NCBI RefSeq assembly: GCF_041381155.1
Contig: NC_091137.1
Span: 11,217,765-11,281,764, forward strand
DNA: 64,000 nucleotides
Reading direction: 5' to 3'
From: Argopecten irradians
Taxonomy: Eukaryota > Mollusca > Bivalvia > Pectinida > Pectinidae
The notes under the pieces are model-generated. The model made no database searches. It saw only the letters and a list, made by a program, of their open reading frames with translations, and was not told the DNA's origin. The translations under genes and the position numbers were made by a program. Positions 1-64,000 of this stretch are shown one piece after another; within the stretch, counting starts at the first letter, position 1, and the number at the start of each line of letters is the position of its first letter.

Positions 1-3000
1 TCTAACAAGGTTTGTCCAGTTCTTTGTCCAGTCTAACAAGGTTTGTCCAGTTCTTTGTCCAGTCTAACAAGGTTTGTCCAGTTCTTTGTCCAGTCTAACA
101 AGGTTTGTCCAGTTCTTTGTCCAGTCTAACAAGGTTTGTCCAGTTCTTTGTCCAGTCTAACAAGGTTTGTCCAGTCTAACAAAGTTTGTCCAGTTGTTTG
201 TCCAGTCTAACAAAGTTTGTCCAGTTCTTTGTCCAGTCTAACAAGGTTTGTCCAGTTCTTTGTCCAGTCTAACAAGGTTTGTCCAGTTCTTTGTCCAGTC
301 TAACAAGGTTTGTCCAGTTCTTTGTCCAGTCTAACAAGGTTTGTCCAGTTCTTTGTCCAGTCTAACAAGGTTTGTCTTGTGTAACAAAGTTTGTCCAGTT
401 CTTTGTCCAGTCTAACAAGGTTTGTCCCATTCTTTGTCCAGTCTAACAAGGTTTGTCCAGTCTAACAAGGTTTGTCCAGTTCTTTGTCCAGTCTAACAAG
501 GTTTGTCCAGTTCTTTGTCCAGTCTAACAAGGTTTGTCCGGTTCTTTGTCCAGTCTAACAAGGTTTGTCCGGTTCTTTGTCCAGTCTAACAAGGTTTGTC
601 CAGTTTTTTGTCCAGTCTAACAAGGTTTGTCCCATTCTTTGTCCAGTCTAACAAGGTTTTTCCAGTCTAACAAAGTTTGTCCAGTTCTTTGTCCAGTCTA
701 ACAAGGTTTGTCCAGTTCTTTGTCCAGTCTAACAAGGTTTGTCCAGTCTAACAAAATTTGTCCTTTTCTTTGTCCAGTCTAACAAGGTTTGTCCAATTCT
801 TTGTCCAGTCTAACAAATTTTGTCCAGTTCTTTTCCAGTCTAACAAGGTTTGTCCAGTCTTCTTTGTCCAGTCTAACAAGGTTTGTCCAGTTCTTTGTCC
901 AGTCTAACAAGGTTTCAGTCTTTGTCCAGTCTAACAAGGTTTGTCCAGTTCTTTGTCCAGTCTAACAAGGTTTGTCCAGTTCTTTGTCCAGTCTAACAAG
1001 GTTTGTCCAGTCTAACAAGTTTGTTCATTCTTTGTACAGTCTAACAAGGTTTTTCCAGTTCTTTGTCCAGTCTAACAAGGTTTGTCCAGTTCTTTGTCCA
1101 GTCTAACAAGGTTTGTCCAGTTCTTTGTCCAGTCTAACAAGGTTTGTCCGGTTCTTTGTCCAGTCTAACAAGGTTTGTCCAGTTCTTTGTCCAGTCTAAC
1201 AAGGTTTGTCCAGTCTAACAAGTTGTCCAGGTTTTTCAGTCCAGTCTAACAAGGTTTGTCCAGTCAGTCTAACTTTGTCCAGTCTAACAAGGTTTGTCCA
1301 GTTCTTTGTCCAGTCTAACAAGGTTTGTCCAGTTCTTTGTCCAGTCTAACAAGGTTTGTCCAGTTCTTTGTCCAGTCTAACAAGGTTTGTCCGGTTCTTT
1401 GTCCAGTCTAACAAAGTTTGTCCGGTTCTTTGTCCAGTCTAACAAGGTTTGTCCGGTTCTTTGTCCAGTCTAACAAGGTTTGTCCGGTTCTTTGTCCAGT
1501 CTAACAAGGTTTGTCCAGTTCTTTGTCCAGTCTAACAAGGTTTGTCCAGTTCTTTGTCCAGTCTAACAAGGTTTGTCCAGTTCTTTGTCCAGTCTAACAA
1601 GGTTTGTCCAGTTCTTTGTCCAGTCTAACAAGGTTTGTCCAGTCTAACAAGGTTTGTCCAGTTCTTTGTCCAGTCTAAAAAGGTTTGTCCAGTTCTTTGT
1701 CCAGTCTAACAAGGTTTGTCCAGTCTAAACAAGGTTTGTCCAGTTCTTTGTCCAGTCTAACAAGGTTTGTCCATTTGTTAACTTTGTCCAGTCTAACAAG
1801 GTTGTCCAGTCTAAAATGGTTTGTCCAGTTCTTTGTCCAGTCTAACAAGGTTTGTCCAGTTCTTTGTCCAGTCTAACAATGTTTGTCCAGTCTAACAAAG
1901 TTTGTCCAGTTCTTTGTCCAGTCTAACAAGGTTTGTCCAGTTCTTTGTCCAGTCTAACAAGGTTTGTCCAGTTCTTTTCAGTACTTTGTCCAGTCTAACA
2001 AGGTTTGTCCGGTTCTTTGTCCAGTCTAACAAGGTTTGTCCAGTTCTTTGTCCAGTCTAACAAGGTTTGTCCAGTTCTTTGTCCAGTCTAACAAGGTTTG
2101 TCCAGTTCTTTGTCCAGTCTAACAAGGTTTGTCCAGTTCTTTGTCCAGTCTAACAAGGTTTTGTCCAGTTCTTTGTCCAGTCTAACAAGGTTTGTCCAGT
2201 TCTTTGTCCAGTCTAACAAGGTTTGTCCAGTTCTTTGTCCAGTCTAACAAGGTTTGTCCAGTCTTTGTCCAGTCTAACAAGGTTTGTCCAGTTCTTTGTC
2301 CAGTCTAACAAGGTTTGTCCAGTTCTTTGTCCAGTCTAACAAGGTTTGTCCATTCTTTGTCCAGTCTAACAAGGTTTGTCCAGTTCTTTGTCCAGTCTAA
2401 CAAGGTTTGTCCAGTTCTTTGTCCAGTCTAACAAGGTTTGTCCAGTACAAGTTCTTTGTCCAGTCTAACAAGGTTTGTCCGTTCTTGTCCAGTTAACAAG
2501 GTTTGTCCAGTTCTTTGTCCAGTCTAACAAGGTTTGTCCAGTTCTTTTTGTCCAGTCTAACAAGGTTTGTCCAGTTCTTTGTCCAGTCTAACAAGGTTTT
2601 CGTGTCCAGTCTAACAAAGTTTTCCAGTTCTTTGTCCAGTCTAACAAGGTTTGTCCAGTTCTTTGTCCAGTCTAACAAGGTTTGTCCAGTTCTTTGTCCA
2701 GTCTAACAAGGTTTTGTCCATCAGTCTACAAATTTGTCCAGTTCTTTGTCCAGTTAACAAGGTTTGTCCAGTTAACAAATTTGTCCAATTCTTTGTCCAG
2801 TCTAACAAGGTTTTGTTCTTGTCCAGTCTAACAAGGTTTTTCCAGTCTTTGTCCAGTCTAACAAGGTTTGTCCAGTTCTTTGTCCAGTCTAACAAGGTTT
2901 GTCCAGTCTAACAATTTGTTTGTCCAGTTCAAGGTTTGTCCAGTCTTTTTGTCCAGCTCCAGTCTAACAAGGTTTGTCCAGTTCTTTGTCCAGTCTAACA

Positions 3001-3840
3001 AGGTTTGTCCAGTTCTTTGTCCAGTCTAACAAGGGTTCGTCCGTTCTTTGTCAGTCTAACAAGGTTTGCCAGTTCTTTGTCCAGTCTAACAAGGTTTGTC
3101 ACTTTCTTTGTCCAGTCTAACAAGGTTTGTCTTGTGTAACAAAGTTTGTCCAATTCTTTGTCCAGTCTAACAAGGTTTGTCCAGTTCTTTGTCCAGTCTA
3201 ACAAGGTTTGTCCAGTCTAACAAAGTTTGTCCCAGTTCTTTGTCCAGTCTAACAAGGTTTGTCCAGTCACCTTAACAAGTTTTGTCCAGTTCTAACAAGG
3301 TTTTCCAGTTGTCCAGTCTAACAAGGTTTGTCCAGTCTAACAAATTTGTCCTTTCTTTGTCCAGTCTAACAAGGTTTGTCCAGTCTAACAAAGTTTGTCC
3401 AGTTCTTTGTCCAGTCTAACAAGGTTTGTCCGGTTCTTTGTCCAGTCTAACAAGGTTTGTCCAGTCTTTAACCAGGTGTCCAGTTTAACAAGGTTTGTCC
3501 AGTTCTTTGTCCAGTCTTAAAAAGTTTGTCCCATTCTTTGTCCAGTCTAACAAAGTTTGTCCAGTTCTTTGTCCAGTCTAACAAGGTTTGTCCTGTTCTT
3601 TGTCCAGTCTTACAAGGTTTGTCCAGTTCTTTGTCCAGTCTAACAAGGTTTGTCCTGTTCTTTGTCCAGTCTAACAAGGTTTGTCCCATTCTTTGTCCAG
3701 TCTAACAAGGTTTGTCCAGTTCTTTGTCCAGTCTAACAAGGTTTGTCCAGTTCTTTGTCCAGTCTAACAAGGTTTGTCCAGTTCTTTGTCCAGTCTAACA
3801 AGGTTCGTCCTGTTCTTTGTCCAGTCAAAGTTTGCCCTGT
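1..3840. repeat. 31-bp minisatellite/satellite array (about 120 units)
   Basis: The window opens inside a tandem array with a consensus period of 31 bp. The unit has two parts sharing the core TTTGTCCAG: a 19-bp part (TCTAACAAGGTTTGTCCAG) and a 12-bp part (TTCTTTGTCCAG). Shortened units of the 19-bp part alone recur, for example near 165, 455 and 1000. Long stretches are nearly identical, while 2400-3500 is more diverged. The array breaks down near 3835, about 180 bp before the first visible HIBCH exon, so it lies in a HIBCH intron and runs off the left edge. Short open frames on both strands are products of the repeat, not genes. Confidence 0.95.
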
Positions 3841-4019
3841 TAAAAGTCTTTACTAGATATAAATAGACAAGACAATTTTCAGCTTTAAAGGTTTATAATT
3901 GTAAAATCAGCATTGAAACGAAATGTTCTTTCATGTGACACTTTTTAGTTGAAATCATTCTTATATCCTTTATCATCATTATTTCTACTACTAATATGTT
4001 CCATTTCTGTTTAAATCAG

Positions 4020-6222
4020 ATTTCTGAATTGGAGGCAGCATTAATTGGGCTTGATAATCCTAGTCACCATGACATTACGACTGTGATAGAAGATTTCCAA
4101 AGTAAAGTAAGTTGTATGATAAAGATAGAAGATTTCCAGAGTAAGGTAGGTTGTACGATAAAGACAGAAGATTTCCAGAGTAGGTCGGTTATCGATAAAG
4201 ACAGAAGATTTCAGAGTTGGTAGGTTGTATGATGTAGACAGAAGATTTCCAGAGTAAGTAGGTTGTATGGTAGGTTGTATGATAAAAACAGAAGATTTTC
4301 AGAGTTAGGTAGGTTGTATGATATAGATAGAACATTTCCAGAGTAAGGTAGGTTGTATGTAGGTTGTATGATAAAAACAGAAGATTTTCAGATTAAGGTA
4401 GGTTGTATGATATAGATAGAACATTTCCAGAGTAAGGTCGGTTGTATGGTAGGTTGTATGATAAAGACAGAAGATTTCCAGAGTAAGATAGGTTATATGA
4501 TAAAGACAGAAGATTTCCAGAGTTAGGTAGGTTGTATGGTAGGTTGTATGATAAAAACAGAAGATTTCCAGTGACTAACTCAATTTGCCCTCTTCTACTT
4601 CAAAATTATACATTCCGTTTAGCTCTTCTGTTTCTAGAAAATCCTTCATCTATACACTGGAAGATCTCCCCAAATGATTTCTGTTTTAGAAGATCACAAA
4701 TCGAGTTGTTGTCTACTTAAAACTGGATAGTTCACTCATGTTTTACTATGAAGAAGAGATCTTGAATTAAATTACCATATTAAAGAAAGCTTACACAAAT
4801 AAACTGTCTTACTTGCTACTCACAAATAAACAGGTTATTATTGAAATTTCACCTTTTAAACTGATTAAATGCAGTGACCAATGCATATGATGTTACTATT
4901 AATGCAGATTTCCGGGAGCTTTCTTCAGTTTTACACTATTATATCTTTATTAATTTGTAGGACATGATAAAAATGTACACAACCTAGGATAAGTTAGTTT
5001 ATTTGCAAAATTAAAACAAAGAAAGTATTAAATGAAAAATATTAAATAAATTTTAATCAAATAAGGGAGATAATTCAGGTATTTGATATAAATGTTGTAA
5101 GTAATAATGTCACTGTGTACATGTATGTGTTTGAACAGCCATTAAGGTTTGAACATTTAATAAAAAAAATGATCAAGCCTGATTAATAATGTGTTGTAGA
5201 GTACTGATGTTCCAGATGAAGACTTTATTCTAAAGCCTGACATGGACAAGATTAATAGATTATTTAGTGCTAAAACATTGGAAGGAATATTTCAAGATTT
5301 AAAAAATGATGGTTCAGATTGGGCAACAAAACAGCTACAAACACTACAAAAAATGGTAAGTTTTTATTGTCCAGATAACAAAAGACCTGCACTTAGTGTC
5401 ATCAGCAAAGTGACTAAGTATTAAGCAAATTTATAAAATACAGTATGTCTGTCAGTTTCAAGGTTTTGTTTCATTTGCATAATAAAATTTTGATATTTTA
5501 TGTTGACATGTTAAATAAAATTAAGCTAATAACTTACAAGAAACAAACACTTATCAAGTTTTTACACAAAATGATGTGTCCCTTTTAGTCGCCAACCTCT
5601 ATGAAGATCACACTGCGGCAGATTTTAGAGGGGAGAAATCTGTCGCTAGGAGACTGTTTACAGATGGAATACAGACTCAGTCAGAGATGTATAGATGACA
5701 AAGATTTCTACGAAGGTGTTAGAGCAGGTAAATCACAAAAAGTATTAAACTGGACCTGTCAAAATTCACCATAACTCACAAAATCTAGACACCAGTGACA
5801 TATTTAGAAATTCATTGACATATATAATAACAATAGTATTATATAGTTCCCTAGTTATGTAAATCGCAAAATGCAATCTCCGTGAATATGTCCAATATAG
5901 GAAACCATGAAGTATTGACCCCACAAATTTAAAGTGCTTTACACATGTGATGTACAGTACTCAACTATGTAAAGTAAATTTTAATTTTACAAGCGTCCTA
6001 CTGATATTGAACTATTATGGTAGTAAATATCTATCATGTATATTTTTTATTGATCATTAACAATTTATATGTCAAAATGGTAATGTTGATTTTATCTCCA
6101 CAGTGCTTGTAGATAAAGATCAGAGCCCTAAATGGGACCCCGCTACCATTGAAGGAGTTACTAGTGATAAGGTTGACTGGTACTTTTCTGTACTGCCGGC
6201 TGAGAGGGAGCTGCAGTTATGA
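4020..6222 (+). CDS. HIBCH: 3-hydroxyisobutyryl-CoA hydrolase, mitochondrial, C-terminal 166 aa (4 exons, 5' part outside window)
   Basis: HIBCH hydrolyses 3-hydroxyisobutyryl-CoA in mitochondrial valine breakdown; it belongs to the enoyl-CoA hydratase/isomerase superfamily. Coding exons are 4020-4106, 5200-5355, 5589-5727 and 6104-6222. All junctions are GT-AG, and the joined frame is 167 codons including the TGA stop. Recognition rests on the family's C-terminal segment: [16 protein letters not shown], then [35 protein letters not shown] and [14 protein letters not shown], which line up collinearly with the end of vertebrate HIBCH as I recall it. The N-terminal catalytic crotonase core is upstream, beyond the satellite. 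The exon ending at 4106 is the seed of a minisatellite that copies its 5' splice site. The frame stays open past 4106 to 4221, so use of a downstream donor would add residues before the frame is lost. Confidence 0.93.
4085..4572 (+). repeat. 39-bp minisatellite made of the HIBCH exon end plus 5' splice site (about 11 units)
   Basis: The first unit straddles the exon-intron junction at 4106/4107: exon end ATAGAAGATTTCCAAAGTAAA, then GTAAGTTGTATGATAAAG. Later units repeat the same order (AGAAGATTTCCAGAG, then TAAGGTAGGTTGTATGATAAAGA), with periods of about 37-39 bp or 50-52 bp. The longer ones carry an extra GGTAGGTTGTAT. Most units keep a GTAGGT or GTAAGT donor-like hexamer in the same place. 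The array ends at about 4572 inside the intron. Confidence 0.9.
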
Positions 6223-8964
6223 TAAACAGTATCAAATGATATAAATTAATGATAAATCCAAAACTTTATATTGACATGACACAGAAGAGTACTAAAGGAT
6301 TACTGTTGTTTTCATGGCTGTTATGTATTCATGAATTCATATACAATGAACAACGAATGTTGGGATTGTTTCCTGTGTTAAACCCACAAGTTAAACCAAG
6401 AAAGACAGTATACATTTCATGTGAGAAAGTTTGTGTTAATCTTGTAAAAATGGATTTATTTTGGTGCAAATGAACTGGTGCAGTTTATCAAATGGTTACA
6501 GAATACCACAACTTAACAGTTTGCATTTAACAGTATTATTTTTCACCCATACTTATCTTCAGAGTTCCACAGTCTCATCTGTATATATAAGTACTGCGGT
6601 ACATGTATGTAAGTGCTATCAGTATGACAGATTGCAATATAATTACAATATAGACTTTATAAATACAGATGTACATGTTTCTTTCTCAAATCATAGAAAT
6701 ATGCTTAAATCATTACCTAATTTATATTCAATTCATTTGAATTGTCCATGTTGGATTTGTGATAATCTATGATTAAGGTTACCCCCATATCTGTCGCATG
6801 CTACATCATATTTTGTTTCTTACTTCCAGAACAACTTTAGTTCATGAGGCCAATTTTAATTCTTAAAATCTTTAAGTAATGAGATTTGGCCAATACTTGT
6901 ATGGACATTATTTTTAACTAGATCCATGTATTTGATAATTTAGACTGCAAACATTAAAGTGAATACTTCCTTAAAGATGCTCCGCCGCTGACAGAGCATA
7001 AATGATATTCATCATTTTAACAATAATTTGTGTTTAATCGTGTGTACATATGTCTAATTAACACAAAAAATAATGTAAAAAGATTTATTTTGCCTTTGGT
7101 GCATGCACAATCAGTACTTCATTCCATATAAGATATAATGCCACGGAATTTTTTCGGGATGCAATTAATTATTCTTAATATTTTTAACTTGAAGTAAAAT
7201 TAGAATCTCAAACTTTTCAATGATGGTAATGGTGTAAAGTAAGTAACTTTTGTAACTGAAGAAAAATACCAAATCGTCTGCTCCAGCATCTTCAAATTTT
7301 AGTATTAAAGTGATTTTGTATATAAATGTGTTTTCAGAATACCAATCTTTGTATTACCTTGTCATTTGATGTTATAAAAGTTATCAACTACCTGTTTATA
7401 GTTGACATTATTATGTAACTAGTCAGTCAAATGGATTAACAGGTAAATAGTATTGTTAAAATCTTTATGCTTTTTCAAATCATTATGATCATTATTTTGA
7501 AATTAAGATATTAAAATTATGTACTGTATCACCTTCTGAAGAGAGATCATTCATACATACACATGGACTTATACAAATATGATAAAATTAGAATGACACA
7601 TGATGATTAAAGTTATTGCATTACATGTATAGTATAGAAAGTGGTTGACTTTAATAAGGGAGCTTATTATAAATCGAGAAGATATCTGTATTTCCATTCA
7701 CTATTCACTATTACTATAATAGAGTAACACTGCTGTAGTAAGTATATATGGACACCAATAACACACTAAGCATGACCATTATGACGTCATTAATATTGAC
7801 TCGGAAACGTGAACTGGTCACCATCAACATTGGTGTTCCATTGTATGGATTAAATCATCACCAATAAACGGTTTATATAGTCAAACCCCAACAACTTAAA
7901 TGGGGAGACCTCCAAAATGAGATATAATGTAAGTATATTAGTATTAAACTATCGTTTTAAGGCATAGATACTTTGTGTGTCCTCTCATTTCTCCATGATC
8001 CCCATGAATGAATTGTGTGTCCTCTCATATCTCCATGAATGAATGGATCCGTTTGTAAAAGGTAGGTAACTCTTGGAATATAACTTGTTTTGAGAGTCGC
8101 TAATAAATAAAAACTGAAGGAAGATGGAATACTTATGTTTTGTTTGTTTGTTTTATAATTTCTTTATGGAAGAATTAAATACAGCAATTTATTAGGTTGA
8201 CCTTGTGAACCTATGATACAGTTATGCATTTTGACAATAAAAATGGCAAAGCTATTCAACGAATGATTTTTCTCTCTGAAAGATTAGTCAAATGATTACA
8301 CCGTATATCATGACACAGACAGAGCATACTTTAACACACATTCAGCTCCATATGTGGTACATTAAGTTTGTGGATAAAAAACTTCACTTAAACAAGCGAT
8401 CCAGGAATGTTACACATTATTATAGGTCTGACCAACAGGTAATACTAATATTGTTACCAGTCACCAGCAGAAAAAATGATTCCAATGCATACCTGGGATG
8501 TAAATTTCTAACATTTTAAACTCGTGCTTAACACGATAGATTTAACTGAAACAAGCCTGTACTGAAACTGGGACGATTCAGAGTGATCAAGGGAGATGCA
8601 CACACTGACAGGTACCCAATTGAGCTGAACATTTGTAAAGTAATGCAATGTTTAAAAAATGAGATAAGTCCATGCATGTATGTATATCTGTGTAATGTTT
8701 TTGGGCCACATGGAGGGAGAATTAAATTTTGTCATATGTAAGCTTAATAAACATATCAATTATTCCACAAATTGTCTCATCAGCATGCGATCCAGAGATC
8801 TGAAATTATAAGCCTGTAAGCTACGCTGGGGTGAAGGACTACGACATTCGTTCAAAAACTTTACTTCATTCAATGTCACTGGCCAAGAATAAAATCATTA
8901 ACAACTTCAAAAGGATTTATAAGTGAATCTTAATGGGGCTTATATACGTCCTTGCAACTTCTTA
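6223..8964. other. HIBCH 3' UTR and intergenic DNA
   Basis: AT-rich DNA after the HIBCH stop with no supported coding gene. Open frames of 60-100 codons at 6249-6772 and 8292-8519 lack recognisable protein features. An AATAAA at 8102-8107 is a possible poly(A) signal, but its distance of about 1.9 kb from the stop makes it uncertain. The stretch contains one MITE (6971-7295, listed separately). Confidence 0.5.
6971..7295. mobile_element. MITE with AAGATGCTCC-type terminal inverted repeats
   Basis: The left end TTAAAGATGCTCCGCCGCTG is an imperfect inverted match to the right end, whose complement reads TTGAAGATGCTGGAGCAG. The interior is AT-rich and non-coding. A related, more decayed copy is at about 21244-21562, sharing internal strings such as CAAACTTTTCAATGATGG and AAAGTAAGTAACTTTTG. 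Two copies in one window plus inverted ends support a non-autonomous DNA transposon. Confidence 0.7.
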
Positions 8965-9362
8965 TTAAAAGGTCCACTGTTATTTTAATTTTCAAAATGA
9001 GAATGTAAAACGAGATTGATGATTCTGTAGAGTCGCAAAAGTAATTACTAGTAAGCTTACCGTTAATACTACACTAATCACTACCTTCTGGATAAATTTA
9101 ATTAAGATACATGTTCATATTGTGGGTCGTCATTTATTGTTTCCCGTCGTCGTCCTTTACCGCGCGCTCGTTGACTTTCACCGCGCCAGACTGCAAACAA
9201 CGAAATGAATCTTTCATGTTTATTTATAACCGAGATTACGCGGGAATCTCGCATTTGCTTGGTGTTGTAACATCATATTAGGCCATCGATATTAATTTTA
9301 TTATGTTATCATTGTTATAAAGAAACTTTTAACTTCTGTTTCGGAGAGGTAGTGGGCCTTAA
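8965..9362 (-). mobile_element. TTAA-flanked MITE (AGGCCCACTACC family), copy 1
   Basis: It is bounded by TTAA on both sides (8965-8968 and 9359-9362). The right end GGAGAGGTAGTGGGCC is the inverse of the left end of the 62.7-kb copy (AGGCCCATTACCTTTCC). The left end (AAGGTCCACTG) is more diverged. Interior segments shared in inverse orientation include the GCGCG-bearing block near 9160 and the ACGAG/TTTTACATT segment near 9010. TTAA flanks fit a piggyBac-type non-autonomous element; that family assignment is inference. Confidence 0.65.
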
Positions 9363-10429
9363 ATGTCATTAATTCATAATTATAAACGAACAACAAGGTT
9401 CCACCGTCAGTCAAACATCAGAGCCATGTTTTTAAAAATGTTTTGAACTTTATTGATATTCCTAGATATTACCAAGGATTTATAAGTGAGATTTATTACG
9501 TTTTACAATATATAGATATAAAATAGACCTGCATGTTGTAAGTAAATCAGAGAAATTAAAGTAAAATGAAACAAATAAATTCCTTGGTACTTGGATCGTT
9601 TTCGATTATGCGGTTTGACTGGTTGGACCTAGTTGTTCGTTTATGAATTAAAGGCGGACCTGGTGATTTTATATTGTTATGAGACGAGCCTGACAAAGCC
9701 CTCACAGACCTGTATCATGAAATAAAGACTTTTATAAACGAAAACGGCCCTTGTCTCTTGAAAGCTAATTTTCTTCGGATTTATGTTTGCAATATTTTTT
9801 TACTTATGTCAGAAATATTTATGTACATGTAAGTAATATGAATAAATTCATCGAAAATAAACATATACCGAGACAGTGTCCGGATATGTTGGTCCTATTT
9901 TGCTATCAATTTACATGTCGGTGGATATTATCGTAAAGACGCTTGTAGCATGAACTATCCTTATCAACAAACGTTTACGCGAGTCTGATTTGTCACGCTT
10001 GTTTGTTTATGTCATTTCTATTTCCGTGTTCATGGACCGGTGTTTCTAGAATAATTCTTTTCTCGTTATAACATTAACATAGAAGTGTATTTTATATTCA
10101 TGAACAGTTTAGTCTATGGGAAGCCTTCTGTCAAGATTAACGTCACTGCCAGGTATTGTATTTCTGATTATCATCGTGTCATTTTTGTTGTCATGGAATA
10201 ACTGTAAACACATCCTCGCAGTACGCTACATGTAACAGTTTCGGCACATCTAAATTTATTGCTCTAATATATATTAGACCAAATAGACCCAATAATACAG
10301 AAAGATTTATCGGACTAACATCCACGATACTCCAGATGATATGTACATGCAAGCATTGTCATTTACTTTTAATCTGTTAATTTGCATTTGGAATTCTGAA
10401 TTCTAAATAATTGCCAGACACTGAACGCT
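9363..10429. other. intergenic DNA, nothing recognised
   Basis: AT-rich sequence with no open frame of note and no clear repeat structure beyond scattered short motifs. I see no gene here. Confidence 0.5.
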
Positions 10430-10530
10430 GGTCGGTGTTTTTTCTGTGAGTACTCCGGCTTTCCTCCACCCACTTACCTTGTACGTCCTTACGTAATCCT
10501 GACTGTAAATAGGGCGTTAAACTCCGAATT
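10430..10530 (+). mobile_element. SINE-like interspersed repeat fragment
   Basis: Contains GTACTCCGGCTTTCCTCC, ACGTCCTTACGTAATCCTG and GACTGTAAATAGGGCGTTAA. I associate this motif order with a repeat widespread in molluscan DNA, probably the tail region of a SINE. No tRNA-like head or target-site duplication is visible. Its identity is from memory and not searched. Confidence 0.4.
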
Positions 10531-10592
10531 AAGTGTGTAGGGCTTCAACTACATAATCAGATACAAGTTACATGTAGGGAGTTTCACAAGAC

Positions 10593-11092
10593 CATAATAT
10601 TTAGGACAGATGTCTATCCATAATACAACAATGTTTTTCATATATATTCTATGAGAGTCTTATTAGACCAAACACAAGTTACGTGTAGGGAGCTTCACAA
10701 GACCACCACTCTCCGACTAAATAAACATTCATTAACACATTTGTCTTGCTCCGTTTCTTAAAGAGTTTCATGCTATTGCCTCTAGTTCTTATTGAAGACA
10801 TGGTAAAGAGTTTATCAAGTTTATTAATAGCTTTCAGGATTGTATATGCTTCCAACAACATCATTCCTTTTACCCCTATACTAAGATTTGAAGTCCTAGT
10901 TTTAAGTCTCGAATACAATGGAAAGTGTACTCGTTTAGATGCCATACGTTTGACGTTTTCCATTGTTATTTTGATATGTTTAGCAGCACGGTAACATACC
11001 TGTATGTCGTATAAAGTTTGGTCTAATGAGACTCTTGTACAATATGAGAAACATTGTTGTATCTTTGCAGACAACTGTCCTAAATATTAACC
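10593..11092 (-). mobile_element. LINE reverse-transcriptase C-terminal fragment flanked by inverted repeats
   Basis: A 131-codon open frame (11074 to 10679) reads through the post-RT region typical of LINE ORF2: a segment resembling ENVQRRATK (MENVKRMASKRVHFPL), then EAYTILKAINKLDKLFT and TRGNSMKLFKKRSK. The TRG-S-KL-KK motif is characteristic of the ORF2 C-terminus in mollusc LINEs. The fragment lies between two roughly 75-bp inverted repeats: 10593-10665 (TAATATTTAGGACAG near its start, AGTCTTATTAGACCAAAC near its end) and 11015-11092 (TTTGGTCTAATGAGACTC, later CTGTCCTAAATATTA). It is truncated at both ends relative to a full LINE. Confidence 0.6.
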
Positions 11093-11099
11093 CCAGGAT

Positions 11100-11700
11100 T
11101 CTGTTGCGTATGTTAACGGATTGACTCAGAGCCAACATTGACAAAATGCTTGGTGTAGTGTTTCAAACTTTCACCTTCATGAGCCCAACCATGTGTACCG
11201 CCCTATACAAGTTGCTCATACGACCGCATGTTGACCACTAACGCTGGATAAACCAGTTCCGGAAAATGTGCAATGTAGAGTTTCAACACTAAAACACTCC
11301 GTATGAAGAACGTATTCTGTGTACTAACTTTGGAATACATGGGCTTTCGTGTGGACACGATTCAAGTTTTTACTAAAAAATATTGACAACCTGACTACGC
11401 CCCTGCATGAAAACTTTTCCAACCAGCAACAGACCATAAACATACTAGGCCTAGAGGTCATTCAAAGAAACTAGTCAAAAGCAAATTTAGACTATACATC
11501 TCACTTCACTGGCAACTTGTTCAATAACAGAATTCTCTCTCGAAGGAAGTACATGTGTGGTCTCATCATCTACGATAAAGTGTTTCAAATATTGGAAAGG
11601 TCATAATGCAAAATCCCAACTATCTTTTGTTGAATATTAAAACCAACATTCTAAGTAAATGATCGAAGTCGAATCGGATCAATATCAGTATCATGGACAT
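11100..11700 (+). mobile_element. decayed LINE RT fragment in opposite orientation
   Basis: Plus-strand translation with stops gives NIDKMLGVVFQTFTFMS, CTALYKLLIRPHVDH, then YEERILCTNFGIHGL. This follows the order of the late RT region of LINEs (KAN-MLG-I-RTF-Y, LYK-L-RPH-EY, YEERL--L-L-TL). Several stop codons and frame changes interrupt it. It abuts the opposite-strand fragment 10593-11092 and lies between the two minus-strand LINE pieces, so the region is rearranged or holds two insertions. Confidence 0.55.
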
Positions 11701-11879
11701 AGAGATACTGCTATGCCTGCTTTAAAATTCTACCATATTGTGAAGTATTAACTTTTTTAACTACTGGGGCGATTTTAAAGTGTTTTTAAATCGTGATAAC
11801 TGTTTTGTAAATGTGTTGACATTCAACAGTGTGTATATATTATACAAACAGTGATAACGACACTTTTTACGCAACCTGA

Positions 11880-13475
11880 AGTCACAAGTTAAAGGTACGC
11901 GTCTAGTTTATAAGTACAAGAATTACGAAAAGACAATATGTTATACAAGCTGTCGAGCTTACTAAAATTTCAACAACACATGATCGCTGAATTTCATTTT
12001 GTTAACAAACGCTACGCGTAGGTCTTTTTCTCTCTTAACACTGTTTATTTGTAATCGCAGATTGAAAATAATATTTAGAGTTTTGGTCTCTACTGCCGAT
12101 GTTCGGGTTTTTGTGTTAATAGTCATTTGTCAATTCAACAGTGTTATCAATGTCATATTAAAGTTCGTTCGATTCAACTGGGTTGATATTATTCCTTAAG
12201 CTTAGAGTCATATGCAAACAGTTTCATAGCTTAACAACGTCAGGTAGGTCATTTATATATTTATCAGAAACAGAACGGGACCCAGCTAGACACTGCCCTC
12301 TGGTACTTTAGTCGATCGTTAAATCTACTAGCCCAGACTTAAAACCATGAATGACTACTCTTTGTTTTAAGTTTGAAAGAAAGTTTTCAACCCATTTTAC
12401 CACGTTTCTAGTATTGCAATAGCAGGTCGATCTTCCTTCAAAACATTGATGGCTCTTTATCGGTGGGTTGAGGACTTGCCAAAAATTAGGTATTCTTTAC
12501 ATAGGTTAGTTACAGAAACAACTGATTGTGCTTTTTTTCTTGCGTATTTCCAAAGGAGCTTGTATTATTTTTTCATGTTTTACACCAGGCCCTTTTCATA
12601 GACATAGTGCTAACGTCTAATCTGTAATGTTGCACACATTACCACCTGCTTTACAATGTAAGTAACGTACCCACTTGCGCCTTTTGTGGCAGATTGACTG
12701 CTGTGCTTCAATGTCACGATGAGGTATCCAGCGTTGTCTTACCTGAAGTCGTCTTGTTTACTGATATTGTTTCTTCAAAACGTTTGGTAAGGGTTTCAAC
12801 GTAGACTTTACAGACTTGATTAGTTGTCTTATCGCCATATTGTAGTACTGTATGTTTGAACATGCGACAGTATCGAGTTCCTCGCGTATATCATTATATT
12901 GACCTTTGTGGCTATTCTTTCTATCAAGTTGGTCTTACTCTATACAGCTTGACAAACAGAACATATGAATTTAAAAGTTATTAAACATGGTCGCTACGTC
13001 AAGACATGGTAAATAGTCAGCATCTTCGACCATACCTTTCTCATTACTAAAAAGTCGGTCCAGAATTCTGGAGTTCTGGCCATCTCTGTATCTAGTTGGA
13101 CTTTTTTAGTGCTGCCAAAAAAGTGTCGCGTACAAATTCCAGGAACCAGCTAAATATGTATGTATCAGATGAATTTGAAGCCAAGTTTGACCAATTTATT
13201 TCTGGAAAATTTAAGTCCCCGGTAATTAACAGATGGCTAGCATTCCTAAATAAAAATTTCAAACATTAGATTTTAGTAGGTTGTTGAAGCTGTTAGGGCT
13301 TCGATAAATGTTAGTAATCAGACGCTTGCGCTTGTCACCATTTTGAAGTTTAACTTCTACAGATAAACATTCTTCAAAGGTTGCTGTGTTTTCTACCCTT
13401 TGAACAGTCAGGTATCTAAATCTGGGTACTTTCTAAAACTTCTCCTCTAATGGTAATACTTTTTCTTTCCAGTCA
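11880..13475 (-). mobile_element. decayed LINE: endonuclease and N-terminal RT region
   Basis: Reading from 13475 downward on the minus strand, conceptual pieces follow LINE ORF2 order. An apurinic-type endonuclease segment comes first (EECLSVEVKLQNGDKRK, then TNIYRSPNS, then LITGDLNFPEINW-like text near 13230). RT follows near 12400-12250 (WVENFLSNLKQRVVIHGF, a degraded PQGSVLGPVLF and YINDLPDVVK). The motif NSVKREKDLRVAFV, equivalent to EKDLGV-VD, lies near 12030. Many stops and frame breaks show it is long dead. The expected continuation is found only as the shorter fragments at 10.6-11.7 kb. Confidence 0.65.
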
Positions 13476-13504
13476 GCAAACGTAAACTAGGATATTTTTC
13501 ATCT

Positions 13505-13972
13505 TTAAGCAATGTAAGTTATTCCATTTTGTTTGTAGTGAGAGTAACCAAATTTGAGGAAACAAACGAGGAAGTCCTTAATATGGTCACTATTAACATG
13601 GCTAACACTTATGTCTTGGTTGTTGTTGTCTTCATTATGGTTCCATGGACGAAAGAAAGTTGCATGTTGGGAACCCCTCCCAAAGATGGTTTGGTCAGCA
13701 TCAATATCTGTACAAGTGTCCAGGTCATAGTAGTTGGACTCAGAATAAAGATTGCCATCGCAGAGTCGCTGAGCTGGTGTTATTAGACTAAATATAGGTG
13801 CACTGTGTCTAGACGCAGAAGAGTCCATTGCTTGAGCTGGGTCCAGATCCAAGACTGTGTAATGTACCTTTGGGGTTGTTTGACTATCATCTGTAGGTGA
13901 TGATTTTTGCTCCTTTCTTTGGTTTTTACTTGGTCTCTTTTGATAACAATCGGAGATGGGAAACAACTTCAT
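13505..13972 (-). CDS. hypothetical 155-aa open frame, uncertain
   Basis: A minus-strand frame begins at ATG 13972 and ends in TAA at 13505. The product is polar, starts basic (QKRPSKNQRKEQK), and carries tyrosines in acidic or hydrophobic context (VHYTVLDL, ESNYYDLD) that would suit a receptor cytoplasmic tail. I do not recognise the family. No signal peptide or membrane segment is present, so if real it would be one exon of a longer gene. The basic start (13908-13970) is duplicated at 14157-14210, where the frame is not kept. It sits directly upstream of a dead LINE on the same strand, so chance or transposon-derived ORF is a real alternative. Confidence 0.25.
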   Translation of the reverse strand: MKLFPISDCYQKRPSKNQRKEQKSSPTDDSQTTPKVHYTVLDLDPAQAMDSSASRHSAPIFSLITPAQRLCDGNLYSESNYYDLDTCTDIDADQTIFGRGSQHATFFRPWNHNEDNNNQDISVSHVNSDHIKDFLVCFLKFGYSHYKQNGITYIA

Positions 13973-14798
13973 GATATTGACTTTGTCTTTTTTATAACTT
14001 ATTTTTATTCAGTTTTTCCTATGCAATACACATTACATAATAATTTCCTTATCATTCTCACTGTTACCATCCTCACCTCTAAATTATCAACCATACATAA
14101 AAAATACTATCTCTATCATCATCATTTCATACATCCTCAAGTAGTCATTTTTGCTCCTTCTTTCTTTGGTTTCTACTTTGTCACTTTTGATAACAATCGG
14201 AGATGAGAAACAACTACATAATGTTAACCTTTGTCATGGATAGTTCTGTAACAGGAGAGGAGAAAATGTAGCGGCCATACCGGGGCTTAAACTTGGTACC
14301 TCCTAACCCTAGCCAGATGCTCTTCCGATTGTACCTGGTCGCCGGTAATTGACCCAGTCAAGTCATGCTACATCCATCTCTCCTTTCACAAAATCTTTTC
14401 CCTGGACAACATAAGATCAAGGTCCTTATACACCCACTGTAGGTATTTAGTTGAGTTCCAATTTTGTTACTGGAGAGAAAATATAGCGATTACACTAGGG
14501 CTCAAACCCAGAAGTCAAAAAAAAAAGACTGGATTAGCTAAATTATACAAGTATATTATTTTAATTTATATTAGAATTCCTCAAATCATGTAGCAGGATG
14601 AAACCACAATAGGTTTCTGGCAAAAGGGGTTAAGCTACAAACACCTCCATTGATGGAATGCTATTTTGTGTCTTTGCTTATGAAATTGATTAAACAGTAT
14701 GCATAAACTTTTCGGAGATGTTGATTACTTTTTGATGAAAATGATTTATATTCACATTTCTAAATAAAACTTTTCATCATATTCCAATAGTGCGGAAA
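13973..14798. other. intergenic DNA with a local duplication and possible tRNA-derived SINE remnants
   Basis: The segment 14157-14210 repeats 13908-13970 (TGATAACAATCGGAGATG and neighbouring TTTGGTTT blocks). On the minus strand, 14340-14260 shows a weak box A-like stretch (TCTGGCTAGGGTTAGG) followed by a box B-like stretch (AAGTTTAAGCCCCGG). A second B-box-like string (GGGTTTGAGCCC) lies at about 14495 on the minus strand. These suggest pieces of a tRNA-derived SINE, not a functional tRNA. An intron acceptor-like CCAATAG at 14784-14790 precedes the MPPED start, so a 5' UTR exon probably lies upstream. Confidence 0.35.
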
Positions 14799-17700
14799 AT
14801 GTCTACGTCCGAAGGAAATCCTGAATCCATTATCAAAGTTCATCCTCACAGTGGGCATGCAAACCGTGCTTGGGAACACATGAAGAAAAGCCAAAAAGTG
14901 ATAAAGAAAAGTCTTGTTGAAGATCCTGAGTCACCAATTCCCGAGAATCACCTTCGATTTGTGTGTATTTCTGATACACATAGTCGAATTGAGAATGGTG
15001 CATACAAGATACCACCTGGAGATGTTCTCCTACATGGAGGAGATTTCTCTATGATCGGACTACCAAAGGATATACACAAGTTCAATGAATACCTTGGTAA
15101 GTTGCCCTTCTAAATCACTTCTTTATATCTAAAACAAATTTGGTAAGGCGAAGTGATGAACCGTCAATTGAGACTTACATTTTTTCTATAACTATCAAAT
15201 TCTTGAAAAAGAATATCTAAATTGTGTAAACATTGAAGGAGCGTGATTCACATTTGCAGTTCATATGAATTTCTATAACATCATAATCAGTATCAATGGA
15301 AACAATGATTTGTCTTTCCTCCCAGGAACTTTGCCCCACAAGGTGAAGGTTGTTATAGCAGGGAACCATGACCTGACCTTTGATGAAGAAATGGTGAAGA
15401 ATCATCGCCAAAATTTGAGTATGATGTTTGGTGTAAGAGAACAATTTTATGAGGCTTACATGGCTGAGAAGAATTTGACTGATGTCAAAGAACTGATGAC
15501 AAATTGTGTTTATCTTGAGGATGCCTCTGTAGATATTCATGGAATCAAAATTTATGGATCACCATGGTAAGTTTAATGTTGTTATACAGGGTATCAAAAT
15601 GTTGATTGAATTATTTTTATATTACCTCTTCGGGCACTTGTTAACCTGGCATATTACAAATGCCCTCTGTAGGCTTATATATATCCGTGTGTTTGTATAC
15701 CCACTTTGAAATTATTTACAATTTCCCTTGTTTTGTTTTACAAAGGTTTGTGTGTAATGTCTACTTGTAGGCAGCCCGAGTTTGGAGGATGGGGATTCAA
15801 TTTGCCACGAGGTCAGGCACTTTTAGACAAATGGAACATGATCCCAGACGATACAGAGATTCTGATCACCCACGGGCCTCCCATTGGTGAGTCTAATGAT
15901 ACAGACTGTGAGGATGCTCCTGGACAACCATTTACAATAGTAGTATATAAATAATGGTCCAAACTGTACCTTATTCTGACTCATTTCACACAATACAGGA
16001 GACTGTATTTACTTATAAGTTTGGTGGTATTCCATTTCTTTAATTTAAACCTTAAACCATGTCTATTTCCTGATATTTAAGGATTAACTTGCATAGATTT
16101 TTTATGTTATGGAGATATAACACAACAAGAGGCCCATGGATCTTAACGGTCATCTGACTCATGGCACAAAAACAACAAAGTCACAGTATAAAGTAGTGGT
16201 TAATAATTAATATAAGCAATACAAGGAACTCCTTTGTTGAAAATGTAAGTTTCTGAAATAGGTAAAGGTCATGTATTGAACAAACTTGGAAGCCCTTCAT
16301 CCATATATAGTTGTAACCCATTCAAAGATTAAGGAGGAATAAGATTTTAAAACCAAATTTCAGCAAAGCTCCAATTTTGGACCCCCGCCGTTCCATCCCC
16401 ATGTTTGCATGTTGTTTGCCATCCCTTGAAACCCCTATAGATCAATTTTCGTTGAGATCGGAGACCAAAACCTGAAAACATAAAGTGGGCCAGTGGCCAT
16501 CTTGGATTACCAAAATCTTTATATAAAATATGATTGTCCTTCCCTAATGATGTTTTACGCCAAATATGGAAAAAAGCCACTCAAGGGTTAAGTAGGAGTA
16601 GGATTTTAAAGATAAATTTCATTGAAGTTCCCCCTTCTGAGCCCCACCCCTCTGTCCCCAGGGGTCAGACTGAGAAATACTCAAGGGATCTTTCTCAAAT
16701 TTCATGTGCAGGTTCCCCGAGGGGTCTAGTGCATTTTCTGACTTATCGGTCAGCAAGATGATCGACGACAGGTAGCCATCTTGGATTTTGATAATTGAAG
16801 TTTGTTACTGCTACATATCTCAGAAAGTACTGAAAGGATCTTTCTCAAGTTTCATATATAGCACGTAGTAAAATTTTGAAAAGCAGAGAAAAGATCCCTC
16901 TTTCTGTTGTCAGACATAGATCATTCTTTGGTGGGCGCCAAGATCCCTCTGGGATCTCTTGTTAAGCTTCAATTAAGAAGATTTGCCCTTTTGGGGCCCC
17001 GCCCCTCAGCCCCTAGCCCCTAGGGGTCGGACCTATCTCATTTATATAAAAAATGATTGTCTTTCCATAATGATGTTTCATACCAAATATGGATGAAATC
17101 CATCCAAGGATGAAGGAGGAGTAGGATTTTAAAGCTAAAATTACGAACATTTGCCCTTTTGGTGCCCCGCCCCTCTGCCCCTAGGGGTCAGACCTATCTC
17201 ATTTATATAAAATATGATTGTCCTTCCCCAATGATGTTTCACAGCAAATATGGATGAAATCCATCCAAGGATGAAGGAGGAGTAAGATTTTTTAGCTTAA
17301 TTAAGAAAAATTTTCCCTTTTGGGGCCCCACCCCTCAGGGGTTGGACCTAATATGGATGAAATCCATCCAAGGATGAAGGAGGAGTAAATTTTTAGCTTA
17401 AATTAAGAAAAATTTTCCCTTTTGGGGCCCCACCCCTCAGGGGTTGGACCTATCTCATTTATATAAAATATGATTGTCCTTCCCCAATGATGTTTCACAC
17501 CAACTATGGATGAAATCAATCTAAGGATGAAGGAGGAGTAGGATTTTAAAGCTTAAAATAAGAAAATTTGCCCTTTTGGGGCCCCACCCCTCAGGGGTCG
17601 GACCATGCTCATTTATATAAAATATTATTGTCCTTCATCAATGATGTTTCACACCAAATATGGATGAAATCAATCGAAGGATGAAGGAGTAGTAGGATTT

Positions 17701-20700
17701 TAAAGCTTAAAATAAGAAAATTTGCCCTTTTTGGGGCCCCATCCCTCAGCCCCTAGGGGTCGGACCAGGCTCATTTATATATGATTGTCCTTCCCCAATG
17801 ATGTTTCACACGAAATATGGATGTAATCTCTCAAGGATTAAGGAGGATTAGGCTTTTGTATAAATAGTCTTACGCACGACGCACGGAGCACCGCGCATGG
17901 CGCACGACGACGGACAAAACATGATGACAATAGGTCATCCTGACCTTCGGTCTGAGTGTACTCTAAATAAACCGCCAGCGAAGCGGTTTATGATGAGAGT
18001 ACACTCAGATTTTTGTGTTATATCTCCATAACATAAAAAAATATTCATTTTACTCCTTATAATTCAAACTAAAAATAATCTCTTTAATACTCAGAATTCA
18101 CTTTGGGACTCTTTTGTCTATGAAATCATTACGCCGTCATCTCAGCCAATCAAAAGCAATGTCACAAACGGTGACGTTATTTTTTCCTTATGGACTGATA
18201 AAGTAATTTTTTAAGCCAAAAAAATGAAAATGCTCGTAACAAGCAAAATTGAATTATACAACGATAATATATACTGTTTGATTAAAGGAGCAGGGATTAA
18301 TGATTGTTATCACAACAGCCATACAATTTGTGCAGTTGTCTCCCCTGTTTACAGGTCATGGTGATCACACGTTTGATGGGACGAGAGCCGGCTGTGTGGA
18401 GCTCCTTTCTACAATACAACAAAGAGTTCGGCCTAAATACCATATATTTGGTCACATTCACGAAGGTAGGGACACAGTACATAAGATGATAGCGGTTAAT
18501 CAACAATTATTTTTTAAAGGTCTTTTTCATTTTTGCCTAAAACAATTAATCCAACTATGATAAAAGAATCCATTGCAGAAAATATATGGTTCTTTTTAAA
18601 ATTTCACGCAAGCTTAGATGGCAAATGGTGAAAGATGTAAGAAAACAAAAAGCCACATTTTGGACATCACATTTTGTTTGACTGTTTTTGTATGCTTGAT
18701 AATCTGTTTCCAGAGCAGGAGGGATGGAGGTAAAATGATATATTAGGGAGAATGCCTGCTATCTAATGCCATTGACTTTTGTCAATAAAATTGTTTGAAA
18801 TTGAAGGATGTTTGCATGTAAATCTTTTTACACAGAAATCAAGCCTTTCTCTAGTCAGAATTTTTTTTTTGTATGAAGATGTTTTCAAAACAACTGTGAC
18901 TTCACAGATGATCACAAATAGTCAATAAAACCCCTTTACTTTATTAAATATGGCGGAAGCTTTGAATGACATTGCAAACGTAAGTGAACTATCTATACTT
19001 ATTTGAAGGTTATGGAGTAGTAAAATATCTATACTTATTTGAAGGTTATGGAGTAGTAAACTATATATATACTTATTTGAAGGTTATGGAGTAGTGAACT
19101 ATCTTTACTTATTTGAAGGTTATGGAGTAGTGAACTATCTAATTTGAAGGTTATGGAGTAGTGAAATATTTTACTTATTTGAAGGTTATGGATTAGTAAA
19201 CTATCTTTACTTATTTGAAGGTTATGGAGTAGTGAACTATCTAAACTTATTTGAAGGTTATGGAGTAGTGAACTATCTTTACTTATTTGAAGGTTATGGA
19301 GTAGTGAACTGTCTAATTTGAAGGTTATGGAGTAGTGAAATATTTTACTTATTTGAAGGTTATGGAGTAGTAAAATATCTATACTTATTTGAAGGTTATT
19401 TGAAGGTTATGGAGTAGTGAACTATCTTTACTTATTTGAAGGTTATGGAGTAGTGAACTATCTTTACTTATTTGAAGGTTATGGAGTAGTGAACTATCTA
19501 TACTTATTTGAAGGTTATGGAGTAGTGAACTATATTTACTTAATTGAAGGTTATGGAGTAGTGAACTATCTTTACTTATTTGAAGGTTATGGAGTAGTGA
19601 ACTATCTATACTTATTTGAAGGTTATGGAGTAGTGAACTATCTTTACTTATTTGAAGGTTATGGAGTAGTGAACTATCTTTACTTATTTGAAGGTTATGG
19701 AGTAGTGAACTATCTTTACTTATTTGAAGGTTATGGAGTAGTGAACTATCTTTACTTATTTGAAGGTTATGGAGTAGTGAACTATCTTTACTTATTTGAA
19801 GGTTATGGAGTAGTGAACTATATTTACTTATTTGAAGGTTATGGAGTAGTGAACTATCTTTACTTATTTGAAGGTTATGGAGTAGTGAACTATCTTTACT
19901 TATTTGAAGGTTATGGAGTAGTGAACTATCTTTACTTATTTGAAGGTTATGGAGTAGTGAACTATCTTTACTTATTTGAAGGTTATGGAGTAGTGAACTA
20001 TCTTTACTTATTTGAAGGTTATGGAGGTAGTGAACTATCTTTACTTATTTGAAGGTGGTTATTGAGTAGTGAACTATCTATACTTATTTGAAGGTTATGG
20101 AGTAGTGAACTATCTATACTTATTTGAAGGTTATGGAGTAGTGAACTATCTTTACTTATTTGAAGGTTATGGAGTAGTGAACTATCTTTACTTATTTGAA
20201 GGTTATGGAGTAGTGAACTATCTTTACTTATTTGAAGGTTATGGAGTAGTGAACTATCTATACTTATTTGAAGGTTATGGAGTAGTGAACTATCTTTACT
20301 TATTTGAAGGTTATGGAGTAGTGAACTATCTTTACTTATTTGAAGGTTATGGAGTAGTGAACTATCTATACTTATTTGAAGGTTATGGAGTAGTGAACTA
20401 TCTTTACTTATTTGAAGGTTATGGAGTAGTGAACTATCTATACTTATTTGAAGGTTATGGAGTAGTGAACTATCTTTACTTATTTGAAGGTTATGGAGTA
20501 GTGAACTATCTTTACTTATTTGAAGGTTATGGAGTAGTGAACTATCTTTACTTATTTGAAGGTTATGGAGTTGTGAACTATCTTTACTTATTTTAAGGTT
20601 ATGGAGTCACCACTGACGGAGTAACAACCTACATCAATGCATCCACATGTACACTACGATACAAAACTGAGAATGCCCCTGTGATATTTGACTTTCCTAT

Positions 20701-20830
20701 CCCCGAGGGACATACGAAGGAGGAGGCGCTTAATCTCTGTGTACAACCAGCTTTACCTGTAAAAAAGTCATCGAACGTACCATCAAACAAGGAGGAGGAT
20801 ATTGAAATTGAATTTACTGAAGACGCTTGA
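14799..20830 (+). CDS. MPPED2-like: metallophosphoesterase domain-containing protein (MPPED1/2 type), 332 aa, 5 exons
   Basis: Class III metallophosphodiesterase family (UPF0046); vertebrate relatives hydrolyse 2',3'-cyclic nucleotides and related phosphodiesters with two bound metals. Exons are 14799-15096, 15326-15566, 15771-15886, 18355-18465 and 20598-20830. All junctions are GT-AG and the joined frame is 333 codons including TGA. Metal-site motifs appear in order: DTH (residues 59-61), GDVLLHGGD (74-82), GNHD (112-115), THGPP (213-217) and GHIH (251-254). Other hallmarks are GWGFNLPRGQALLDKWN and GCVELLSTIQQRV. The start ATG at 14799 follows an acceptor-like site. The tail after TYINASTCTLRY is about 50 residues and acidic (EEDIEIEF), longer than in vertebrate MPPED2 as I recall. 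His252 of GHxH is present, whereas I recall mammalian MPPED2 having glycine there. Intron 3 carries a pearl-like element; intron 4 ends in a minisatellite built from the acceptor of exon 5. Confidence 0.93.
16123..17950 (+). mobile_element. pearl/Helentron-like element with about 160-bp tandem core
   Basis: Starts with CAAGAGGCCCATGGATC and contains about seven imperfect core units of roughly 150-160 bp, some shortened. The core carries GGGGCCCCACCCCTCAGGGG, ATGATTGTCCTTCC and ATGGATGAAATCCATCCAAG. The core is followed by a CACGACGCACGG-type simple stretch (17874-17925), then GGTCATCCTGACCTTCGGTC, which can fold with a TTC loop. Core repeats, then a microsatellite, then a terminal hairpin is the architecture of bivalve 'pearl' elements, now placed among non-autonomous Helitron-like elements. 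It lies in MPPED intron 3 and has no coding capacity. Confidence 0.65.
17951..18009. repeat. 59-bp two-stage palindrome
   Basis: The outer arms TCTGAGTGTACTCT and AGAGTACACTCAGA are perfect inverses (14 bp). Inner arms ATAAACCGC (17967-17975) and GCGGTTTAT (17983-17991) pair again around a short loop. It directly abuts the pearl-like element. Confidence 0.85.
18975..20606 (+). repeat. 36-bp minisatellite built from the MPPED exon 5 splice acceptor (about 45 units)
   Basis: The unit is GTTATGGAGTAGTGAACTAT followed by CTTTACTTATTTGAAG. The last unit runs directly into exon 5: CTTTACTTATTTTAAG, then GTTATGGAGTCACC, where G598 is the first exon base. Each unit therefore ends with an AG acceptor and begins with the first ten bases of the exon. 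The 5' third (18975-19400) is irregular and the rest nearly perfect. The 36-nt period equals 12 codons, so frames stay open (NYLYLFEGYGVV repeated) from 19417 to 20052 and from 20069 to 20596. The 20596 stop is created by the TTTTAAG variant of the final unit. Confidence 0.93.
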
Positions 20831-21243
20831 AAAACAGGTTGCAAAAGTAGTTTGAGAATGTGAGAATACATTTTGCAAATAACTTCTTGTCTTTCTGTGG
20901 ACATATTTTACTTATCTTAAATTGGACAGAATCTATTTGTATTTCTTTGGGCAAGTTTTACTAATCATATCTTTACATTTTACAATTGGTTGGTGTTTTT
21001 TTCGTCATTCTATACTATGGCATTACCGCATTGTATACTTAATATACGACAAACTATACCATTAAAGTAATATGAACACCCACATACACGTACACCCTGT
21101 TTGCCAAAAGGCCCACTGACAGGATAACTGATATATTGACTGGTTGCTGAAGGCTCAGTAACCATGGTGATTATTGAATTTCTAAAAATTATATAAAAAA
21201 AAATCTTATGTCGTAGTACTGGTTTGGTTCACAAAGACATATT

Positions 21244-21562
21244 GAATTCCTAACAATAAATGTTTTTTAATTGTGTGTATATGCGTCTTACTAGCTCAAA
21301 AATATATATAAAATAATTCATTTTGCTTTTTATACATGTGCAATCAGTATTTCATTTCATATAGGGCATAATGACTTGATTTTTTTTCGGGCGTAATTAT
21401 TTTAAATATTTTTATCTTTAATCAAAATAAGAAGCACAAACTTTTCAATGATGGTAATAGTTTAAAGTAAGTAACTTTTGTAACTAAAGAAAAATTCTAA
21501 TTCCTCTGTTCCTGTTCCTGATTGAGAAAAAATACCACTCGTCAGAGGTGGGGCATCTTCAT
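21244..21562. mobile_element. decayed MITE, relative of 6971-7295
   Basis: Shares CAAACTTTTCAATGATGG, GTAAGTAACTTTTGTAACT and ATGTGCAATCAGTA-type strings in the same order with the 7-kb copy. The right end GGGGCATCTTCATG retains the inverted end motif GATGCYCC. The left end is no longer clear. Confidence 0.55.
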
Positions 21563-22270
21563 GAAACCACAACCCGAAAATGTGTAACAGTTACCAATAA
21601 TTGTCTTGTAAATTTGCTTTCATATAGATTTTGTTTTAATGCATTTCATTTAAAACAAGCTTACACAGAATGGGCATTTTATGTGTTCTCAACAGAGGCT
21701 AGATTGGCCAAGTAGTTATATTGTAGGGTGTTCTAACATAACAGATAGACTAAGCTACTGTGATATATATGTATATGTGAAATGTGTTCTATCTATAATA
21801 AACGTTGTTTTATAACTTTATATCATTTAATGCGATATGTAAATTATTTTCTATTGATGTAACTTCTATTATCACTTTGTCTCATTTATTTAAAATAAAA
21901 TTACGAAGTTTTTAAACCAGTGGTATGATAGTTGAATATCTCACCTACTCGGGTTTACACGTAAACGAAAGTCACGATGTCACAGTACAATGTATAATTA
22001 GAGTGTGAACACAGTTGTAAGTGATATATTTTAATTACTGGTGCAACTGATTCTAAGAGCAAAGGTGTTGATCCGCAACATTTTTATTTACAAAGATAGG
22101 AAATAAATATTACTTATCATAATTTCAATACAAGCTAAATTCACATTTGAAATGTGTTCTGAATAAGAAATAAAATATTGACAAAAGGAAAAGGCAAAAC
22201 TATGTCACTGAGTTTGTATAATATGCCGATTTTATGTTGGGTCGAGTCCAAAAACAGCTTTGATATGCAC

Positions 22271-22310
22271 AGAGACATAGATAATTTGATTATTAAATTT
22301 CTATGTCTCT
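22271..22310. repeat. hairpin with 10-bp perfect arms
   Basis: AGAGACATAG at 22271-22280 pairs with CTATGTCTCT at 22301-22310 across an AT-rich 20-base loop. The block is bracketed by the direct repeat TGATATGCA. Confidence 0.7.
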
Positions 22311-22614
22311 GATATGCAGAAGAAAAAAATGCATTCTAAGTGAAATTGATAGTTGATAGAGGTCGGTGGTTTGAACTTTTACTGAACAAATATGATCATT
22401 TTTCCATAGACGAGTACGAAGAACACTCGTTCCGTCATCGAAATCCATGGAGTCAACAAGAAGGTATCCAACCACCTGTTTGTGATTACCTATTTCTAGA
22501 CGTACACATTCATGACTTCCCACCACACTTTATATAGATATACAGAAAATAAATCCAAAGTCGAACACTTATACACAGAAAATGTCATGTTAGGTGATTT
22601 CTTCACAGCCCATG

Positions 22615-22761
22615 TTATATATGGCCTGGAACACGGGTCTAGTTAGCCCGCGGGGTATGTTGTGGTGGTCAAGCCGGATATCTGGGTAAGGTCAATTGGC
22701 TATTAGTGTTGATTCCAAACCCATCACTTCACACCTGTGCTGTGACAACTAGGAAGCTAAG
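22615..22761 (+). promoter_or_regulatory. putative TATA promoter and 5' UTR exon of the small peptide gene
   Basis: TTATATATGG (22615-22624) is a TATA-like box. About 135 bp downstream a strong donor occurs (CTAAG then GTAAGC, exon end 22761). A matching acceptor (TATTACAG, 23501-23508) lies 15 bp before the ATG of the 60-codon frame. The exon is non-coding in this model. The model rests on site spacing only. Confidence 0.35.
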
Positions 22762-23523
22762 GTAAGCGTCGTTTTCTAAATCTGTAAATATATTTTGCGG
22801 TCCATGTTAAATTTCCATTATATCTATACGAAACACTAGACATTTTCTTTTGCGTTGATTTTTCCCAATGACTTTAATACCATCTGTTGTAATTCTTATT
22901 CATATCCTACAGAATTTTATTTTTTTCTGAGATTCGGGAATGAGAAGTTTAATGCAATATTCAAAGCTAGACATCAATTTATTTTTATCAAACAATACCA
23001 AATGATTGATTAATGTTGAATTTGGTACTTACGACCATTTCATACATGCAATATGTCAAAACTGACGAGTCGAGACTGTACCTCATCATTTCTTACCGAG
23101 TTACATCGAATAACGATCGCCACTTTTTTATTTCAACTTAAACATGCGATTTTTCACGGAAAAGTTAGAATCACTATTACTCTTTGATAGTCAAAGATAT
23201 ATGTACCTTTATCACAATCAAACATGATATGTTTACTGCGAACAAGGAGCCAGATGGTTCGTTTCTTAGTTTCTGGCTCTTCGGTAGTCTTTTTGTTGGT
23301 ATCCTTAATTTTGGACTGTCTAACCATGTATCACATCAAGCAAGTATGGAATGAAATTTTGGGACAGAAATAACCTCCTTTCAGCATGTTATTTCTTAGT
23401 TTACGCACACGAATGTAAGCAATATACTCGCCACAAAGAGACAAGACGATCGTATTACAAATGTTAAATAGAGACATGTGGATAATGAAGTCGTTGTATA
23501 TATTACAGGTCCGGACAAGCAGA

Positions 23524-23706
23524 ATGAAGGTTCTATACTGCGTCATCGCACTGTCCCTGTTCGTGTGTGCGATGGGACAAAGTTCCGACACAACTACCGC
23601 GACAGAGGAGCCCAGCAGGTTTCTCAAAGCAACATCCATAATATTTTTCTTCATAATTGACATTATATTTGATCTCTGGTTAGAGGAAAAGGAGCCCGCC
23701 CGCTGA
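23524..23706 (+). CDS. small secreted or membrane peptide, 60 aa, putative
   Basis: The frame opens at ATG 23524, just after an acceptor (exon from 23509), and closes with TGA at 23704-23706. The product begins MKVLYCVIALSLFVCAMGQ, a textbook signal peptide with likely cleavage after residue 18. A Ser/Thr-rich stretch follows (SSDTTTATEEPSRF), then a second hydrophobic segment (residues about 38-52, SIIFFFIIDIIFDLWL), then a charged end (EEKEPAR). A poly(A) signal lies 130 bp downstream and a TATA/donor pair upstream, which together resemble a compact two-exon gene. I do not recognise the family. The second hydrophobic stretch could instead mean that an intron is being read through after PSR. 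Confidence 0.45.
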   Translation: MKVLYCVIALSLFVCAMGQSSDTTTATEEPSRFLKATSIIFFFIIDIIFDLWLEEKEPAR

Positions 23707-23835
23707 TGATCACAGTATGGCGAACTACCAAGCACAGGTAGACTAAAAAAGTTTCGGTGGAAAATGGGGATTATCACATGAATGAACTGAACGGTTAACT
23801 ACACAAGAAACATTATTTGAAATCAAAATATATGA

Positions 23836-23841
23836 AATAAA
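23836..23841 (+). terminator. poly(A) signal AATAAA
   Basis: AATAAA 130 bp after the stop of the 60-aa frame on the same strand; it suits 3' end formation of that putative gene. Confidence 0.35.
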
Positions 23842-24053
23842 ACCTATCAATACCAAAACGTATCTAGCTTATGTTTGGAACAAACCCTACACTTGACTTG
23901 ATGTATTTCTTAAAACTGCACAAAGGCTTTCAGCAATGCGTGATGGAAATATATAGAAGTTCTATCTGCAAGTGTTTCAATATGGCGGTAAAACCATTAA
24001 TCATATGATAATCATGTGTGTCTGTTGTCTCAGTATTCAAAATCATTTATTGC

Positions 24054-24650
24054 AAATGTGTCTTGATTCCCATGTTGGTTTTGTGCTTTATGTTCGCCCT
24101 GATTCCCATACTGATGTTACGTTGTATGTTCGCCCTAATTTTCATTTTGGTTTTGTGCTGTATATTCGCCCTGATACCATGTTGGTTTTATGCTTTGTCT
24201 GCTCTGATTCCCATGTTAGAATTACGTTGTATGTTCGCCCTAATTCCCACGTTAATGTTGCGTTGTATGTTCGCCTGATTCCCATATTGGTTTTGTCCTG
24301 TATGTTTGCCCGGATTCCCATGTTGATGTTGCGTTGTATGTCCACCCGGATTCCCATGTTGGTGTTGTGCTATATGTTCGCCCTGATTCCCATTTTGGTT
24401 TTGTTCTGTATGTTCGCCCTGATTCCCATGTTGGTGTTGTGCTGTATGTTCGCCCTGATTCCCATTTTGGTTTTGTGCTGTATGTTCGCCCTGGTTTCAA
24501 TGTTGGTGTTGTGCTGTATGTTCGCCCTGATTCCCATTTTGGTTTTGTGCTGTATGTTCGCCCTGATTCCCATGTTGGTGTTGTGTTGTACGTTCGCCCC
24601 AATTCCCATGTTGGTTTTGTTCTGTATGCTGGTTTTGGTTCGCGGCTAGT
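24054..24650 (+). repeat. 36-bp minisatellite (about 16 units)
   Basis: The unit is TGTTCGCCCTGATTCCCATG followed by TTGGTTTTGTGCTGTA, with GGTTTT or GGTGTT variants. The period is 36 nt, so open frames appear in several frames of both strands (MFALIPMLVLCC, VRPDSHVGVVLY and GIRANIQHNTNM repeats). No splice or start context supports translation. Confidence 0.92.
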
Positions 24651-26130
24651 ATTTTGAAGGTATGATTCATCATCATTGACCGTAAAATGACGGGTAAATG
24701 TATTCCAGGTAGGCTCACCTGACTGCTAGTGATTATTAGCGCCTCCGGGAAGGTCCTATAGTATGTAGGATTCTCTTTTTAATAGTCCGTGTCGAAATAC
24801 GCAATCTTATACTGTTGATCTGATGTACAATGTGCTCATCAGAAGTTAAGAATTAACATTAAAATGTCATTACATGAACGTGTACATCCCCAGGGGTTAC
24901 TATCACTGTCACTCCATGCACCCCGGAATAATTGTGTCATAGAAAATTAAAGGCTCTGTATGCGACAACAGTTGAGACAAGTAGTTTGGTCCTTAAACGC
25001 AATTTGGTAGTTTTTCTACGGATACTCCGAATTCCTTCACCTAAATTTAGCACTTCTATTTGGTTGTAAGTAGAATGTCTAAACTGCGTTGTAAATACAC
25101 CCGGTGTACTTACATCCGACTGCTACAGTATATAGACCGTAATGTAATCTGTGACAGACACGCACATGTCACGCTAAGCAAACATCGATATACCATGTAC
25201 TGGGCAGGCTGACTACTGGAGCTTCTGGTTGTGCAGGGATCACACGCCTATATAGTCAGGTAAATTCTTCTTATTTATCACAAATATCTCACTGTATCCA
25301 AGAGTAACTATATGGTAACCATGCATGCAGCATCAGTATGGCATTAATATGGCGAGAGTTCTGTATTTGGTATTTGTTGTAGTGATAACCTCGAAAGTCT
25401 CCTCAATCGTGATCAGGACATAGGCCTACCACCTGGTGGTTTTTTTTTACCTACGACTCCATTCCAGGAAAAGAGTTATAGTTCCAGGTACTACACATAT
25501 GGGGGCCGGTATGCTGTGAAATATGGACGTATAAAATCAGTCGTGCAGAAAACCACTCTTTAAATTAATAAAATAAAATTAAAGTCAAATTATTATTCCA
25601 CAGCTTAAAGAAATTCTTGAATTTGATATTTTTAAGATAAAAATAAAAGAGGAAAAAAAATATACCCAAGATTTTCTTTAACTTTAGTTCATCGGAACGT
25701 TTAGCAAACCGCCGGTGAGAAAAGCTGAAAGGGTCCAGATACATGTACATCAATAAAATTGGAAGTTTTTATGTCAGGTTCTTTGTTACCACCGAAATTT
25801 GTCAGGGTTCACATTGTCAAATTAATCAAATTAATTATTTCTGTAATTATCTGATTATTGTGACAAAACCGGACCCGGGTGCGGTATTCCTAAGTATTCC
25901 TTGGTAGCGTGCAGGTAGTACCCAGCACCCAGGTCGCAGTTTCTGTCTAACCTTATATTTTGTATGATCCGTAGGTTAAGACTTCAAGTCTCTACGATTG
26001 CTTATCCGGAAATAATCCAGTATAATAAAAGACTCAAGCCAGTAATAAAAGTTAAAGAATATATTATATAACTGAGAAAGTCACAACATGTGTTAAATAA
26101 GAATGATAATCTCCATAATTCCAGTAATCT
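24651..26130. other. intergenic DNA, nothing recognised
   Basis: No coding gene, array or paired ends seen. It contains short simple stretches (a T run at 25440) and a moderately GC-rich patch near 25870-25950 without further structure that I can support. Confidence 0.45.
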
Positions 26131-26243
26131 CACAGAGGCTAAGAGCCGTACTCTTGAAACTTATGAGTCTTTCCTGAGAAATCGACTACTGACATCTCAC
26201 AGAGGCTAAGAGCCGCACTCTTGAAACTTATGAGAGTCTTTCC
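26131..26243 (+). repeat. two tandem copies of a roughly 64-bp GAGGCTAAGAGCC repeat, left side
   Basis: CTCACAGAGGCTAAGAGCCG then ACTCTTGAAACTTATGAG occurs at about 26130 and again at about 26194. The same motif occurs twice more at 34448 and 34530, on the far side of the 3.6-kb elements. The original array therefore appears split by their insertion. Confidence 0.8.
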
Positions 26244-29200
26244 TAACGTCACCGTACCCCATTTGGTACACGACCCCTTTTGGTACAAAATTAGGGTTTT
26301 CCCCTCTAAAATCCTAGTTACTGTGTTTTGTTATTTTATACTATTGTGATATGAAAATACAAGTATAAAATGACAATTTAAACTCAAATTTGACTTCGAT
26401 CGTCTAGATTATATTCCTATACGCCTACATCGAAATGGGCGAAATGGCCGTAAATGTTAGCAGTGGGTGCCGTTGAGCCATTCGACGGCTATTTTATGCT
26501 ACATTGTTATCCGTTTTCATCTAAAGTAAACGCATTAAATAAATCTCTATATCACTAAAATTCTTCGGATATCATTTTCATAACGATACCTCTTTTATTA
26601 GCGCAGATACGCCACTTTTCTTAGTGTAACACCGCAATTCAAAAATCCCGCTTCGCCATTTTTGTTTTTACTACCAATGCGCATGCCTCAACGTTGCTGA
26701 CTAAAACGATCTACCAGGCCAGGTGCTCAGTTGGGGGTTTAATGAGATCCGGATTTATAGCAAGGATATGTATTATGTGTTGGTGTCAATTATTACTTTC
26801 TGTCTATTAATCATTAAGATTGTAAGATAACCTACATGCACACCGTATGAATTTTTGTCTTAAATAAAATGAGATAATCAAACAACAGACCATTGACATT
26901 TCCCCAAGACAATGACATACAAATGTACTCAGTACAGATACATGTAACTTAATGTAAGCAATATCTCAGTAGATTTTTTTAAAGTGGTTCCTCAAAATTA
27001 TAAATGACTTAATCCAGATTTGCAGGCAAATACTATTTCATTGTTAATAGAGTTCATTACACAAAAACAGCAATAAACTGGATCAGTGTTGAGAATCACC
27101 ATGGGGATTTAATGTCACATGCAGTCATGGAAAAAATATAACATTGAACTTACATGTACATCCTAGATCTTTCATTATATAGAAGACATTGCTCACAAAT
27201 ATTTCATTTATTCTCTCTCTCTCCATCTTTTCTATTTACATTAAAAAGGTAGTTGTATTCTTGATTTAAAGTTGCAATGTTATAAAATATAATATATAGA
27301 TATAAAAATTCTTAAACAGGTATGACAAATTCTGCATTTCTGAAAACTGTGTTTTAGGAATCAATATTGATATACCAACCAAAATATGGTCAGTGCATAG
27401 CATCAAAACTAATATCAATGTGAGGCCATGTATACACACACATGTATAGATAATTCATATTCCAATTGCAAGTGATCCTGAATTGAACAAACGTGGATCA
27501 TTTATTTTCATCTGTAACTTGTAAGAAGATATTGTAAGAATTGTAATTGTGTGTTCAGTCAGTATTGTTGTGTTTAAATGAAACTGTACTACCTCCTTAG
27601 GCCCTATTGCATCCATTTTTATCCACTAATGAACTTAATATGCAATTATACAGTGTACCTGCATGTATTACCTAGTACCTACAAGTATAAATGTACATGT
27701 ACCAGGTATATATTGCCTGTACCTATACTATTACCATGCATACTCTATATTGTGATTCCCAGTATTATAACTTTAAAGAAAGAACAAATTGATATATTAA
27801 TGAGTGCTGTAATGTATTTACTGAAAATTAACAAGCATAATTAGGGCAATTCCAGTTATAAACTAGATCTTTTTTCTTAAAAATCATACTTAATTTCACA
27901 GTAAAACCATTTTCTGAGACATTCACGTCTTCATATAGGTTTGCATATGGCAATATGTTCCAAAATTATTGTGCTAAATGCTGAATGCTGCAGTTTTCCA
28001 ATGAAGAAAAGAAATTTTGTAACAGATGATAAACTCAGGAAATAAAAAAAATATTATGGTTTCCATGCATTTAATACTGTCTGGTTTTTACATATAGAAA
28101 AGGTATGTGTAGCCTCAAGAAATTCTTCTTATATTATGGGGGTTTCCATACCTGCTACATAAACAAAATAGAAAATTAGACATGAAAAATTATACCAGGT
28201 ACAGAGCTATTGATTATAGGGTATCTTTGTTCTATAGGGAACAAAATGCACCATGTACAGGTAAAAATACAATATTATTGCATTGACATGACCATTATGA
28301 GGACTTTTCTTAACCTCTTATTTGTGGTCTTCCAGTAAAAACGGACAGGATATATTTATATATATCATTCCCTGTATAATTTTACCATTTTACAGATAAA
28401 CTCCCAGGTAAAAATGATTTACATGTAGATAATTAATTACATATAATAAGTTAACAGAAGGAAGGATATCTAGTCATGTGGTGATTTATATACCCTGTAA
28501 TTGAATAGAATGGTATTTGTTTTACCATAAAAATATCTATATATGCTATAAAATAATTATACATGAATCACATGTATTTGAATCCTCTTAATAAATTAAT
28601 ATGGGAAAATTTAAATATGTAATGTTTTGTAATGCAAACCTTTTAAAATAAAAAATGGAAGATTATAACAAAATTGAGTTGTAAAAAATTAAAACAGAAG
28701 AGTGTATAAATTCATTTTGTATTGTAATTTATAAAATTATTTCTAAATATCATACATACATAATACATAAAAACATGTTTAATTACCCAATATACCTACA
28801 TGTATCTATCTATGATTTTGTTTAATTTTTCATATAAATAACATTTATTAACAAGTTCTCAACCTCATGATACAGTTGCATAACAAGATTTTCAGCAAGT
28901 ATGTACTATTATGCATTAGCTGTGTATTGAGGGCTAAATGAAGTCTTATCAAATTAAATACATGCACATTATAAGGTTTATATACATTTTACATACAAAC
29001 AGTTCTGAACAAGCTCTTTTTTCACAATATGTAATGTACACTACATGGTACAATTAATAAAATCTTATATAAAACCAGATACCATATCTTATAATTATGT
29101 TCTATTTGCTTTATTTCTAATGCTTCATTTGGAGAATGGATACTGGATAGATCTATAGTATAGGCCTAGTTATAATATGGACTGTTTAGGCATGTTATTT

Positions 29201-29818
29201 CAAATTTTATATGCAAATGAGCAGGTGCTTGTTTCGTTTTGATAACATATTTTAAAAAGTTTTGAAATTTGGTATTTACCGGGATTATAGATTGCAGAAT
29301 ATTCTGAAACAGGTATGTTCTATTTTAAATCAGTTTATATGAAGAAGTGTAGTGGATATTCCTCATATTTCAATTGTAACACCAAACCGTCTTTCAATTT
29401 CACTGAAAAATACGGGAAATGACTCGCCAGATTAGGTAGTGTTTTGAATGGCGGTACTTTTTAAATAATCGTCGGTAAATATCAAAGACAGTCACACAGA
29501 ATGATGAATGAATACCATACCTTTCCATCAAAGTGCATAAATTAAAATTTCAGCATATAAATCGAGAATCTCAAAGCAAAACGTCCCGTGTACCAAAAGG
29601 GGTCCGCTCGCTGTATCAAAACCGGAAGTGACGTAGTGAGGAATAAAACCGGTCTATTTTTAGCTTGCAGTTACGACGATAATTTTTTTTTATTGTGGAC
29701 GTACACCCCAGAGGCAGTCCTTGTCAGAAACTGACAAACATTGAATCACAAGGAATGCATATTAAAAATATCGCAAAAAATATGTCAAATTTGTACCAAA
29801 TGTGGTACGGTGACGTTA
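26244..29818 (+). mobile_element. 3.6-kb non-coding terminal-inverted-repeat element, copy 1
   Basis: Left end TAACGTCACCGTACCCCATT and right end, whose complement is TAACGTCACCGTACCACATT, form terminal inverted repeats of about 26 bp. Subterminal motifs mirror each other (CCCCTTTTGGTAC near the left end, GTACCAAAAGGGG near the right). The 3.5-kb interior is very AT-rich, and the longest open frame is under 90 codons, so the element is non-autonomous. A near-identical copy lies at 30837-34448 in the same orientation. Ends of the TG...CA type are absent, so it is not an LTR. No clear target-site duplication is visible. Confidence 0.85.
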
Positions 29819-29836
29819 AGCTTGTCATAAAATACA

Positions 29837-30822
29837 TATACTGGCTGGCGACATATTATCGTGAAAAAATAGCGATTTTTCTCGATTTTTTTCTAAACGT
29901 TGTATTTAAATTTAGATTTTTAGAGTTGTAAATAAGCTTTAGTCCACAACACTTTAAATAAATAAGCTTTAAGTGAATTTATATGATATTTTACAATAAA
30001 TACAGCCCTTTGAAAAAAGTCGGTCAAATAGGTTTTCGTGTCATTTTTTTTACTGAACATATTATCGTGATTTTTTTCAAAAAAATATTAAAAATAGTTA
30101 CGTGTGATGGAATAAATTAAATTTGGTATCAACATAAAGATAAACATTTGAACTATTTTTAAAAAAATAATTGATGTAAAAACTGCGTTTCAAACGAGAG
30201 AAAACGTGTATTGTTTATAACATGTCAAATCGTTAGATTACGCTGACAGGGGAAATGAAGAGGTCGCCATTTACCAATCTATTTCTGGCAAAATGACAAA
30301 TATTTCTCACATGTCTGTATAAATTATTAGCATTCTGAATAAATATAAAAGATATTTGAATGATTTCTGATGGTGATTAATTCTTTAAACAATAAAATAG
30401 CAAATCAAATCGGCATTGTTTACTACCTTGTATTTTGTCGTCTGGTCAAAAGCGCTTGAGTGACCCAGATAAGCGTTCTTTTCTAAGATTGAATTACCTC
30501 CCTTATAACATTAGTTTTTTGAACGCTCTTGTCTGTCATCAGAGGAAGCAGACGATATATAAATCGGGACTATTATCTTAGAATAAAGCCGATATCATGC
30601 ATTCCCCTGGGCTTATGTTGTACTTGTGAGGTAAGATTTACTGAAATTTGGTATTTTTATGTTAAAAATTAAATTTTCTACTAAATTTGAAAATATTGTT
30701 GGTAATTTTGGTAGGTGTCATCTTTCTAAACACAAAACCGTTTTAAAATCGCATTCAGTGTAACCCGCCAATCAAAATCACGATAATATGTTCTTCACGA
30801 TAATATGTCGCCAACCAGTATA
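29837..30822. mobile_element. 0.99-kb TIR element between the two 3.6-kb copies
   Basis: Left end TATACTGGCTGGCGACATAT and right end (complement TATACTGGTTGGCGACATAT) are inverted repeats of about 27 bp, continuing ATTATCGTG. Further subterminal copies of ACATATTATCGTGA occur at about 30057 inside the left part, and as CACGATAATATGT near 30780 on the right. TA dinucleotides bound both ends. No coding frame, so it is non-autonomous. It is unrelated to its neighbours. Confidence 0.8.
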
Positions 30823-30836
30823 GTTACAATAACTCA

Positions 30837-33800
30837 TAACGTCACCGTACCCCATTTGGTACACGACCCCTTTTGGTACAAAATTAGGGTTTTCCCCTCT
30901 AAAATCCTAGTTACTGTGTTTTGTTATTTATACTATTGTGATATGAAAATACAAGTATAAAATGACAATTTAAGCTCAAATTTGACTTCGATCGTCTAGA
31001 TTATATTCCTATACGCCTACATCGAAATGGGCGAAATGGCCGTAAATGTTAGCAGTGGGTGCCGTTGAGCCATTCGACGGCTACTTTATGCTACATTGTT
31101 ATCCGTTTTCATCTAAAGTAAACGCATTAAATAAATCTCTATATCACTAAAATTCTTCGGATATCATTTTCATAACGATACCTCTTTTATTAGCGCAGAT
31201 ACGCCACTTTTCTTAGTGTAACACCGCAATTCAAAAATCCCGCTTCGCCATTTTTGTTTTTACTACCAATGCGCATGCCTCAACGTTGCTGACTAAAACG
31301 ATCTACCAGGCCAGGTGCTCAGTTGGGGGTTTAATGAGATCCGGATTTATAGCAAGGATATGTATTATGTGTTGGTGTCAATTATTACTTTCTGTCTATT
31401 AATCATTAAGATTGTAAGATAACCTACATGCACACCGTATGAATTTTTGTCTTAAATAAAATGAGATAATCAAACAACAGACCATTGACATTTCCCCAAG
31501 ACAATGACATACAAATGTACTCAGTACAGATACATGTAACTTAATGTAAGCAGTATCTCAGAAGATTTTTTTAAAGTGGTTCCTCAAAATTATAAAATGA
31601 CTTAATCCAGATTTGCAGGCAAATACTATTTCATTGTTAATAGAGTTCATTACACAAAAACAGCAATAAACTGGATCAGTGTTGAAAATCACCATGGGGA
31701 TTTAATGTCACATGCAGTCATGGAAAAAATATAACATTGAACTTACATGTACATCCTAGATCTTTCATTATATAGAAGACATTGCTCACAAATATTTCAT
31801 TTATTCTCTCTCTCCATCTTTTCTATTTACATTAAAAAGGTAGTTGTATTCTTGATTTAAAGTTGCAATGTTATAAAATATAATATATAGATATAAAAAT
31901 TCTTAAACAGGTATGACAAATTCTGCATTTCTGAAAACTGTGTTTAGGAATCAATATTGATATACCAACCAAAATATGGTCAGTGCATAGCATCAAAACT
32001 AATATCAATGTGAGGCCATGTATACACACACATGTATAGATAATTCATATTCCAATTGCAAGTGATCCTGAATTGAACAAACGTGGATCATTTATTTTCA
32101 TCTGTAACTTGTAAGAAGATATTGTAAGAATTGTAATTGTGTGTTCAGTATTGTTGTGTTTAAATGAACCTGTAATCTACCTCCTTAGGCCCTATTGCAT
32201 CCCATTTTTTATGCCACTAATGAACTTAATATGCAATTATAGCAGTGTACCCTGCATGTATTGCCTAGTAACCTACAAGTATAAAAATGTACATGTACCA
32301 GTAATATATTTTGCCTGTACCTATACTGTTACCATGCATACTCTATATTGTGATTCCCAGTATTATAACTTTAAAAGAAAGAACAAATTGATATATTAAT
32401 GAGTGCTGTAAATGTATTTACTGGAAAATTAACAAGCATAAATTAGGGCAATTCCAGTATATAAACTAGATCTTTTTTCTAAAAAATCATACTTAATTTC
32501 ACAGTAAAAACCATTTTTCTGAACAATTCACGTCTTTCAATAGGTTTGCATATGGCAATATGTTCCAAAATTATTGTGCTAAATGCTGAATGCTGCAGTT
32601 TTTCCAATGAAGAAAAGAAATTTTGTAACAGATGATAAACTCAGGAAATAAAAAAAAAATATTATGGTTTCCATGCATTTAATACTGTCTGGTTTTTACA
32701 TATAGAAAAGGTATGTGTAGCCTCAAGAAATTCTTCTTATATTATGGGGGTTTCCATACCTGCAACATAAACAAAATAGAAAATTAGACATGAAAAAATT
32801 ATACCAGGTACAGAGCTATTGATTATAGGGTATCTTTGTTCTATAGGGAACAAAATGCACCATGTACAGGTAAAAATACAATATTATTGCATTGACATGA
32901 CCATTATGAGGACTTTTCTTAACCTCTTATTTGTGGTCTTCCAGTAAAAATGGACAGGATATATTTATATATATCATTCCCTGTATAATTTTACCATTTT
33001 ACAGATAAACTCCCAGGTAAAAATGATTTACATGTAGATAATTAATTACATATAATAAGTTAACAGAAGGAAGGATATCTAGTCATTGGTGATTTATATA
33101 CCCTGTAATTGAATAGAATGGTATTTGTTTTACCATAAAAATATCTATATATGCTATAAAATAATTTATACATGAATCACATGTATTTGAATCCTCTTAA
33201 TAAATTAATATGGGAAAATTTAAATATGTAATGTTTTGTAATGCAAACCTTTTAAAATAAAAAATGGAAGATTATAACAAAATTGAGTTGTAAAAAATTA
33301 AAACAGAAGAGTGTATAAATTCATTTTGTATTGTAATTTATAAAATTATTTCTAAATATCATACATACATAATACATAAAAACATTTTTAATTACCCAAT
33401 ATACCTACATGTATCTATCTATGATTTTGTTTAATTTTTCATATAAATAACATTTATTAACAAGTTCTCAACCTCATGATACAGTTGCATAACAAGATTT
33501 TCAGCAAGTATGTACTATTATGCATTAGCTGTGTATTGAGGGCTAAATGAAGTCTTATCAAATTAAATACATGCACATTATAAGGTTATATACATTTTAC
33601 ATACAAACAGTTCTGAACAAGCTCTTTTTTCACAATATGTAATGTACACTACATGGTACAATTAATAAAATCTTATAAAACCAGATACCATATCTTATAA
33701 TTATGTTCTATTTGCTTTATTTCTAATGCTTCATTTGGAGAATGGATACTGGATAGATCTATAGTATAGGCCTAGTTATAATATGGACTGTTTAGGCATG

Positions 33801-34448
33801 TTATTTCAAATTTTATATGCAAATGAGCAGGTGCTTGTTTCGGCGTTTTGATACAACATACTAATTTTAAAAAGATTTGAAAATTGGTATTTACCGGGAA
33901 TATAGATTGCAGAATATTCCCGAAACAGGTATGTTCTATTTTAAATCAGTTTATATGAAGAAGTTAAGTGGATATTTCCTCATATTTCAATTGTAACACC
34001 AAACCGTCTTTCAATTTCACTGAAAAATACGGGAAATGACTCGCCAGATTAGGTTAGTGTTTTTTGAATGGCGGTACTTTTTAAATAATCGTCGGTAAAA
34101 TATCTAAATGACAGTCACACAGACATGATGAATTGAATACCATACCTTTTACCATCAAAGTGCATAAAATTAAAATTTCAGCATATAAATCGAGAATCTC
34201 TCAAAGCAAAACGTCCCGTGTACCAAAAGGGGTCCGCTCGCTGTATCAAAACCGGAAGTGACGTAGTGAGGAATAAAACCGGTCTATTTTTAGCTTGCAG
34301 TTACGACGATAATTTTTTTTTATTGTGGACGTACACCCCAGAGGCAGTCCTTGTCAGAAACTGACAAACATTGAATCACAAGGAATGCATATTAAAAATA
34401 TCGCAAAAAATATGTCAAATTTGTACCAAATGTGGTACGGTGACGTTA
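30837..34448 (+). mobile_element. 3.6-kb non-coding TIR element, copy 2
   Basis: Same ends and interior as 26244-29818, in the same orientation, with few substitutions over most of the length. Differences are mostly single-base insertions, concentrated at 32150-32560 and 33840-34160. The distance from the start of copy 1 to the start of copy 2 is 4593 bp, so a tandem duplication of element plus spacer is an alternative to two separate insertions. Confidence 0.85.
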
Positions 34449-34590
34449 GAGGCTAAGAGCCGCGCTCTTGAAACTTATGAGTTTCATATCCTATAACCAA
34501 ATAATCCCAGAAATAAATACTTAGACAACTCATAGAGGCTAAGAGCCGTACTCTTAAAACATGTGAGTGTCTAAATCCTAACTTAAAAAA
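34449..34590 (+). repeat. GAGGCTAAGAGCC repeat, right side (two copies)
   Basis: GAGGCTAAGAGCCGCGCTCT (34449) and GAGGCTAAGAGCCGTACTCT (34534) continue the repeat broken at 26243. Each is followed by the AAACTTATGAG- or AAACATGTGAG-type tail. Confidence 0.75.
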
Positions 34591-35419
34591 AGTAACCAAT
34601 TTAGTCTGGCGCTATTATCCTGCGAGAGCGTAGTGACCGCTCCCTGGTACCGGTGAAACGGAGTGACGAGGCCCTGTGCTCACCCCTATTTATAACCTTT
34701 GGCCTCGGGCGAGGCCAGGCCGCCCGCTGATTGGCTGAAAGCTTCGGTTGGCCTGTCTCACACCCGAGACCTTACGCAAAGGAACTATAATATAATACCT
34801 CAGATACTATAAAAAATACACATCGTATACAATGCATTTGTACCTAAATCAAATATACAAATATTCATAAACAATAAAACGATCTAAGTATAATAGCAGA
34901 CATTCTTTACAATTTTTCTACAACGAATACACTCGAAACGCCGGCTATGTCATTTTGACAACAAGTTGTCAGCGACGAATACATGAATGTCAACGACGAC
35001 ATTTACAGCTAAATAAAGTCGTCTAACAATGAAATCGACGGTATCACAGCGAGATAACTAACACAGGGGTTTGTACATTCATTGATTTACGTGTAATGCC
35101 GATTAGTTAATCTTATATCGAACACATTCCACACACTAGTCATGTTTGTGTATTGACGGAAAGATCGAGATCGTGACGTGATGCACTCGTACATTATTTC
35201 AATCACTCTTGTATCTTAACAGTTAATTCATACAATGCAATAACTCAATGAATAACAAACAATCTTCAGCATTTATATTTCTATGTCCACAGCATAAAAC
35301 TGTCACGCTACGTCCTAGCGCTATTTATGTCAGAATCTTCAAATATTCCCTACCGCACAGTATCGTCTATGTAAACTGGAACACCCTAAGTTAACCACAG
35401 GCCACTAACCTGTTTTGTT
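34591..35419. other. intergenic DNA with a GC-rich patch
   Basis: 34600-34760 is clearly more GC-rich than its surroundings (CCTGCGAGAGCGTAGTGACC, GCCTCGGGCGAGGCCAGGCC) and may be a piece of an unrecognised element. The rest is AT-rich with no supported gene. Confidence 0.4.
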
Positions 35420-35699
35420 CTGGAACACCTCGATCCGATACCTGATCGGATATATGCCCAAACCACAGGCTACTAGGCCTATTTTGTTACAATATTAAAC
35501 CAAACTAAAGAATACAATTGTTTAGTGACTTGACCGTGTTTTAATGTTTTTCACCTGAATGGTTTAAATTTAAAAAAAAAAAAAAAAAAACCACTTCATT
35601 CTTCAATTTGAATATGATTAAATCCAGTCGTTACTCAACGCCACATCGCTACACACGTTGGTTAGGAATTACAGCTTCACGAAGTCTACTGTGTGTTGT
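35420..35699 (+). repeat. 280-bp direct duplication, copy 1
   Basis: Begins CTGGAACACCTCGATCCGAT and ends TCTACTGTGTGTTGT, including the palindrome-like ATCCGATACCTGATCGGAT and an A tract near 35572. It matches 38408-38685 almost base for base. Two more decayed partial units occur at about 35371 and 38307 (TGTAAACTGGAACACC). Confidence 0.88.
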
Positions 35700-36248
35700 A
35701 ATCTCCCTTCTAGTTGAACTCTTCAAAAGCAGCATGCATGACGACCGACAACGATCTCACTTGTCGGTCGTCGCAATGAAAGTACGAGTAACCCTGTTCC
35801 TCTTGTCCAGACAGCAGATTTGACATTCTGGCTGATGTAGATGTCCGGCCGATACCCATACCAGAATGTCCGTGTCTGGGCTAGGCACAGTATAGGCCTA
35901 CTGTACTGGGCAAGGTGGAATCGATCCCAGTGAGTATTAACTGTTACGCCTAACGTTACTTTTTATATTGTAGCTTGGCTAGACCTAGTGAAGAGAGACA
36001 ACCCGAACTGTGACTGTGCATAAGTGTGTCAGAATGATTTGAAAACTAAAGAGTAAATATGATTATGATTTAAGATTCATACCATATTTAGATCTATTTG
36101 TTTACTGAGGGACATATTTAAAAAACGCTATGCTGTATCATTTTTTAATATTCACCACGTAATGTTAGTGTTATTCTTTAACGGTTTTTGTGTACATATT
36201 TGTAAGTAATAAGCTGTCATCAATTTACTGGAACACATGTAATGTCGA
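35700..36248. other. intergenic DNA
   Basis: Contains a short hairpin at 35740-35770 (GACGACCGACAA then TTGTCGGTCGTC). No supported gene; the 71-codon frame at 35608-35823 is half inside the duplicated repeat. Confidence 0.4.
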
Positions 36249-37942
36249 CCATTGGTTCTCATTAAAATACGCTTTAAATGGCAAGCCGTTGTGGTTTTTA
36301 CCTATTGAAATGAAGATATCTGTATTCAAATTAAAGATATCTGTATTTCTACAACTATTAGAGATGAATCTGTATTAGAATAAGAGATATCTGTATTTGA
36401 ATTACAGATATCTCTATTTAAGGATGTACTCCTCTGAGAAGTCAAAATTTTCTTGTATTAAACTTTTTTTCTCATATAGATTTTTGGAAATAGGAGTTCA
36501 TACCATGAAAGAAAATGGAAGAAAAAACATATGTCCGTGCGCTCGTTTTTGAGCTATTGTCACTCAAAGATACCAAAATGACAAAATAGTGGATTTTATT
36601 GGAATTTAGCTGTTTTGACCACATACACTAGAATTTAAAGTCATAATTCCCTAATGAGGTGTTTGATATGTATGGATGTTTATAGAATTTATTTTCAAGT
36701 AGTCTTCATTAAAAATATATCAGTTATGATTAATAAGAGTAATATTTTTTCTCAAAATAACAACATATGCTACCCCTACCCCTTAATTTTGAGCTCCAAA
36801 ATGCACCATTTTCAGCCATTTTTGTCAAATTTAACCCTTTTAAAGAAAAAGTTCTGGTATTAAACTTTTGTCAATAGTTTGCATATCAATAGGGAAAGGG
36901 TAGTTCTTTCTAAATCAGACAGAAAAATGGGGGGTCCGTGTGCTTACTTTTTTGCTCCATTTAAATATTTGTTATTTTTCAATATTTTTGACTAAAAAAT
37001 AAAAGTGCTCAAATTACCATTAAATGTAGAAATAAAGTGACAAAAGTGTATCATTTCACACATTAATGTTCAATATTTTAAATAACATGAACCCAGTGAA
37101 GATTTACAGCAAAAATTAACTTAATACAGCTGAAAATGCTGACGCGGTGATGATTTAAGTAAAAACAATTTAAGTAAAAAATGGGAAAATGATGGCTCTT
37201 CTCAAAGCCAAAAAAGACACAATTTCAAAATGGCCGCCAAATGGGCCATTTCTTAAAATCGTTGTGTAAAAAAATCGACTAAAAATAGAAATGTAATTTT
37301 TTGACAAAATTTGCTACAGACCACATGCTACGTATATTGATAAATCGTATTTGAAAATCTCATAACGTTTTTTATCTATGTCAAAACGAGACTTCAACGG
37401 GACTGAAACCACAGAAGAATACATCCTTAAAATAGAGATATCTCTAATTAAACACGAAATAGAGATATCTCTAATTCAAATACAGATATCTTTATTCAAT
37501 TTAAGATATCTTTATTTCAATAAGAGATATCTGCATTTCATTATAAATAAAGATATCTGCATTTAAATAAAGATATCTTTAATTCAAATACAGATAACGC
37601 TAATTCAATTTAATTCAATTTAAATAAAGATATCTTTAATTTGACAATGATTAAAGATATCTGTAATTTAAATAAAGATATCTCAATTAAGATTAAAGAT
37701 ATCTGTAATTCAAATAGAGATATCTGAATTTGAAATAGAGATATCTGTTATTTAAATGAAAATATATCAATTTTCAGTAGAAATATAAATATCTGTATTT
37801 AAATATGACATTTCTTTAATTAAATAGAGATATCTTCATTTTAAATAGAGATATCATTAATTAAATAGAGATATCTTCATTTCAATAGGTAAAAACCCAA
37901 ACAGATTGCCATAAGGCCAAGGCTATTTCCTTTTCTCAATGG
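36249..37942. mobile_element. inverted-repeat element with an AGATATCT-rich core
   Basis: The left arm (CCATTG at 36249, then GGTTTTTACCTATTGAAATG) is mirrored by the right arm (CATTTCAATAGGTAAAAACC, ending CAATGG at 37942). Between the arms the sequence is a degenerate minisatellite of about 20-24 bp, each unit centred on the palindrome AGATATCT with AT-rich spacers such as AATTCAAATA. A second element (36418-37430) has inserted into this core. No coding capacity. Confidence 0.75.
36418..37430. mobile_element. 1-kb TTAA-flanked MITE-like element nested in the AGATATCT core
   Basis: It is bounded by TTAA on both sides (36418-36421 and 37427-37430). Inverted ends are GGATGTACTCCTCTG and the complement GGATGTATTCTTCTG. 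Removing it rejoins two AGATATCT-rich halves, so it is the younger insertion. The interior has no useful open frame. The TTAA flanks suggest piggyBac-type mobilisation (inference). Confidence 0.75.
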
Positions 37943-38407
37943 TTTATTGCTGAATCCCATAACCCGTGTAAATAAAAATACAAAAATGTGTATTGATTAA
38001 ACCAAATTTAATTCTGTCATTACGCTCAACGCTCAATACTACATTTATATCAGGTACTCAACCTACAAGTTGTTTGATCGAGGTTTCTTTTACACGGTGG
38101 GGAATCACGCAGTTCGTGTCAACTCATCAGTCCAAAACAGTACGTGTTTACTCATCCTTTTAAAAAACCAAAGTATTAGAGCCTAACAATGAACATGATG
38201 TTTTCTGCCAGAGAGGATAGATGTGCAATTGAATGTAGACTATAATATTTAGACAATATCACATTTAGAGCGAATGGCCCGTCAAAACCCAGAAAATCGT
38301 CTATGTAAACTGGAACACCTCGACTCGATCCCTGATCGGGTATATGCCCTAACCACAGGCCACTAACCTGTTTTGTTACATCTTAAACACTGTATCTTAA
38401 ATGTAAA

Positions 38408-38685
38408 CTGGAACACCTCGATCCGATACCTGATCGGATATATGCCCAAACCACAGGCTACTAGGCCTATTTTGTTACAATATTAAACCAAACTAAAGAA
38501 TACAAATGTTGAGTGACTTGACCGTGTTTTAATGTTTTTCATCTGAATGGTTTAAATTTAAAAAAAAAAAAAAAAAAAACTTCATTCTTCAATTTGAATA
38601 TGATTAAATCCAGTCGTTACTCAACGCCACATCGCTACACACGTTGGTTAGGAATTACAGCTTCACGAAGTCTACTGTGTGTTGT
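38408..38685 (+). repeat. 280-bp direct duplication, copy 2
   Basis: Near-identical to 35420-35699, ending at the same TCTACTGTGTGTTGT. Beyond it the sequence changes abruptly to the hairpin-bearing repeat. Confidence 0.88.
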
Positions 38686-39735
38686 TAAGAAGGCTTTAAA
38701 ACAATAAAAAATGATATGATATTGTTCTGTTTTTGTCTACTTTCGTCAATATAATTCATTATAAAAAACCTGATAAAAGTCATTTTATCAGGTTTTTAAA
38801 AATGATAATTTCTGAGTAAATTACTGAAATTAGAAACAATATCTATTCATTTTATACTGTTTTGAAGGCTTCCGAACATGATTATAACATTTATAAATTG
38901 ATTCAAATACCGGAAATGTCTAACCCCGGAAGTTGCAATTATGCTACGAAAGTTTTGAATTCGTAGCATAATTGCAAATTGTTGGGGTTAGACATTTCTA
39001 GATCTAAATTAACTATATCAAACATTTAAACACGTTTTACACTAATAAAATACAACATAAATGAGAAGATTCTTTTTGTTTTTTGCATATTCATGTCTAA
39101 CCGCGGAATTTGCAATTATGCTACGAATTGAATTCGTAGCAAAATTGCAAGTTCGCGGTTAGACAGAAATAAGTGAAACTTGCGTAATATTTAATCATAA
39201 TTCATTATAGTTTTGCTGAAAAATAATGATTACAATGTTTAAATTATAGATATCACACTATTAATGTCTAACCCCCATGTTTGCACTTATGCTACGAATT
39301 CAAAACTTTCGTAGCATAATTGCAACTTCCGCGGTTAGACAATTCCGGTTGTTTTATTAACTTTTGAATGTTTTGAAAATGTTAAGAAGGCTTTAAAACA
39401 ATAAAAAATGATATGATATTGTTTCATTATCCTCTAATTTCGTCAATATATTTCATTATAAAAAACCTGATAAAAGTGATTTTATCACGTTTTTAATAAT
39501 GCTAATTTCTGAGTAAATTAAAGCATTTATAAACAATATCTATTCTTTTCTTATGGTTTTGAAGGCTTCCGAACACTATTATAACATTTAAAAGTTGATT
39601 CAAATACCGGAAATGTCTAACCCCGGAAGTTGCAATTATGCTACGAAAGTTTTGAATTCGTAGCATAATTGCAAATTGTTGTGGTTAGAAACTTCCGGTT
39701 GTTTTATTAACCTTTAAATATTTTGATAATGTTAA
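38686..39735. repeat. tandem unit of about 700 bp with four long GTCTAACC...GGTTAGAC hairpins
   Basis: A unit starting TTAAGAAGGCTTTAAAACAA repeats at 38686 and 39382. Four inverted repeats of about 70-76 bp lie at 38918-38993, 39095-39164, 39266-39340 and 39615-39690. Each pairs GTCTAACC, TTGCAATTATGCTACGAA and their complements around an AATTC centre. The third hairpin is the first in inverted orientation, and the flanks (CCGGAAAT left, ATTCCGG right) are also mirrored, so hairpins sit inside a larger palindrome. Smaller hairpins (CCTGATAAAAG with its inverse) lie near 38770 and 39465. No gene. Confidence 0.85.
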
Positions 39736-39750
39736 GAAATTGTAAGCTCA

Positions 39751-40145
39751 CACGCGCTTGACAATAACGTGACGTCATCAATACATGCGGCGTAACCGCG
39801 GCGTGCATTGTAGATGACGCATAACGACGTTGCTGTATAATGACGCAACGAAACAGCTGGAAACAAACAGGAATTTCGTGTTTTTTCTACAAAGTATGGG
39901 AGAAAAAGAATCAAACATGGGTCTATCAAGTGGACAGGGATATCTCAACCCTCGTGAAAGATATTGGCCGTCAACCCTCGGCAAGCCTCGGGTTGACCAG
40001 CCAAAATCTTTCACTCGGGTTGAGATATCCCTGTCCACTTGACAGACCCATGTAAGATTCTATTATTCTCCCATACTTCACAGGGAAATCCCGTGGTTGC
40101 TGGGGAAAAGATATCTCTATCTTTCACAGGGGGAGTAAGACAGTT
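39751..40145. mobile_element. fold-back element, first unit
   Basis: Starts CACACGCGCTTGACAATAAC with the CRE-like GTGACGTCATC. It holds an inner inverted repeat centred near 39980: GACAGGGATATCTCAACC against GGTTGAGATATCCCTGTCC, with AGCCTCGGGTTGACC between. It runs into the second, larger unit. The short open frames here are mirror-image artefacts. Confidence 0.7.
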
Positions 40146-40999
40146 CACACGCGCTAGACAATAACGTGACGTCATCAATACATGCGACACACATTGTAGA
40201 TGACGTCATCAATTTTGACGCCTAACGACATTTCTGCGATAATGGCGCGATGGTAAAGCTGGAAACCAAGTGGAATTTCATCATTTTTCTGCTATGTATG
40301 GGAGAAAAAGTATCAAACATCGGTCTGTGAAGTGGACAGGGATATCTCAACCCGCGTGAAAGATTTTGGCCGTCAACCCTTGAGAAGCCTCGGGTTGACC
40401 GCCAAAATTTTTTCACAAGGGTTGAGATTAAAAGAATCTTACATGGGTCTGTGAAGTGGACAGAGACATCTCAACCCGAGTGAAAGATTTTGGCTTGTCA
40501 ACCCGAGGCTTGCTGAGGGTTGACGGCCAAAACTTTTCACGAAGGTTGTCTGTGAAGTGGACAGGAATATCTCAACCCTCGTGAAAGATTTTGGCTGGTC
40601 AACCCGAGGCTTGCCTAGGGTTGACGGCCAAAATCTTTCACGAGGGTTAAGATATCCTTGTCCACTTCACAGACCCATGTAAGATTCTTTTTCTCCCATA
40701 CTAAGTAGAAAAAATGATGAGATTTCACTTGGTTTCTAGCCTTTTCATCGCGCCATTATCGCAGGAACGTCATTATGCGTCAAAATTGATGACGTCATCT
40801 ACAATGCGCGGCGCAGTTACGCCGCATGTATATATATTGATGACGTAACGTTATTGTCTAGCGCGTGTGCGCTGTCTGACACCGCCCTGTGTAAGATAGA
40901 GTTATCTTTTCCCTAGCAACTGCGGGATATCCCTGTGAAGTATGGGATAAAGAGATATCTTTTTCCTAGCAACCACGGGATATCCCTGTGAAGTATGGA
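40072..40999. mobile_element. fold-back element with arms of about 400 bp
   Basis: The left arm (CATACTTCACAGGGAAATCC at about 40072, then CACACGCGCTAGACAATAAC at 40147, then GGCGCGATGG near 40243) is mirrored by the right arm (CCATTATCGCAGGAACGTC near 40753, GTTATTGTCTAGCGCGTGTG ending at about 40868, and GGGATATCCCTGTGAAGTAT at about 40925 and again at about 40978). Both arms carry TGACGTCA palindromes. The centre holds several GGGTTGACGGCCAAAAT blocks in both orientations. Non-coding. Confidence 0.75.
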
Positions 41000-41039
41000 G
41001 AATACTGGAGTCTATGGTAGCTATCGCCTGCTTTGAAAT

Positions 41040-41475
41040 ACTTCTTATACTTCGACCTTCAACAAAAAATATCCGACTGGAAAAAAAACCCTGGTCGTTT
41101 GTAAACCTTCCATATGTCTTCCAATTGTTTCGTCGGTGTCTTTGCAAGCTCGACGCTTGCTCTGCAATTTAAAACACATGATACCCATGATGGATGCACT
41201 TCTGGCTCTCCCTGTCACCCAAAGTGTAATATGTAGTATTCTTGAGGCATACTTGGCAAGTGTGTTATTATGTAGCTATTCTTCACACTGTAGGATGTCG
41301 TCTGCAATGCCAGGACAGAAAAGAATGATTCCCTCTACGTTAAGCAGTTCTAAACTGGTATTTGTTATTTTCCAACAGGTTGACAATACCCCTTCGTTCA
41401 CATTGCAAAGGCAGGTATCCATAGCCTCCTTAACAATTTTGGGTATTTCTTGTAAATATTAGGCCTAGTACTGAC
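41040..41475 (-). pseudogene. coding-like remnant, unidentified
   Basis: Minus-strand translation from about 41475 downward reads PKIVKEAMDTCLCNVNEG, TCWKITNTSLELLNVEG and ILFCPGIADDILQCEE, then a stop, then in a neighbouring frame NTLAKYASRILHITLWVTG and RARSASIMGIMCFKLQSK. The composition looks protein-like, but the frame is broken and I do not recognise the family. A plus-strand open frame (41136-41462) covers the same interval, and I cannot exclude it. Confidence 0.2.
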
Positions 41476-43044
41476 GTCGTCTTGAACTTCTTTGAACAAC
41501 TTTGAGACTTGATATTCACTATCCAGTGGTTAAGGTGGAGCATTATCCTCGTCGTTATAGGACACTCCTGGAGGTTCTGCTCCCGTGTTGTTCAACTTCA
41601 CACTTTTCAAGACGGCATGCTCTTTCGTCTCTCATCAGGTTCCAGGTGAAATGCAATGAATCCTTTCAAAGTTAAAATATCGTGAAGTGTGCTATTTCGT
41701 TGCCTTTCGCTTCTCCTTCCCTTCCTTCCTTTCCAGAGTTTTCATGCAATGTATTCTCTCGGCGTTCATTCCTGAGTCAAAGCCTCTAGTCTGGATCTAT
41801 TTTAATTTACTGCCGAAGTAACTATGTCCTCTCCATTAGTTTGCCATTGTAGTCTCTATAATCTCTTGCATGTCCCTTTCTGATCATTTTGGGCACCCTT
41901 GACACTCAAGTTCCAGTTTGTGTCGAAAGTTGACACTGAAGCGCGAGAGCTCTCAGTACTGTAAGTTATCTCATGGATTAGTTCTGCGTCTCATCACGGT
42001 CGATGATATCTGTGCGCTTAAAGATGCGATGTTCTTGCAGAAGTCCGCTCTACCATGTTGCTTGGACTGACTCTCCTCTCGCTATAGTCTATTCGATTGT
42101 TGGTGTTGGTTCTTTGTTCTCACCTTAAGTTTGTGATATAATTAACTGTATTCATTTGTATTTCAATGTAAAACAAATAATTATTTATTCTTTTGTAAAG
42201 CAGAATCTAGTCAGACATGTAGGAGTACTTACTATTTAAAGTTTAAAGTTTATCATAGTGGTGCGATTATTTGGTGCTAAATATGAGATCCGCATGAGTA
42301 TATTTTGTATATTTTATTCAAATTAAAACACAGCTTTAAGTTACTTCTGTTAGAGCCATATTTCACCTGAACATTCTAATTCGGGGGGAACTGCAAAAAA
42401 AAAACCCGATCTGTTAACATTAGGTATATTTACGTGCCAATATAAATTATTTCATAGTTTCAGGAAGAAAATGCATCTGATGAGAGATACATTTGAAATA
42501 TTTGTAAACTACTTAAATTTTAACAATAAATTTCAACCAAGATTTTAAAATGTATTGTACGTAGAATACGTAAACAGTAAGAATAAGGAGTCTGATGTTC
42601 TATGTAGAGATTGATGATGATGAATTGTGAAAAAAAGTAGAAAAATTGGTTAATAGATTAGCTGGAAATAAACCACTGTCAAGCGCAGTCAAGGGACGAG
42701 TACTGTTAACACTATTGATACATAACTGTTCTCCGTGATATAACTCTGTTTGACACAATTTGTTACTGAATTTTAGCCGAGAATCACAAATGATTGAATT
42801 TTAATGACCCTGTAGTATGCTGCATATTCTTGAATTGAATTAAATCCGATACGTATTTACAATGATCAACGACAGTAATTAATAATAATAAATTATTACA
42901 TATACTTGTACCGAATAGTCTGCAATACACGGTTCTGTTCTGATATTTTTTAGTCCCCGTTCTTTTATTTATGTTTTGTTCTTTTTTATAGATTCCATGG
43001 GCTCAAAATATCCTTTCATTCCATTTCCAGTAGAAATAATGCTT
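41476..43044. other. intergenic DNA upstream of the TLR gene
   Basis: No coding gene, array or paired repeat recognised. A promoter and 5' UTR exon of the TLR gene should lie in or near this stretch because the TLR coding exon begins with a splice acceptor, but I could not place them. Confidence 0.4.
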
Positions 43045-43267
43045 ACCATATAGCCGATTATTTTTTTCTGGCTTGATATTTTCACGATTTCGCGGGTCTT
43101 CGCCATGGTCGGGGAATTTTGTTCCTTGACATGTCAAGAGTAGGTTGAATTATACATACACCTTTAATGCGAAATCACAAAAGTTTGATCCGCTAAAAGT
43201 TAATTTCATAGTTTTAGATTACAAACCGCAAAAATTTCGACCCGCGAAAATAACCGACTATACGGTT
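43045..43267. mobile_element. MITE with ACCGTATAG-type ends just upstream of the TLR exon
   Basis: Left end ACCATATAGCCGATTATTTT and right end (complement AACCGTATAGTCGGTTATTT) are inverted repeats, extended by TCGCGGGTC and its complement GACCCGCGA. The length is about 220 bp and it is non-coding. It ends about 55 bp before the TLR splice acceptor. Confidence 0.65.
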
Positions 43268-43335
43268 TTATATCTCACTATTCAATATTCGTATTAAAGC
43301 AACCTTTGCCTGTTTGTTTCAGCTGCCAAAAGAAC

Positions 43336-46023
43336 ATGTGTGTGGTGGGATTGTTCTCGTGGATCATCTTACTATCCCTTGTTCATACAGCTAGGGGAGT
43401 GAAAGAGAGATGTCCTGTTCCATGTTCATGCTCATACAAAGGAGAGGCTGCCAAAGTGTTAGATTGTTCAAATCTTAACTGGGAAAGGCTCCCGTTAAAT
43501 TTCATCTTCCCCCCATCAGTGGTAAATATATCGCTTGCATACAACAAATTTAAAGTGCTTCTTAATGGAACCTTTACAAATTTGACGAATCTCCAGTCGT
43601 TGAATATATCACACAACAGATTGTCCCGTATGGACTACTCATGCTTCGAAGGACTGGAATCGTTAACGACCCTTGATATTAGTTATAACGAACTCAAGAT
43701 GACAACAAATGTGTACACTCCAGGGATATTTCGTCATCTTAAGAATTTAACATTTCTAGATATCCATGCTAACATCAGGCAGTCCACAACGGATCAAAAA
43801 TACCCAGATGAGGCCCTTTCGGAACTAGAGTTTCTACAAGAACTAATGATGGACGGATTGACCGATGTGACCTTCGGACAAGGGTTCCGAAAATTAACGC
43901 ATCTGACTGTACTGGATATGTCGGTACGGGACGATGAAAGCTCGTGTGTCCTGATTAACGTTCATAATACAACATTCAGCAGCCTGAGCTATTCTACACT
44001 TTCTTTGTTGAAGTTGGTGCAATGTGATATATACCGTATAGCACCCGGGGCGTTCTCAATGCTTACATTCTTAACAGAACTAGACCTGTCTAAAAACGAC
44101 CGCCTTACATTTAAAGGGATGACAAATGCGAGTGTTGGATTCAATTTAACGAACATTCAAGTTGTGCATCTGAATGGTATTAACAGACATAGTGATCCAT
44201 GGACTCTAAAACAAGATGACTTTGTTCATTTCCACGACACGAACCTTAAAACGTTAACACTGGATTCCAATAGGATCACAAATATAGAAGTTGACGTTAT
44301 AGATGTTCTACCCATAACTCTTCAGTTACTGACAATCCGTGAGAACTATTTGACCGATGCACACTTCCTTGCTGAATTAGTTCGCTTGGAAAACCTTTTA
44401 GTTTTTGACATCAGCTATCAGTTGCATTACACCATGAGTCTGGGTATTATACCCAAAAATGAAATTACGTCTCTTGCAGCAAGCCAAGAGAGTCCAGAAG
44501 ACCCAGAAGCTGTAGAGGGAGACCGGGGGAACACACAGACATTTGAAACCAAACCAATTGAAATGAAAAATACAATGAATTATTCCATTATGCACCATGA
44601 CAAAAGAACCGAAAATGATGTGATTAAATTGCCTTTCAGACTAAGAAAGGCCATTGGAAACAACCTTAAGATTGATCCTTTGTCCGCGCCACCCGTTACT
44701 TTTGATGCCAACAATTCTCTGGAATATCTCGATCTGTCGTCCAACGGAGTGCATGCCTGGTACGGCAAGTGGTCAGGTCTTCACTTCTTGAGATTTTTAA
44801 ATGTTTCTTTTAACGGCATATTCCGCGTAGCTCCGGACACGTTCGGTGATATGGCTAGTTTGAATACCCTTTTTCTGAATGGAAACAGACTGGGCGTGAG
44901 TATAATGCAAGATAAACAGTTCCTTACGTTTTCTAACCAAACAAAGCTGATCTATCTGAATTTGAGTGACAATGCTTTCACTGATCTCCCTGAATTCATT
45001 TTTGTCAAACAAACAAATCTAAAAATATTAGATCTCCGGTATAATTATTTGACGGCAATTAATTTCCGAATGAAGTCTTTAGGCAGAATAAAGGAGATAA
45101 ACCTGTCAAATAATACAATACGTGAGCTCACTCGTATCAATATGGAAGAGATTGACTATTTAAGCAAGAAGTCAAACTTTACTATCGACTTGACCGGAAA
45201 CCCTCTGCTGTGTACGTGTGATCAGTTAGAACAACTCCGATGGATGGCTGTCAGCAAACCTGTCTTCCGGAACCTAAAACAGTATACTTGTAAGGCCAAT
45301 AATGGCAGCTTCGCCAGACTTCAGTGGTTAGACGACTTGGTGGGAGGGATGGAAATAGACTGTATAGCCGAGGAGGTAATCCTAATTTGTGCAGTTGTGT
45401 TTTGTGGACTGTGTTTTATACTTGCGTTAGCCGCTCTCGCTTATTACAAAAAATCCCGCCTTATGTACCATTTCAGTGTAGGCAGAAAACACTGCAACCC
45501 ACTGGGAACGAAAACACCAAAAGGAACAAACATTCAAGTTGGTGAAGAAAATGAAGAACAACTGAAATATACGGTTTATCTCTCCATGGCATCATCCGAG
45601 GAAGGAAACAAATTCGCAGAACAATTAGAGGAATATCTTACAGATAAAGGTATATCTGTGTGCATACCCGAGCTTAGTGGTCAAAGTGGTATGAATGAAA
45701 CAATAGCCATAGTTCAGACTATGAACAAGTGTGCATGCATTCTAGCTCTTATTGACAACGAATACATGGTGTCTTTTCCGAGGCTTTTCGAATTCGAAGT
45801 TGCTGTCACAGAAGGGATTCAGAACCGGTTCAGTAACCTGATAGTAGTTTTATTAAAAGACTTGGACAATAAACATCTTCAAATGAACGATTTCGTCGCC
45901 ATGTTCTGTCGAGAGAACTATTTCTTTGACGGTCGAAAATCGCAGGGTCGATTGTTTAGTGAATTAGAAAATGAAATCATTAGATACAAAGAGTTTGTGG
46001 ACCGGAGGAAACAATTACCATAA
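43336..46023 (+). CDS. TLR-like: Toll-like receptor, 895 aa, single coding exon
   Basis: Type I innate immune receptor that would signal through its cytoplasmic TIR domain. ATG 43336 was chosen because a splice acceptor (TTGTTTCAG, ending 43322) lies 13 bp upstream and because residues 1-21 form a signal peptide (MCVVGLFSWIILLSLVHTARG). Then come an LRRNT (cysteines 26, 30 and 32), about 12 leucine-rich repeats, an unusual polar insert at residues about 377-455, about 6 more LRRs, an LRRCT (C626, C628, C652, C676), a transmembrane helix (681-704) and a TIR domain (about 743-880). Total length is normal for a TLR. The TIR is divergent: box 1 reads YTVYLSMASSEE instead of YDAFVSYS, the RDxxPG box 2 is not recognisable, and box 3 reads ENYFFDG. 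The frame is intact and intronless after the start, as in many TLRs. Its ligand and adaptor cannot be told from sequence. Confidence 0.92.
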   Translation: MCVVGLFSWIILLSLVHTARGVKERCPVPCSCSYKGEAAKVLDCSNLNWERLPLNFIFPPSVVNISLAYNKFKVLLNGTFTNLTNLQSLNISHNRLSRMDYSCFEGLESLTTLDISYNELKMTTNVYTPGIFRHLKNLTFLDIHANIRQSTTDQKYPDEALSELEFLQELMMDGLTDVTFGQGFRKLTHLTVLDMSVRDDESSCVLINVHNTTFSSLSYSTLSLLKLVQCDIYRIAPGAFSMLTFLTELDLSKNDRLTFKGMTNASVGFNLTNIQVVHLNGINRHSDPWTLKQDDFVHFHDTNLKTLTLDSNRITNIEVDVIDVLPITLQLLTIRENYLTDAHFLAELVRLENLLVFDISYQLHYTMSLGIIPKNEITSLAASQESPEDPEAVEGDRGNTQTFETKPIEMKNTMNYSIMHHDKRTENDVIKLPFRLRKAIGNNLKIDPLSAPPVTFDANNSLEYLDLSSNGVHAWYGKWSGLHFLRFLNVSFNGIFRVAPDTFGDMASLNTLFLNGNRLGVSIMQDKQFLTFSNQTKLIYLNLSDNAFTDLPEFIFVKQTNLKILDLRYNYLTAINFRMKSLGRIKEINLSNNTIRELTRINMEEIDYLSKKSNFTIDLTGNPLLCTCDQLEQLRWMAVSKPVFRNLKQYTCKANNGSFARLQWLDDLVGGMEIDCIAEEVILICAVVFCGLCFILALAALAYYKKSRLMYHFSVGRKHCNPLGTKTPKGTNIQVGEENEEQLKYTVYLSMASSEEGNKFAEQLEEYLTDKGISVCIPELSGQSGMNETIAIVQTMNKCACILALIDNEYMVSFPRLFEFEVAVTEGIQNRFSNLIVVLLKDLDNKHLQMNDFVAMFCRENYFFDGRKSQGRLFSELENEIIRYKEFVDRRKQLP

Positions 46024-46788
46024 CAAGAATGATGATAGTTTTCACGTCCTTGTTTATTGTATGAATATTTCAACAATGAAGAAAGATTTGGAGTTGCCAG
46101 CATTACGCTTACCGAGTACTGCCCAGACAAATTTCTTCATTCAAATTGTGTATTTATATTGACTTGACCGACCCACGCAAGAACTTTCATATATATTAAA
46201 TGCCGTATCCTTTGTAACCACACAATATTCCGGTGAAATATGAGATGCAATATTATTCTTGTTCACATTAAACGACGAAAGATTGTCTTTGTAAGCGTGT
46301 AAATTTCAGTTTCGCTTTCGATAAGGTTTTACCTGATATCTAGAAGAAAAAATCTTTATTTTCTATCATAACCCATGACCATTATGCTGTTACGAATACG
46401 GTACTATCTGAATCTGTCCCTTAGCTTTATACATTGAATACTTATAATGCCTTATTTAATTACTAGAGCTGTGCATTTATTTATCATTTTACTTTGTAAT
46501 TTATTTTTGTTTATAATAAAAAGCAAAACTGTTTCATATGGATTTATTTTAAATATTTGCTTGCTATATTTAAGTCAAATTGTTCCTTATCTTGTCAAGT
46601 AATTAGTAAGCAGAAATCTTCCAAATAGCGCTATGTCTTGCCTCGAAATCACATGTTCATACATTACGTAGATTCTCCACAGTATACAGTATCGACCAAA
46701 CCAGCCAATGAGGATTTGTCGTTGAATTACGTAAAATAGTGAATGAGTTCCAAACAATGTGATAGGACAATGTTAGCAGTAAATGTCT
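46024..46788 (+). other. TLR 3' UTR and short intergenic stretch
   Basis: AT-rich, with the poly(A) signal at 46515. Nothing else recognised before the tandem duplication begins at 46789. Confidence 0.5.
46515..46520 (+). terminator. poly(A) signal AATAAA of the TLR gene
   Basis: First AATAAA after the TLR stop, about 490 bp downstream, in an AT-rich 3' UTR. Confidence 0.55.
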
Positions 46789-46975
46789 CCATTCTTATCT
46801 ATCAGGTGATATAAGTCTGCGCTGGAAATTGTCCTGTCTATCTTCTGGCTTTTGATGGTTACATAAAAGTTTCTCCAAGTTTCTCAGCTGTCTCGACTTC
46901 CAGAATCAAACTTGAAGATGTATTTGTGTTGATTTAACAGCAATCCGTACCAAGGTGCAACTTCGCTAGCCAAGG

Positions 46976-47868
46976 TTTTCAGTACGATACTCTCCCTCCC
47001 TCTTCCTTCAGGGAGAGTTCAGTACGATACTCTCCCTCCTTTTTCCTTCAGGGAGAGTTCAGTACGATACTCTCCCTCCCTCTTCCTTCAGGGAGAGTTC
47101 AGTACGATACTCTCCCTCCCTCTTCCTTCAGGGAGAGTTCAGTACGATACTCTCCCTCCCTCTTCCTTCAGGGAGAGTTCAGTACGATACTCTCCCTCCC
47201 TCTTCCTTCAGTAGGAGAGTTCAGTACGATACTCTCCCTCTTCCTTCAAGGAGAGTTCAGTACGACGCTCTCCCTCCCTCTTCCTTCAGGGGGGTTCAGT
47301 ACGATACTCTCCCTCCCTCTTCCTTCAGTACGATACTTTTCCCTCCCTCTTCCTTTAGGGAGAGTTCAGTACGATGCTCTCTGTTCTCCTCTCTCTCTCT
47401 CCTCTTCCTTCAAGGGGGGGGGGGGGTCAGTACGATACTCTCCCTCCCTCTTCCTTTAGGGAGAGTTCAGTACGATACTTTCCCTCCCTCTTCCTTCAGG
47501 GGGTTCAGTACGATACTTTCTCTCCCTCTTCCTTCAGGGGGGTTTCATAACGATACTCTCCCTCCCTCTTCCTTTAGGGGGGTTCAGCACGATACTCTCC
47601 CTCCCTCTTCCTTCAGAGGGGTTCAGTACGATACTTTCTCTCCCTCTTCCTTCAGGGGGGTTTCATAACGATACTCTCCCTTCCTCTTCCTTCAAGGGGG
47701 GGGGGGGTTCAGTACGATACTCTCCCTCTCTCTTCCTTCATGGTTAGTTCAGTACTATACTCTCCCTCCCTATTCCTTCAGGGAGAGTTCAGTACGATGC
47801 TCTCCCTCCCTCTTCCTTCAGGGAGAGTTCAGTACGATACTCTCCCTCCCTCTTCCTTCAGTGTGGTT
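46976..47868 (+). repeat. 40-bp minisatellite within copy 1 (about 22 units)
   Basis: The unit is TTCAGTACGATACTCTCCCT followed by CCCTCTTCCTTCAGGGAGAG, with many variants (GGGGGG runs, TTTCATAACG). One strand is strongly pyrimidine-rich. Confidence 0.9.
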
Positions 47869-47989
47869 TCAGATACCATGCCATTTATCAAAGATACCAT
47901 GCCATTTATCAGGGATACCATGCCATTTATCAGGGATACCATTTTCTCACATAGCTAGCCATGTAAGATAGAGTTGTCCCATGAAAGAC

Positions 47990-48021
47990 AGCTATGTAAG
48001 ATAAATCTATCTTACATAGCT
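47990..48021. repeat. perfect 32-bp hairpin followed by CRE-like TGACGTCA, copy 1
   Basis: AGCTATGTAAGATA and TATCTTACATAGCT are perfect 14-bp inverses around a 4-nt loop. TGACGTCA follows at 48023-48030, and a second one about 20 bp further on. Confidence 0.85.
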
Positions 48022-48334
48022 GTGACGTCACAATTGCCGAACAATCAAATGACGTCATATCAGCCAAAGTTGGCGTCATTTTTCATCTATTTCGATTGAT
48101 TTGACGGATTTATTTACCATTTCATTTGTTTAATTTGCATTTCAAACCATTCTTATCTATCAGGTGATATAAGTCTGCGCTGGAAATTGTCCTGTCTATC
48201 TTCTGGCTTTTGATGATTACATAAAAGTTTCTCCAAGTTTCTCAGCTGTCTCGACTTCCAGAATCAAACTTGAAGATGTATTTGTGTTGATTTAACAGCA
48301 ATCCGTACCAAGGTGCAACTTCGCTAGCCAAGGT

Positions 48335-49215
48335 TTTCAGTACGATACTCTCCCTCCCTCTTCCTTCAGGGAGAGTTCAGTACGATACTCTCCCTCCTTC
48401 TCCTTCAGGGAGAGTTCAGTACGATACTCTCCCTCCCTCTTCCTTCAGGGAGAGTTCAGTACGATACTCTCCCTCCCTTTTCCTTCAGGGAGAGTTCAGT
48501 ACGATACTCTCCCTCCCTCTTCCTTCAGGGAGAGTTCAGTACGATACTCTCCCTCCCTCTTCCTTCAAGGAGAGTTCAGTACGATACTCTCCCTCTTCCT
48601 TCAAGGAGAGTTCAGTACGACGCTCTCCCTCCCTCTTCCTTCAGGGGGGTTCAGTACGATACTCTCCCTCCCTCTTCCTTCAGTACGATACTTTCCCTCC
48701 CTCTTCCTTTAGGGAGAGTTCAGTACGATGCTCTCTGCTCTCTCTCCCTCTTCCTTCAAGGGGGGGGGGGGTCAGTACGATACTCTCCCTCCCTCTTCCT
48801 TTAGGGAGAGTTCAGTACGATACTTTCCCTCCCTCTTCCTTCAGGGGGTGCAGTACGATACTTTCTCTCCCTCTTCCTTCAGGGGGGTTTCATAACGATA
48901 CTCTCCCTCCCTCTTCCTTTAGGGGGGTTCAGCACGATACTCTCCCTCCCTCTTCCTTCAGAGGGGTTCAGTACGATACTTTCTCTCCCTCTTCCTTCAG
49001 GGGGGTTTCATAACGATACTCTCCCTTCTTCTTCCTTCAGGGGGGGGGGGGGTTCAGTACGATACTCTCCCTCTCTCTCTTCCTTCATGGACAGTTCAGT
49101 ACTATACTCTCCCTCCCCATTCCTTCAGGGAGAGTTCAGTACGATGCTCTCTCTCCCTCTTCCTTCAGGGAGAGTTCAGTACGATACTCTCCCTCCCTCT
49201 TCCTTCAGTGTGGTT
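48335..49215 (+). repeat. 40-bp minisatellite within copy 2
   Basis: Same unit as 46976-47868 with the same series of variant units in the same order, including the G-run unit. This shows that the whole array was duplicated together and did not expand independently. Confidence 0.9.
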
Positions 49216-49337
49216 TCAGATACCATGCCATTTATCAAAGATACCATGCCATTTATCAGGGATACCATGCCATTTATCAGGGATACCATTTTTCTCACAT
49301 AGCTAGCCATGTAAGATAGAGTTGTCCCATGAAAGAC

Positions 49338-49369
49338 AGCTATGTAAGATAAATCTATCTTACATAGCT
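49338..49369. repeat. perfect 32-bp hairpin followed by TGACGTCA, copy 2
   Basis: Identical to 47990-48021, with both arms and loop conserved. Confidence 0.85.
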
Positions 49370-49496
49370 GTGACGTCACAATTGCCGAACAATCAAATGA
49401 CGTCATATCAGCCAAAGTTGACGTCATTTTTCATCTATTTCGATTGATTTGACGGATTTATTTACCATTTCATTTGTTTAATTTGCATTTCAAACC

Positions 49497-49759
49497 GTTT
49501 TACCTAAGATTTCTTGTTTATATTTATTAATATAAATCAAACTTTGATGAGCTCTTTCGAATGGCGTTCTTATTTTTAAAATCGATCAATTATTTAAGAA
49601 GTTAAGATTTTGAAACAAAATGGCTGCCTCACCTTTCGTGCAAGTAACTCGACAAGCAATGTGAGAAAATAACTCTTTCACATGTAAATTATGTAGGATA
49701 GCCTCGGTTCTGACCCAAAGTTCTGTACCCTCGGGTGGAATAGTATGTACACATGAAAG
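49497..49759. other. short unique stretch
   Basis: AT-rich, no gene. It leads into the 21-bp array. Confidence 0.4.
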
Positions 49760-50790
49760 AGTCATATACCATTTATCAGGGATACCATGCTATTTATCAG
49801 GAATACCGTGCCATTTATCAAGGATACCATGCCATTTATCAGGAATACCATGCCATTTTACTATCATGGATTCCATGCCATTTATCAAGGATACCTTTCC
49901 ATTTAACAGGAATACCATGCCATTTATCAGGAATACCGTGCCATTTATCAAGGATACCATGCCATTTATCAAGGATACCATGCCATTTATCAAGGATACC
50001 TTTCCATTTATCAGGAATACCGTGCCAATTATCAAGGATACCGTGCCATTTATCAAGGATACCATGCCATTTATCAGGAATACCATGCCATTTTACTATC
50101 ATGGATTCCATGCCATTTATCAAGGATACCATGCCATTTATCAAGGTTACCATGCCAATTATCAGGGATATCGTGCCATTTATCAGGGATACCGTGCCAT
50201 TTATCAAGGATACCTTTCCATTTAACAGGAATACCATGCCATTTATCAAGGATACCATGCCATTTATCAAGGTTACCATGCCATTTATCAGGGATACCGT
50301 GCCATTTATCAAGGTTACCATGCCATTTATCAGGGATACCGTGCCATTTATCAAGGTTACCATGCCATTTATCAGGGATACCGTGCCATTTATCAAGGTT
50401 ACCATGCCATTTATCAAGGATACCATGCCATTTATCAAGGTTACCATGCCATTTATCAGGGATACCGTGCCATTTATCAAGGATACCTTTCCATTTATCA
50501 GGGATACCATGCCATTTATCAAGGTTACCATGCCATTTATCAGGGATACCATGCCATTTATCAAGGTTACCATGCCATTTATCAGGGATACCGTGCCATT
50601 TATCAAGGTTACCATGCCATTTATCAAGGATACCATGCCATTTATCAAGGTTACCATGCCATTTATCAGGGATACCGTGCCATTTATCAAGGATACCTTT
50701 CCATTTATCAGGAATACCGTGCCAATTATCAAGGATACCGTGCCATTTAACAGGAATATCATGCCATTTATCACGAATAGAAGAGACCCT
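49760..50790. repeat. 21-bp minisatellite (about 48 units)
   Basis: The unit is GATACCATGCCATTTATCA plus AG or GG, period 21 nt, with GATACC/GTTACC, ATG/GTG and AAGG/AGGG variants forming a higher-order pattern. The period is seven codons, so both strands stay open for more than 300 codons (MPFIKDT repeats on +, LINGMVS repeats on -). Four-unit seeds of the same repeat end each copy of the 1.36-kb duplication at about 47877 and 49217. Confidence 0.93.
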
Positions 50791-51342
50791 GCCATTAGGG
50801 ATAACATGTCATTTAACCTCACATTTTATAAGCAAAGGGAAATCAGTGAAAATCAGATTCTGAGATAAAAAGAACACAAAAGTCAGTATAAAGGTAAAGA
50901 ACACAAAAGTCTGTATAAAGGTTTGACAATCAATACATTACTTAATAATAGATATCACATACAATATAGGAGTATAACAAAATTTTCATTCTTTTTCTCG
51001 TCCCTTTCTGTCATTGTTTCTCTGATATCATATTATTCTGCCATTCACCTTTTTCTTCTTTGATATAACCATGCTCGCTCACAATCATTTATTGGCAAAT
51101 TAATAACTTATACAAATTAAAATGCATAGAAGCAGACGTACACAGTAACACATCAACAAACAACAGCCAGCCCTCTTGTTCCAATAGGCTTAACATTGTA
51201 AGTTAAGGATAATGGTTTTCATGATCTCTAAATATGAAGTACAATAGGTCCACCAAGTTATCAGGATAATAAAGACTGATTAAAGACAATCAAAGTACAT
51301 AATCTCTAACTGTTTGTGTTTTATGTAAAATTTGTTTGTAAT
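50791..51342. other. intergenic DNA between the 21-bp array and VPS16
   Basis: AT-rich, no gene seen. It probably includes the distal end of the VPS16 3' UTR; a second minus-strand AATAAA lies at 51088-51093. Confidence 0.4.
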
Positions 51343-51348
51343 TTTATT
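51343..51348 (-). terminator. candidate poly(A) signal of VPS16
   Basis: TTTATT on the + strand gives AATAAA on the minus strand, about 310 bp past the VPS16 stop. The alternative at 51088-51093 is about 560 bp past. Confidence 0.35.
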
Positions 51349-51654
51349 AGACTGCAGGATACAGACATCTTCTTCAGGTGATTGCACACTTCCCCTTGTC
51401 CTTCAATGGCGTGTGAAATACGCTTGATGTAATCTTATCATTCATTTACAGACACTTCTTTTTCACAACTTGTAATTTTTTTTTCTTCTATTTGATCTTG
51501 CAAGATCCCCACCTAGGGCCTTATTTTGTCCCAACTTCCGTAACCCCCACCCCTGCGCACACACACACCAAATTTCTGCAAGCTAATCCCCACCCTACTG
51601 CCCTACACTTAAGTCCTGTTAATCCCCACCCTTCTACCCAACCCCCATTTCCTG

Positions 51655-54600
51655 CTATCTCCGACCCCCAAGTTGTTGTTTCATTCCCCGGATACTTTCC
51701 ACCAATTGTTTATCAGCTGCTCCACATTTCTGTAACACTAAATTCAGGTCCTCTTCACTGTGATTCTCAAATGCAGCCTCTGCAGCAGACTTCTTTTGAC
51801 TGAAAAATGTAGTTCAACAAAATTTAGAGAATCAGTCATATTTGACAACACCCATCTAATTATAATGAGGGTATAGTTTCTTTACAGGAAAACATGCAAG
51901 TAAAATAAAAAGGATGATAATAATCGTTTAACTGAAGAAAACCACTCCAATCTAGACAATGCCCCCCAGATTCACTAAGTAAATTGTGAACAAGCAAATT
52001 CGTGGAATTTCCATCCCCCACTTTCAGGACATATTGTAGTTTAAACATTATTGAGGTTAGGTTTAACCTTGATTGAAACATGAAAAAATAAACTGAAGTC
52101 TTATTTGGATGTAAGATGTGTAAAATAATGTCTGCTGAAAGTGACTATTAAATTTGTCTAAGCTCTTAAAGCATTTTACTTCGATACTAACTTTTAAGTT
52201 TTTTTGTTACAATTATTGCACAGAGAATGGCAGAAAATGAAGTTTTTTGTACATCAAAGGGCCGTAACTCCACCACATAATGTAACAAATCGAACTTGGT
52301 CAAGCCCTTAAGGCATTTGACCTTGTTACCAAGTTTGAAGAAAATTGGTTAATATCTACTAGTTATTGCAGGGAAATTGCAGAAAATGACCTTTTTTTTT
52401 AACTAAATCAAAGGGCCATAACTCTGCTAAATAAGGTCTGTCGCAAGTGGCGATCGAACTTGGCGGAGCCCTTAAGACATTTAACTTTGTTACCAAGTTT
52501 GAAGAAAATCGGTTAATATTTATTATGGTTATTGTACGGAAGTGGCAGACAATGACTTTTTTTTTATTCAATCAAAGGGCCATAACTCTGCTCATCAAGA
52601 TCTGCCAAAAATGGCAATCAAATTTGGCTAAGCCCTTAAGGCATTTAACTATGTTACCAAGTTTTAACATTTTTTAGTTATTACACAGAAACTGCAGAAA
52701 AATGGCATTTGTAGTAAATTAAAGGGCCATAACTCTGATAAATAACATCTTCTGAAAGAGTTGAGCGAACCTGGCCAGGCACTTAAGGCATTCAACCTTG
52801 TTACCAAGTTTGAAGAAAATCGGTTAATATTTATTACAGTTATTGTACAGAAGTGGAAAAAACTGACTTTTTTATTTAAGCAAAGGGCCATAACTCCGCT
52901 GAATAAGGTCTGTTGAAAGTCACGATCGAACCTGGCTAAGTCCTTAAGGCATTAAACCTTGTTACTAAGTTTGAAGAAAATCGGTTTACATTTGTAACAC
53001 TTATTGCATGGAAATGGCAAAAAATGATATTTTTAGTAATTCAAAGGGCCATAACTCCATTAAATAAGGTCCATCGACAGTGGCGATCATACTTGGCTGA
53101 GTCCTTAAGGCATTTAACCTTGTCACCAAGTTTGAAGAAAATCGGTTTACATTTGTTACAGTTATTGCACGCAAACGAAGTGTGACAGACAGACGGACAG
53201 ACAGACAGACAGACAAACCCAAATAAATATCCCACGTTTCGGAGAAAGCCGGGGATAATAAATGGATGCATAATAAATACCCTAGAATGAAACACCCTCA
53301 TAAAGGGGTTTCAAGATCACTATTATTATAAGCCGAAAATAGCATAAACTTATATCAATTGTGATATCAAAACTTTGTGTCATAATATAATGATAATATT
53401 GCTGGGAAGCGCGACTATAACCATATCTTCTCAATGACATTTTGAAATCTCAAAATTGTCCTATTCACATCATGTTGCCATGTCCTTTGCACCCCAGAAG
53501 AATTACCACATCACCTCAGTCTAATCAAATCAATATTATAAACAGTGAAAGATAGCGGACAGTTATTGCCCAAACCTTACCCAATCTTCAGCAGGCATTT
53601 GACCTTCTGATCAGGTTGAACTCTGACTATGTACTTCATGGCCTCTGCTACATTTTTGTGTTTGGAACATACTTCAACAAATGCCTATAGAATAACAGGA
53701 ATTTAAGACATAACTTTATTGTATAGAGTAGATATAATAGTATTTGTGGCTGAAATGAACAATTTGATATATATAGTATCATCAGGTAAGAGGATAGAAT
53801 TTGGTTTAATACAATGTGGTAAGAATTTCAATAAAGATACAATTGTATATGAATATTATATCAAAATTCCGTCATCCAAAAATGTTTAGGCTACATCTTT
53901 TATTAATAACTTAAAATCCTAGATTAACAAGGACATAGTCATTCAGATCCCCGCCAATGGAGATATCAAAGCTGAAGTAAGTTTGATTGTGGAGACTTAT
54001 GTGTATGAGAAAAAAACAGGAAAAAGGAAGTTGAGCTAAAGAAAGATGGAATATAATTCAAGTAGAGCGGGGCTGCAATTGTTGAATCAGGTATACAGCC
54101 TTGACATTTATATTAGACTATATACACAAAGATGGGTGGAGTTTTGCAAAGTAACATTTACCATTTACCATGATATTTTCAGCAATGTTTCCATGGTAAA
54201 GGAAAAAGTGCAAAAAATGAAAACCTAAAAATAGCAAAAGGCACTACTAGACCATAAAAAGAATGTGTCTATGAAGTTTCATGGAAATATCTCTGCTGGT
54301 TTTAGAGTTATGCTCCAGAAATGAACCTGCTACAAAAACATGATATTTTCAGCAATGTTTCTATGGTTACCGAAAAAAGCACAAAAAGTGAAAACCTAAA
54401 AATAGCAAAAGGCACTACTAGACCATAAGAACAATGTGTCTAAGAAGTTTCATGGAAATATCTCTGCTGGTTTTAGAGTTATGCTCTGGAAACGATTCTT
54501 ACACAAAAATCTGCCATTTTCAGCAATGTTTCCATGGTTACAGAAAAAAGTACAAAAAGTGAAAACCTTAAAATAGCAAAAGGCACTACTAGACCATAAG

Positions 54601-57600
54601 ACTAATGTGCCTATGGAGTTCCGTGCATATCTCTCAACCAGTTTTCCAGTTATGCTCTGGAAACGAACCTGGTACAAAAATATGATATTTTCAGCAATGT
54701 TTCCATGGTTACGGGAAATAGTGCAAAAAATGAAAACCTAAATATAGCAAAAGGCACTTCTAGACCATAAGAACAATGTGTCTATGAAGTTTCATGGAAA
54801 TATCTCTGCTAGTTTTAGAGTTGTGCTCCGGAAACGATTCTTACACAAAAATCTGCCATTTTCAGCAATGTTTCCATGGTTACAGAAAAAAGTACAAAAA
54901 GTGAAAACCTTAAAATAGCAAAAGGCACTACTAGACCATAAGACCAATGTGTCTATGAAGTTTCGTAGAAATATCTCTTCTGGTTTTAGAGTTATGTTCC
55001 AGAAACAAACCTGGTACAAAAATATGATATTTTCAGCAATAATTCCATGGTTACGGAAAAAATGCAAAAAATGAAAACCTCAAAATAGCAAAAGGCACTA
55101 CTAGACCATAAGACCAATATGTGTATGAAGTTTCGTGGAAATATCTCCACTGGATTTAGAGTTATGCTCCGGAAACCATTCGTATGGACGGACAGACGGA
55201 CGGATGGAACCCATTTGTATATCCCCCGCCAACTTCGTTGGGCGGGGGATAATGAAGGTTTATCTGGTGATATATATTAATTGCTATCCAAAGGATTCAA
55301 TGCAATGAATGAAATATTCTCTTTACCTCTAATCCAACAGGTGGTTTCTTTGACTTAGAGAATCTCTCTAACTCGGCCCATTCACCAGCTTCTCCGAGGG
55401 CATGCATCCGCAACCACCAGTATCTATAACAGACAGGGAAGGTTTCATAGGAAATTCACTCAATAAAAGATTTAATGGGACTAATTCATGTATCATATGA
55501 TAACCGAAAATATTTCTGTGGGACTGGTATCTCCTGCGGTGATAGAATGTAACTCAACAATCTTTGTTAGCCTGGAATGTCATCTTTTAACGTCATTTCA
55601 TTACCAAAAGAATCAATAGTCCGGCACTAAGTTTGTAGGGTTTCGCATGGTATGTGAATTAGTCCATGTCTTAATTAATTATCAAAATTGTATTACCTTC
55701 TTTCTGGCACTTTGAACTCCTTGCGAAGCTGTTCAGCAGGTTTATGGCTGTTTTCCATTATAAGTTTATATATGGTTTGGTGAAGAGACAGGTCCATATA
55801 TGGGCGGTTAAACTCCTCCTCCATCCGACGCTGGTACTTCAGTAACTTCATCTGTTCATCTGTTTGCTGTAATATAATACAAATATAACAATACATTCCT
55901 TTTTCATAAAATATATTTGTATGAAAAACATCTATAAACACAAATTGGTCCTATGAATACTGAACTGGTATGTAACATAATAAGAAGGATAAGCCACGTG
56001 TACTGGTTTCATATATAATAAAGTAAAATAAACTGTGACATCATCAACTCACACTGATCACTATTGTCTATCACCAGATATCATCACAAATCGGTGAAAT
56101 ATTTGACCTACCTTGACAGCAAATTCATTCTTGGCTCTAGCGTAGCAGTTCATGGCTTGTTTCAGTGTTTCACACCTGTCGTCAAGTCTCTGTAATCAAA
56201 TCAAAACAGATGGAATCAGATTCAATCACCTCCATCCTCACTTACTAAATAAATCTGTTTATGACTAATGAGTAATTACATGTACAGTATGTTTCTTTTT
56301 AATAACTCTTCGTGGCACTTTTTTCTAATTTCTAAACTTGGGGTTCAATTGATTTTCTCTCTAACCTTTCATCAACTTAATATGCTGACAAACATATCCA
56401 ACATAAAAAAATTCTTGTTTCAAAACTACCCAAGACTCCATGGAATAAGACCTACCTCATCATCAAAACTTTTGACAACCTTGCAGTTGGCTTCCTCCAG
56501 GAAGTTATCCTCCTGGTAGTATAGATCCTCCATCATCTGAGGGTTCTGATGGCGACAATACTGTAACAAGATAACTTACAAATTACAACAATATTGTCAC
56601 AGGTCATTATATGTAAACTTCATATTCTACACACACTTGTGTATCATGTCAGTAGAATAGAACTGAAGAGTTGAGAAAGCTTACCTGTATGAAGAGAGAA
56701 TAGGCTATGGGCATGTTTCTGATGTTCATGAAGAAATCTCCATCCTTCATGTCATTTTTCATCTTTAAAAGTACGGTGTAAACTGCAGTAAAATAACAAA
56801 AACATTTCAGAAAATTTTAACATCACTTAAACTTTTTCGAAATTTCAAAAACGCAATTGCATTGAAATAACTATCAGTTTTTTTCAGACTATTATAAAAT
56901 AGGAAAACAATTTCAGACTATTATAAAATAGGAAAACTGAGTTTTGGGATAAAACATTTTACTACCTTGCCATTCTCTTTAAATTTAGACTGGGCCAGCA
57001 TATAGGGTTAAAAGGTGAAAGTTAGAGAGGTTTAAACAGGAGGGTAATCAAAAATACCTGAACACTATGCCTTTGCCTTAGAAAGTGCCAATGTGTCTCT
57101 AAAGGTTAAGGGGTTCAAGGTTGATGAGTTGAATAAAGGTATTAATGCCTTAAAAGGTTAAAGGGTGACTAAAAGTAACGGTAATTAGCATACAGGGCCA
57201 GGGTGTTAAGGGTTAATGATAAGAGGACTAAAACGCACCTAAATCTGTGTCTCCACTCTCTATAGCCTTGGACAGAGCTAGTGTGTCTCTGCTCATCTTC
57301 ATTAGAAGGGGAACCTGCTGAGCTGCTCGGGGTTCAAAGTCCAACAGCTGAGGACAGAACATATCAACAAGGATATTAACAGGTGAATGTTTACATAACA
57401 AAGACAATTACTGTTAAACCATAACTTACTGTAGATTTCATGCAGTTTTAAACTGTCAAGATCAACTCTATCGACCTCTGTCAATTTCAGCATTACATTA
57501 GAATATAATTTTGATACTAAGACCTGTGGTTGGTGTTTGTAATGTCCCATAAACTGGTCTTACAATAAAATATGTAATGAATTAAGGCTTAAGTTTGCCT

Positions 57601-60600
57601 TTATCACATCATTCTACAATTGTTTCCCTTTTCTTACCCTGATAGCCAGGTCTGTTCGTCCACACTCCAGGGCTTGACTAGCAATATCACAGTATGATAC
57701 TCCAGGTGTATCACCGAGTTTCTGAGCAATTGCTCTGGCTATTGTCTCATCGTCTTCATTCTTCTGTTTTACCTACAATAGGAGAACAGTTAAAAGTTTT
57801 CATCAGGAACACTTCAAGTCACTTTTAACTTTCAAGTTCATATTTTTTCTTGAAAATGTTGCATACATAAAATTAATAATAAACAGCATATTATAGGATC
57901 ATACAGTCATTTTGTTTATTGCAAAATAATTGAAAATATAAATTATCTTAACCATCTTGACACAAATATGTAGTTTCTAAAAAGAAAAAATATTCTCTTC
58001 ATACAGGTGTAAGACATATATGCTATTTCAACTGACTACTTCCACAATCTTATATGACATCATTACATATTTGAGCATTGAACTGCATTCAGTTGGCAAT
58101 TGTGGGAGTATGAATGCCAAGTGGACAATGGCAAACTAAATGAAGCATGTTAGCACAAAATTTTATCAATGTTAGACATTTGATTAACATCTAAATTCAT
58201 TATACCACTATGTTTATGGCAAATATATGCAGCATATTTCCTCTTTGTCAATGAAATACATGGTTACCTTATAACAGGCCCAATGTGCCAGAATGCGACT
58301 TGCTCCCTCTTGGTCTGGAATTTTGAGATACTGGCAGATTTTGATGGCGAGGTGAAACTTCTTCCTGAGCACCAACCTGTCAATCATCACAGCCATAGAG
58401 AGGTGTTCCAATCTGACACCAAGATAAGGCTGTTTTTTTCTTTCTTTAATATGAAAATCTTAAGAGTGCTGAAGCTTATTGTAAATAAAGAAGTTCTTAT
58501 AAACAATACATCAGTATAAGATAGTGAAATGACATGGTTTGAGTACAATAAATCCACACATTCTTGTGTTTTACCTTCCTGTGTCTGTGGCATCATACAG
58601 TTTCACCATATATCTGACTTCACAATTATCAGAAGGTGAGACTAATTGTACACAAATAATGCAATTTTAATATTTTGAAACGCATATTGATAGGTCATTA
58701 TTTTAAGTATGGGAGAAAAATGACCAAATATGGCTCTGTAAACATAACTAAGATATCTCATTTCTACAGATAGAATCTTGGCAGGCCAGCAATCGGCAAG
58801 CCTCATGCTAGAGTGTTAATGTCTGTCACACAGTTTGAGTATCTCTGTCTCTTTGACAAACTCATTTAAGATTCTATTAATTTGAAATAAATTAGTGATT
58901 TTTTTTTCATATGAGACTAAATTATGATGACATCCTGTAGCCCTGTTTAACCTCCTGATGAGGACAGGAATCTCTGATCAGACAAGGATACTGTGTGTAG
59001 GTGATTGGGATGCCGATCTTATGATGGCGGACCTGGTTAATGACACGTAACATCTGACACATGTTTACAAAAGTCTCAGGGCTGTAATCTGTGAGGAAAC
59101 ACTTCCCAAATGTCGCCGCCTGTAACAAATTATAAAAGGAGCTCATGAAAGTAAAACAGGTACTGTTCAAACTCATGAGGGCCATAATGAATATTTTCAA
59201 ATGGTAACAGTAAAATAAATTAACAAATCTGAATCAAGTAGAATTTCAAACTTAATACTGCATTTTTTCATTGTGATATCAAGATATCTTCAAGTAACAA
59301 GAGGCCCAGAGGGCCTGTATCGCTCACCTGGTTTGTAATGCCAAGTAATGTTCTGAATACAGCTTCATTGTTTCTTTTCTGAAGGAGATTTAATATTAAC
59401 CTCTAAATCCCCTATTGGGCCCCACCCCTCCTGCCCCCAGGGGGTCAGAGCCAAAATTTATACAAGTTCTGTTCCCCTTCCTCCAAGGATGTTTGTGGCC
59501 AAATTTGGTCACAATCTAAGCAAAACTCTAGGACAAGTAGCGATTTATAGGATTTACCTCTATTTCCCCTATTGGGCCCCACCCGTCCTGCCCCCCCGGG
59601 GGCCAGAGCCAAAATTTATACAAGTTCTGTTCCCCTTCCACAAAGGATGTTTGTGGCCAAATTTGGTTACATTACATGCAGAACTCTATGACTAGTAGTG
59701 ATTTAAAGAATTTACCTCTATTTCCCCTATTGGACCCCTGGGGTGTCAGAGCCAAAATTTATACAAGTTCTGTTCTCCTACCCCCAAGGATGTTTGTGGT
59801 CAAATTTGGTTACAATCCATACAGAACTCTAGGACAATTAAGTAGCGATTTATAGGATTTACATCTATTTCCCCTATTGGGCCCCGCCCCTTCTGCCCCT
59901 GAGAGGTCAGAGCCAAAATTTATACTTGTTCTGTTCCCCTTCCCCCCAGGATGTTGATGGCCAAATTTGGTTACAATCCATACAGAACTCTAGGACAAGT
60001 ACCGATTTATAGGATTTACCTATAGTTCCCCTATTGGGCCCTGCCCCTCCTGCCCCGGGGACCAGACCCAAAATTTATGCAAACTCAGTTCCTATTCTCC
60101 CAAGGATGTTTGTGGCCAAATTTGGTTAAAATCCATGCAGAACTCTAGGACAAGTAGTGATTTATAGGATTTACCTCTATTTCCCCTATTGGGCCCCGCC
60201 CCTCCTGCCCCCGGGGGGTCAGAGCCAAAATTTATACAAGTTCTGTTCCCCTTCCCCCAAGGATGTTTGTGGCCAAATTTGGTTACAATCCATGTAGAAC
60301 TCTATGACTAGTAGCGATTTAAAGGATTTACCTCTATTTCCCCTATTGGGCCCCGCCCCTCCTGCCCCTGGGGGACCAGAGCTAAAATTTATACAAGTTC
60401 TGTCCCCCTTCCCCCAAGGATGTTTGTGGCCTAATTTGGTTACAATCCATGCAAAACTCTATGACTAGTAGCGATTTAAAGGATTTACCTCTATTTCCCC
60501 TATTGGGCCCCGCCCCTCCTGCCCCCGGGGGACCAGAGCTAAAATTTATACAAGTTCTGTTCCCCTTCCCCCAAGGATGTTTGTGGCCTAATTTGGTTAC

Positions 60601-63600
60601 AATCCATGCAAAACTCTAGGACAAGTAGCGATTTATAGGATTTACCTCTATTTCCCCTATTGGGCCCCGCCCCTCCTGCCCCCGGGGGGTCAGAGCCAAA
60701 ATTTATACAAGTTCTGTTCCCCTTCCCCCAAGGATGTTTGTGGCCTAATTTGGTTACAATCCATGCAAAACTCTAGGACAAGTAGCGATTTATAGGATTT
60801 ACCTCTATTTCCCCTATTGGGCCCCGCCCCTCCTGCCCCCGGGGGGTCAGAGCCAAAATTTATACAAGTTCTGTTCCCCCTCCCCCAAGGATGTTTGTGG
60901 CCAAATTTGGTTACAATCCATGCAGAACTCTATGACTAGTAGCGATTTAAAGGAAATGTTGACGGACAGACGGACGGACGGACGGACGGACGGACGGACG
61001 GACGACGGACGACGGACGCCGCGCCATGACATAAGCTCACCGGCCCTTCGGGCCAGGTGAGCTAAAAACTACAACTTTGAGGCTACAATATTTGTCTGTA
61101 TTCATTGGATTATACTTTTGTTGTTTTTCACAAATGTTAAATAAAACTGAAAATCTATAAACAGAAAATAAAACCAGCTGCCTTAATAAGCATTAGATAC
61201 TAATGTGAGAAAGAAGGATTATTTTGAATCTTGTGTTGAAAATAATATCTTAAACCATCATACCATATGCAAAATCATTTAGTTATATTTGTGGTCTTCA
61301 TCAGGAATCTAGAACATGGAAAATATATATTTGACAAATCTGTTAATCTATATTACAATTAGTAATATGATACTACACACCCTTAATAGAGCCTTCTGTT
61401 TGTCTGTCTCTATCTCAAACCCTGCCGCCTCTATACACTGGTTTACAGCGACTTCCAGCTTATCTTTGATCATACGGATATACTCGTCTGCTTTCTGCGA
61501 TCCTTTCTATAATATCATATTCAAATGTTATTAATGCTTGGAAATAATTAATTTTCCCAGAAAAAAGAAACATTGAACAAATATTACTTGTCATCATCTT
61601 CAATGCCTGTTTTGCATCAACAATTTAATGATACTTTCATACACAGGCATGAGAAAATACATTTGTATAAACATTTCATACATAATACATAACAAAACAT
61701 GCAGCAATCATTCTCAGCCAGATTCATACTTTATGCTTGATTATCTTTTTGCTAGCACATTGTTTGAGTTTAAATACTTTTAAGTTTATGAAGATAGCAA
61801 ATAAAAAGTAAATATCGGAATCACTAGAGCTATGATTATCCAATCAACTTGTTCAAACTCACGTGAAATTCTCGGGATGCTTCATACAACATAGCCCCTG
61901 GCTCCATAGATCCAATTTTAAATATGTGTTCTGTTACCTCTGAAATAAAATAAATGACACGTCTTGAAATAATATAGGAAAGTAAAATGTAAAGTGTTTA
62001 TATCAATTTTTAAGTATGCATGCCAAAATGATAAATCTGATTGCCTGAGTGTTTATCTTATTGCTGTAAACAAACATATAGTGATAAATGTGATAAATAC
62101 TCAAAAGATTTGAGCTACATGTAAAATAAATGACATTTTGCAATGTTTTCTACAGAAATGACATAAAAAGTGTACTAACAACAGAATTATATATTGTATC
62201 GTAACTAGTGGAACATGAAATAATACTAAAACCTAACTTACCTGGTACTTTGTGTAGGTACTCATGTTGGTAATTACCAATGATTCTGGTGCCATCCATC
62301 TCCTGTACCAGGTGGACAGGTGACTCAAAGTTATATCTGACCATGGGATAAGGAACTGATCACTATAAACTAACTATCTTACCTTTATTACACTTCTGAA
62401 TATTATTTTTTACAATATTTAATACAGAGCAGAATACCTGCATAGACAGGGCTTTAGGTTTATACATACAGTATACGTCTAAATCAGATGTCACTGGGAC
62501 AAGCATATTTGGCCGGTATATACAGGTGTCTGGATTATACAGGTTTAAATTACAACAATCAAGAATGAATGATATCATACAATAACTTAATTTAGACAAG
62601 GGCCAGTTTGGACAAGTTATACTGTATTCTCAATAAATACAGTAATCCCAAACCTTGATTTTCATTGAAATTATAAACGACTACAATATGTCATGAAGTA
62701 ATTAAGAATTATAGTTATATCTACATTTTGCTATGGAATACAAAGAAAGTATTAAAGGCCCATTACCTTTCCGTAGCAAAATACAAAGGTTTCTTAAAAA
62801 ACAATAATAACATCAGAAAATGCATACCGATGACCTAAAATAAGGTTACGACACCAAACATATGCAAGATTTCCTGTGTAATATATGAAAACAGTGGCGA
62901 GTCAATTCGCTGTTTTGCCGTCTGGCGCAGTGATAATCAACCTACGCGCGGTATTTAGGACGACGGCGGGAAACATAATACTACCCACGTTATGAAAATA
63001 AACATTTTATTTATTTTAATCAAATCGTTCAGAAGGTGATGATAAATGTAGTTTTAACGGTAAGTTAATAATTTTTAAGACTCTACAAAATTATCGATCT
63101 TGTTTTACATTCCCATTTTAAAAAATAAAAGCCGCTTCGGAAAGGTAGTGGGCCTTTAAGACTTAATTCCAATACAAAAAAACAAGAATTTCAAAGGGAT
63201 TGCACTTGCATACACTTGAAGGAAAAAGAGCCATTTTGCCGATCTACATTGACTAAATATATGAAAAGCTTGCAGGTAATAAACATCTCAATGCTAGACA
63301 AATGACTTCAGAATGAGTAAGGATACCGTATCCAGTCTTTCTGTGGCCCTACCACTACCATCAGTGTACCCCACAGGGCCACCACAGCTCCGATCCCACA
63401 CCTACAAGGTCAAGGTCATTCGTAGATGTCACAGTTTATTAAAACAGCAAAACATTGTATTTCAAATATAGGTTAAGCAAACTCATAATGATATAAATTA
63501 TTAAAGGTTTAAATTATAACAAGCCATTATAATTCAAAAATAGTTTTGGTTAATCAGTAAAGTCACTGCAAACCATACATATTATTTATCAACAAAACTC

Positions 63601-63677
63601 TATATACATAGTGTTACCTACCACATCATCTGGCGTGGACAAGTTTCTGTTTTGGTGTTGAATTCACAGTAAACTTT
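51655..63677 (-). CDS. VPS16: vacuolar protein sorting-associated protein 16, C-terminal 580 aa (16 exons; 5' part outside window)
   Basis: VPS16 is a core subunit of HOPS and CORVET, which tether membranes for endosome-lysosome fusion. Exons in transcript order: 63677-63622, 63401-63327, 62336-62242, 61939-61863, 61506-61381, 59119-58992, 58412-58268, 57772-57638, 57347-57239, 56782-56685, 56560-56456, 56189-56112, 55866-55697, 55423-55327, 53684-53581 and 51799-51655 (stop TAG 51657-51655). All phases fit, giving 581 codons. Diagnostic stretches are [80 protein letters not shown] and [15 protein letters not shown]. They span the end of the N-terminal beta-propeller and the helical Vps16_C domain. 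Length and order match human VPS16 from about residue 257 as I recall it. One donor is weak (CA then GTATCC at 58991), but alignment length supports it. No frame breaks. Confidence 0.95.
52130..53262 (-). mobile_element. pearl/Helentron-like element with about 160-bp tandem core, VPS16 last intron
   Basis: About six core units carry AGGGCCATAACTCTGC, GCCCTTAAGGCATTTAACCT, TTGTTACCAAGTTTGAAG and AAAATCGGTTAATATTTATT. They are followed by a CAGACAGACGGACAGACAGA microsatellite (53183-53215) and a short end that can fold (ATATCCCACGTTTCG ... CCGGGGATA). Non-coding. The strand call is by element polarity and is not certain, since the microsatellite end is on the right. Confidence 0.65.
54160..55250 (+). 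mobile_element. pearl/Helentron-like element with about 170-bp tandem core, VPS16 intron
   Basis: Six core units share TTTTCAGCAATGTTTCCATG, GCAAAAGGCACTACTAGACC and GAAATATCTCTGCTGGTTTT. The core is followed by GGACGGACAGACGGACGGAT and then a perfect terminal hairpin (ATCCCCCGCC at 55221-55230 with GGCGGGGGAT at 55241-55250, TTCG in the loop). It sits between the exons ending at 53684 and starting at 55327. Confidence 0.7.
58698..58880. mobile_element. decayed relative of the 40-kb fold-back element
   Basis: Contains TATGGGAGAAAAATGACC, AAGATATCTCATTTCTAC, GGCAAGCCTCATGC and TTTAAGATTCTATT in the same order as the first fold-back unit at 39895-40060, but with the arms largely decayed. It lies in the VPS16 intron between exons 58268-58412 and 58992-59119. 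Confidence 0.5.
59298..61063 (+). mobile_element. pearl/Helentron-like element with about 157-bp tandem core, VPS16 intron
   Basis: Begins CAAGAGGCCCAGAGGGCCTG, then TATCGCTCACCTGG. About ten core units follow (TTTCCCCTATTGGGCCCC, CAAGGATGTTTGTGGCC, GATTTATAGGATTTACCTCT), getting more uniform to the right. The core ends in a GGAC microsatellite (60960-61017), CGCCGCGCCATGACATA and a 30-bp terminal palindrome (AGCTCACCGGCCC at 61034 with GGGCCAGGTGAGCT to 61063, TTC loop). The right palindrome also mirrors the left-end GCTCACCTGG. This matches the published architecture of bivalve pearl elements. No transposase is encoded. Confidence 0.75.
62752..63159 (+). mobile_element. TTAA-flanked MITE (AGGCCCACTACC family), copy 2
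   Basis: TTAA at 62752-62755 and 63156-63159. Inverted ends are AGGCCCATTACCTTTCCG and CGGAAAGGTAGTGGGCCT, nearly perfect over 18 bp. The interior shares the CGCGCGGTATTTAGGACGAC block with the inverted 9-kb copy. It is inserted in the VPS16 intron between exons 62242-62336 and 63327-63401. Confidence 0.8.
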
Positions 63678-64000
63678 CTGAAAGCAAAGATTTTATTGTT
63701 GCACTTCAGAATTAGAAATGCAGAATGTCCTATGTATTTGAATATTGAGACATTGACAATTTAATGTTCTATAACATCTTTATGATCTTAAAGAAGCTAG
63801 CCATTAAAGGTTGTGCTATAATTTGGGTACGAGAAAATGCTTGTTAGCATGTGAACAGGAACTCCTAAACTTTTAGCCTCAATGACCTTTTAGCGGGCTA
63901 AATTTTAGTGAAATTAACCATTCTAGCGAAGAGGGCATATTAACATATAGTTGGTTGATGGTGAAGTAATACTAGTGACTTAAAGTTAAACACTGACAAA
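63678..64000 (-). other. VPS16 intron running off the right edge
   Basis: Upstream intron of VPS16 in transcript order. No exon recognised before the window ends. Confidence 0.5.

Follow-up and report, generated by a model that had tools for sequence, protein, structure and literature searches.

Minisatellites that duplicate intron-exon boundaries have been described in amphioxus under the name of 'mirages', in the genes Adh3, TnC, the globins BflGb6 and BflGb9, and PGBD5 (PMC3087553, PMC3902484). In the excerpts of these reports, the copies located at the cluster boundaries escape homogenisation (PMC3087553, PMC3902484), and RT-PCR suggests regular splicing (PMC3087553). In human, intron 18 of ABCA7 carries a donor-bearing VNTR of 25 bp, with ~12 to 427 units, and the available part of its report states that splicing and dosage are altered with VNTR length and that there is an effect on disease risk (PMC5954066). 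The human IFI6 (6-16) minisatellite has, according to the title of its report, multiple splice donor sites (NAR 1995;23:1854); it is of the donor type, unlike the acceptor array of MPPED described here. In human, new introns can arise from repeats located at exon-intron boundaries (PMC2812944, in excerpt), and a potato intron was born from a boundary duplication (PMC4974935, in excerpt). An intron minisatellite of abalone is not described as boundary-spanning in the part of its report that was available (PMC6905558), and our literature search found no boundary minisatellite in a bivalve, with no molluscan case among the matches listed (titles and abstract starts).

We analyzed a stretch of 64,000 nucleotides of Argopecten irradians DNA (the window, whose coordinates are used throughout), which contains new instances of this known type of element: an acceptor array in MPPED, the subject of an original prediction made from the DNA letters, and two newly found arrays, i.e., a second one on a HIBCH donor and a probable third one. 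As in amphioxus, where the excerpts describe both an acceptor type (BflGb6, 3′ intron end plus 5′ exon) and a donor type (BflGb9), the MPPED and HIBCH arrays represent the two types and carry AG or GT signals in many units. The MPPED array has 46 junction copies of 36 bp, versus 6 and 3 units in BflGb6, each of 150-160 bp, and units of 10-72 bp in Adh3, and it differs from the amphioxus mirages, as excerpted, in having an in-frame stop codon that overlaps its authentic acceptor. The ABCA7 VNTR, in the same partial text, resembles the HIBCH and MPPED arrays as a tandem array of splice sites: it begins with the authentic donor, and every unit is a potential donor; unlike the MPPED array, it is of the donor type, and its C-rich unit starts at the GT without exon sequence.

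Genes were located by a Pfam scan of the plus strand, except at 14.7-20.8 kb, where open reading frames and the joined protein were used, and of the minus strand from 35.4 kb onward. The MPPED features are as follows (a slash marks the splice junction):

14799-15096, 15326-15566 and 15771-15886, plus strand: earlier MPPED coding exons, placed by homology, with the start codon placed by eye
18355..18465, plus strand: MPPED exon preceding the array, ending CACGAAG/GTAGGG, phase 1
18983..20607, plus strand: 36-bp minisatellite, 45 copies, by TRF and junction scan
20598..20830, plus strand: last MPPED coding exon (GYGVTTDGVTTYINAS..), with the authentic acceptor AAG/GTTATGG and the stop TGA at 20828-20830

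The joined exons matched the MPPED2 chain 3rl4, which we take to be rat MPPED2, with an E value of 4.6e-94 (phmmer), in an alignment that spans the junction at GHIHEGYG, and the protein carries the Pfam domain Metallophos (E 5e-13); by homology, the gene bearing the acceptor array is an MPPED metallophosphoesterase. The sequence ATGGCGGAAGCTTTGAATGACATTGCAAAC (18951-18990), with GTAAGT after it, lies at the 5′ edge of the array and resembles a start exon whose donor is strong (score 8.94); it overlaps the first repeat unit, and no exon downstream of it was identified. A nested first exon (ATGGCGG..AAC/GTAAGT) joined to the last MPPED exon was rejected, because by eye the frame is wrong.

TRF reported 45.0 copies with a period of 36 and 93% matches (18983-20607). 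The unit is AGTGAACTATCTTTACTTATTTGAAG/GTTATGGAGT, i.e., the final 26 nt of the intron (..TTTGAAG) followed by the 10 nt with which the last exon begins. The junction scan located 46 sites, TTGAAG/G or TTTTAAG/G, which correspond to 45 decoys and the authentic acceptor with first exon base 20598. TRF and the scan thus confirmed the predicted ~45 copies of a 36-bp unit composed of an acceptor and an exon start. Neighbouring junctions are 11 to 39 nt apart, and the spacings other than 36 are 11, 31, 35, 37, 38 and 39 nt, so that the scan cannot have missed a unit whose AAG is broken; AAG/G is thus present in 45/45 decoys, AAG/G being itself the scan criterion and the spacings excluding skipped units. 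As many as 40 of the 45 decoys share 21-23 of 28 positions with the authentic junction, and a 23-nt core of the unit gave 43 matches in the window (at most 3 mismatches), all of them within the array (chance mean 0.00). In a scan of viral_contigs, the exact unit pattern had no match. For the comparison of columns, 38 units were used (the first unit and the 37 that start 36 nt after their predecessor), and 23 of them are the exact consensus. The 10 exonic nucleotides encode the GYG that stands beside GHIHE and is common to MPPED2 (3rl4); this conservation identifies the exon as the source and the array as the derivative. The array therefore originated from the intron-exon junction.

Among these 46 near-identical acceptors, only the exon-proximal copy reads TTTTAAG; its T at -4 is private (1/46 junctions), as predicted for the final unit versus TTTGAAG elsewhere, and its T at -26 is likewise unique among the 38 compared units. 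In this array, then, the boundary copy appears to be excluded from homogenisation. On one simple reading, the private T at -4 was kept because this copy, being fused to unique exon sequence, escaped homogenisation, as reported at the cluster boundaries of an amphioxus globin mirage (PMC3087553).

The gene end upstream of MPPED belongs to HIBCH (3bpt, E 7.3e-48; Pfam ECH_2), and it carries the same arrangement on the donor side:

4020..4106, plus strand: HIBCH exon of 29 protein letters, ending GAAGATTTCCAAAGTAAA/GTAAGT, placed by homology and phase
4088..4571, plus strand: second boundary array, with 11 units (37-51 nt, basic unit 39) and a partial one, composed of the exon end GAAGATTTCCAAAGTAAA and the donor GTAAGTTGTATG..
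1..3826, plus strand: probable third boundary array, with a 31-bp unit, TTTGTCCAGTCTAACAAG/GTTTGTCCAGTTC, composed of an exon end (FVQSNK) and a donor

By homology and phase, the authentic HIBCH donor at 4107 is the first, exon-proximal copy, which comprises 18 nt of exon and 21 nt of intron. Compared with the authentic copy, the array consensus has 2 changed positions in its exonic part, both synonymous (EDFQSK is encoded in either case), and copy 1 shows three differences that were found in no other copy (read by eye). In both the MPPED acceptor array and the HIBCH donor array, the tandem unit spans the exon-intron boundary of a real gene. When 13 HIBCH decoy donors were tested, 12 ran into a stop, and the one at 4146 stayed open (13 additional residues, in frame).

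The 3.8-kb array at 1-3826 has a unit, TTTGTCCAGTCTAACAAG/GTTTGT, that reads FVQSNK before its GT. This peptide aligns, in phase, with the FVDSEK of 3bpt located directly ahead of the exon at 4020. The match was first spotted by eye and then tested: its score is 19, whereas the unit's three remaining GTs score -10 to -13, and a value of 19 was reached by 0/6,696 GTs elsewhere (both strands) and by 0/100,000 mononucleotide shuffles. The array is very probably a boundary array on the preceding HIBCH donor. Its authentic copy lies to the left of the window, and hence it remains a probable case.

We regard it as likely that the MPPED array is a junction minisatellite of the 'mirage' type, mainly a tolerated passenger, with splicing to the exon-proximal copy. 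A 36-bp segment over the intron-exon boundary would have been duplicated in tandem, and slippage or unequal exchange would have expanded it to 46 junction copies. The interior copies would then have been homogenised by turnover, and the copy fused to the exon would have been spared and kept its own base. The exon-proximal copy, i.e., the last in an acceptor array and the first in a donor array, would be chosen by exon definition, because, in MPPED, it is the only copy that is followed by the real exon body, its enhancers and the poly(A) site; in both arrays where the authentic site is visible, it is by homology the exon-proximal copy. The array would be tolerated and near-neutral, and may cost some mis-splicing.

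The main alternative, which we consider unlikely, is that of the original prediction, i.e., a tunable decoy-acceptor array in which the number of units would determine how much pre-mRNA goes to truncating acceptors, and hence the level of MPPED. Its premises were analyzed by splicing the exon 18355..18465 in silico to each acceptor in turn, which revealed two further features:

20094..20597, plus strand: last in-frame block, decoy acceptors 32-45 (14/45), by the frame test
20594..20596, plus strand: in-frame TAA that overlaps the authentic acceptor and closes the frames of acceptors 32-45

The predicted in-frame TAA was thus found, at 20594. Furthermore, 45/45 decoys gave a truncated product, and the full enzyme was obtained from the authentic acceptor alone (predicted frames), in line with the predicted truncation from the last-block acceptors; truncation by every decoy would be expected of a tunable array. 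The predicted decoy-spliced protein is truncated beyond GHIHEGYG. However, the TAA ends just 14 of the 45 decoy frames, which speaks against a tuned design: 31/45 stop further upstream within the array, those of acceptors 13-30 at TGA 20050, that of acceptor 31 at TGA 20063, and those of acceptors 1-12 earlier. The irregular spacings and the point changes break these frames before the terminal TAA, so that the TAA is genuine, yet one stop among several. The claim that the junction phase is kept from unit to unit thus holds within blocks (acceptors 32-45 are in frame to the TAA) but not array-wide, and the argument that 36 nt equals 12 codons, although arithmetically correct, is weak by itself, a multiple of 3 being expected about 1 in 3 times by chance, by our estimate. 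With the stop in the last exon, exon-junction-dependent decay of the truncated MPPED transcript is not expected.

The strength of the sites was then scored with a small matrix built on introns of the window itself (15 further acceptors and 15 further donors, from MPPED, HIBCH and VPS16). With these 15 acceptors, the authentic MPPED acceptor scored 5.64 and the modal decoy 5.72, 26/45 decoys scored at least as high as the authentic site, and 43/45 scored above 2. The longer T-run ascribed to the authentic acceptor amounted to one extra base and did not raise its score. All acceptors of the array are AAG, whereas those of the matrix are CAG in 10 cases and TAG in 5. On the HIBCH donor side, the 15-donor matrix gave 10.9 for the decoys with AAG/GTAGGT and 8.38 for the authentic site, which is thus outscored by several decoys, the commonest intact one included. 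Hence, with this small matrix, the authentic site is not stronger than its decoys in the MPPED acceptor array, and the order is reversed at the HIBCH donor. Decoy scores as high as that of the authentic acceptor are compatible with a tunable array, and together with the higher HIBCH decoy donor they make substantial mis-splicing possible. As the authentic acceptor is no stronger, something beyond the site itself would have to favour it, if it is used. The same yTnAy branch-point candidates (-48, -44, -12 and -8) were observed upstream of the last two decoys and of the authentic copy, and the AG-free stretch ahead of the authentic AG is 25 nt long, versus 22 nt in 39/46 junctions, a difference too small to interpret.

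The variability of the decoy signal, i.e., the AAG plus the exonic part, was compared with that of the intronic part. In the 38 units, 5/13 signal columns and 8/23 intron columns were variable (Fisher P 1). Unit 12, which is rearranged, is solely responsible for four of the five variable exonic columns and contributes to the fifth; in the 36 decoys without unit 12, the values were 1/13 and 6/23 (P 0.38), and when the exon part was taken from 43 decoys they were 2/13 and 6/23 (P 0.68). By the four counts made, the P values were 1, 0.48, 0.38 and 0.68, none of them significant, in a test of little power, because recent turnover has left few variants. The low exonic variation without unit 12 would fit selection on the decoys, and there may be some conservation of their signals. 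In addition, the RNA of the last units and the exon start folded no better than shuffled sequences (z +0.66; 145/200 shuffles were at least as stable), so that no RNA structure hiding the decoys was seen. In human ABCA7, VNTR length changes exon skipping and retention of one unit has been seen, according to the available part of the report (PMC5954066), which lends the tunable array some plausibility; since that VNTR alters splicing, the MPPED array may likewise carry a cost or have an effect on dosage. Against this, the amphioxus mirages are reported, in the excerpts, without disturbance of splicing (PMC3087553, PMC3902484). Site strength and folding in the window gave no evidence for a tuned device, the TAA concerns 14/45 frames, and HIBCH shows the same arrangement on its donor side with a lower-scoring authentic site; the notion of a tunable decoy-acceptor array is thus not supported.

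It is very unlikely that the array serves as a nursery for intron or exon gain, with a copy under recruitment as a new splice site or mini-exon. Each MPPED unit contains AAG/GT, recruitment of mirage copies has been proposed for the amphioxus globins (PMC3087553), and the new intron of potato RdRp arose when the 3′ end of an intron was duplicated together with the start of the exon (PMC4974935), as far as the excerpts go. However, AAG/GTTATG is a poor donor in the array (2.29, a score that 20% of the GTs of the window reach), and every decoy frame stops before the exon, so that a last exon starting at such a unit would not preserve the protein. In the accounts of intron gain by tandem duplication (potato RdRp, the Rogers model, ATP2A1), the duplication created a used intron; in MPPED the copies are numerous, and nothing indicates that a new intron is in use.

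An assembly artefact, i.e., a wrong copy number or unit order or a collapsed or expanded misassembly, is highly improbable: minisatellites of 1.6-3.8 kb are difficult to assemble, but the copies can be told apart by their variants and show a recurring multi-unit pattern (spacings 36, 31 and 35 at units 3-6 and 8-11), another boundary array and probably a third are present in the same window, and the boundary origin would stand even with a wrong copy number.

How often such arrangements arise by chance was assessed with the 32 junctions that homology places in three genes (HIBCH 7, MPPED 8 and VPS16 17; the VPS16 exon ends were hand-placed from homology pieces and GT/AG). Local copies matching at least 21 of 28 positions were found at 2/32 junctions, the MPPED acceptor (40 copies) and the HIBCH donor (7); in other words, 30 of the 31 junctions other than the MPPED acceptor have no such copy within 4 kb, the HIBCH donor being the exception. 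Single matches are not rare, since 13/400 random genic positions outside arrays also had a match of at least 21/28 within 4 kb. Of six genic arrays, two have an edge at most 25 nt inside an exon, for which random placement gives P 0.022 (a post hoc test on small numbers). Taken one at a time, the two arrays have chances of 0.030 and 0.034, which become 0.018 and 0.066 when placements are limited to an exon overlap of at most 25 nt. The six arrays counted do not include the one truncated at the border of the window or that at 52289-53215, where the gene limits are unclear; VPS16 contributes three arrays and no hit. That the MPPED array is an unrelated minisatellite whose edge resembles an exon start by accident is scarcely credible: TRF arrays cover 23% of the window, so that arrays near exons are expected, and random positions also yield matches, but the last unit runs unbroken into the exon with 10 coding nucleotides, the 40 matches are in register, the second and the probable third array likewise begin in exon codons, and the placement of the array edges has the low P value given above.

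Other features of the window were also recorded. VPS16 lies on the minus strand at ~62400-53600, in many small exons (the one near 53.7 kb by eye), and its intron arrays with 157-171-bp units (59395-60954 and 54170-55181) touch 0/17 mapped splice sites. At 46978-49289 there are two related block copies, each with a 40-bp array (CTCTCCCTCCCTCTTCCTTCAG) followed by a 21-bp array; by eye, the 40-bp unit CTCTCCCTCCCTCTTCCTTCAG resembles a strong splice acceptor, and Pfam found no gene at these arrays on either strand. On the plus strand, ~43500-45900 encodes leucine-rich repeats and then a TIR domain, of the Toll-like receptor type (Pfam), and two identical open frames of 61 amino acids (CNTAIQKSRFAIFVF..) at 26625-26810 and 31217-31402 form an apparent dispersed repeat. 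Two weak matches on repeat sequence, one with Pfam HV_Gp350_C-term (23.4 bits, cut-off 26.4) and one with PDB 5z79 (E 0.0021), were set aside.

A broader proposal, that in this genome minisatellites preferentially arise or persist at splice boundaries, donors as well as acceptors, and that their copy number shifts the balance of functional and truncated transcripts, so that they act as fast-mutating heritable dials on many genes, appears to us quite unlikely. The 46 acceptors of the MPPED array offer a natural experiment on the choice made by the spliceosome among the first site transcribed, the strongest site and the site beside the real exon. With two, and very probably three, boundary arrays in two genes per 64 kb, mirages may be common in some genome other than those in which they were described, and such arrays would supply both a fast-changing competition between splice sites and errors in gene annotation.
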